Source: a virus
Reading direction: 5' to 3' (one strand)
Virus record (IMG/VR): IMGVR_UViG_3300010885_044532
Coordinates: 1-29,194 of that record
Length of the DNA stretch: 29,194 nucleotides
Both the position numbers and the translations under genes were made by a program. Under the pieces are notes generated by a model that was not told the origin of the DNA, ran no database searches, and worked only from the letters and a program-made list of their open reading frames with translations. Shown in pieces: positions 1 to 29,194 of the stretch (position 1 is the stretch's first letter; every line of letters begins with the position of its first letter).

Positions 1-90
1 CGGTTGCGCCGCATCATTTGGAATTTGTTGGATGACGGCGATGAAGTAGATCGTGCAGAGGCCCGTGCCGCACTAAAGGGAGATGAGTGA
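1..90 (+). CDS. Hypothetical protein, C-terminal fragment (paralog of the 57-aa protein at 431)
   Basis: Only the last 29 codons are present, open from base 1 to a TGA at 88-90. The fragment begins RLRR and ends RAALKGDE. The 57-residue product at 431-604 also has IERLRR in its middle and ends RAALKGDE. At DNA level, 62-80 and 576-594 are identical over 19 bases, and 1-11 matches 503-513. This is therefore the tail of a duplicated small gene, with a roughly four-residue length difference between the shared blocks. The TGA overlaps the ATG of the next gene (TGATG). Function unknown; the charged, Leu-rich text suggests a short helical or coiled-coil protein. Confidence 0.7.
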   Translation, partial: RLRRIIWNLLDDGDEVDRAEARAALKGDE

Positions 91-594
91 TGATCAGCAA
101 AGACAAACAGTATCGCACCCGCGATGGCCGTGAAGTTCGTATTTACGCGACGGATGGATATACTAACTTTCCCGTTCATGGGGCGTTGAAAAATGATGAA
201 GGGTGGATGCCGTTGCAGTGGCAAAAAGACGGAAGCTGGCATCCATCCGACAAAGGTTTTTATCTTGTCGAAGTAAAGCCGCGCATCAAGCGGACTATTT
301 GGATAAATATCTTCCCAACAATAGTTCCATCTGCTGTTTTTCCAAATAAACGTGATGCAGACTTTAGGGGTGGCAACCGCATCGCTTGCGTGAAGGTCGA
401 GATTGACTGTGAAGAGGGAGAAGGTTTGTAATGGATATTGTTGAACGGTTGCGCGGAGATTACAGCGACGAACGATTGGAGATTGCCGCAGACGAGATTG
501 AGCGGTTGCGCCGTGAGGTAGAAGAGGCGAATGCCCGTGCATATATCATGGCTAAAGAAGTAGCCCTGTGGCAATCCCGTGCCGCACTAAAGGG
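62..594 (+). repeat. 19-bp direct repeat from gene duplication
   Basis: CCCGTGCCGCACTAAAGGG at 62-80 recurs at 576-594. Both copies are the 3' end of genes encoding RAALKGDE. A second shared block (1-11 with 503-513) confirms a duplicated small gene flanking the gene at 90-431. Confidence 0.85.
90..431 (+). CDS. Conserved phage hypothetical protein
   Basis: The product is 113 residues from ATG at 90; a GTG at 87 would add one residue. The ATG overlaps the upstream stop, and the TAA at 429-431 overlaps the next ATG, so translation is probably coupled. The N-terminal half carries YRTRDGREVRIYATDG followed by PVHGA and two tryptophan-containing segments. I associate this with a small uncharacterised phage protein type that has a compact beta-rich N-terminus. 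No signal peptide, membrane segment or catalytic motif is visible. The C-terminus is acidic (EIDCEEGEG). Function unknown; the position suggests an early accessory protein. Confidence 0.75.
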   Translation: MISKDKQYRTRDGREVRIYATDGYTNFPVHGALKNDEGWMPLQWQKDGSWHPSDKGFYLVEVKPRIKRTIWINIFPTIVPSAVFPNKRDADFRGGNRIACVKVEIDCEEGEGL

Positions 595-604
595 GGATGA
601 ATGA
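431..604 (+). CDS. Small helical protein, 57 aa (MDIVERL family)
   Basis: A 57-codon gene with ATG at 431 (TAATG overlap with the gene before) and TGA at 602-604 (ATGA overlap with the gene after). It starts MDIVERLRG, contains AADEIERLRREVEEA with heptad-like Leu/Ile spacing, and ends RAALKGDE. Such short proteins are frequent in early regions of tailed phages and often occur in several copies. Here the window-edge fragment (1-90) is a close relative, and the 49-residue product at 825 shares the MDIV start and an EIERLR segment. A short coiled coil is likely. Role unknown. Confidence 0.75.
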   Translation: MDIVERLRGDYSDERLEIAADEIERLRREVEEANARAYIMAKEVALWQSRAALKGDE

Positions 605-825
605 AGATCATACACATCAACCGGAACATCATCCAAGCAAACGCGAAGCACGGCAAGCAAGATCCTGTCTGCCGTGTAGAGGACAAAGGTCAGGTGACAT
701 ACTGCATGGAGGTTGTGATCAATGGCCCGTCCAGAATGGTCTATCGACCAGACAAACCTAGGCCTTGCGGTGCAAAGCTTTGGATCGAGACAGAAGCTCC
801 GTTGGTATTGATAGGGGTTGCGTGA
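601..825 (+). CDS. Conserved phage hypothetical protein, 74 aa
   Basis: ATG at 601 overlaps the previous stop (ATGA), and the TGA at 823-825 overlaps the next start (TGATG). The 74-residue product begins MKIIHINRNIIQANAKHG. It has a GPSRMVY segment and then PCGAKLWIETEAP near the end. I associate the INRN..I..N start and the CGA..WIET end with a small uncharacterised phage protein type. No membrane or catalytic motif is seen. One copy of the GGACAAAGGTCA repeat (681-692) lies inside the coding sequence. Confidence 0.75.
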   Translation: MKIIHINRNIIQANAKHGKQDPVCRVEDKGQVTYCMEVVINGPSRMVYRPDKPRPCGAKLWIETEAPLVLIGVA

Positions 826-974
826 TGGACATCGTACAAAAGCTAAAGAACTGGAAGCATTGGGCAACAGGCGGTCAGAAGATCGTGCTTGAAGAAACGA
901 TTGCTGAGATCGAACGTCTGCGTAATTTGCTGAACAGCCATGCAAAAATGTCAGAGGACAAAGGTCAACGATAA
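825..974 (+). CDS. Small helical protein, 49 aa (second MDIVxxL paralog)
   Basis: The reading frame stays open upstream to 765, but the likely start is the ATG at 825, which overlaps the preceding stop and restores an MDIV N-terminus like the gene at 431. The 49-residue product has TIAEIERLRNLLNSH in the middle, parallel to DEIERLRREVEEA of the 57-residue protein, and a charged tail. It is probably a diverged duplicate. Its last codons contain the second GGACAAAGGTCA repeat (956-967). Function unknown. Confidence 0.7.
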   Translation: MDIVQKLKNWKHWATGGQKIVLEETIAEIERLRNLLNSHAKMSEDKGQR

Positions 975-1012
975 GTATACGTTTGACTATCGACCGAGAG
1001 AAAGGGTCTGTG

Positions 1013-1204
1013 ATGGAAAGCGCAAAGAGATTAACGCCTCATGTCTTCGAACTTATGGGTAGACTGAGCGAGGTAGATGCAAGGGATCAGGAAGAGTGTG
1101 ACGCAGTAGCTCGATTGGTCTGGAATGACTGGGCCCAAGCACTGTGGTGGGATATGCAGGAAGAAATCAAAGCTTATCTGGAGAAAAGAAATGCAGTTAA
1201 ATGA
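1013..1204 (+). CDS. Hypothetical protein, 63 aa
   Basis: The frame is open from a TTG at 983, but ATG at 1013 is preferred because GAGAAAGGG lies just upstream (about 998-1006). The product (63 aa) is charged and helical, with two Trp-rich helical stretches (ARLVWNDWAQALWWDMQEE). No recognisable domain. Its end overlaps the next gene by 14 bases. Function unknown. The gap before it (975-1012) contains a TTGACT hexamer at 983-988 but no matching -10 box. Confidence 0.6.
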   Translation: MESAKRLTPHVFELMGRLSEVDARDQEECDAVARLVWNDWAQALWWDMQEEIKAYLEKRNAVK

Positions 1205-1400
1205 CAGAGGACACATGGTATTCGACGTTAAGCTGAGTTCATCTGATCTTGCTTTCATCTCGATGGTCATGGAGATGTATGCAGTGCAGATGGAACAGTC
1301 GTTGAAAGAAATCAAATCGCGCAATTCAAATGCTGTGAAGCTCATCTCATTTGTTAAGCGTGATATCCGTAATGCAAAGCGTTTGGTGGAGACCCTGTGA
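1191..1400 (+). CDS. Hypothetical protein, 69 aa
   Basis: The ATG at 1191 is chosen because GGAGAAAAG precedes it at a suitable distance; an in-frame ATG at 1215 is an alternative. The product (MQLNDRGHMVFDVKLSS...) has a short strand-like start followed by long predicted helices with many Met/Leu residues (FISMVMEMYAVQMEQSLKEI). It is not hydrophobic enough for a confident membrane span. The TGA at 1398-1400 overlaps the next ATG. No family recognised. Confidence 0.6.
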   Translation: MQLNDRGHMVFDVKLSSSDLAFISMVMEMYAVQMEQSLKEIKSRNSNAVKLISFVKRDIRNAKRLVETL

Positions 1401-1750
1401 TGCAAGCTTATGTAATTGATCCGAAGGCAAGGACGGTTGAGGCCTTTGACTACAGCGATAACTGGAAAGACATCGCAGGGATTCTTGGTTGCCAATCATT
1501 CGACATTGCAGGGACTGACAAGTTTTCTTTGTATGTTGATGACGAAGGTTTGTTTGCACCAGAGCGTCACTTCTTCATGATCGAAGGATACCCGCAACCA
1601 CTGTGCAACAAATCATTACTGCTTGGCCCAGTTGATTATGACACAGGCGATACGTTGGAATCTCCTCTGACACTGGAACAAGCAACAGCATTGGTAAAGT
1701 TCCTGACTTTAGACGAGGCAAAGGAAGCCTCAAAAATGTTGCGGGAGTAG
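1400..1750 (+). CDS. Conserved phage protein (MxAYxIDPxART type)
   Basis: ATG at 1400, overlapping the previous stop (a GTG at 1397 adds one residue). The 116-residue product begins MQAYVIDPKARTVEAFDY, then has YVDDEGLF, FFMIEGYPQPL and a LLGPVD segment. This layout (IDP.ART, DDEGL, FF, PQPL.K..LLG) is one I recognise from uncharacterised small proteins common in phage early regions and broadly resembling DUF3846-like folds. That DUF assignment is tentative. No catalytic motif. It is likely a soluble cytoplasmic protein made early. Confidence 0.75.
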   Translation: MQAYVIDPKARTVEAFDYSDNWKDIAGILGCQSFDIAGTDKFSLYVDDEGLFAPERHFFMIEGYPQPLCNKSLLLGPVDYDTGDTLESPLTLEQATALVKFLTLDEAKEASKMLRE

Positions 1751-1755
1751 GGGAA

Positions 1756-2085
1756 ATGAAGCACTTATTGACGGCGGCACTCCTTCTCACAAGCACACAG
1801 GCGTTTGCTGTGCAGACATCGTTCTTATGTAGAACAGAGACGAAAGAATACATCGATGTTGTGTCGAAGGGCGACAACACAGGTGAAGTTCTCGTGCAGA
1901 TCAATGGCGGGAAGTTCTTGGAAGGCTTTGGTGAATTCGAAGAGCCAGTCCTGTTCCTCAAGATTCCGCTCGACAACGGTGTGATCTTGATTGGCTATAA
2001 TGTGCTGACGGATAAAGCCATTGTTGCCACAGACATTGGTGGCAAGAAGACTTCTCAAAACATGACGTGCCAGTTCAGGGATTAA
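1756..2085 (+). CDS. Exported protein with signal peptide, 109 aa
   Basis: ATG at 1756 with GGGAGTAGGGG just upstream. The product starts MKHLLTAALLLTSTQAFA, a classical Sec signal peptide (positive n-region, Leu/Ala-rich core, AFA cleavage site), leaving about 91 mature residues. Two cysteines remain in the mature part, near residues 25 and 105, and could form a disulfide in the periplasm. The mature part looks beta-rich. No family recognised. A secreted early phage protein could act in superinfection exclusion, envelope modification or lysis; the sequence does not decide which. Confidence 0.75.
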   Translation: MKHLLTAALLLTSTQAFAVQTSFLCRTETKEYIDVVSKGDNTGEVLVQINGGKFLEGFGEFEEPVLFLKIPLDNGVILIGYNVLTDKAIVATDIGGKKTSQNMTCQFRD

Positions 2086-2188
2086 GCGGGTGATCTTCCT
2101 GACACTGCTCTGCTACGGTCGATCCAAGGTTGAGAAGCAGTAGAAATCAACCGCCCCGCACAGACATACTACAAGGGACAAAGGTCAG
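2086..2188. other. Intergenic gap with inverted repeat and repeat motif
   Basis: This 103-base gap is one of the largest in the early arm. It holds an inverted repeat GGTTGA (2129-2134) / TCAACC (2147-2152) with a 12-base loop and no following T-run, so it is not a typical terminator. It also holds one GGACAAAGGTCA motif (2176-2187) immediately before the next ATG, where AAAGG may serve as ribosome-binding site. I found no convincing sigma70 promoter and no supported gene. Confidence 0.45.
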
Positions 2189-2440
2189 ATGGCAAGCAGA
2201 CTTACGGCAAATGGATTCGAACTCGCCTTCCTCGGTGTCGGTAGGCAGTTCAACCAAGAGCTTTCGGTTTATGACTACGACAGATGTATTGAGATCCTAT
2301 GTGATCGAGACGGCATGACCATGGAAGAAGCTGTTGAGTACATGGAATACAATGTTGTGAATGCGTGGGTTGGTAAAGGCACACCAGTATTCGTGGAGTT
2401 GGGCGATGATGGGGCACAAGGAGAAGATGAAGAACGGTGA
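2189..2440 (+). CDS. Hypothetical acidic protein, 83 aa
   Basis: ATG at 2189 directly follows the repeat GGACAAAGGTCAG, in which AAAGG can pair with 16S rRNA. The product begins MASRLTANGFELAFLGVGRQ, then has YDYDRCIEILCDRDGMTMEEAVEYMEYNVVNAWVG, and ends in a strongly acidic tail (GEDEER). The MT.EEA.EY..YNV..AWVG stretch is a pattern I associate with uncharacterised phage proteins. No catalytic or membrane features. It overlaps the next gene by 14 bases. Confidence 0.75.
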   Translation: MASRLTANGFELAFLGVGRQFNQELSVYDYDRCIEILCDRDGMTMEEAVEYMEYNVVNAWVGKGTPVFVELGDDGAQGEDEER

Positions 2441-2573
2441 CGAGTACGACTATCTTACTCGTGCAAGACGCTTCTTCCACAAGAAGGCCGGACAGATCCG
2501 CAAGATAAAGCGGAGATTCTGGAAGAGACAAAGGTCAGAAGTCAGAGATCAATTGAAAGGAGATCGAGAATGA
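2427..2573 (+). CDS. Small basic protein, 48 aa
   Basis: The frame is open from 2361, but ATG at 2427 has AAGGAG (2419-2424 region) just upstream and gives a 48-residue product beginning MKNGDEYDYLTRARRFF. The body is very basic (KKAGQIRKIKRRFWKRQR). The DEYD.LT.ARR.F....AG..R.IKR arrangement is one I recognise from small phage proteins of unknown function. The basic helix would suit nucleic-acid binding (inference). It contains the fourth repeat copy (GACAAAGGTCA, 2527-2537). It overlaps the next start by four bases (ATGA). Confidence 0.7.
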   Translation: MKNGDEYDYLTRARRFFHKKAGQIRKIKRRFWKRQRSEVRDQLKGDRE

Positions 2574-2920
2574 CTTTGCAAGACGCAGTTATGGACTACA
2601 TAGAGACACAGAACCACGTAAGTTTTGCCGAGCTTACCAATAGGTTCCCGCAGTTTAAGGGAGGGGAGATGGCAGTATGTGCGCCAAGCCATCCGACGAT
2701 TATTTACTGGTGCGACATGCAAGAAGAAGCGGCAGAGGTAGTCAAGAATCTTTTTGAGTCCGAGAAGATACACTTCAAGCGAGCATCCGCTCTTATCTAT
2801 GCGATTGACGGGTTAAGTTTGAGCCTACCTATCGCAAAATCTGTACGGCAATTTAAAAATGATCACTGGCTTCCCGTTATAATCATGAAGGGAAAACGCA
2901 CGAAGGAAGAAAAGAAATGA
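2570..2920 (+). CDS. Hypothetical protein, 116 aa, possible winged helix
   Basis: ATG at 2570 preceded by AAAGGAG at good spacing. The product (116 aa) has VMDYIETQNHVSFAELTNRFP near the N-terminus, which reads like the first helices of a winged-helix or MarR-like fold. It continues with IIYWCDMQEEAAEVVKNLFES, a YAIDGLSLSLPIA segment and HWLPVIIMKG, then a basic tail. Similar arrangements are present in uncharacterised phage proteins. A DNA-binding role is inference only. The stop at 2918-2920 overlaps the next ATG. Confidence 0.7.
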   Translation: MTLQDAVMDYIETQNHVSFAELTNRFPQFKGGEMAVCAPSHPTIIYWCDMQEEAAEVVKNLFESEKIHFKRASALIYAIDGLSLSLPIAKSVRQFKNDHWLPVIIMKGKRTKEEKK

Positions 2921-3063
2921 TGAAGCGAATTAAAGAACAGGCGGAAGATGCATTCATTGAGTTGGGGCTTCCACTCTTCATGGGTGTAGTTGGATTCGGA
3001 CTTGGTATAGCGGTGATTTGTCTAGTGTTTTCAACGCTTTACAACCTGATCCATTTCTTTTGA
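2917..3063 (+). CDS. Single-pass membrane peptide, 48 aa; holin-like candidate
   Basis: A 48-codon frame with ATG at 2917 (ATGATGA overlap with the stop of the gene before) and TGA at 3061-3063. After a charged N-terminus (MMKRIKEQAEDAF) comes one long hydrophobic span, about residues 17-44 (LPLFMGVVGFGLGIAVICLV...), ending in HFF. A positively charged short N-terminus and one Gly-rich helix fit a small holin, pinholin or membrane regulator. The next gene is a secreted lytic transglycosylase, which makes a lysis role attractive. No sequence family is recognised, so the function is inferred from topology and neighbourhood. Confidence 0.65.
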   Translation: MMKRIKEQAEDAFIELGLPLFMGVVGFGLGIAVICLVFSTLYNLIHFF

Positions 3064-3092
3064 TTGACTTGGGTGGTGGTGTCCATGATACT
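3064..3092 (+). promoter_or_regulatory. Candidate sigma70-type promoter for the lytic transglycosylase
   Basis: TTGACT (3064-3069, 5/6 to consensus) and GATACT (3087-3092, 4/6) are separated by exactly 17 bases, in the 60-base gap between the membrane peptide and the transglycosylase. Transcription would start near 3099, leaving a short leader with AAGGA (3112-3116) and ATG at 3124. A GGGTGG/CCACCC inverted repeat (3071-3076/3094-3099) overlaps the spacer and could be an operator or a leader hairpin. No expression evidence. Confidence 0.4.
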
Positions 3093-3123
3093 GCCACCCC
3101 CGAAACGGCAGAAGGACATGAGG

Positions 3124-3525
3124 ATGAGGGCTTTGGCAATCATCGCAGTGGCATTCGCTTTTCCCGCACTGGCGGGTGATCCAGTGGATCAGATGTTGAA
3201 TGATGCAGCGGATCGACACGGACTATCGCGCAAGATTGTACATGCGGTAGCAATGGTCGAGAGTACGAAACGATGTGGTGCTAGGAATGGCCCACACCGA
3301 GGTATACTTCAGGTGTCTCGTGGCGCAGTGAAAGAGGTTGGTATGCAATGGCCCCCTCGAAGTTGTTACGAAGAGATTGAGGCGGGTGTACGCTACCTGA
3401 AGAAAGCGGTAGACAGAGGCGGAACAGGATGTAACGGTGTCACTCTCTACAACACGGGGATCAATGCCAAGCCGCATTGTTCTGCGTATGGTAGAAAGGT
3501 TATGCGCTACTCAGGTGACACATGA
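3124..3525 (+). CDS. Secreted SLT-type lytic transglycosylase, 133 aa
   Basis: The product cleaves the glycan strand of peptidoglycan, as inferred from the SLT/goose-lysozyme fold signatures. It has AMVES with a catalytic Glu near residue 46, then GILQVS (the G.mQ motif) and LYNTG (the YN.G motif) near residues 109-112, with SAYGRKVM at the end. The ATG at 3124 is chosen over 3064 (TTG), 3085 and 3118 because AAGGA at 3112-3116 sits seven bases before it. That start also gives a clean signal peptide (MRALAIIAVAFAFPALA). At about 115 mature residues it is a minimal SLT domain. Several Cys residues could form disulfides in the periplasm. It may act in lysis or in local wall opening. The family call is firm; the role is inferred. 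Confidence 0.85.
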   Translation: MRALAIIAVAFAFPALAGDPVDQMLNDAADRHGLSRKIVHAVAMVESTKRCGARNGPHRGILQVSRGAVKEVGMQWPPRSCYEEIEAGVRYLKKAVDRGGTGCNGVTLYNTGINAKPHCSAYGRKVMRYSGDT

Positions 3526-3710
3526 ACAGAGAGCAGAAGATAAAGGATCTTGTTTCGTCTGGCATTAACAATGTCATCAAAATTGAAACACATCAGTGGC
3601 TCGGCATCATTCGCTCTCTACTTAACATCATATTCAGTTCCATGGACGACAAGGAATTGAATGAGGTGTACGAAGAAGTAATTGGTTCGGATAAACCTAA
3701 AGCAGGTTGA
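3522..3710 (+). CDS. Hypothetical protein, 62 aa
   Basis: ATG at 3522 overlaps the transglycosylase stop (ATGA), so the two are probably translated together. The product begins MNREQKIKDLVSSGINNV and contains an amphipathic, moderately hydrophobic stretch (WLGIIRSLLNIIFSSM), then an acidic helix and a short basic end. It is not clearly a membrane protein. No family recognised. Its position behind the SLT gene leaves open a lysis-related role, but nothing in the sequence proves it. Confidence 0.6.
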   Translation: MNREQKIKDLVSSGINNVIKIETHQWLGIIRSLLNIIFSSMDDKELNEVYEEVIGSDKPKAG

Positions 3711-3735
3711 CGAGAAGAAACACTTGATCTAATCT
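3707..3735 (+). promoter_or_regulatory. Candidate sigma70-type promoter
   Basis: TTGACG (3707-3712, 5/6) overlaps the end of the preceding gene. A -10 element follows as either TAATCT (3730-3735, 17-base spacer, 3/6) or TCTAAT (3728-3733, 15-base spacer, 5/6). It sits in the 49-base gap before the gene at 3760 and is followed by that gene's ribosome-binding site (AAGGA near 3752-3756). The match is moderate, and the choice between the two -10 registers is open. Confidence 0.35.
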
Positions 3736-3759
3736 TTACCGTAGAAAGGGCAAGGACAG

Positions 3760-4074
3760 ATGACAAAGGTTATTAGTGGTGAGTTCGATTACCTCTTTGA
3801 TTTTTATATCGAAGAGCCTAGATTCATAAGCGTAAGTGGTACTGCCACCATTCGTTACGAAGCCGAGTGCTACAGTAAAGATGAAGGTTGGTCAGTAGAA
3901 AGCATCAACATTGCAGACCTAATGGTCGAGGAGGCATTCAATGATGAAGGTAATGAAGCAAAGATTGATCCAAGTGAAATCATTCGCATTGCAGATTTTC
4001 TTAACGACAAAGAGTCTGGCGTTCTGGTTGAGCGAGCCCTTGAGGACGCTATGGAACGTGATTTCTGGGGTTAG
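3760..4074 (+). CDS. Hypothetical acidic protein, 104 aa
   Basis: ATG at 3760 with AAGGACAG upstream. The product has a beta-rich first half (GEFDYLFDFYIEEPRFIS, GTATIRYEAECYS) and an acidic helical second half (ADLMVEEAFNDEGNEAKID, ERALEDAMERDFWG). No catalytic motif, cysteine cluster or membrane segment is visible. No family recognised. A GACAAAGGT motif lies at 3762-3770, at the very start of the coding sequence. The gene probably begins a new early transcript given the promoter-like sequence before it. Confidence 0.7.
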   Translation: MTKVISGEFDYLFDFYIEEPRFISVSGTATIRYEAECYSKDEGWSVESINIADLMVEEAFNDEGNEAKIDPSEIIRIADFLNDKESGVLVERALEDAMERDFWG

Positions 4075-4321
4075 CATCAAGCGTGTGCGGCGTAATCTTG
4101 GGGAGCCATTTGTTTATGTTGGCAACAAGATCGCAGGACGCGACCGTGAGATGGAAGCTATCATCAATCTTGTACTCAAAGAAGATGACGACACGGAGTT
4201 TCAGTACGAAGTAGCACTGACTTTGCGTCGATATGATATCCACGTTGGAACATACGATACGTATGAAGAAGCGGGAAAGATTTCTGACAACATCGATAAG
4301 TCCCTGAAGGAGTTAGCATGA
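4058..4321 (+). CDS. Hypothetical protein, about 87 aa (start uncertain)
   Basis: The frame is open from 3941, but most of that overlaps the previous gene out of frame. The GTG at 4058, with TGAGGA upstream, gives an 87-residue product with 17 bases of overlap; GTG at 4085 is another option but lacks a ribosome-binding site. The product runs RNLGEPFVYVGNKIAG, REMEAIINLVLKEDDDTEFQYEVALTLRRYDIHVGTYDTYEEAGKISD. An alternating strand/helix pattern suggests a small alpha/beta domain. No family recognised. Its stop overlaps the next ATG. Confidence 0.55.
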   Translation: MISGVSIKRVRRNLGEPFVYVGNKIAGRDREMEAIINLVLKEDDDTEFQYEVALTLRRYDIHVGTYDTYEEAGKISDNIDKSLKELA

Positions 4322-4539
4322 CAGAGGGTGGCGCACAGTTACACATGTTCGACAAATCCATTGCGGAGATTCGAGCGGTTCAAGTTTTTGTTGAGAAGAC
4401 AGGTGAGAATCTGTCGTGGAGTTTGGAATACCGCTTCGCCGGAGAAGACAAGTGGTATCCGGTACAGGTGCAGAGCTTTGGCGTAGAATTGGCAGAGAAT
4501 AACGATGAATCAACAACAGGAAATACAGAAGCTTCGTGA
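4318..4539 (+). CDS. Hypothetical protein, 73 aa
   Basis: ATG at 4318 overlaps the previous stop (ATGA). The product begins MTEGGAQLHMFDKSIAEIRA and has a beta-hairpin-like segment (LSWSLEYRFAGEDKWYPVQV) and a polar Asn/Thr/Glu-rich tail that is probably disordered. The last 35 bases overlap the start of the next gene in another frame. No family recognised. Confidence 0.65.
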   Translation: MTEGGAQLHMFDKSIAEIRAVQVFVEKTGENLSWSLEYRFAGEDKWYPVQVQSFGVELAENNDESTTGNTEAS

Positions 4540-4861
4540 AGAACTTCTGAACTACAAATCAATCTTCGACACTGGGAACGATGATCATCGATTCTCTACG
4601 GCGTTCAAGGCTCCCAAGCAATTGGCGGCAGTGATCAAGGCTCTCTATCTGTTTCCGATTGTCGGGTACAATTCCTTGATCGCCATCGCTGATAGTCACG
4701 GTCACACACAAGACCACGACAAGACCTATGTGCGTATGATGATCTATCGCACTCGGAAGATCCTCAAGAAGTACGGCATCGAGATCGAGGCTCGACCACT
4801 GTTCGGGTATGAGATTGATGCAAAAGCCAGAGCAAAGATTAAGGAGATGGTTGGTGACTGA
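4505..4861 (+). CDS. Winged-helix DNA-binding protein (OmpR/PhoB C-terminal-like)
   Basis: ATG at 4505 gives 118 residues. After a short coiled-coil-like start (QQQEIQKLREELLNY) the body ends YVRMMIYRTRKILKKYGIEI, then PLFGYEIDAKAR. This resembles the recognition helix plus wing of OmpR/PhoB-type domains (vhI..LRkKL...gi.I.t..g.GY.l). There is no receiver domain, so it is not a response regulator. Phages often encode such stand-alone domains. It likely binds DNA as an early transcription factor or replication accessory. The N-terminal helix may mediate dimerisation. It lies just before another putative DNA-binding gene and overlaps it by eight bases. Confidence 0.7.
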   Translation: MNQQQEIQKLREELLNYKSIFDTGNDDHRFSTAFKAPKQLAAVIKALYLFPIVGYNSLIAIADSHGHTQDHDKTYVRMMIYRTRKILKKYGIEIEARPLFGYEIDAKARAKIKEMVGD

Positions 4862-5402
4862 TCTCTCGTTTGTTGAGAACTACAAAGAGATTCGTAAACG
4901 GTTAAATGGCGGTGGTCAAAAGGCAGTTGTCATCCCGAAGACGGAAGAAGTCGTTGCCCGTAAGGAAGAAGTCGTTGCCCGTAAGGAAGAGGTGGTGACT
5001 CAAAGTTTGATTACCCAGATACAAAATGGGGATCTTACGAAAACAAAAATCTTAAAAGACCCCGTGATGCGGGGCTATCTTCGCAAGTCAACCATTCTTA
5101 AGGAGGGCATTAGCTATCGCGAGGCTCTTCTCAAGGGTGCGGAAGATTTGCCAAAGCGAATGAAGCTTCTGGTTCTCCCGATATTGGAGGAGTCTGATTT
5201 CAGTTGGGAAGAATTGTTCGGCAAGGATCCCGTCACCAATCGCAATGCTAGGACACCGGAAACAGTCAAGGTAAAGTGGGAGATCTTCAGGGAACTTCAG
5301 ACTTACTTGAACATGAATGCGAATCAGATCGCCGCATGGTGCAAGATGGATCATACGTCAGTGGCATATGGGCTTGGTACTTTAAGAAAGAGTAAACGGT
5401 AA
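4854..5402 (+). CDS. Putative DNA-binding protein with DnaA-domain-IV-like C-terminus
   Basis: GTG at 4854 is chosen because AAGGAG (4841-4846) is seven bases upstream; the ORF is open further upstream from 4809. The product is 182 residues. Residues about 31-48 hold a tandem EEVVARK repeat. A basic middle follows, then a C-terminal segment MNANQIAAWCKMDHTSVAYG. This resembles the DnaA domain IV signature, in which ..iG..f..rDHsTV.. contacts the DnaA box. There is no AAA+ ATPase domain, so it is not a DnaA initiator. It could bind DnaA-box-like sites at a phage origin or control transcription (inference). The link to DnaA rests on a short motif. Confidence 0.6.
   Translation: MTDLSFVENYKEIRKRLNGGGQKAVVIPKTEEVVARKEEVVARKEEVVTQSLITQIQNGDLTKTKILKDPVMRGYLRKSTILKEGISYREALLKGAEDLPKRMKLLVLPILEESDFSWEELFGKDPVTNRNARTPETVKVKWEIFRELQTYLNMNANQIAAWCKMDHTSVAYGLGTLRKSKR
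4944..4985 (+). repeat. Tandem 21-bp repeat inside the DnaA-like gene
   Basis: GAAGAAGTCGTTGCCCGTAAG occurs twice head to tail (4944-4964 and 4965-4985), followed by a decayed third start (GAAGAGGTGGTG). The unit is in frame and encodes seven residues (EEVVARK), one heptad. Copy-number changes would lengthen or shorten a helical linker without a frameshift. Confidence 0.85.
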
Positions 5403-5671
5403 TGAAGAAGACAAACGAATTGCTCAACGAACGTGAGACAACTCATGGTGACTTCCTTGAGGTTTCAACCGTGGCGCAGAGCATCAAGGCAGCTATGCGG
5501 CAAGCCCCAAACTGGGAGGCCATAGACCCCCGCATGCAAGAAGCCCTTGACATGATCGGTAACAAAATAGGAAGGTTACTTTCTGGTAACCCCTTCTTTG
5601 ACGATCACTCGGACGACATTGCGGGGTACGCAGAACTACTAAGAAAGGCTGTGAAATGGAACAACTCATAG
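5402..5671 (+). CDS. DUF6378-like phage protein, 89 aa
   Basis: ATG at 5402 overlaps the preceding TAA. The 89-residue product has LLNERETTHGDFLEVSTVAQ, then MRQAPNWEAI, MQEALDMIGNKIGRLLSGNP and DHSDDIAGYAELLRK. This order (E..T.GDF, Q.IK, W..., EALDMI..KI.R.L.G, D.w.DIAGYA.L) is that of the phage family usually labelled DUF6378, whose role is not established. The His/Asp/Glu-rich helical layout recalls all-alpha NTP pyrophosphatase-like proteins, but I cannot confirm that link. Soluble, cytoplasmic, early. Confidence 0.75.
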   Translation: MKKTNELLNERETTHGDFLEVSTVAQSIKAAMRQAPNWEAIDPRMQEALDMIGNKIGRLLSGNPFFDDHSDDIAGYAELLRKAVKWNNS

Positions 5672-5832
5672 GGATCCTCGTGCTTTTACCCGTTGCTTTG
5701 TCCTTGGTCATGGTAAGTCTGCGGATCAGAAAGGAATATCTGTATGGCACTGAGTATGATGTGTTCAGGAGAAACATGTTCTTTGGCACACAAGTGCGTG
5801 ATGTCCCCGAAGAGCGGAACGAAACCAAGTGA
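5656..5832 (+). CDS. Small membrane protein, 58 aa
   Basis: ATG at 5656 lies 16 bases inside the end of the previous gene, and TGA at 5830-5832 overlaps the next start. The product has an N-terminal hydrophobic span, about residues 4-23 (LIGILVLLPVALSLVMVSL), followed by a charged cytoplasmic-type tail (RIRKEYLYGTEYDVFRRN) ending PEERNETK. The topology (short N-terminus, one helix, basic flank) fits a signal-anchor protein. A holin or membrane-associated role is possible, but no family is recognised. Confidence 0.65.
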   Translation: MEQLIGILVLLPVALSLVMVSLRIRKEYLYGTEYDVFRRNMFFGTQVRDVPEERNETK

Positions 5833-6320
5833 CAATCAGGGATGGTTCATTGACGAACCATATTGGCGAGATGGAACAGCAAGTCCTACCCTCTGCGACT
5901 GGTACTGGCCCAAAAAAGAAAAGGGCAACACCTCGTTACCTTACACGGACGTGGATCGAAGGATCGCAACTGATTCTTTGTACGAACGAACAACAGTTCA
6001 AGAGGGTTCTAAAGAAGACTGGGCAGAAGGATGACCTCTTCCTAGACGATGGAGCCCTCGCCATGACGCATAGCTTCAAGCATAACAATGATTCGTTATG
6101 CATTGTGTGCATGCCTATCTACAATGATATGGAAGCGGCAGATGTGATCGGGCTACTGGTGCATGAAGCCGTGCATGTTTGGCAGTATCATTGCGAATAC
6201 ATTGGCGAAACAAAGCCAGGCGAAGAGCAGGAAGCATACTGTATCCAAGCGATTACAACCTTCTTGTTTCGTGACTATCTCAGACAGAGGGGGATCGAGG
6301 ACGATGGAAAGACAAGCTGA
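5829..6320 (+). CDS. HExxH-containing putative metalloprotein, up to 163 aa
   Basis: GTG at 5829 overlaps the previous stop (GTGA); ATG at 5871 would give a 149-residue alternative. The product contains PRYLTRTW early, CIVCMPIYND in the middle and then LLVHEAVHVWQ, an HExxH zinc-binding motif. A conserved-looking GEEQEAYCIQAI follows about 18 residues later, where a Glu could be the third ligand, as in gluzincin-type peptidases. I associate the HEAVHVWQ...GE..P..EQEAYCIQ layout with uncharacterised tailed-phage proteins. A peptidase activity is possible but undemonstrated. No signal peptide. Confidence 0.7.
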   Translation: MTIRDGSLTNHIGEMEQQVLPSATGTGPKKKRATPRYLTRTWIEGSQLILCTNEQQFKRVLKKTGQKDDLFLDDGALAMTHSFKHNNDSLCIVCMPIYNDMEAADVIGLLVHEAVHVWQYHCEYIGETKPGEEQEAYCIQAITTFLFRDYLRQRGIEDDGKTS

Positions 6321-6513
6321 TCCTGTAACCATAGACCATATCATTGAACTTCGTAGAGAGATCGCTCGGTTGGAGAAAGAAGTTCAGAACTATAAGAACT
6401 ATGTCTCTATGGTGTACAACACCATGATCGAGATCCGAATGATTCTCCGGCATTGTGACGAGCCTAATCAGGCTGTACTTGATGCAATAAATACTGCAAT
6501 CAAACGATTGTGA
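6304..6513 (+). CDS. Small coiled-coil protein, 69 aa
   Basis: ATG at 6304 with GAGG just upstream; the frame is open from 6163 but that part lies inside the HExxH gene. The product begins MERQADPVTIDHIIELRREI and continues with a heptad-like helix (ARLEKEVQNYKNYVSMVYN), then a second helix. It is likely an all-helical oligomerising protein. No family recognised. It closes the cluster of small early genes before a 57-base gap. Confidence 0.6.
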   Translation: MERQADPVTIDHIIELRREIARLEKEVQNYKNYVSMVYNTMIEIRMILRHCDEPNQAVLDAINTAIKRL

Positions 6514-6515
6514 TC

Positions 6516-6544
6516 TTGACAAGAAAGACACAGCCTCCTAGCTT
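6516..6544 (+). promoter_or_regulatory. Weak candidate promoter before the replication module
   Basis: A perfect TTGACA (6516-6521) is followed after 17 bases by TAGCTT (6539-6544), a poor -10 match (3/6). It sits in the 57-base gap before the gene at 6571, which is the only gap of that size ahead of the replication genes. A boxless activator-dependent promoter would look like this, and so would chance. Confidence 0.25.
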
Positions 6545-6570
6545 GCGTCTTCATACGGAGAAAGAAAGCC

Positions 6571-6885
6571 GTGACGGTATACATAACACAGGAAATGAGA
6601 GGCAGAGATCTATCCGATGCTTTAGAGTTCGGTGATCTCGATGTCATCATTCCTGCAAAAGATCAGATCAGTCTATCTGCAATGCCGACAGTAAGGCGTA
6701 TGCAGAGAAAGCTTGCGAAGTTTACAGATGAGGATTTCTTGGTGCTTGCCGGAGATCCGGTCTGCATTGGAATAGCTTGCGCTCTTGCGGCAGCAGCCAA
6801 CAGAGGTAAGTTTAAGGTTCTGAAGTGGGACAGAATTGATAACAGATATTATCCCATTCAGGTCAGTCTATACGGAAAGGAGTAG
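6571..6885 (+). CDS. Conserved phage protein, 104 aa (QEMRGRDLSDA type)
   Basis: GTG start at 6571 with GGAGAAAG upstream. The product has VYITQEMRGRDLSDALEFG, DVIIPAKDQISL, PTVRRMQRKLAKF, LVLAGDPVCIGIACALAAAA and LKWDRIDNRYYPIQV. I recognise this block order from an uncharacterised protein found in many podovirus genomes next to replication genes. The GDP..IGIACA segment is Gly/Ala-rich and may form a nucleotide or ligand pocket (inference). Function unknown, but the close spacing to the next two genes suggests a shared transcript with the DNA replication proteins. Confidence 0.8.
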   Translation: MTVYITQEMRGRDLSDALEFGDLDVIIPAKDQISLSAMPTVRRMQRKLAKFTDEDFLVLAGDPVCIGIACALAAAANRGKFKVLKWDRIDNRYYPIQVSLYGKE

Positions 6886-6888
6886 AAA

Positions 6889-7446
6889 GTGTCCTTACTT
6901 AACAGCCTAGAAGAATACGCAACCGATGTTGCGAAGATGAATGAGACTGGGTTGTCTCGCGTGTCAGCACTTGTACGCAAACAGCTTACTCTTGAGAAGC
7001 GCGTCGAGGATCTTGAAGAAGAACTCAAGGCGGCAAAAGAAAACCTCCGCACGGTAGCGGAGCAAGATCTTCCAATGGCCCTACATGAGATGGGCATGAA
7101 AGAAGTAAAGATGGATGACGGCAGTATTGTATCTGTCGCCAACTTCTATAATGTCTCGATCCCCAAAGACAAAACAGAAGAGGCCTTCGATTGGCTTCGC
7201 CTGAATGGTCACGGTGATCTGGTAAAGAATGTTGTGTCAGCTACGTTTGGTCGGGCTGAAGATAACAGAGCGAAAGATCTTATCGGGAAGCTTTCCGATG
7301 AGGGTTATGCAGTAGCGCAGAAGCAGTGGGTCGAGCCAATGACGCTCAAGGCTTTTGCAAAGGAACAGGTTGAGCAGGGAACAAACATCCCTACCGAATT
7401 GTTCGGTTTGTACATTGGCGAAAAAGCGAAAGTCCGGAGAAAGTAA
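6889..7446 (+). CDS. Conserved phage protein, 185 aa, coiled-coil N-terminus
   Basis: GTG start at 6889, supported by GGAAAGGAG upstream. Residues about 15-65 form a likely coiled coil (RKQLTLEKRVEDLEEELKAA). A mixed domain follows with LHEMGMKEVKMDDGS, a SVANFYNVSIPKDK segment and WLRLNGHGDLVKNVV. The C-terminal third (VEPMTLKAFAKEQVEQG) precedes LFGLYIGEKAKVRRK with a basic end. I associate this architecture with an uncharacterised phage protein that usually lies just before the ssDNA-binding-like gene, as here. No catalytic residues evident. Confidence 0.75.
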   Translation: MSLLNSLEEYATDVAKMNETGLSRVSALVRKQLTLEKRVEDLEEELKAAKENLRTVAEQDLPMALHEMGMKEVKMDDGSIVSVANFYNVSIPKDKTEEAFDWLRLNGHGDLVKNVVSATFGRAEDNRAKDLIGKLSDEGYAVAQKQWVEPMTLKAFAKEQVEQGTNIPTELFGLYIGEKAKVRRK

Positions 7447-8250
7447 ATGGCTAAGAATGCTGTTGCAGTATCGCAACCCACATCAGGTGCGGTTGCTATG
7501 ATTGGTGGAATGGATCTTGAACAGTTCGCGGGTGCGGGCATGCAAGAAGTTAAGGCTACGGATCTCGCGATTCCGTTCCTTCGCATTCTTGCTCAGCTCT
7601 CACCGCAAGTGAACAAGCGCGATGGCGCATACGTTCAGGGCGCAGAGGCAGGTGACATCTATCACACGGTCTCGAACACAGCCCTCAAGGGTGCCGATGG
7701 TATCACGGTTGTTCCGTGCTACTTCCAACATCGCTATCTTGAATGGAAGCCTCGTGAAAAGGGCGGAGGTTTTGTCGGAAGCCATCGTGCTGATGATGCC
7801 ATCGTGAAGTCAACACGTCGCGATGATCGCGGCAATGATGTTCTTCCAAATGGAAACTATCTCGTCAACACGTACCAGTTCTTTGTGCTTCTTCTCACAG
7901 AGGAAGGCCCACATCGTTGCATGGTTGCGATGTCAAGCTCGCAGGTTACCAAGGCAAAGAAGTGGCTGACGGTTATGGAGAGCCAGACTTTCCGTAGCTC
8001 GACAGGAAACCTTCTCACCTACCCGATGTTCTACAACAAGTATCGGATGGTCACTGTGCCACAGCAGAACGACAAGGGTTCATGGTACGGTTGGGAAGTC
8101 CAGAAGATCGGGCCTCTTGAAGAAAGCGAAGCGCACATCTTCCAGATGGGTGCGATGTTCATGAAGTCGATTAGTGCAGGTGATGTTGTGGTTCGTGAAG
8201 ATCACGAAGAACATTCTTCTTCACAGCCTTCGCACACTGACGTGTTCTAA
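7447..8250 (+). CDS. Probable single-stranded DNA-binding protein, 267 aa
   Basis: ATG at 7447 starts directly after the previous stop. The product has a flexible N-terminus, an ATDLAIPFLRILAQLSPQV segment, GDIYHTVSN, VVPCYFQHRYLEWKPRE and many aromatic residues in a beta-rich core. The last 25 residues are Asp/Glu/Ser-rich and end THTDVF-like (HTDVF). Acidic tails with a terminal Phe are the hallmark of bacterial SSB and T7 gp2.5, where they contact polymerase and helicase. The size and location just before primase, helicase and polymerase genes support an SSB role. I cannot name a confirmed family; a recombination-type annealing protein is the main alternative. Confidence 0.55.
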   Translation: MAKNAVAVSQPTSGAVAMIGGMDLEQFAGAGMQEVKATDLAIPFLRILAQLSPQVNKRDGAYVQGAEAGDIYHTVSNTALKGADGITVVPCYFQHRYLEWKPREKGGGFVGSHRADDAIVKSTRRDDRGNDVLPNGNYLVNTYQFFVLLLTEEGPHRCMVAMSSSQVTKAKKWLTVMESQTFRSSTGNLLTYPMFYNKYRMVTVPQQNDKGSWYGWEVQKIGPLEESEAHIFQMGAMFMKSISAGDVVVREDHEEHSSSQPSHTDVF

Positions 8251-8261
8251 TTATCAGGGAC

Positions 8262-8284
8262 GGGGGAGGCTATGTACCTCCCCC
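8262..8284 (+). promoter_or_regulatory. GC-rich hairpin at the primase 5' end
   Basis: GGGGGAGG (8262-8269) and CCTCCCCC (8277-8284) form a perfect 8-bp stem with a 7-base loop (CTATGTA). The loop contains an in-frame ATG (8272-8274), and the 5' arm contains a GGAGG ribosome-binding sequence. No T-run follows, so it is not a classical terminator. It lies 12 bases after the SSB-like stop. It could block initiation at ATG 8272, act on transcript stability, or pause transcription. Confidence 0.7.
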
Positions 8285-8301
8285 ACATCTGGAGCCTAAT
8301 C

Positions 8302-9831
8302 GTGGATCTTAGCCAAGAATTTTTTGACCTCTTCGTGGGGAGCGACATTGCTCACGGCACGTTCGAGATCAATGCCGAAAGAGTGACAGATGGCAAACGG
8401 CAGGGGACTGCTCGCGTCATTCGCGAGGCTACGACAATTGATCATTGGCGCAGTCATCTCGATGGCAAGACTGGCCTCGGCATTATTCCAATCACAAGCC
8501 AGAACAACGTCCGGTGGTGCGCCATCGATGTCGATGTCTACAGTCTTGACCATGCCGCTCTCGCACGGAAACTTCAGCTACTCAATATCAATGGTGTACT
8601 CTGTCGCTCTAAGTCCGGAGGTGGACATCTATACTTTTTCTTATCGCAGTCCATCCCTGCGGGGGATGCTATGGCGAAGCTCGGATCTGTGGCATCTTTC
8701 CTCGGCTACGGAAACTGCGAGATTTTCCCGAAGCAGTCGTCTATCCTTCTTGAGCGGGGGGACACAGGCAACTTCCTCAACATGCCATACTTCGCAAGTG
8801 GGCGAAGCACACGCTATGGATTCGATGGAACCGGAGCCAGTCTCAGCGCATCTGAGTTCGTCGATTTTGCCAAGTCAAAGATCCTGACACCGGAAGAGTT
8901 CTTCGCAATTAAGACACGCGATGATACTCACGATCAGACTTTGCCGGAAGGCCCGCCTTGCCTACAGCACCTTGCATCGCAGGGCTTTGGTGAAGGCAGT
9001 CGTAACAATGCTCTTTTCAATCTCGGTGTGTATGCGCGTCAAGCGAACCCAGAAGGTTGGGAAGATCAAGTCAGAACTATGAATGACAAGATGGTCATTC
9101 CTCCTCTCGCCCTGCGCGAAGTCGATGTTGTTATTAAACAGCTTAAGAAGAAAGAGTATTTCTATAAGTGCAACGATCAGCCTATCGCTTCGTTCTGCAA
9201 CAAGGAAATCTGCAAGACCCGCAAGTTCGGTGTCGGTGAGGGCAATGCAACAGTGGACATTGGTTCACTGACAAAGATCAATGGTGATCCGCCAATCTGG
9301 ATCATGACTGTGGACGGAGAACGTCTTGAACTCAGCACTGATGCCCTTCACTCACAGACCTTCTTCCAGAAGGCATGCATCTCACAGATCAATAAGTTCC
9401 CGCCGATGATGAGCGCACCTGCATGGCAACGCCGTGTGTCTGCACTGCTTGCATCTGCTACGGTTGTCGAGGTTCCGCCAGACACAACCACTCGCGGTGA
9501 GTTCGAAGATCTCTTTACATCGTTCTGCTGTGATCGCGCTCGCGGTAACGAGCGTCAGGAAATCCTGCAAGGCATTGCCGTGTGGACAGATCGCCGTGTC
9601 TTCTTTCAGATCAAGGATCTCAAGAAGCATCTCTCCGTTAATGGTTTCACAACATACACTTCAAACAAGATCGGTCTCATTCTCAAAGAGATCGACGGAG
9701 CAGACAAGTCGTTCTGGAATATCCGTGGCAAAGGTGTGCATGTGTGGAGCGTCCCAGAAGAATACTTCGGAGAGAACGTGGTTACACAGAAGCGTGACTT
9801 CCCTGCAATGCGTGGCGAGGATCTGCTCTAA
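8302..9831 (+). CDS. TOTE-type archaeo-eukaryotic primase, about 509 aa
   Basis: The product synthesises primers for phage replication. GTG at 8302 is preferred because GGAG (8291-8294) is seven bases upstream. ATG at 8272 (519 aa) has GGAGG only two bases away and lies inside a hairpin. Numbered from 8302, the AEP core has CAIDVDVYS (metal ligands D76 and D78), KSGGGHLYFF (H109) and EIFPKQ near 145, as in the TOTE-conflict primase domain. The second half has PPCLQHL with C220, a GSRNNALFNLG motif, then C290, C299 and C304 (CNDQ, FCNKEICK), a possible metal or Fe-S site. The C-terminal 200 residues are not assigned. The gene is coupled to the helicase by TAATG. Confidence 0.8.
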   Translation: MDLSQEFFDLFVGSDIAHGTFEINAERVTDGKRQGTARVIREATTIDHWRSHLDGKTGLGIIPITSQNNVRWCAIDVDVYSLDHAALARKLQLLNINGVLCRSKSGGGHLYFFLSQSIPAGDAMAKLGSVASFLGYGNCEIFPKQSSILLERGDTGNFLNMPYFASGRSTRYGFDGTGASLSASEFVDFAKSKILTPEEFFAIKTRDDTHDQTLPEGPPCLQHLASQGFGEGSRNNALFNLGVYARQANPEGWEDQVRTMNDKMVIPPLALREVDVVIKQLKKKEYFYKCNDQPIASFCNKEICKTRKFGVGEGNATVDIGSLTKINGDPPIWIMTVDGERLELSTDALHSQTFFQKACISQINKFPPMMSAPAWQRRVSALLASATVVEVPPDTTTRGEFEDLFTSFCCDRARGNERQEILQGIAVWTDRRVFFQIKDLKKHLSVNGFTTYTSNKIGLILKEIDGADKSFWNIRGKGVHVWSVPEEYFGENVVTQKRDFPAMRGEDLL

Positions 9832-11333
9832 TGCACATTATCCTTGGCCCCCCAGGCACGGGCAAGACAACAAAGCTTTTGACATTAGTCGAAGGTTATC
9901 TTGAATCCGGTGTTCCGCCAGATCGTATTGGTTACTTCGCCTTCTCTCGTCGTGCGGCGCACGAGGCAATCACTCGTGCGGCAACTCGTTTTAAGAAAGA
10001 CGCGAAGCAGTTCCCGTACTTTCGCACACTGCACAGTCTTGCCTTTCGTCAGATGCAGATCTCACCGCGCAACATCATGACGCGCATGCATTACGATGAG
10101 GTTTCAGAGTGGCTGAAGATCCCGCCATTTCATGGGTTCGAGGTTGAGGAAGGGCCGTTCGTAGACTTCGGTCTCGGTGACAAGTATCTTGAAGTCATAG
10201 ACATGGCTCGTATCTGTTGCATCCCGTTGAAGGATGCGTACCTCCGGTCTGGCGCACACAAGCGCGTGGATTGGTCGATGATCGAGATGGTTGATCGCGC
10301 CCTCAAGAAGTTCAAGGCATCGAAGAATCTCTTCGACTACACCGACATGCTCGAACAGTTTGTTGCTCACGATCTCGCACCATCACTCGACGTGGCATTC
10401 ATCGACGAGGCACAGGATCTTTCCCCGCTTCAGTGGAAGATGGCAGATCTCATCGAGAAGGCATCAAAGGAAACATACATCGCAGGTGATGACGATCAGG
10501 CTATCTATCGTTGGGCAGGTGCTGATGTGGAATACTTTATCCGTCTCGACGGTAAGATTCAGGTCTTGGATCAGAGCTATCGTATCCCGCAGACGCATCA
10601 CCAGATCTCACAGCAGTTAATCAACCGCGTATCATCTCGTCGCCCGAAAGAGTTTCGTGCGCGTGAAGAGAATGGTTCTGTGGTGTGGCATCCAGACAGC
10701 ATCTCCGTCGATCTTACTGAAGGATCATGGCTTCTGCTCGCTCGCACAAAGCAGATGGTCAAGCACCTTGAGGAAGAGGTAAAGGTCAAAGGACATTTGT
10801 ACACGAGCAAGCTCACAGGAAGTGCGGTATCCGATGTCATGCAGGCCATCGAGATCTGGGAAGATCTCCGTGCAGGCGGATCGCGGATCGCTCAGGATGT
10901 ACGCATTGCGTACAAGTACATGGAGCTTCGATCTCAGGTAGCGCACGGCTTCAAGACTATCCCGAATGTAGACGAAGACAGGCTTCTCAACATCAACGAT
11001 TTAAAGCAGGAGTTCGGTCTCTTGCATGACGAGCCATGGTCAACGGGCCTCCGTCGTATTCCTGTAGAATACAAGCAGTATCTTGAAGCCTGTATCAAGA
11101 AGGGCGAAAAGATAGGTGGAAAACCCCGCATCCACATATCCACTATCCATGGAGCAAAGGGGGCCGAAGCAGATAATGTTCTTCTGCTTACGGACTATTC
11201 TCCTCCGGCAAAGGCGATGCAAGAAAAGCATCACGCTGATGATGAAAAGCGTGTATTCTATGTCGGTCTAACGAGGGCGAAGCAGAACCTTCACCTTGTC
11301 CATCCAATGTTTACTGCGGGGTTCAAGCTATGA
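9831..11333 (+). CDS. UvrD/Rep-like superfamily 1 DNA helicase, 500 aa
   Basis: ATP-dependent DNA translocase/helicase. ATG at 9831 overlaps the primase stop. The Walker A box GPPGTGKTT is at residues 6-14. Motif Ia is FSRRAAHEA, motif II FIDEAQDLSP (D192/E193), motif III GDDDQAIYRWAGAD near 220, motif IV DQSYRIP near 246, motif V STIHGAKGAE near 437, and motif VI YVGLTRAKQ near 475. All signature motifs of SF1A are intact. At 500 residues it is shorter than host UvrD (about 720), with reduced insert domains, as in phage Dda-like helicases. With no DnaB-type helicase in the window, it may be the main fork helicase or a recombination helicase (inference). Confidence 0.92.
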   Translation: MHIILGPPGTGKTTKLLTLVEGYLESGVPPDRIGYFAFSRRAAHEAITRAATRFKKDAKQFPYFRTLHSLAFRQMQISPRNIMTRMHYDEVSEWLKIPPFHGFEVEEGPFVDFGLGDKYLEVIDMARICCIPLKDAYLRSGAHKRVDWSMIEMVDRALKKFKASKNLFDYTDMLEQFVAHDLAPSLDVAFIDEAQDLSPLQWKMADLIEKASKETYIAGDDDQAIYRWAGADVEYFIRLDGKIQVLDQSYRIPQTHHQISQQLINRVSSRRPKEFRAREENGSVVWHPDSISVDLTEGSWLLLARTKQMVKHLEEEVKVKGHLYTSKLTGSAVSDVMQAIEIWEDLRAGGSRIAQDVRIAYKYMELRSQVAHGFKTIPNVDEDRLLNINDLKQEFGLLHDEPWSTGLRRIPVEYKQYLEACIKKGEKIGGKPRIHISTIHGAKGAEADNVLLLTDYSPPAKAMQEKHHADDEKRVFYVGLTRAKQNLHLVHPMFTAGFKL

Positions 11334-11629
11334 CCGAGATGCCAGAAGAGATGACGGAAGAACGGATACATGCTCAGATGAAGATTCAGTCTCTGATGAA
11401 TGTTCTTATTCGTTCCATGGTTGATCGCGTCTCGACCCATGTTGAAGACGAGTTCGAAGATATCATTGAAGAAGATGAACTCGATATCATCATTGCCCTT
11501 TCTTTTCTCCGTGGCGCGGTGGACATCGCCCTGTACAACGAGGTAGAGAAGACTGAGTTCATGAGACTATGTAGCGAGATCTTCGACTCTATGTTTCTAC
11601 ACTTCAGTACTCCGGCAGGGAACGCATGA
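11330..11629 (+). CDS. Hypothetical acidic helical protein, 99 aa
   Basis: ATG at 11330 overlaps the helicase stop (ATGA). The product is strongly acidic and helical (EEMTEERIHAQMKIQSLMN, VEDEFEDIIEEDELDIII), with a mildly hydrophobic second half (IIALSFLRGAVDIALYN). Acidic helical proteins between replication genes can be protein-protein adaptors or DNA mimics. No family is recognised and no test in the sequence separates these. It overlaps the next start by four bases. Confidence 0.65.
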   Translation: MTEMPEEMTEERIHAQMKIQSLMNVLIRSMVDRVSTHVEDEFEDIIEEDELDIIIALSFLRGAVDIALYNEVEKTEFMRLCSEIFDSMFLHFSTPAGNA

Positions 11630-11853
11630 TAACCGCAGTATGCGAGTGCAAGAAAGAAGCCCTAGAAACAACGACTCAGAAATTGTCAAACGGATGGCCC
11701 ATCTGCGGATGCGGTCAGTTTATGAAGGTAACTAGAAATGAATTGGTTCGTGAAGCCGCCGGAAACAGAATGGGTGATGCCAACAGAGATTCCAGATCTG
11801 TCCGGAGCAACGACAATCTGCATCGACCTAGAAACATTCGACCCAGATCTTAA
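11626..11853 (+). CDS. Small zinc-ribbon-like protein, 75 aa, overlapping polA
   Basis: ATG at 11626 overlaps the preceding stop. The first 38 residues include VCECKKEA (C6, C8) and PICGCGQFMKV (C27, C29), a CxC-x18-CxC arrangement suited to one zinc ion. The frame then runs 116 bases into the DNA polymerase gene in a different frame before its stop at 11851-11853. That tail is basic (RSVRSNDNLHRPRNIRPRS). Either the tail is real and useful for nucleic-acid binding, or only the N-terminal ribbon is under selection. The product may partner with the polymerase (inference from position). Confidence 0.6.
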   Translation: MITAVCECKKEALETTTQKLSNGWPICGCGQFMKVTRNELVREAAGNRMGDANRDSRSVRSNDNLHRPRNIRPRS

Positions 11854-13618
11854 GACAAAGGGCAGTGGATGGCCGACAAAGAACGGTCATGTCGTGGGCT
11901 TTGCTATCGCTGTCGATGGTCTGTCGACCTACCTTCCAATCCGTCATGGGATCGGTGACAATCTCCCGAAGAGCATGGTCATCAACTACATGAAGGATCT
12001 TTGCTCGAACCCTGACGCTGTGTACGTATTTCACAACGCATCATACGACGTGGGTTGGTTGCGTGCAGAAGGCATCGATGTAAAGGGTCGCATCATTGAT
12101 ACGATGGTTGCCGCTCCTTTGATCGACGAGAACCGCTTCAGTTACTCGCTCAACAATCTCGGTAAGGATTATCTCTTCGAGCGCAAGGACGAGCGCATGC
12201 TTCGTGATGCGGCGAAGGAATTCGGTCTTGATCCAAAGGCAGAGTTGCACAAGCTCCCTGCTATGTATGTCGGCAAGTATGCTGAGCAGGACGCGGCATT
12301 GACGCTTCGCTTGTGGCACCACTTCAGAGGCATGATCGAGAATGATGGTCTCGAAGACATCTTCAACATGGAGTTAGATGTCCTCAAGATCACCATCGAG
12401 ATGCGGAGCCGTGGCGTTCGGATCGATCTTGAAGCCGCAGAGAATGCCGGTAAGTCTTTGACAAAGCAGGAGAAAACCATCCTCTCCGCAGTCAAAAAAG
12501 ATTACGGTGTAGACGTAGATATCTGGGCTGCGGCATCTGTTGCCAAGGCTTTCGACAAGGTTGGTCTGGAATATCCGCGTACAACAAAGGGTGCACCGAG
12601 TTTCACAAAAGACTTCTTGCGTACCCATGCCCACCCGATGGCGCAGTCTATTGTGAAGGCTCGTGAGTTGAACAAGGCTCACTCGACGTTCATCGAAACA
12701 ATCTTGCGACATCAGCACAATGGTCGGTTGCACCCTGAAATCCATTCGCTTCGTAGCGATGATGGTGGCACTGTTACCGGACGCTTCAGCTATTCAAGCC
12801 CGAATCTTCAGCAGATTCCATCGCGTGATGAGAACATCTCTGGAATGATTCGTTCACTGTTTTTGCCGGAAGACGGCGAGCGTTGGGGATCGTTCGACTA
12901 TTCGTCACAGGAACCACGTCTTGTTATCCACTATGCGCATGGCCTCGGCCTCTATGGATCACAGCCATTCGTCGAAGCATTCAACGAAGACCCGCGTACT
13001 GACTTCCACCAGATGGCCGCTGACATGATGGGCGTGTCGCGTAAGGAAGCCAAGACAATCGGTCTCGGTCTGATCTACGGCATGGGCGTGAACAAACTAT
13101 CGCATCAGCTCGGCATCTCGGTCGACGAAGCAAAGGATGTGTCCAAGCTTTATCACGCAAAGGTTCCGTTCTTACGTGAGCTGAGCAACATGTGCATGAA
13201 CAAGGCAAGCAGTTCTCCGTATTACGTGCGCACGATCATGCATCGTCGTTGTCGGTTCCCACTTTGGGAACCAAAGGGTTTTCCTGATGGCATATCTTCT
13301 CGTACTCCATACGAAAGAACAAAGGCCGCTGAAGAATATGGTGAGAACAACATCAAGGTTGCGTTCACTTACAAGGCTTTGAACCGTGTCATCCAAGGCA
13401 GTGCTGCGGATCAAACGAAGAGGGCTATGGTTGAGCTGCACAAGGAAGGACTTCTTCCGCTCATCCAGATCCACGATGAATTGGCAATGTCTGTTCCTGA
13501 TAAAGAGACAGCAGACAAGGTAGAAAAGATCATGCAGGAATGCGTCCAGTTGCATGTTCCATCTGTAGTGGACGCTGAGTTTGGGCCAAACTGGGGAAAC
13601 CTTAAAACAGGTTGGTAA
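11738..13618 (+). CDS. polA: Family A DNA polymerase with 3'-5' exonuclease, 626 aa
   Basis: The phage replicative polymerase. ATG at 11738 with AAGG about nine bases upstream. The proofreading domain has Exo I CIDLETF (D30, E32), Exo II HNASYDVGW (D104) and Exo III YAEQDAALTLR (D185). The polymerase domain has motif A FDYSSQEPRL (D387), motif B R435..K439...Y447 in KTIGLGLIYG, and motif C IHDELA (H579-D580-E581). There is no 5'-3' exonuclease domain, and no DnaJ-type insertion as reported in HMO-2011-type phages. L443 occupies the position of E. coli Pol I Phe762, a residue tied to dNTP selection and used as a marker in virioplankton work. All catalytic residues are intact. Confidence 0.95.
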   Translation: MNWFVKPPETEWVMPTEIPDLSGATTICIDLETFDPDLKTKGSGWPTKNGHVVGFAIAVDGLSTYLPIRHGIGDNLPKSMVINYMKDLCSNPDAVYVFHNASYDVGWLRAEGIDVKGRIIDTMVAAPLIDENRFSYSLNNLGKDYLFERKDERMLRDAAKEFGLDPKAELHKLPAMYVGKYAEQDAALTLRLWHHFRGMIENDGLEDIFNMELDVLKITIEMRSRGVRIDLEAAENAGKSLTKQEKTILSAVKKDYGVDVDIWAAASVAKAFDKVGLEYPRTTKGAPSFTKDFLRTHAHPMAQSIVKARELNKAHSTFIETILRHQHNGRLHPEIHSLRSDDGGTVTGRFSYSSPNLQQIPSRDENISGMIRSLFLPEDGERWGSFDYSSQEPRLVIHYAHGLGLYGSQPFVEAFNEDPRTDFHQMAADMMGVSRKEAKTIGLGLIYGMGVNKLSHQLGISVDEAKDVSKLYHAKVPFLRELSNMCMNKASSSPYYVRTIMHRRCRFPLWEPKGFPDGISSRTPYERTKAAEEYGENNIKVAFTYKALNRVIQGSAADQTKRAMVELHKEGLLPLIQIHDELAMSVPDKETADKVEKIMQECVQLHVPSVVDAEFGPNWGNLKTGW

Positions 13619-13645
13619 TGTTGCCGTAAGAAAGGGCAGAGGACA

Positions 13646-15085
13646 ATGATCAGATATAAGTTTAAACACACACCGTATGCGCATCAGCTTACGGCACTAG
13701 AGAAATGTTTTGACCGAGATGAATACGCACTCTTCTGTGAGATGGGCACTGGCAAATCAAAGATCCTTATCGACAACTTCTCTATCTTGTACGACCAAGG
13801 GAAGATCGATTCGGTTCTCGTTGTTGCACCTAAAGGTGTCTACAAGAACTGGCAGAAGAAGGAGATCCCGCAGCATCTCCCTGACCACATTGTTGCAGAC
13901 ATCATTGTGTGGTCTCCGAATCACACAAAGAAACAGCTTGAGCATCTCGACATTGCGTTCAAGGATGACGACAACCTAAAGATCCTCGTCATGAATGTCG
14001 AAGCATTCTCGACAGACAAAGGCGTACAGTTTGCAATGAAGTTCTTGTCCCGCAAGACATGCTTCATGGCAATTGACGAAAGCACGACGATCAAGAATCG
14101 TGGTGCGAAGAGGACAAAGAACATCGTGAAGGCGGGAACTCAGGCACGGTATCGCCGTATTGCCACGGGTTCTCCAATCACCAAGACCCCAATGGATCTA
14201 TTCTCCCAGTGCGAGTATCTCAGCCCTGATCTTCTCGGCTTTGGCTCGTTCTTCACTTTCCAAGCACGGTACTGTAAGATCTGGAGACGATCTGTCGGCA
14301 GCCACTCCTTCAATCAGGTTGTTGGCTACCAGAACCTCGACGAACTCACCGAAAAGCTTGATGGGTTTAGTTATCGTATCCTCAAGAAAGATTGTCTCGA
14401 TCTCCCCGAAAAAATCTACATCAAGCGTGTGGTAGAACTCACCCCTGAACAGAGGCGGGTCTACGAGCAACTCAAAGCAATCGCACTTGCCGTCCTCGAT
14501 CAAGGGGTTGTTACTGCGGCAAATGCACTTACTCAGATCCTGAGACTCCAACAAGTCTGTTCCGGTTTCGTCAAAACTGATGATGGTCATATACAACTCC
14601 TTCCGTCAGAGAAGCTTAACGAATTGATGGAAGCATTGGAAGAGGTAGATGGCAAGGTTATTATCTGGGCCACCTATACCCATGACATCCAAGCCATCGC
14701 CGAAGCTTTGCAAAAGAAGTACGGTGAAGGAACCGTGCGTATGTACTATGGTGATACAAAGGCAGATGACAGACAGCAGATCGTAACGGACTTCCAAGAT
14801 CCTGAGAACCCGTTACGTTTCTTTGTCGGTCAACCTCGGACAGGTGGCTATGGTCTGACACTCACGGAAGCACACACCGTGATCTATTATTCCAACAGCT
14901 ACGATCTTGAAGTTCGTTTGCAGAGTGAAGATCGCGCACATCGTATCGGTCAGAAGAACAATGTGACGTACATCGACATCGTCACCGAAGGTACGGTTGA
15001 CGAAAAGATCCTCCATGCACTGCGAAGCAAGATTGATATTGCCTCGACAGTGCTGAAGGAAGGTTACAAGGAGTGGATCATTTAG
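13646..15085 (+). CDS. SNF2-like superfamily 2 helicase, 479 aa
   Basis: ATP-dependent DNA translocase. ATG at 13646 follows GGGCAGAGGAC. The N-terminus has a Q-motif-like HTPYAHQLTALEK, Walker A CEMGTGKSK (K37), motif Ia VVAPKGVYKNW, motif II IDESTTIKN (D144/E145) and motif III ATGSPITK. The C-terminal lobe has VIIWATYTHD, GGYGLTLTEAHTVIYYS and motif VI QSEDRAHRIGQ (R430/R433), typical of SNF2/RapA-type proteins. Motif II reads DEST rather than the usual DEAH/DESH. It probably remodels or unwinds DNA in replication or recombination. It is the last gene of the rightward arm, and its TAG overlaps the stop of the opposing gene. Confidence 0.92.
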   Translation: MIRYKFKHTPYAHQLTALEKCFDRDEYALFCEMGTGKSKILIDNFSILYDQGKIDSVLVVAPKGVYKNWQKKEIPQHLPDHIVADIIVWSPNHTKKQLEHLDIAFKDDDNLKILVMNVEAFSTDKGVQFAMKFLSRKTCFMAIDESTTIKNRGAKRTKNIVKAGTQARYRRIATGSPITKTPMDLFSQCEYLSPDLLGFGSFFTFQARYCKIWRRSVGSHSFNQVVGYQNLDELTEKLDGFSYRILKKDCLDLPEKIYIKRVVELTPEQRRVYEQLKAIALAVLDQGVVTAANALTQILRLQQVCSGFVKTDDGHIQLLPSEKLNELMEALEEVDGKVIIWATYTHDIQAIAEALQKKYGEGTVRMYYGDTKADDRQQIVTDFQDPENPLRFFVGQPRTGGYGLTLTEAHTVIYYSNSYDLEVRLQSEDRAHRIGQKNNVTYIDIVTEGTVDEKILHALRSKIDIASTVLKEGYKEWII

Positions 15086-15537
15086 GACGCGTATTCACGC
15101 CAAGGCAATTGAAAGTGTGGGCCATCTGCGAACTTCGCTAGATCGCCCTCTACCACCTGTCCATTGCCATTGAGCAAACGCCAGTGACCACCCCATTCCA
15201 CCGGAACATCAAGGTCTTCCGCAGCTTTGCGGAAGGCATCTGCAATCTGGAAGAACAGAGGCCAATCCCAACGGACAGCCTCGTTTGGATCCTTCATGTT
15301 GTCGCCGTCGGCATCGATATATGCGGCCACATCAATGGCGTGCCCTGTCAGATGACGTGACTTCAATGTCTTTGATGCGCCAGCCGCAAGCAATTGCTTC
15401 TGGCGCTCAAGTGTGCGCAGCCCTTCAGTGACAATAAACGGAACGGGCGATAGTTGCAAAGCAGTCTTTGCTACTTCAACAAGGTCATCGTGTACGCCAA
15501 CGAGGCGGCTCTCAGAGCGAGCGTCAAACTGTTTCAT
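15082..15537 (-). CDS. M15-family peptidoglycan peptidase (endolysin), 151 aa
   Basis: It is predicted to cleave peptide cross-links or stems in peptidoglycan, as D-Ala-D-Ala or L-Ala-D-Glu peptidases do. The motif S60-R-H62-L-T-G-H-A-I-D69 gives two zinc ligands, VEWGGHW supplies catalytic E115, and DGPHFQL supplies the third ligand H141. TEGLRTLERQKQLL is also typical of the family. There is no signal peptide, so export would need a holin or cell rupture. Its ATG overlaps the stop of the 1802-residue gene by one base. It is the last gene of the late arm, as expected for an endolysin. No holin or spanin is adjacent. Confidence 0.9.
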   Translation of the reverse strand: MKQFDARSESRLVGVHDDLVEVAKTALQLSPVPFIVTEGLRTLERQKQLLAAGASKTLKSRHLTGHAIDVAAYIDADGDNMKDPNEAVRWDWPLFFQIADAFRKAAEDLDVPVEWGGHWRLLNGNGQVVEGDLAKFADGPHFQLPWREYAS

Positions 15538-18500
15538 TAATCATATCCGTATTGTTTACCAAACTTGAATGCCTGTTCAGCTGTTTGGTTTTTCAAATTC
15601 CGAAGAGCGGTCAATCGGTTTGACTTCTCGTCTCCGGAAAGATTTGGATTCAGACGAATAGACTTCATCTGCTTGTTAATCTCTGTAATTTTATTCTCGG
15701 CATTGTTCAATACCTTATAGACACCCTGCGCAGCAGGATCGTCCTTCAGTTTTTCCTTCAACGACTCGAAGTTATTCTGAACACCGGCATCATCAATCGA
15801 TGTGACAACCTGCGTCACAGAAGACTTCATGTCGTAGAAGTCTTTGACGTAACGGTTGCGCATCAGTTCCGGATCTTTCACAAAGCGGCTAAGACCCGTG
15901 ACGTTTGCCGCAATACCTGTCGCCGATGTCGGATCTCCGAAGTATCCGGTAGGACGTGTTCCCGCGCCGGAGAAAAGACCATCAACCATAGAGGCAAACA
16001 CAGATCCCATGGTTCCGAAATAGCCACGGAGAAGAACATCAACCTGCTTCGGAGAGAAAGGAGTAACAGCGGAAAGGGCTTTCGCCACTTCTGTTGTATT
16101 CTCATCAGCGCGTTCGCCGCTAGGACGACGCTTGTCTGCAATGGTCTCAATGTCCTGCCAGGTAAACATGTCCTTGTTCACCATCACTTCGGCAATCGGT
16201 TTCACAGCCTGAGGTATTAGGTTGAACATGAATGTTGAAGACAGGATCTGGGTGAACCCGTCAGTGAACTGCGAGCCCTCCTTCTCACGAATGGAATCCA
16301 TCATAAGAGCGGGGATAGCACCGAAGACTGAACCAATTTCGAATGCACGAGGGGCAGCGATAACAGTGTCTCCAAATTTAAAGTAGTTGTTGGCAACCTT
16401 ATCTTCGACGGAGAGCTTCTTGTACCAATCATCGTCGCCATAGATCATGTTGATGGCGAGTTCGATTGCAGTCAATTGAAGACCGCGCAACACAAGGGCT
16501 TTTGGAATACCGATTGTACCCTTTGCAAGCCACAATTCCGGCGCACCGGCAGTTCCCTTTTCAATCAAACGATACAGACCTTGGACGCGAGCGTTTAAGA
16601 ACGGAACCATTGGAATAAGATGCATCAATGTATTACCGATAACACCGCCACCTGCACCAGAGCGATTGAAGTTCGTAAGGTTCACTGCTTCATACGCCGC
16701 TGTTGTCGGATTCATTCCCTTTTTGTTAACGAGATAATCGTAGTACGCAACACGGGAAGCCATTTCGGTTGCTTCACCGATATGCTCCAGCTTGTCGAGG
16801 CCTTTCATCACAAGACCCCAAGGCTTTGAGATATCTGCGCCTGTGTATGCACGACGCATATACTCCGCCTGATCGCGGAAACCTGCGCCGTATCCGTAAC
16901 CACCGAAGCCTGTCGCTGCAAGGATCGCCTGATACGACGGACCTTTGCGGTAGACTTCGCGGAAGTTCTTAAATGTCCCAGCGATTAGATCCGTGATAGG
17001 CATACCTGTCTTGACATAGGTATCAATGATACCACGCCACAAGTTTGCAATCTGGAACGGAGGCGCAATCGTAACACCTGTGCGGAGTACGTTTGCAACC
17101 TTGGACGCAGCTTCAGTAGCAGCTCCGAGTTGTTTCGGAGACAATGAAGCCAAGGCCTGGAACATTGGAATGTCGTTGATCTTCAGGTACTGATCGCCAC
17201 CGTTTACACGATATGTGATCACGCCATCTTTGCCTGGCATGCCAACCTTTTGCGCAATGCTTGGATCACCGTACTTGATAGCAGCATCTGCAACAGCATT
17301 GTACGCAATGTTCTTCAGTGCTGCGGCAACAATCGTGCTGTAGTTACGAAGAGTGTTGTCGTAGAATCCCTGCTCAATAGCGCCACCAGCAGTGATTGCT
17401 TGGTTGAACGCGTTGATATTTCGTGGGTTATCGATTGCCTTCGTGATAGCTGGATGCAAAGTTCCATTTGGATCCGCCTGTTCTTGGGCACGATAGAACG
17501 GGGTGTAGAACATGGACATGAACCGTTCACCCAACTCCTGCGGGATAAGACCGCTGTTGATGGAGAACTGAACCATGCCCTTGTTGAATGCTTGAAACTC
17601 ATCCGCCACTTCCTTGAAGTGCGTCGGAGCATCTCTGACAATCTTTTCAAGTTCTGCGTCGGTGAAAGTTTTACCAGTCACAGGATTCTTGTAACCGAAG
17701 CCAGAGTACCCAGCCTTCTTGCGAAGGTCGAGTTCACGACGGGCAATGGCGTACTGTTGGAAAGCATTCTCGTCTTTGACACCGATACGATCAAAGATCT
17801 TGATGAGACCACCGTGTGAATTGTCAAAGGTCAACTGACCACTGGCCTTGTCGAACACAAGATAACCACTGTTCAAGAGACCTGCGATACGACCTTGGAC
17901 ATTTTGCATACGCTCAAGTGTTTGACCGACACCTTCAAAGCCAGCGCGGTTCATGAACGGAATTGCAGATGCCACAGTGTTACGGAAGATAGCCTGTGAG
18001 TGAGACTCACCTTCAACGCGACCAGTGATCGCATCAAACAATCTTGCCCACACACCCTTTTGCTTTGTCGCAGTTGTAAATTGACCAAGCTGTTGGATCT
18101 CAACGGGAACATTCGGGTTTGCCAATGCAGGATTGACACCGAGTTCTTTGACATCTGCGTCTGTAAGAGGATGCTCAGATGTTACAAGGCGATCACCAGT
18201 TAACGTATATCCAGGAGGAGCGCGAACAACACGAGCATCTTCCGGGATTGCATTCTCTGCAACCGCCGGTTCCTCACTCATGCGCATTCCAGGACGACGC
18301 TCACGCGCAGCCTTTTGCTTGCTTGTAAGAGGGGCGGCAGCGTAGCTCACACCCTTCAGCGGAACACCGGCAGCAGTCGCTGCCTTCTCCGCAACCCGTA
18401 CATTCTGCTCTGCGCCACCCATATATTTATCGGGCGTGACTGGTGCCTTACCCCAGATCTCAGACACAAGTTGCTCAAACGCACCTTGTGTCGGCTTGAG

Positions 18501-20945
18501 ACCAAAGAACTCGGAGATTGCGTAGTAGAGTGTACGAAGTTTCTCGTAGAGTTTTCCGAATGCGCTATCGAGTTTGCTATCAACCTTGCGGCCAGACCCG
18601 GCAATCCATTCCGCGCCCTTCTCGGCAACCCACTCACTGAACCCGAAGAAATATCCAGCGTCCTTTGCCTTGGTCACATCCCACCCAAGACCCGCTGTCA
18701 TCGTCGGATCTTTAAAACGAACCTCACCATTCTTGACAGTGAAATGTTTTTTCAAAAATGGAAGCGGCTTCAGCATCATGCTTGGAGCCATGCTTCCCGA
18801 CTTAATGAAAGAGCTGATGGCTGTCTGAGCAATGCGACGAGACGCAGCGGGAACTGCTTCCTTGATATACTGCTGAACAATAGCGTCGAACTGATCCTTT
18901 GGAAGTTCGTTGAGCCATGTATATTCCATGACATGGAACATCTCATGGAACAAAGTACGAATTGCCTTTTCAGGATGGTTCAATGAATCTGGGCTGAAGT
19001 TCAAAGCAAATGTCTTCTTGCCTTGATACTGGTCAGGGCTCATATAGCCATACGAACCAGTGCCTTCTTTTGCTGAGACAACAAAAGTCAAGCCAGGAAA
19101 CAATCTTTCCTGCACTGTGCGAAGGACATCCGTCAGTCCAGGGAATGCCTTGTCCAGTTTTGTCTTGGCATTGCCGGTATAGTTTGTTTTTGTGTCGGCA
19201 AGAATCTTCTGCAACTTCGCCTGTTCAACAGGATCGGTTGTATTGACATCAATGCCAGCGACCTTGCTCAGATCCAGCTTGCCTGGGAATGTTACTATTG
19301 TGGGTTTGCCGGACACATCAGGAGCAATGATGCGCTCATTCGGCTCGCGCAAGCTGGCTTCAACCTGTTGCTTACGATCAGCAAGATATGCATCAACCTT
19401 TGCTTCGACATCTTTGCTCTGTGTCTCGATGTCTGTGTCAGACATACCAAGACCTTGCACAAGATAATCCTTGGCAAGATTGAATTGCTCTGGGTCTGTC
19501 TTCTTTGCAACAGCGTACAGGGCTTTATCAACCATGTTTGCAAATGTTGCAGGAGCAGTCTTTGGTGCACGATATGTATAGTCCTGTGCGTCCTTAAGGA
19601 TATCCTGTTCCGTCTGAGGATTATCTATCCTGAAAACATTCTTGTCTCCGGTATGCCTCAACATACCTTTTGCAGGTTCAACATCCACATAGCGGATCTC
19701 GTTTGCACCACTCTTCTCAAGAATGGATGCATCACGATTAAAGTCGTATGTCCCATCTGCCTTTGTTGCAAAGGGATCATAGAACAAGCGCATCTTCGTA
19801 TGCTCAACAGGGGGAGGCATATCCCCTTTCGAGTCAGAGATGGGCGTTTCAATCGGTGTTTCGTTGAACTGCTGTAGCTTATCACGATTGGACTTGAGCC
19901 AATCGTTCTCTGCCATTGGACCTTCTTGCCCAGAAATAGGCGGAACAACAGGGGGTGTTCCCGGTTCAACAGGAGGGGCTCCTGGAGTTCCCGGTTCAAC
20001 TGGTGGAGTTCCAGGAACAGTAGGCGGCACACCAGGCTCTGTTGGAGTTGTTCCAACAGGAGGCTTCGGGGCTGGAGTAGTAGGGGCTTTTTCTTTTGAA
20101 ACCGCACCAGTCGCAGCACCGAGACTACCTTCAAGCAAGCCACCGGCAATAGCCGCTTCCGAAAGTTCTTTTTGAACATCAGGTCCAAACTCATAGAACT
20201 TTTCTGGGTTGGCTTGAATAATCTCAAGAGCCTGTTGACCTGTTTCAGACAATGCGCCAACAGCGCCGCCCTCTACGCCACGAACAACGGCACGACGAAT
20301 AAACGATCCAGTAGCGGCCTTGCCGACACCTGGAAGATAGCGACCAATAAATGCATCGAATGCAGACTGCGGAACAGCAACTGCTGCTGCCTTTCCAAGC
20401 TCCACATCCTTGAGTGACTTACCTTCTTCAATCTGCCGCTGCACGTTAGTGGCAGTGAACACCGGGACGTTTAACGCAGTTGCGCCAATACCCGCACCAA
20501 CTGGACCACCAACAACGCCACCGGCAATACCACCTATGACACTCGGTGCCATATATGGAAGGCTCTCTGCTCCGACCTCGTAGAGATATTGACCGAGACG
20601 AGAAGGACTTAACCCAATGTCTGAAGCAGTTGGGACTTCGCGCTTGTATCGACCAGCAACTTCTTCTTGACGAGCCTTTGCGGCCTCGGCCTGTGCCTTG
20701 GCTTCTTCCTCATAACCAAGCTTCTCAAGACCAACAGCACCGAGAGTTTGGAACGCAGACTTTAAGCCCGCTGTTCCGACCTCAAACGGAGTTGCCCGTT
20801 CACCTTTACCGAAGAGGTAAAGCATGTAGTCAAACTTATCCTGGCCCTCTCCATACTTTTTGTAGAGGGCATCTGCCAGGGCATCATCAGAGATTTCGTT
20901 ATACTGAGGATAAGCCTTCCGAATAGTCTCGAAGGGAGTTGCCAT
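15537..20945 (-). CDS. Giant internal virion protein with HExxH and LPD38-like region, 1802 aa
   Basis: Probable ejected internal protein, comparable in role to T7 gp15/gp16-type ejectosome proteins. Residues 1-50 form a compact domain. Residues about 130-160 are a Gly-zipper hydrophobic stretch (SVIGGIAGGVVGGPVGAGIG), possibly membrane-inserting. About residues 285-340 are a Pro/Gly/Thr-rich repeat linker (PGTPPVEPGTP type). At 667-671 is HEMFH, a zinc-peptidase motif, with E771 in FSEWVAEKGAEW as a plausible third ligand. Near 1420-1460, NFNRSGAGG...PFLNARVQGL resembles the LPD38 module of large polyvalent proteins. The C-terminus is helical and charged. ATG at 20945 follows GAGGA. Proteolytic activity is predicted, not shown. 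Confidence 0.75.
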   Translation of the reverse strand: MATPFETIRKAYPQYNEISDDALADALYKKYGEGQDKFDYMLYLFGKGERATPFEVGTAGLKSAFQTLGAVGLEKLGYEEEAKAQAEAAKARQEEVAGRYKREVPTASDIGLSPSRLGQYLYEVGAESLPYMAPSVIGGIAGGVVGGPVGAGIGATALNVPVFTATNVQRQIEEGKSLKDVELGKAAAVAVPQSAFDAFIGRYLPGVGKAATGSFIRRAVVRGVEGGAVGALSETGQQALEIIQANPEKFYEFGPDVQKELSEAAIAGGLLEGSLGAATGAVSKEKAPTTPAPKPPVGTTPTEPGVPPTVPGTPPVEPGTPGAPPVEPGTPPVVPPISGQEGPMAENDWLKSNRDKLQQFNETPIETPISDSKGDMPPPVEHTKMRLFYDPFATKADGTYDFNRDASILEKSGANEIRYVDVEPAKGMLRHTGDKNVFRIDNPQTEQDILKDAQDYTYRAPKTAPATFANMVDKALYAVAKKTDPEQFNLAKDYLVQGLGMSDTDIETQSKDVEAKVDAYLADRKQQVEASLREPNERIIAPDVSGKPTIVTFPGKLDLSKVAGIDVNTTDPVEQAKLQKILADTKTNYTGNAKTKLDKAFPGLTDVLRTVQERLFPGLTFVVSAKEGTGSYGYMSPDQYQGKKTFALNFSPDSLNHPEKAIRTLFHEMFHVMEYTWLNELPKDQFDAIVQQYIKEAVPAASRRIAQTAISSFIKSGSMAPSMMLKPLPFLKKHFTVKNGEVRFKDPTMTAGLGWDVTKAKDAGYFFGFSEWVAEKGAEWIAGSGRKVDSKLDSAFGKLYEKLRTLYYAISEFFGLKPTQGAFEQLVSEIWGKAPVTPDKYMGGAEQNVRVAEKAATAAGVPLKGVSYAAAPLTSKQKAARERRPGMRMSEEPAVAENAIPEDARVVRAPPGYTLTGDRLVTSEHPLTDADVKELGVNPALANPNVPVEIQQLGQFTTATKQKGVWARLFDAITGRVEGESHSQAIFRNTVASAIPFMNRAGFEGVGQTLERMQNVQGRIAGLLNSGYLVFDKASGQLTFDNSHGGLIKIFDRIGVKDENAFQQYAIARRELDLRKKAGYSGFGYKNPVTGKTFTDAELEKIVRDAPTHFKEVADEFQAFNKGMVQFSINSGLIPQELGERFMSMFYTPFYRAQEQADPNGTLHPAITKAIDNPRNINAFNQAITAGGAIEQGFYDNTLRNYSTIVAAALKNIAYNAVADAAIKYGDPSIAQKVGMPGKDGVITYRVNGGDQYLKINDIPMFQALASLSPKQLGAATEAASKVANVLRTGVTIAPPFQIANLWRGIIDTYVKTGMPITDLIAGTFKNFREVYRKGPSYQAILAATGFGGYGYGAGFRDQAEYMRRAYTGADISKPWGLVMKGLDKLEHIGEATEMASRVAYYDYLVNKKGMNPTTAAYEAVNLTNFNRSGAGGGVIGNTLMHLIPMVPFLNARVQGLYRLIEKGTAGAPELWLAKGTIGIPKALVLRGLQLTAIELAINMIYGDDDWYKKLSVEDKVANNYFKFGDTVIAAPRAFEIGSVFGAIPALMMDSIREKEGSQFTDGFTQILSSTFMFNLIPQAVKPIAEVMVNKDMFTWQDIETIADKRRPSGERADENTTEVAKALSAVTPFSPKQVDVLLRGYFGTMGSVFASMVDGLFSGAGTRPTGYFGDPTSATGIAANVTGLSRFVKDPELMRNRYVKDFYDMKSSVTQVVTSIDDAGVQNNFESLKEKLKDDPAAQGVYKVLNNAENKITEINKQMKSIRLNPNLSGDEKSNRLTALRNLKNQTAEQAFKFGKQYGYD

Positions 20946-20949
20946 CCGC

Positions 20950-22533
20950 TTATTCCTCTGATGATCCGAGTAATCCTAATGGGTCGGCATTATTTGATCC
21001 ACTGCCGCCAAGCATGTAATCGTTATATATCGACTTGGTGTACGTATCCAAGAGCGTTTGATACTTCGCCCCCCGCACATCGTCTTTTGCCATTTGTCCC
21101 TCAGTAGTCGTGAGCCACTTGTTGTAAGCATTGTCAGCGGCCTGTTGACCACGAATACGGGAGTTAGCCATTGCAATACGCGACTGGTCAGCACGTCGTG
21201 CTTCTGAATCAGCCATCTTGGACTTCATAAGGCCGTAGTAATCTTCCTTCGCGGCAAGTTCACGTTCTGCAAGAGCGGATGCACGACGGTTCTTCTGAAG
21301 TTCTGTGAATGCTCCGATGCCGGACAGACCACCCGCCGCAATATTCTTCAAGGCATTCGGGCTTTCGCCACCAGCCATTGCAAGACCGGCCTGGATAAGG
21401 GCCATATTGAAGTCTTCATTGCGGGCTGCTGCTTTTTCTGCAGCTGCTCGCTCTGCCTTAAGATCCTGCATGTTTGTCGTAGGAGTCTTCTTTTCCTCCG
21501 GAACTTCTGCGGCCTTAGGCTTTGTAGCCGGTGCCTCATAAACATCACGAGCTGCGGCACGAGCCTTTGCAAATCCCGCCAAAGATCCAATGCCCTCTGT
21601 TGGCTGTCCACCTTGTGGTTGTGGTGTTTCTGGTGCCGGAACAGCATCTTCTGCCGCACGAATTGCTTCCTGCTGACGGCGCATAGCTTCTTCACGAACT
21701 CCGGGTGCGCTCTCTTCAAAGATTGAAGGAACACGGTTTTCCCGCATCGCTTTGCCACGACCTTCTTCACGAGTGCGCTCTGCCGCAGCACCTTCTTCTT
21801 CGCCTTTATAACGAAGAGCAATGTCACGCTTCTGTTTTAAATCTTCAACAAGACTTTCACGGTCGGGCTCATTACGAAAAGGATTAAGAGATTGAATCCC
21901 CCGACCAATTGGGGTTTTTGCAGTAGATTCTTTATAACGTCCTTGCTCAACAAGGAAGAATTGATCGGCCATCTTTTCAATATCTTCATCCGACCATGTA
22001 GCCGGGGGGCGCATGTAGATATTTCCCTCAGGGGATCTTTGCTGTTCCCCCTCACGGGCCGGGCTATACTCATCCGCAGTTGGGCCAAAAGTAATTGCCG
22101 ATGTTCCTGTTTTACCAATACGCAGCCCAACATCAGGCATGCTGTAGATAGCATTCGCACCAATCGGAATTGTCGGTCGAACACCTTCTGGGCCAGAACC
22201 ATCTGCAAAATGCTGAACGTAACCGCCATCAGCCATGCCAACAGGACGGAAGCCCATAGCCTGCATCTGTGCCATCTGCTGTTGCGTGTTTGGTTGCGGA
22301 GCTTGCGGCTGACCTGTGGCTACCGGGCGGAAGACACCCGGGCGGCTTTGCTCAGCAAGTGTCTTGAAATTTTCAGGGTTCTGTTTTTCTTTTGCAGTAG
22401 CGATCATTTCCGTCGCAAGACGTTTGCGGCGATCATAGTCAGATTCACCACTCACAAGAGAAGTAACGCCACTATCTGGCGTATCTTCTTCTGACTTACG
22501 AAACATCTGACGGTCAAGAACGGGATCACGCAT
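20950..22533 (-). CDS. Putative internal virion protein, 527 aa
   Basis: ATG at 22533 with TAAGG seven bases upstream; the stop lies four bases before the 1802-residue gene. The N-terminus is charged, followed by a Gln/Pro-rich stretch (ATGQPQAPQPNTQQQMAQMQ). A GMADGGYVQHFADGSG motif comes next, a short GGYV..FADGG element I associate with virion proteins of podo- and other marine phages. The second half is Ala/Glu/Arg-rich and strongly helical (EEGAAAERTREEGRGKAMRE), with a small Gly-rich segment (LIQAGLAMAGGESPN). It probably forms a coiled-coil scaffold packaged in or near the head-tail junction. Not recognised by a named family. Confidence 0.6.
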   Translation of the reverse strand: MRDPVLDRQMFRKSEEDTPDSGVTSLVSGESDYDRRKRLATEMIATAKEKQNPENFKTLAEQSRPGVFRPVATGQPQAPQPNTQQQMAQMQAMGFRPVGMADGGYVQHFADGSGPEGVRPTIPIGANAIYSMPDVGLRIGKTGTSAITFGPTADEYSPAREGEQQRSPEGNIYMRPPATWSDEDIEKMADQFFLVEQGRYKESTAKTPIGRGIQSLNPFRNEPDRESLVEDLKQKRDIALRYKGEEEGAAAERTREEGRGKAMRENRVPSIFEESAPGVREEAMRRQQEAIRAAEDAVPAPETPQPQGGQPTEGIGSLAGFAKARAAARDVYEAPATKPKAAEVPEEKKTPTTNMQDLKAERAAAEKAAARNEDFNMALIQAGLAMAGGESPNALKNIAAGGLSGIGAFTELQKNRRASALAERELAAKEDYYGLMKSKMADSEARRADQSRIAMANSRIRGQQAADNAYNKWLTTTEGQMAKDDVRGAKYQTLLDTYTKSIYNDYMLGGSGSNNADPLGLLGSSEE

Positions 22534-22542
22534 TGCGAAACC

Positions 22543-23475
22543 TTACTTATTATAGAGGTTGTATGCACCAAGACCTGCAAGGCCGACACCAGCAATCTGC
22601 GAGAACGGGGATGGGGACGGTGCAGATGTTTGCGTTGTCGTGCTTTGACCTGATGGTGTGCGATTGAGAATGTCAGCATAGTAGGACAGACGCTGATACG
22701 GCTCTTGGTTATAGAGCTGCTGATTCATGCGCTGAGCCTCAAGCTCACGTTGGTTCTGCTGCTGCACGTTCTGTCCAAGGTTGTACTGGAACGAGGCTTC
22801 ACCTTGTCCAAGGGCAGAGGTCATCTGACCGAGGTTGGCGTAGTTCTGTCCGAGACCAGCAATCCCTTGACCTGCTGCCATCTGCATCGAACCGGCCTGC
22901 TGCATACGACGTTGCTGGTCTTGGAATGCACCCATCGCAGCCTGTTGAGCTTGCGAATAGTTCTGCGAATAATCTTGCAGCAACCGTTGAGATTGGACAT
23001 CTGCCAGGTTACGACCGAGTTCTGCCTGTTGAACACCGAAGCGTGAGCCACCGAAAGCACCGGCCTTTGCCGCCTGACCTGAAACACCTTGGCGCTGAAT
23101 AGCAGCCTGGCGGTTCATTTCTTCCATGGCCTTACGGGTCACGGCTTCCTGGTACGGATTCATGTACTGGTTAACAGAATTCGGATCGTAGGCCTGCGCT
23201 CCCGCATAACCCATTCCCGCACCAGCCTGATATGCTTCTCCGGCCTGACCGTAAGAAGATCCTGCTTGCTGAAGATACGGCTTGTATGCACCGATACCTT
23301 CCTTCGCAAGTTGAAGAGCTTTGACCTGTTCGGGTGAGAAACCTGCAACTTGATACTCTGCAATAGGGCTTGCTTTGCCAGTTACGTCACGAACGTCTTC
23401 GATGAGGCCTTTGCGATAGGCCTCCATCCATTCTGGTTCGCGAACTATCTGTTCCTGCGTCGTAACTTCGGCCAT
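22543..23475 (-). CDS. Putative internal virion protein, Gln/Ala-rich, 310 aa
   Basis: ATG at 23475 follows GAGGG. The product starts MAEVTTQEQIVREPEWMEAY, has a VAGFSPEQVKALQLAKEGIG segment, then long Gln/Ala/Met-rich helices with GAFGGSRFGVQQAEL in the middle and a Gly-rich hydrophobic C-terminus (FSQIAGVGLAGLGAYNLYNK) that could touch membrane. I associate this design with the small internal protein located between tail and large ejection proteins in aquatic podoviruses. It likely oligomerises by coiled coils. Exact role unknown. Confidence 0.65.
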   Translation of the reverse strand: MAEVTTQEQIVREPEWMEAYRKGLIEDVRDVTGKASPIAEYQVAGFSPEQVKALQLAKEGIGAYKPYLQQAGSSYGQAGEAYQAGAGMGYAGAQAYDPNSVNQYMNPYQEAVTRKAMEEMNRQAAIQRQGVSGQAAKAGAFGGSRFGVQQAELGRNLADVQSQRLLQDYSQNYSQAQQAAMGAFQDQQRRMQQAGSMQMAAGQGIAGLGQNYANLGQMTSALGQGEASFQYNLGQNVQQQNQRELEAQRMNQQLYNQEPYQRLSYYADILNRTPSGQSTTTQTSAPSPSPFSQIAGVGLAGLGAYNLYNK

Positions 23476-23477
23476 CT

Positions 23478-24851
23478 TTACGCCCTCTTCTCAAACTTGT
23501 GCATCATGTCATACATGCGCTTGGCACCCTTCATGCGGCTACCGCCACCGGCACCGCGAACAGCAGCAGCCGTCATAACAAACTCCCCGTCGGAAAGACG
23601 GGCTGGAATATCATCGCTTGTTCCTGTGCCAGGCCCACTCAAGTGACCGCCGTGGCGTGCATCGATCTCACCGCCTTGAGCAGCATAAGCTGGAGAGTAT
23701 GTCGGAACGACGTTAACCTTTGGAGCCTGATAGATCTGAAATGTTCCGGGGGCGAAACGTGTTGGTTCGACGTTACGCTCCTGCATCTTCTGGGCTTTTT
23801 CTTCCGGCTGCATTGCAGATGCAAGAGCAACACCGCCAAGACCTGCAATACCTGCTGCGGTCAACGGGTTATTTGAAATCCAGTTACGGGCGGTGTCCAG
23901 CATTCCAGGAGCAGCCGCTGCACCGCCGCCACCGATCTGGCTCATGTAATTACCGCTTCCTCCAGCAGTTTGTGCCGCTGAAATAGAAGGAGCAACAGCC
24001 GGAGCGCCTGCCGTGGGAGTGCCACCTAGACCAAGCATACCTTGGATACCGCTGACACCGCCAGTAAAGGCATTGCTGACACCTGCCATAAATCCGGGAC
24101 CATTCATTGCGCCTTGGATGCCGCTATATAAAGCGCCACCAGCACCCCCTAAAAGACCGGCCGTCAATGCCTGGCCTGGGTTTGCACCGTTGATCATGGC
24201 ACCGATACCAGAACCAATCGCAGCACCGAATATCGGGCCGAGAGGTGTCATGCTGAGTGCAATTGGAAGCACCGCACCAACAGCCTTCTTGAAAAAACTA
24301 CCAATCGAACTGAAAAGACCATACTCACGAAGACCAGTTTCTGGGTTGATCGTTCCAGATCCGCCCATATCCTTGAGCTTCTTGGCGCTTTCAGGGCTAA
24401 GATGAGCAAGCATTGTGTCGCCATAACGACCAGCACTTGCCATCTTCTTTGTCTTTTTATTGAGTGAGGCAATACCACCACGAGCAAACTGCTGTGGCTC
24501 TTCGCCTTTCATAACGTCGTCGATCATCTTTGAAAGAATGTCAAAGAACACCGGATCATAATCAGGAGGGAGATCGCCTGGCTCAACCATACCCTGACGG
24601 ATAACCGCTTGGACAGCAGTATCGTATTGATCTTTTTTGCGAACAAGAAAGTCGACGACCTGTTTAATGGCCGTCAGTTCTTCTTGGCTCATATTCTTTA
24701 GGTCATCCGAGAGTTCACGGAGACTTTGAATCTCCTCTTCGGACAGACTGCTGAAAGCCTGACCGAGTTGGTCAACGGCTTCTTGGGGAATCTGCTGCGG
24801 GGCAGCAGCCTCGCGAGCCCCAGGTTGTAGTGTTTCGATGCCCTGCACCAT
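23478..24851 (-). CDS. Putative internal/tail-associated virion protein, 457 aa
   Basis: The frame is open to 24977, but the ATG at 24851 has AAGGA at proper spacing and begins MVQGIETLQPGAREAAAPQQ; the upstream 42 codons are Cys/Arg-rich and unlikely. A helical N-terminus (ELSDDLKNMSQEELTAIKQV) is followed by QQFARGGIASLNKK. A central Gly/Ala-rich hydrophobic region (IFGAAIGSGIGAMING...GLLGGAGG) fits membrane-active ejection proteins. The end has GPGTGTSDDIPARLSDGEF followed by VMTAAAVRGAG, a motif I have seen at the C-termini of several phage virion proteins. Role inferred from these features and position. Confidence 0.65.
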   Translation of the reverse strand: MVQGIETLQPGAREAAAPQQIPQEAVDQLGQAFSSLSEEEIQSLRELSDDLKNMSQEELTAIKQVVDFLVRKKDQYDTAVQAVIRQGMVEPGDLPPDYDPVFFDILSKMIDDVMKGEEPQQFARGGIASLNKKTKKMASAGRYGDTMLAHLSPESAKKLKDMGGSGTINPETGLREYGLFSSIGSFFKKAVGAVLPIALSMTPLGPIFGAAIGSGIGAMINGANPGQALTAGLLGGAGGALYSGIQGAMNGPGFMAGVSNAFTGGVSGIQGMLGLGGTPTAGAPAVAPSISAAQTAGGSGNYMSQIGGGGAAAAPGMLDTARNWISNNPLTAAGIAGLGGVALASAMQPEEKAQKMQERNVEPTRFAPGTFQIYQAPKVNVVPTYSPAYAAQGGEIDARHGGHLSGPGTGTSDDIPARLSDGEFVMTAAAVRGAGGGSRMKGAKRMYDMMHKFEKRA

Positions 24852-24876
24852 GGATATGTCCTTGATGTTAATGATT

Positions 24877-24912
24877 TTGCAGGGGCCGAACCTGATACAA
24901 TGGCTCCTGCAA
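24877..24912 (-). promoter_or_regulatory. Inverted repeat in the late-operon gap
   Basis: The 91-base gap between 24851 and 24943 holds TTGCAGGGGCC (24877-24887) and GGCTCCTGCAA (24902-24912), an 11-bp stem with one imperfect position and a 14-base loop. In the leftward transcript the odd pair is A.C; in a rightward transcript it is a G.U wobble. There is no T-run after it in the leftward direction, so a terminator is unlikely. It could be an mRNA processing or stability element between two late genes. Confidence 0.4.
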
Positions 24913-24942
24913 GATACCCTTTTAGTCTTTGTATTACAAGTC

Positions 24943-25242
24943 TTAGGTCGTAACAGTAACCGCGCCAACCCTGCCAATAGCCAACACGCCAGTTACGTAT
25001 GCCGTATTAAGGGGTCTGGCTATTCTCAGTATTCCATCCCCAAGTACATAGATTGTCCCTGGTTCTAGCCCCGTAGCACTAGTAGGAAGATCCGTAAGAA
25101 CAAGACTTGACTGACGACCAACCCCCGGAGACCGGAGGGCAGCAATCAGAATGTTCAGCTTACGAGAGATATCGTCTAGATGCCCTCGGTCATATTCATC
25201 TGGGGCATTACCAAAGACAGGTAGGTTTAGCCTTCTGTCCAT
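24943..25242 (-). CDS. Small virion-associated protein, 99 aa
   Basis: ATG at 25242 overlaps the preceding TAA by one base, so it is coupled to the stabilisation protein gene. The product begins MDRRLNLPVFGNAPDEYDRG, has a helical DDISRKLNILIAAL segment, and then a beta-rich half (SLVLTDLPTSATGLEPGTIY and VLAIGRVGAVTVTT). The TDLPTSATGL.PG..Y segment resembles short head-fiber or tail-decoration repeats in other phages. It is probably a minor virion component; no enzymatic motif. Confidence 0.6.
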   Translation of the reverse strand: MDRRLNLPVFGNAPDEYDRGHLDDISRKLNILIAALRSPGVGRQSSLVLTDLPTSATGLEPGTIYVLGDGILRIARPLNTAYVTGVLAIGRVGAVTVTT

Positions 25243-27116
25243 TAGCGTTTGCCATCCGGTTGGATCTCAATACGGGGTGTTCCAAGATTCCAGGCCGTGC
25301 CGACACGGTTGCTTTCAATCTTGAAGCTCACCTGTCTGCCACGAAGACGCACGAAGGCCTGCTCAGTGAACTGCTCGACAGGTATTGTTGCTGTTTGATA
25401 CACGGAAGAGTTCGACGTGTTCCCGTAGTTTGATCCCGGGAAAGCCTGCATCTTTAGTGTCAGCGTAACCTGCGGGCTGTTTGTGGCAGCGGGAAAGTTA
25501 ACATCAGGAATGATACGACGAATGAACGCGTATTGATCCCCGTTGGAAATTTCAATCGGCGCACTTTGCAGATAGAAGTTTATCGGAGATGATGGGTTTG
25601 TGCTTCCGTCATCCGTCCCAATTTCGTGGTTGTAGAGATAACCATCTGTTGCTGCCGCAAGCGGGTATTGGTTGGTGCTTGAAGCAAGCCATGCAGTACG
25701 GGACAGTGTACCATACGACCATGCTTTTTCCGCATAGTTGTACGTCACATAGACATCGTTCTCAGAAGATGATGCTGATGGATAGAACCATGTTACTTCG
25801 TTGAACTGACTATTCACTCCAGCGTACACTTTGTCTGACTGAGCATAGTTGAAGTTATTGAATATGTAGTTTTGAAGAGGGCAAGGCAGTTCTTGTGTAC
25901 GTCCATCATAGACGTAGAACTTCCCGTTGCCTATCCAGAAGACACTATCTTCCACGTTTGCGAATGAATTGAAGCCAAGAGTTGTGACGTTTGCGGCAAG
26001 CAAACTGATTCCAAATGTGTATGGAGGACCGAGATACTGCATCGAATACAGCGACGTATCTGTCCAGATCAAAATCTCACGCTTTGTTTCGACAGCGTGA
26101 ACAATTCGTGTGCCGGAACCAAGACGGAAGTCACCTGCCGAGTTCGTGGCATTCGGTGTCCATGTCGTATAATCTTCTTGGTCACTCCACTTAACAAGCA
26201 GTGGGTCTTGCTCGTTAACAATTGAGCCGCCGCTGTCGTAGAAATTGTTTCCGCCGAACACAATCAAGTGACGGTCGTTGTCGGAGGTTCTAACAAGTGT
26301 GGCAATATCCGGGCAAGATGGATCCGACGAAAGAGACTCAAGAGTAACGCCTCTTGCGGTTGTTCCATAAGACGGAGACCAGTAATAAATACCGCCGTCT
26401 CTTATGTTAAAGAACAGATCTTCGCCGTAGTTGTCAGATGCCCACAGACGCAGTGAATTTCCGACGCTGACAGTTGTAGCTGAGCCCCAGCCACCGCGTC
26501 CCCATGTTCCCGCACCCCAGCCAGTTCCGCCAACCTGTGTATCAAGACCGATTGTAATTTGATATTCCGCATCCACTGCGGTTCCGCCGCCACCTACGTC
26601 AGAAGCATTTGCCGAAACAGACATCGTGACTGTGTACACGTTTGCACTTACAACCGTTGTGACCGTGTACTCTTTATTTAAAACAGTAGCAGTGATGTTT
26701 CCGCCGAGGGATACGGCTTGCGAAAATGTAACGTAATCGCCAACGATGCACCCATGACCAGTATCAGTCACCGTCAATGTTGTACTTCCATTCGTAGCAG
26801 CGAATGGGTTTGAAAGGTTAAGCGATGTTTTTCTTAAAGGCGTGATATCAAACAGTGAGCCGCCAGACTCAAGATAGTACTTTACTGTCGTACCAATGCC
26901 GACATAGTTCGTTCCTCCGACCGTTGTCCAGTCGATGAGATCGCGACACGTCCCTACAAATTGAGTGTTGGGGCTATAGTTTTGCCAACCACCCACGGAT
27001 TGCGGAAATCCATTTCGAAAGCGCACAAGATTACCGTCGTACCACCCACCCGTATTTGTGTAGGATGGTACGTCTCTGATGATGCCAGGACGAAATTGCA
27101 GTTTTTGAAACGGCAT
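25242..27116 (-). CDS. P22 gp10-like DNA stabilisation / tail protein, 624 aa
   Basis: The product closes the head-tail channel after packaging in P22-type virions, as known for gp10. ATG at 27116 follows AGGAATAAATAA. The N-terminus (QKLQFRPGIIRDVPSYTNTG, then NLVRFRNGFPQSVGGW) matches the opening of the stabilisation family. The body shows repeated beta-propeller-like Trp/Tyr strands (DPLLVKWSDQEDYTTWTP, LIWTDTSLYSMQYLGPPYTF). Residues about 95-195 look like an inserted beta-sandwich (TNGSTTLTVTDTGHGCIVGD) and explain why it exceeds the usual length of roughly 470. It may therefore also be a tail-tip component. The family assignment is fairly secure. Confidence 0.75.
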   Translation of the reverse strand: MPFQKLQFRPGIIRDVPSYTNTGGWYDGNLVRFRNGFPQSVGGWQNYSPNTQFVGTCRDLIDWTTVGGTNYVGIGTTVKYYLESGGSLFDITPLRKTSLNLSNPFAATNGSTTLTVTDTGHGCIVGDYVTFSQAVSLGGNITATVLNKEYTVTTVVSANVYTVTMSVSANASDVGGGGTAVDAEYQITIGLDTQVGGTGWGAGTWGRGGWGSATTVSVGNSLRLWASDNYGEDLFFNIRDGGIYYWSPSYGTTARGVTLESLSSDPSCPDIATLVRTSDNDRHLIVFGGNNFYDSGGSIVNEQDPLLVKWSDQEDYTTWTPNATNSAGDFRLGSGTRIVHAVETKREILIWTDTSLYSMQYLGPPYTFGISLLAANVTTLGFNSFANVEDSVFWIGNGKFYVYDGRTQELPCPLQNYIFNNFNYAQSDKVYAGVNSQFNEVTWFYPSASSSENDVYVTYNYAEKAWSYGTLSRTAWLASSTNQYPLAAATDGYLYNHEIGTDDGSTNPSSPINFYLQSAPIEISNGDQYAFIRRIIPDVNFPAATNSPQVTLTLKMQAFPGSNYGNTSNSSVYQTATIPVEQFTEQAFVRLRGRQVSFKIESNRVGTAWNLGTPRIEIQPDGKR

Positions 27117-27126
27117 TTATTTATTC

Positions 27127-29091
27127 CTACCAGACAGTCACAATAACTTTGCCGTTACCACCTGCGCCAGAGTTGCCTGTTTCCGATCCACCGCCACCTC
27201 CACCAGGCACAGATCCAGCAGTCGCAGCATTACTATCATAAGATCCAGCTCCGCCAGCACCACCAAAGATAGAAGTGCCACCTGCCCCTGGGCCAGGACT
27301 TGAGTCGACAGCCGCCGCTCCGCCGCCTCCTCCTCCGAATATTGATGCCCCGCCAGCCCCGTTTGTATCTGAGGAGCCACTAGAACTTCCACCGCCGCCG
27401 CCACCGCCAGTTGTTCCCGGGCTACCCGCACCTCCTGCTGCCGCAGATCCGCCAGCGCCACCAGCCCCTGCATCAGGGCCTCCGGCAGTACCCGCTGTAA
27501 TCGTTGAGGTAGAACCGCCTACAGCAAATATAGACCCTCCGCCGCCGCCGCCGCCATTATTTGTTCCGCTGTCTACGCCACCTCCACCGCCACCATAAAC
27601 AGTGTACGTAGTTGCCCCTATCGTGAAGCTGCTGCTGCCACCGGCTGCACCGTCCGTGCCACTGGAAGTTCTTGACGCGCCGCCTGTACCAACAAATGCT
27701 GTTTCCGTTGCGCTAAGAGAAGACACCGGGCCTGTGATTTCTAAGTATGCGCCACCGCCTCCGCCACCGCCAGGCTCGTTGCTATTACCTCTCGCACCGG
27801 ATCCACCGGCACCCCAGATTTGAATCTTATAGGACGAATAGTTTCCCGCCGGTTTTGTCCAGGTTGAGGATCCGGTTGTTGTAAATGTCTGAACATCTGG
27901 TGTTGGGACAAATGTCAATGTTGTCCAGGCAGGGGCAGCACTTGCCCCCGCAGATGCAAGCACCTGGCCTGATGTTCCATAGTTCGCGCCACCAATGCCA
28001 AACTGACCTGCCGGGCCAACACGGAAGCGTTCTGTTGCAGAGTTGAGTGATGTGCCCGTTGTGCTGGCTGCGGCTGTTGCAATAATAACAGAGCCACCGG
28101 CACCTGTACCAGTACCACGACCACCTTGGAGAGTAAGAGCGGCACCGGCAATGTCCGTCCCCGATCCATCCGTCGCTTGCAGTTTACCAGCAGATGGTGT
28201 TGCAGAAGTCTCGCCGTTACCAATGACAACTTCGCCAGAGGAAAGGATTCGCATCCGTTCCGTTCCAGAAGTTGATCCGCTGTTTGTCAGGAATGCAAGA
28301 TATCCTGAAATATTTGTGTCAGAGGTGTATGTCTTAACAACACCAACGATGTCAGCAATTGACCTGTTATTTGTCCCGCCAAAGACCTGATAGGAAAGGT
28401 TGCCTGCCACATCGCTGCTTTGAACAGCGGCAGGAGAAGCAACAGTTCCTCGTGTCTTACGAACAATAAAGTTTGCCTGGACAGCATCAGCAGATGACCG
28501 TTGAGCAATGATGTTGGACGATGCATCACCTTGTACTGTAGCTAGAGCAGATGTGGCGCTATATACCGTGACACCCGTGAATGATCCGGCAGCAGGTGTT
28601 GATCCACCTATGATAGCATTGTTGATTGTTCCGCCAGATATTGACTTGTTTGTAAGTGTCTGTGTTCCAGCTTCTGTTACAGGCGCGTTGGCAACTTCGA
28701 TAACATCTGTTCCGTTATTGTAGACAATGGCCTTCTTGCCATTTGCCACGGTGACCCCTGTCTGACCTGAAACCTTGACTGTGACAGAAAAACCACCCGT
28801 CGTATTGTTGTAAATGATGTAAGGTTTTTCAACAGCCGGAACAATAAGATTGCGGTTTGCCGTCAAGACACCCGTCAATTCCAGGACGTAGTTACGTGCC
28901 GTTGCCGACGTTCCATCAGGCATTGTCAAGACAGTATCCGCACCATCCGTAATGGTCTGCGTTGTGTACCCAACAATCGACTGCTCAAGAAGGGTGCCAA
29001 GGTTTGTGTTGGTCTTATCCCCCCATGTACCTGACTCGTCCCCCGTACCCATAAGGATGAGCTTTAAATTTGAGGAATAGGTCGTTGTCAT
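27127..29091 (-). CDS. Tail fiber/adhesin with glycine-rich tip, 654 aa
   Basis: ATG at 29091 with AAGGA upstream. The first 130 residues (NLKLILMGTGDESGTWGDKT, then NTNLGTLLEQSIVGY) are a conserved virion-attachment module of phage fibers. A repetitive beta-rich shaft follows (LTNKSISGGTINNAIIGGST). From about residue 405, FTTTGSSTWTKPAG opens a glycine-rich domain with many runs of four to seven Gly and a KVIVTVW end, like Gly-rich adhesin tips (for example gp38 of S16-like phages) that form packed polyproline-II helices. This tip probably binds the host receptor. Gly-loop lengths would be the variable part. The stop TAG overlaps the ribosome-binding site of the next gene. Confidence 0.8.
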   Translation of the reverse strand: MTTTYSSNLKLILMGTGDESGTWGDKTNTNLGTLLEQSIVGYTTQTITDGADTVLTMPDGTSATARNYVLELTGVLTANRNLIVPAVEKPYIIYNNTTGGFSVTVKVSGQTGVTVANGKKAIVYNNGTDVIEVANAPVTEAGTQTLTNKSISGGTINNAIIGGSTPAAGSFTGVTVYSATSALATVQGDASSNIIAQRSSADAVQANFIVRKTRGTVASPAAVQSSDVAGNLSYQVFGGTNNRSIADIVGVVKTYTSDTNISGYLAFLTNSGSTSGTERMRILSSGEVVIGNGETSATPSAGKLQATDGSGTDIAGAALTLQGGRGTGTGAGGSVIIATAAASTTGTSLNSATERFRVGPAGQFGIGGANYGTSGQVLASAGASAAPAWTTLTFVPTPDVQTFTTTGSSTWTKPAGNYSSYKIQIWGAGGSGARGNSNEPGGGGGGGAYLEITGPVSSLSATETAFVGTGGASRTSSGTDGAAGGSSSFTIGATTYTVYGGGGGGVDSGTNNGGGGGGGSIFAVGGSTSTITAGTAGGPDAGAGGAGGSAAAGGAGSPGTTGGGGGGGSSSGSSDTNGAGGASIFGGGGGGAAAVDSSPGPGAGGTSIFGGAGGAGSYDSNAATAGSVPGGGGGGSETGNSGAGGNGKVIVTVW

Positions 29092-29112
29092 TGGGAGTTC
29101 CTTGCCTGAATC

Positions 29113-29194
29113 TTAGTTCCAATTTGGCGTTTGTGATGGTGTTATCGCAGTATAGCTTGGAATCTGTAGAGGAGCAATGTTCGTCCACAGTGAA
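29113..29194 (-). CDS. C-terminal fragment of an upstream late gene
   Basis: On the minus strand one frame is open from the window edge to a TAA at 29113-29115, giving the last 26 residues SLWTNIAPLQIPSYTAITPS then QTPNWN. The Trp/Pro-rich end with W..I...Q.P resembles C-termini of phage structural proteins. A 21-base spacer with AAGGA separates it from the fiber gene. Another minus frame stays open longer but runs into the fiber gene without a stop, so this frame is preferred. Function cannot be assigned. Confidence 0.5.
   Translation of the reverse strand, partial: SLWTNIAPLQIPSYTAITPSQTPNWN

Follow-up and report, generated by a model that had tools for sequence, protein, structure and literature searches.

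A putative exported SLT transglycosylase encoded apart from the M15 endolysin in a two-arm virus genome and in relatives of several phage kinds

Why would a virus whose late arm ends with an M15 endolysin also carry, among its early genes, a small SLT transglycosylase with a signal-peptide-like N terminus? The window (the whole stretch of DNA analysed here) is a virus record 29,194 bases long. Its plus-strand arm contains small genes together with genes for primase-, helicase- and polymerase-like proteins (named by inspection), and its minus-strand arm contains the virion genes; the labels 'early' and 'late', for arms and genes alike, are read from gene content only. The DNA polymerase has its nearest named phages in the DSL-LC04 and HTVC023P type (50–53% identity), and the window clade shows the two-arm plan of HTVC023P-type phages. 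The original prediction had put an M15 endolysin at the end of the late arm, which is where we find it, and a 62-kb relative (G004) has the same two arms with its M15 gene likewise terminal in the late arm. The features of interest are as follows.

1756–2085, plus strand: a second early protein whose N terminus is signal-peptide-like
2917–3063, plus strand: peptide of 48 aa with one predicted transmembrane segment, same length and place in four distinct clade sequences
3064–3092, plus strand: TTGACT-N17-GATACT, a claimed promoter; the string is present, with its '-10' within the 3′ arm of the hairpin
3071–3099, plus strand: 13-bp RNA hairpin, GGGTGGTGGTGTC-CAT-GATACTGCCACCC, between the peptide stop and the SLT ribosome-binding site
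3110–3117, plus strand: ribosome-binding site AGAAGGAC (assigned by inspection), inside the invariant block CCCCGAAACGGCAGAAGGACATGAGGATGAG
3124–3525, plus strand: predicted exported SLT lytic transglycosylase of 133 aa (135 aa from ATG 3118), with catalytic Glu46 and cysteines 51/81 and 103/119
3522–3710, plus strand: protein of 62 aa, conserved among clade members (56–82% identity), its start sharing 4 nt (ATGA) with the SLT stop
15082–15537, minus strand: M15 peptidase endolysin, final gene of the late arm

The listed SLT frame opens at TTG 3064, a start that we rejected: compared with the window, the first 54 nt of this frame change without codon bias, with 0, 2 and 1 differences at the three codon positions in one clade relative (L003) and 3, 5 and 3 in another (L004). 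The corresponding numbers for the mature part of the protein are 14, 5 and 55 (L003) and 13, 3 and 63 (L004), with 113 sites for each position. Since these 54 nt lack a codon-like pattern of change, translation should start at ATG 3124 or 3118, and the spacing of AGAAGGAC suits ATG 3124 better. Judged from these comparisons, the SLT gene is under strong purifying selection in the window clade.

The Pfam SLT model gives the window copy an E-value of 0.0014 and 18.7 bits, below the cut-off of 21.3, and the SLTs of the four clade relatives likewise fall below it, while a family member in a prophage-like record (G015) scores above it with 42.9 bits. There was no match in NCBIfam, and phmmer with the single protein against PDB returned just an unrelated match (E = 0.3). 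Profile comparison gave matches to Slt70 (3.2e-10) and T7 gp16 (6.3e-8). An AlphaFold2 model made from 34 family sequences reached a pLDDT of 91.9 (prediction from four sequences gave 46.4). The model aligned with MltF at Z 15.2 (112 residues, rmsd 2.3), with 5mpq at Z 15.0 (115 residues, rmsd 2.0), and with MltF, Slt and MltC in general at Z 14–15; plain Foldseek gave MltC as its best match (E = 7.1e-4).

Family 1 lytic transglycosylases (LTs) are marked by a catalytic Glu followed by Ser, and later by G-x-x-Q and Y-N-x-G-like motifs. We looked at these positions in an alignment (A6) of 34 rows, made of the window and 33 of 49 loci. The 16 loci omitted are 13 near-duplicates (L046, L047, L053, L056, L066, L067, L081, L083, L084, L085, L090, L092 and L093), one locus with an unclear start (L063) and a broken copy (L075/L094). 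The catalytic Glu46 is present in 34/34 aligned members; S47, G60 and Q63 are invariant as well, and Y109 and G112 occur in at least 90%. On the evidence of the model, the product of 3124–3525 has the SLT catalytic fold of family 1 (SLT/GEWL) lytic transglycosylases. The minimal SLT domain proposed earlier for this gene is thereby borne out, with a Pfam score below the cut-off, a model that matches lytic transglycosylases and an N terminus that is signal-peptide-like.

The N terminus has approximately residues 1–17 as a signal-peptide-like segment, MRALAIIAVAFAFPALA|G (cut site by inspection), followed by an SLT domain of about 115 residues; the mature enzyme would begin with GDP. By a crude rule, a signal-peptide-like N terminus was found in 30 of the 31 family rows with a defined start, a count that leans in favour of this result, as starts were partly chosen by hydrophobicity; the one failure, L087, has no early K/R. 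The same rule is passed by 4 of 30 other ORFs of the window and failed by the M15 protein, which appears to have no signal peptide, and by the gp16-type domain. Cysteines follow a paired pattern. Of the 34 members, 26 have both Cys51 and Cys81 and eight have neither; no member has just one of them, and seven of the eight carry an alternative pair at two different columns. All 34 have Cys103, accompanied by Cys119 in 28 and by an alternative cysteine in six. The aligned sequences are related, so p-values for cysteine pairing are not independent tests. Joint gain or loss of cysteines is what disulfides would lead one to expect, and disulfides in turn point to an oxidising compartment, as for an exported enzyme. 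As far as the letters alone can tell, the SLT enzyme is probably exported.

The nearest named phage family by sequence raises the question of a virion enzyme. The best PHROG match is phrog_342, the T7 gp16-type family; tblastn of the SLT frame against phage records at 1e-5 gave no match, and among the best 30 tblastn phage matches the lowest E-values (from 6e-5) belong to gp16-type proteins with ~33–34% identity. One could imagine from this a transglycosylase carried in the virion for DNA entry, a detached domain of T7 gp16 type. We consider this scarcely probable. The enzyme has a predicted signal peptide and cysteine pairs, whereas the gp16-type domain used for comparison, the T7-type virion domain of phage SPLA4, lacks a signal peptide and contains no cysteine; the gene is an early-arm gene of 133 aa with no fusion to a structural protein; and the closer relatives are free signal-peptide-like SLTs, 37–42% identical on Methylobacterium plasmids and up to 70% identical outside the clade in IMG/VR. 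Membership in the T7 gp16 family was rejected, as a 133-aa protein with a signal-peptide-like start in the early arm is not the N-terminal domain of a large virion protein, and incorporation of a signal-peptide protein in virions is unlikely.

The region just upstream of the SLT gene had been read as a private promoter, a reading that does not hold up. A scan for promoter-like sites in positions 1–15100 found 10, versus 15.9 in shuffled sequence, and the pattern with at most three mismatches matched the window 24 times versus 22.4 expected. The window, L003 and L004 all retain the TTGACT box with a spacer of 17 bases; the '-10' matches at 4/6 positions in the window and L003, while L004 has GACACT (3/6). 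With scans at chance level and a conserved hairpin covering the site, we rejected the promoter as the better reading of 3064–3092. The string is probably not a promoter and is better explained as part of the RNA hairpin; a weak promoter may be present there.

The hairpin at 3071–3099 had been overlooked in the earlier description of this DNA. Its stability by RNA folding is −20.1 kcal/mol, and stems this stable occurred 0.12 times on average (maximum 2) in 60 whole-window shuffles. Pairing is kept at 13 bp in L003, with one U-G pair replaced by C-G, and 11 pairs remain in L004, where some of the paired bases differ and the loop has six bases. As the comparison involves three distinct sequences (the window and L001 are identical there), covariation is suggestive and carries no statistical weight. 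The 54 intergenic nt differ at 3 (L003) and 11 (L004) sites versus the 55 and 63 of 113 third positions of the gene, and these few differences indicate constraint.

Two other identities of the hairpin were considered. An intrinsic terminator was rejected, since the stem is followed by CCGAAACGG with no T run and is absent from the terminator-like sites found. A double-stranded DNA operator is less likely: of the 13 pairs in the window's stem, 3 are G-T, a pairing that is acceptable in RNA but not in a DNA palindrome. A search of the window against Rfam at gathering thresholds gave no match. Among 25 family members examined (four of the clade), 12-bp stems were seen in L068 and L071 and weaker stems of 8–9 bp before the SLT gene in L051, L088, L089 and L091, while 15 of the 25 have no stem of at least 8 bp there. 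We read the hairpin as a putative RNA element, a processing or stability site.

The 48-aa peptide encoded at 2917–3063, MMKRIKEQAEDAFIELGLPLFMGVVGFGLGIAVICLVFSTLYNLIHFF, was previously described as a single-pass membrane peptide, and our analysis agrees: it has a single strongly hydrophobic segment, and exactly 48 codons are kept in the four distinct clade sequences (window, L001, L003 and L004), with 22–24 of 48 residues identical to the window in the last three. The topology is probably N-in/C-out, with a transmembrane segment at about residues 17–43 and a basic N terminus (KRIK), limits and topology being set by inspection. The peptide has no match in Pfam or NCBIfam and a marginal one in PHROG (E = 0.016, a family of no known function); among the family loci compared, its relatives are confined to the window's clade.

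Could the peptide and the SLT form a self-contained early lysis cassette, the peptide being a holin-like trigger and the SLT its endolysin? They remain neighbours in the clade while the window and its relatives have different genes in front of the peptide. Across the wider family the 'early lysis-like cassette' of the original prediction is weak: a small transmembrane ORF ending within 150 nt upstream of the SLT gene was found in just 9 of the 31 members tested, for which reason the peptide was rejected as an obligate partner of the SLT across the family. In addition, the peptide changes fast and the SLT slowly in the clade comparison, the phage retains its M15 endolysin, and the late arm of G004 encodes a membrane protein (14724–15248) that is, by inspection, a holin candidate. 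An independent early cassette is in our view quite improbable. Both the peptide and the 62-aa protein would be additions particular to the clade, with at most a putative link to the SLT.

Two further ORFs had escaped earlier notice. One is the 62-aa ORF at 3522–3710. The other is the protein at 1756–2085, which has a 46% identical relative two genes ahead of the SLT gene in L055/L056; a relationship of this protein to the Tai4-type protein of DSL-LC04 was considered and rejected, no similarity being found by blastp with E up to 10.

The distribution of the SLT gene bears on its role. Plasmid relatives were found on Methylobacterium pAMS5a (42% identity), on a M. oryzae plasmid (39%), on a M. 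indicum plasmid (37%) and on a Bosea plasmid (30%); pAMS5a is a phage-plasmid with annotated RepC, terminase, capsid, tape measure and lysozyme genes. A profile (A3) built from the plasmid relatives and the window clade was used to scan IMG/VR and bacterial contigs. It yielded 48 loci in IMG/VR and, among bacterial genome contigs, one relative, a broken copy in Bradyrhizobium sp. RP6; as two patterns were applied to the viral records and one to the bacterial contigs, these two counts are not directly comparable. A bacterial genome scan with the close alignment gave 89 pattern matches and no relative. Among the carriers are the phage-plasmid of Methylobacterium and prophage-like records similar to one in Bradyrhizobium, other records being termed prophage-like from likeness in the SLT and neighbouring genes. 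Hosts are named in the records for Methylobacterium, Bosea and Bradyrhizobium sp. RP6 only.

Closer to the window, the gene is present in the window and four relatives. It was not found, by profile or PF01464, in any of five sister-clade records (about three distinct, mostly fragments, one longer than 30 kb) or in DSL-LC04 and HTVC023P. From these negative results the SLT seems dispensable for lysis in relatives, and by its distribution it looks like an accessory gene.

Such a distribution might also be that of a moron, a fitness gene of temperate phages that has been kept in some other phages; its product would be a periplasmic LT that removes debris of the wall or lets the lysogen grow better. 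Members do occur in prophage-like records and in the RepC phage-plasmid, and the genes around the 30% identical relative on the Bosea plasmid, which is 692 kb long, carry no phage annotation. This explanation is unlikely, given the strong purifying selection in a clade with the HTVC023P-type two-arm plan and a scan of named bacterial genomes whose one relative was broken (in the one-pattern scan, with the same limit on comparison).

The separation of wall hydrolases between arms, the SLT in the early and the M15 in the late arm, was part of the original prediction, and it recurs outside the window. We searched for a second wall enzyme with PF00959, PF13539 and PF01510 in 18 family records, picked by the author from the 48 and mostly the longer ones, and took the M15 protein in G004, for 19 records in total. 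(The phrog_2 terminase was matched in 5 of the 18 and was not used for distances.) Of the 19, 12 gave a second wall enzyme: an M15 in G004 and G027 (in the latter inside a 1015-codon frame, perhaps a tail protein), a lysozyme in G020, G021 and G024, and an amidase in seven prophage-like records, among them G029, whose SLT is broken. M15 matches below the cut-off in G012 and G028 were left out of this count. In all 12 records the SLT gene lies at least 12 kb from the second enzyme, also with the record taken as a circle, and in 10 of the 12 the two are on opposite strands (exceptions G020 and G021). G015 illustrates the arrangement, its SLT gene lying by a Prim-Pol primase and a helicase and its Amidase_2 gene after the tail genes. 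The other seven records, none known to be complete, gave no second wall enzyme above the cut-offs, and in them 'accessory' would be a putative label for the SLT.

The main rival to a role in lysis draws on the same facts. An exported SLT could remodel peptidoglycan shortly after infection or in the lysogen and so bar the docking or DNA passage of a second phage; in a variant, it would prune glycan for another purpose of host takeover. The early-arm position, the proximity to replication genes in G015, the opposite strand in 10 of 12 records, the carriage by prophage-like records and a phage-plasmid and the patchy distribution, as expected of host-interaction genes, all agree with it. A precedent is T4 Spackle, reportedly an early periplasmic phage protein that acts at the level of the wall by inhibiting lysozyme (PMC7677548). 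Spackle, however, inhibits wall cutting while the SLT should promote it, and wall cutting could aid rather than hinder a second phage; among the matches listed in open PMC papers, titles and beginnings of abstracts mention no hydrolase so used. We regard modification of this sort as rather doubtful, though the evidence here does not separate it from accessory lysis.

A related statement concerns the family as a whole: these may be early-made, disulfide-bonded periplasmic LTs of several phage kinds, some of them phages of alphaproteobacteria, whose job is reshaping of the wall, not lysis. Such reshaping might, for example, bar or govern later DNA entry, and the gene would be kept in lytic-type phages, prophages and phage-plasmids alike. 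We put this forward tentatively, as less likely than not.

The reading that we favour, with a probability of about 0.5, is that the SLT is an accessory SP-endolysin made outside the late programme and working together with a canonical endolysin that cleaves a different kind of bond. The product of 3124–3525 would be a Sec-exported periplasmic family 1 LT, coded among early or replication genes and not with the late lysis gene. Signal peptidase would cut the precursor after ALA, and the two disulfides would form in the periplasm. From early on the enzyme would cut glycan strands, with no lysis while repair keeps pace; the hairpin at 3071–3099 would tune, process or protect the SLT portion of the early transcript. 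Once a late holin has killed the membrane, the wall, already weakened by the SLT, would be attacked by the cytoplasmic M15 peptidase as well. The elements that sequence supports are the SLT fold, the invariant Glu, the signal-peptide-like start, the paired cysteines, the purifying selection and the separation from the late endolysin. As relatives are similarly separate in other phage kinds, carriers of the exported SLT may start on the host wall well before lysis; the presence of the gene in prophage-like records and a phage-plasmid fits a pre-lysis role too.

Several known enzymes resemble the one proposed here. Tgl of staphylococcal Kayvirus phages is an LT with a signal peptide and a promoter of early type; joint action with the late LysK has been proposed for it, and S. 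aureus producing it lysed only upon addition of nisin (PMC7150955). As predicted for the window SLT, Tgl is a signal-peptide LT serving as a second wall enzyme besides a late endolysin; it differs in its Gram-positive host, in being a longer protein related to IsaA/SceD and in lying a few genes from lysK (PMC7150955). The window SLT belongs to another SLT subfamily, lies in the other arm, and has a hairpin and no supported promoter. In Campylobacter Fletchervirus F352, with a Gram-negative host, Lys is a signal-peptide SLT (PF01464) endolysin whose lysis of E. coli required Sec and a holin, and the lysis genes do not lie in one cassette (PMC7692668). The likeness to the predicted window enzyme, a signal-peptide protein with an SLT domain, is one of description, and Lys is the endolysin of its phage, whereas the window phage has an M15 endolysin as well. 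Likened again by description, Lys44 of Oenococcus phage fOg44 is an SP-endolysin whose signal peptide brings it to the wall via Sec (PMC6116005); its host is Gram-positive.

By fold, the SLT domain of T7 gp16 (phrog_342; PDB 6yt5, 7eyb and 9jyy) is the same and belongs to the best named phage family by sequence, but gp16 is a large internal virion protein, and the window SLT stands alone as a domain, with cysteine pairs and a predicted signal peptide. A small LT_GEWL protein of an uncultured Caudovirales (BFVD A0A6J5QZM4; 42% identity, E = 5.9e-11) probably belongs to the same SLT subfamily. With Kayvirus Tgl and Fletchervirus Lys as precedents, an exported SP-endolysin is a kind already known; what appears new is the SLT subfamily with paired cysteines and its opposite-arm arrangement beside an M15 endolysin. 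Among the matches listed in open PMC papers, neither titles nor beginnings of abstracts mention the paired-cysteine subfamily, the opposite-arm placement or its recurrence.

Annotators would gain a recognisable subfamily, with a signal peptide, a length of ~133 aa (window) and paired cysteines, whose nearest PHROGs entry is the virion gp16-type family. If the proposed role is true, the attack on the wall would be split in time and compartment, with one enzyme exported early and the other kept back until the holin acts. Its occurrence in different phage kinds would mean that this split was kept or gained more than once, which makes it testable in a culturable Methylobacterium or Bradyrhizobium carrier.

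Besides the predicted exported lytic transglycosylase (SLT), the early arm of the window encodes a second protein with a signal-like start. It and the other features considered are listed here, in window coordinates unless another genome is named.

1756-2085, protein with a signal-peptide-like N terminus, the second such early protein
3522-3710, 62-aa protein whose start overlaps the SLT stop by 4 nt
5829-6320, small protein with a metallopeptidase-like HEAVH motif (phrog_882)
8260-8286, 8-bp inverted repeat, GGGGGAGG/CCTCCCCC, listed on the minus strand
15537-20945, 1802-aa protein containing the motif HEMFH
14724-15248 of the 62-kb relative G004 (L018), late-arm membrane protein (phrog_1544)
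25102-25428 of the related phage DSL-LC04 (L006), early-arm protein that carries the annotation type VI amidase/Tai4 and starts with a signal-like stretch

The second protein with a signal-like start has a relative at 74% in clade member L003 and one at 46% in the SLT-family loci L055/L056, where it is placed two genes ahead of SLT; when the sequences were compared, it had no similarity to the DSL-LC04 protein. Short stems lie upstream of SLT in three further loci (L088, L089 and L091), and those of L088 and L091 are unlike in sequence with pairing retained. The SLT gene is disrupted in the Bradyrhizobium sp. RP6 record and its IMG/VR counterpart (L075 and L094, around 5962-6388), the matches being split over two frames.

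Elsewhere in the window, one arm of the inverted repeat contains the ribosome-binding site of the primase-like gene and its loop contains the ATG (8272) of that gene, and a perfect 21-nt tandem duplication (4943-4984) lies within ORF 4809-5402. The G004 counterpart of the 1802-aa protein carries Pfam LPD38 at residues 1499-1656. By inspection only, the G004 membrane protein is a candidate holin.

The 62-aa protein has relatives in the window's clade only, among the loci compared. In Campylobacter Firehammervirus, lysis is delayed by a gene that overlaps the endolysin (PMC7692668).
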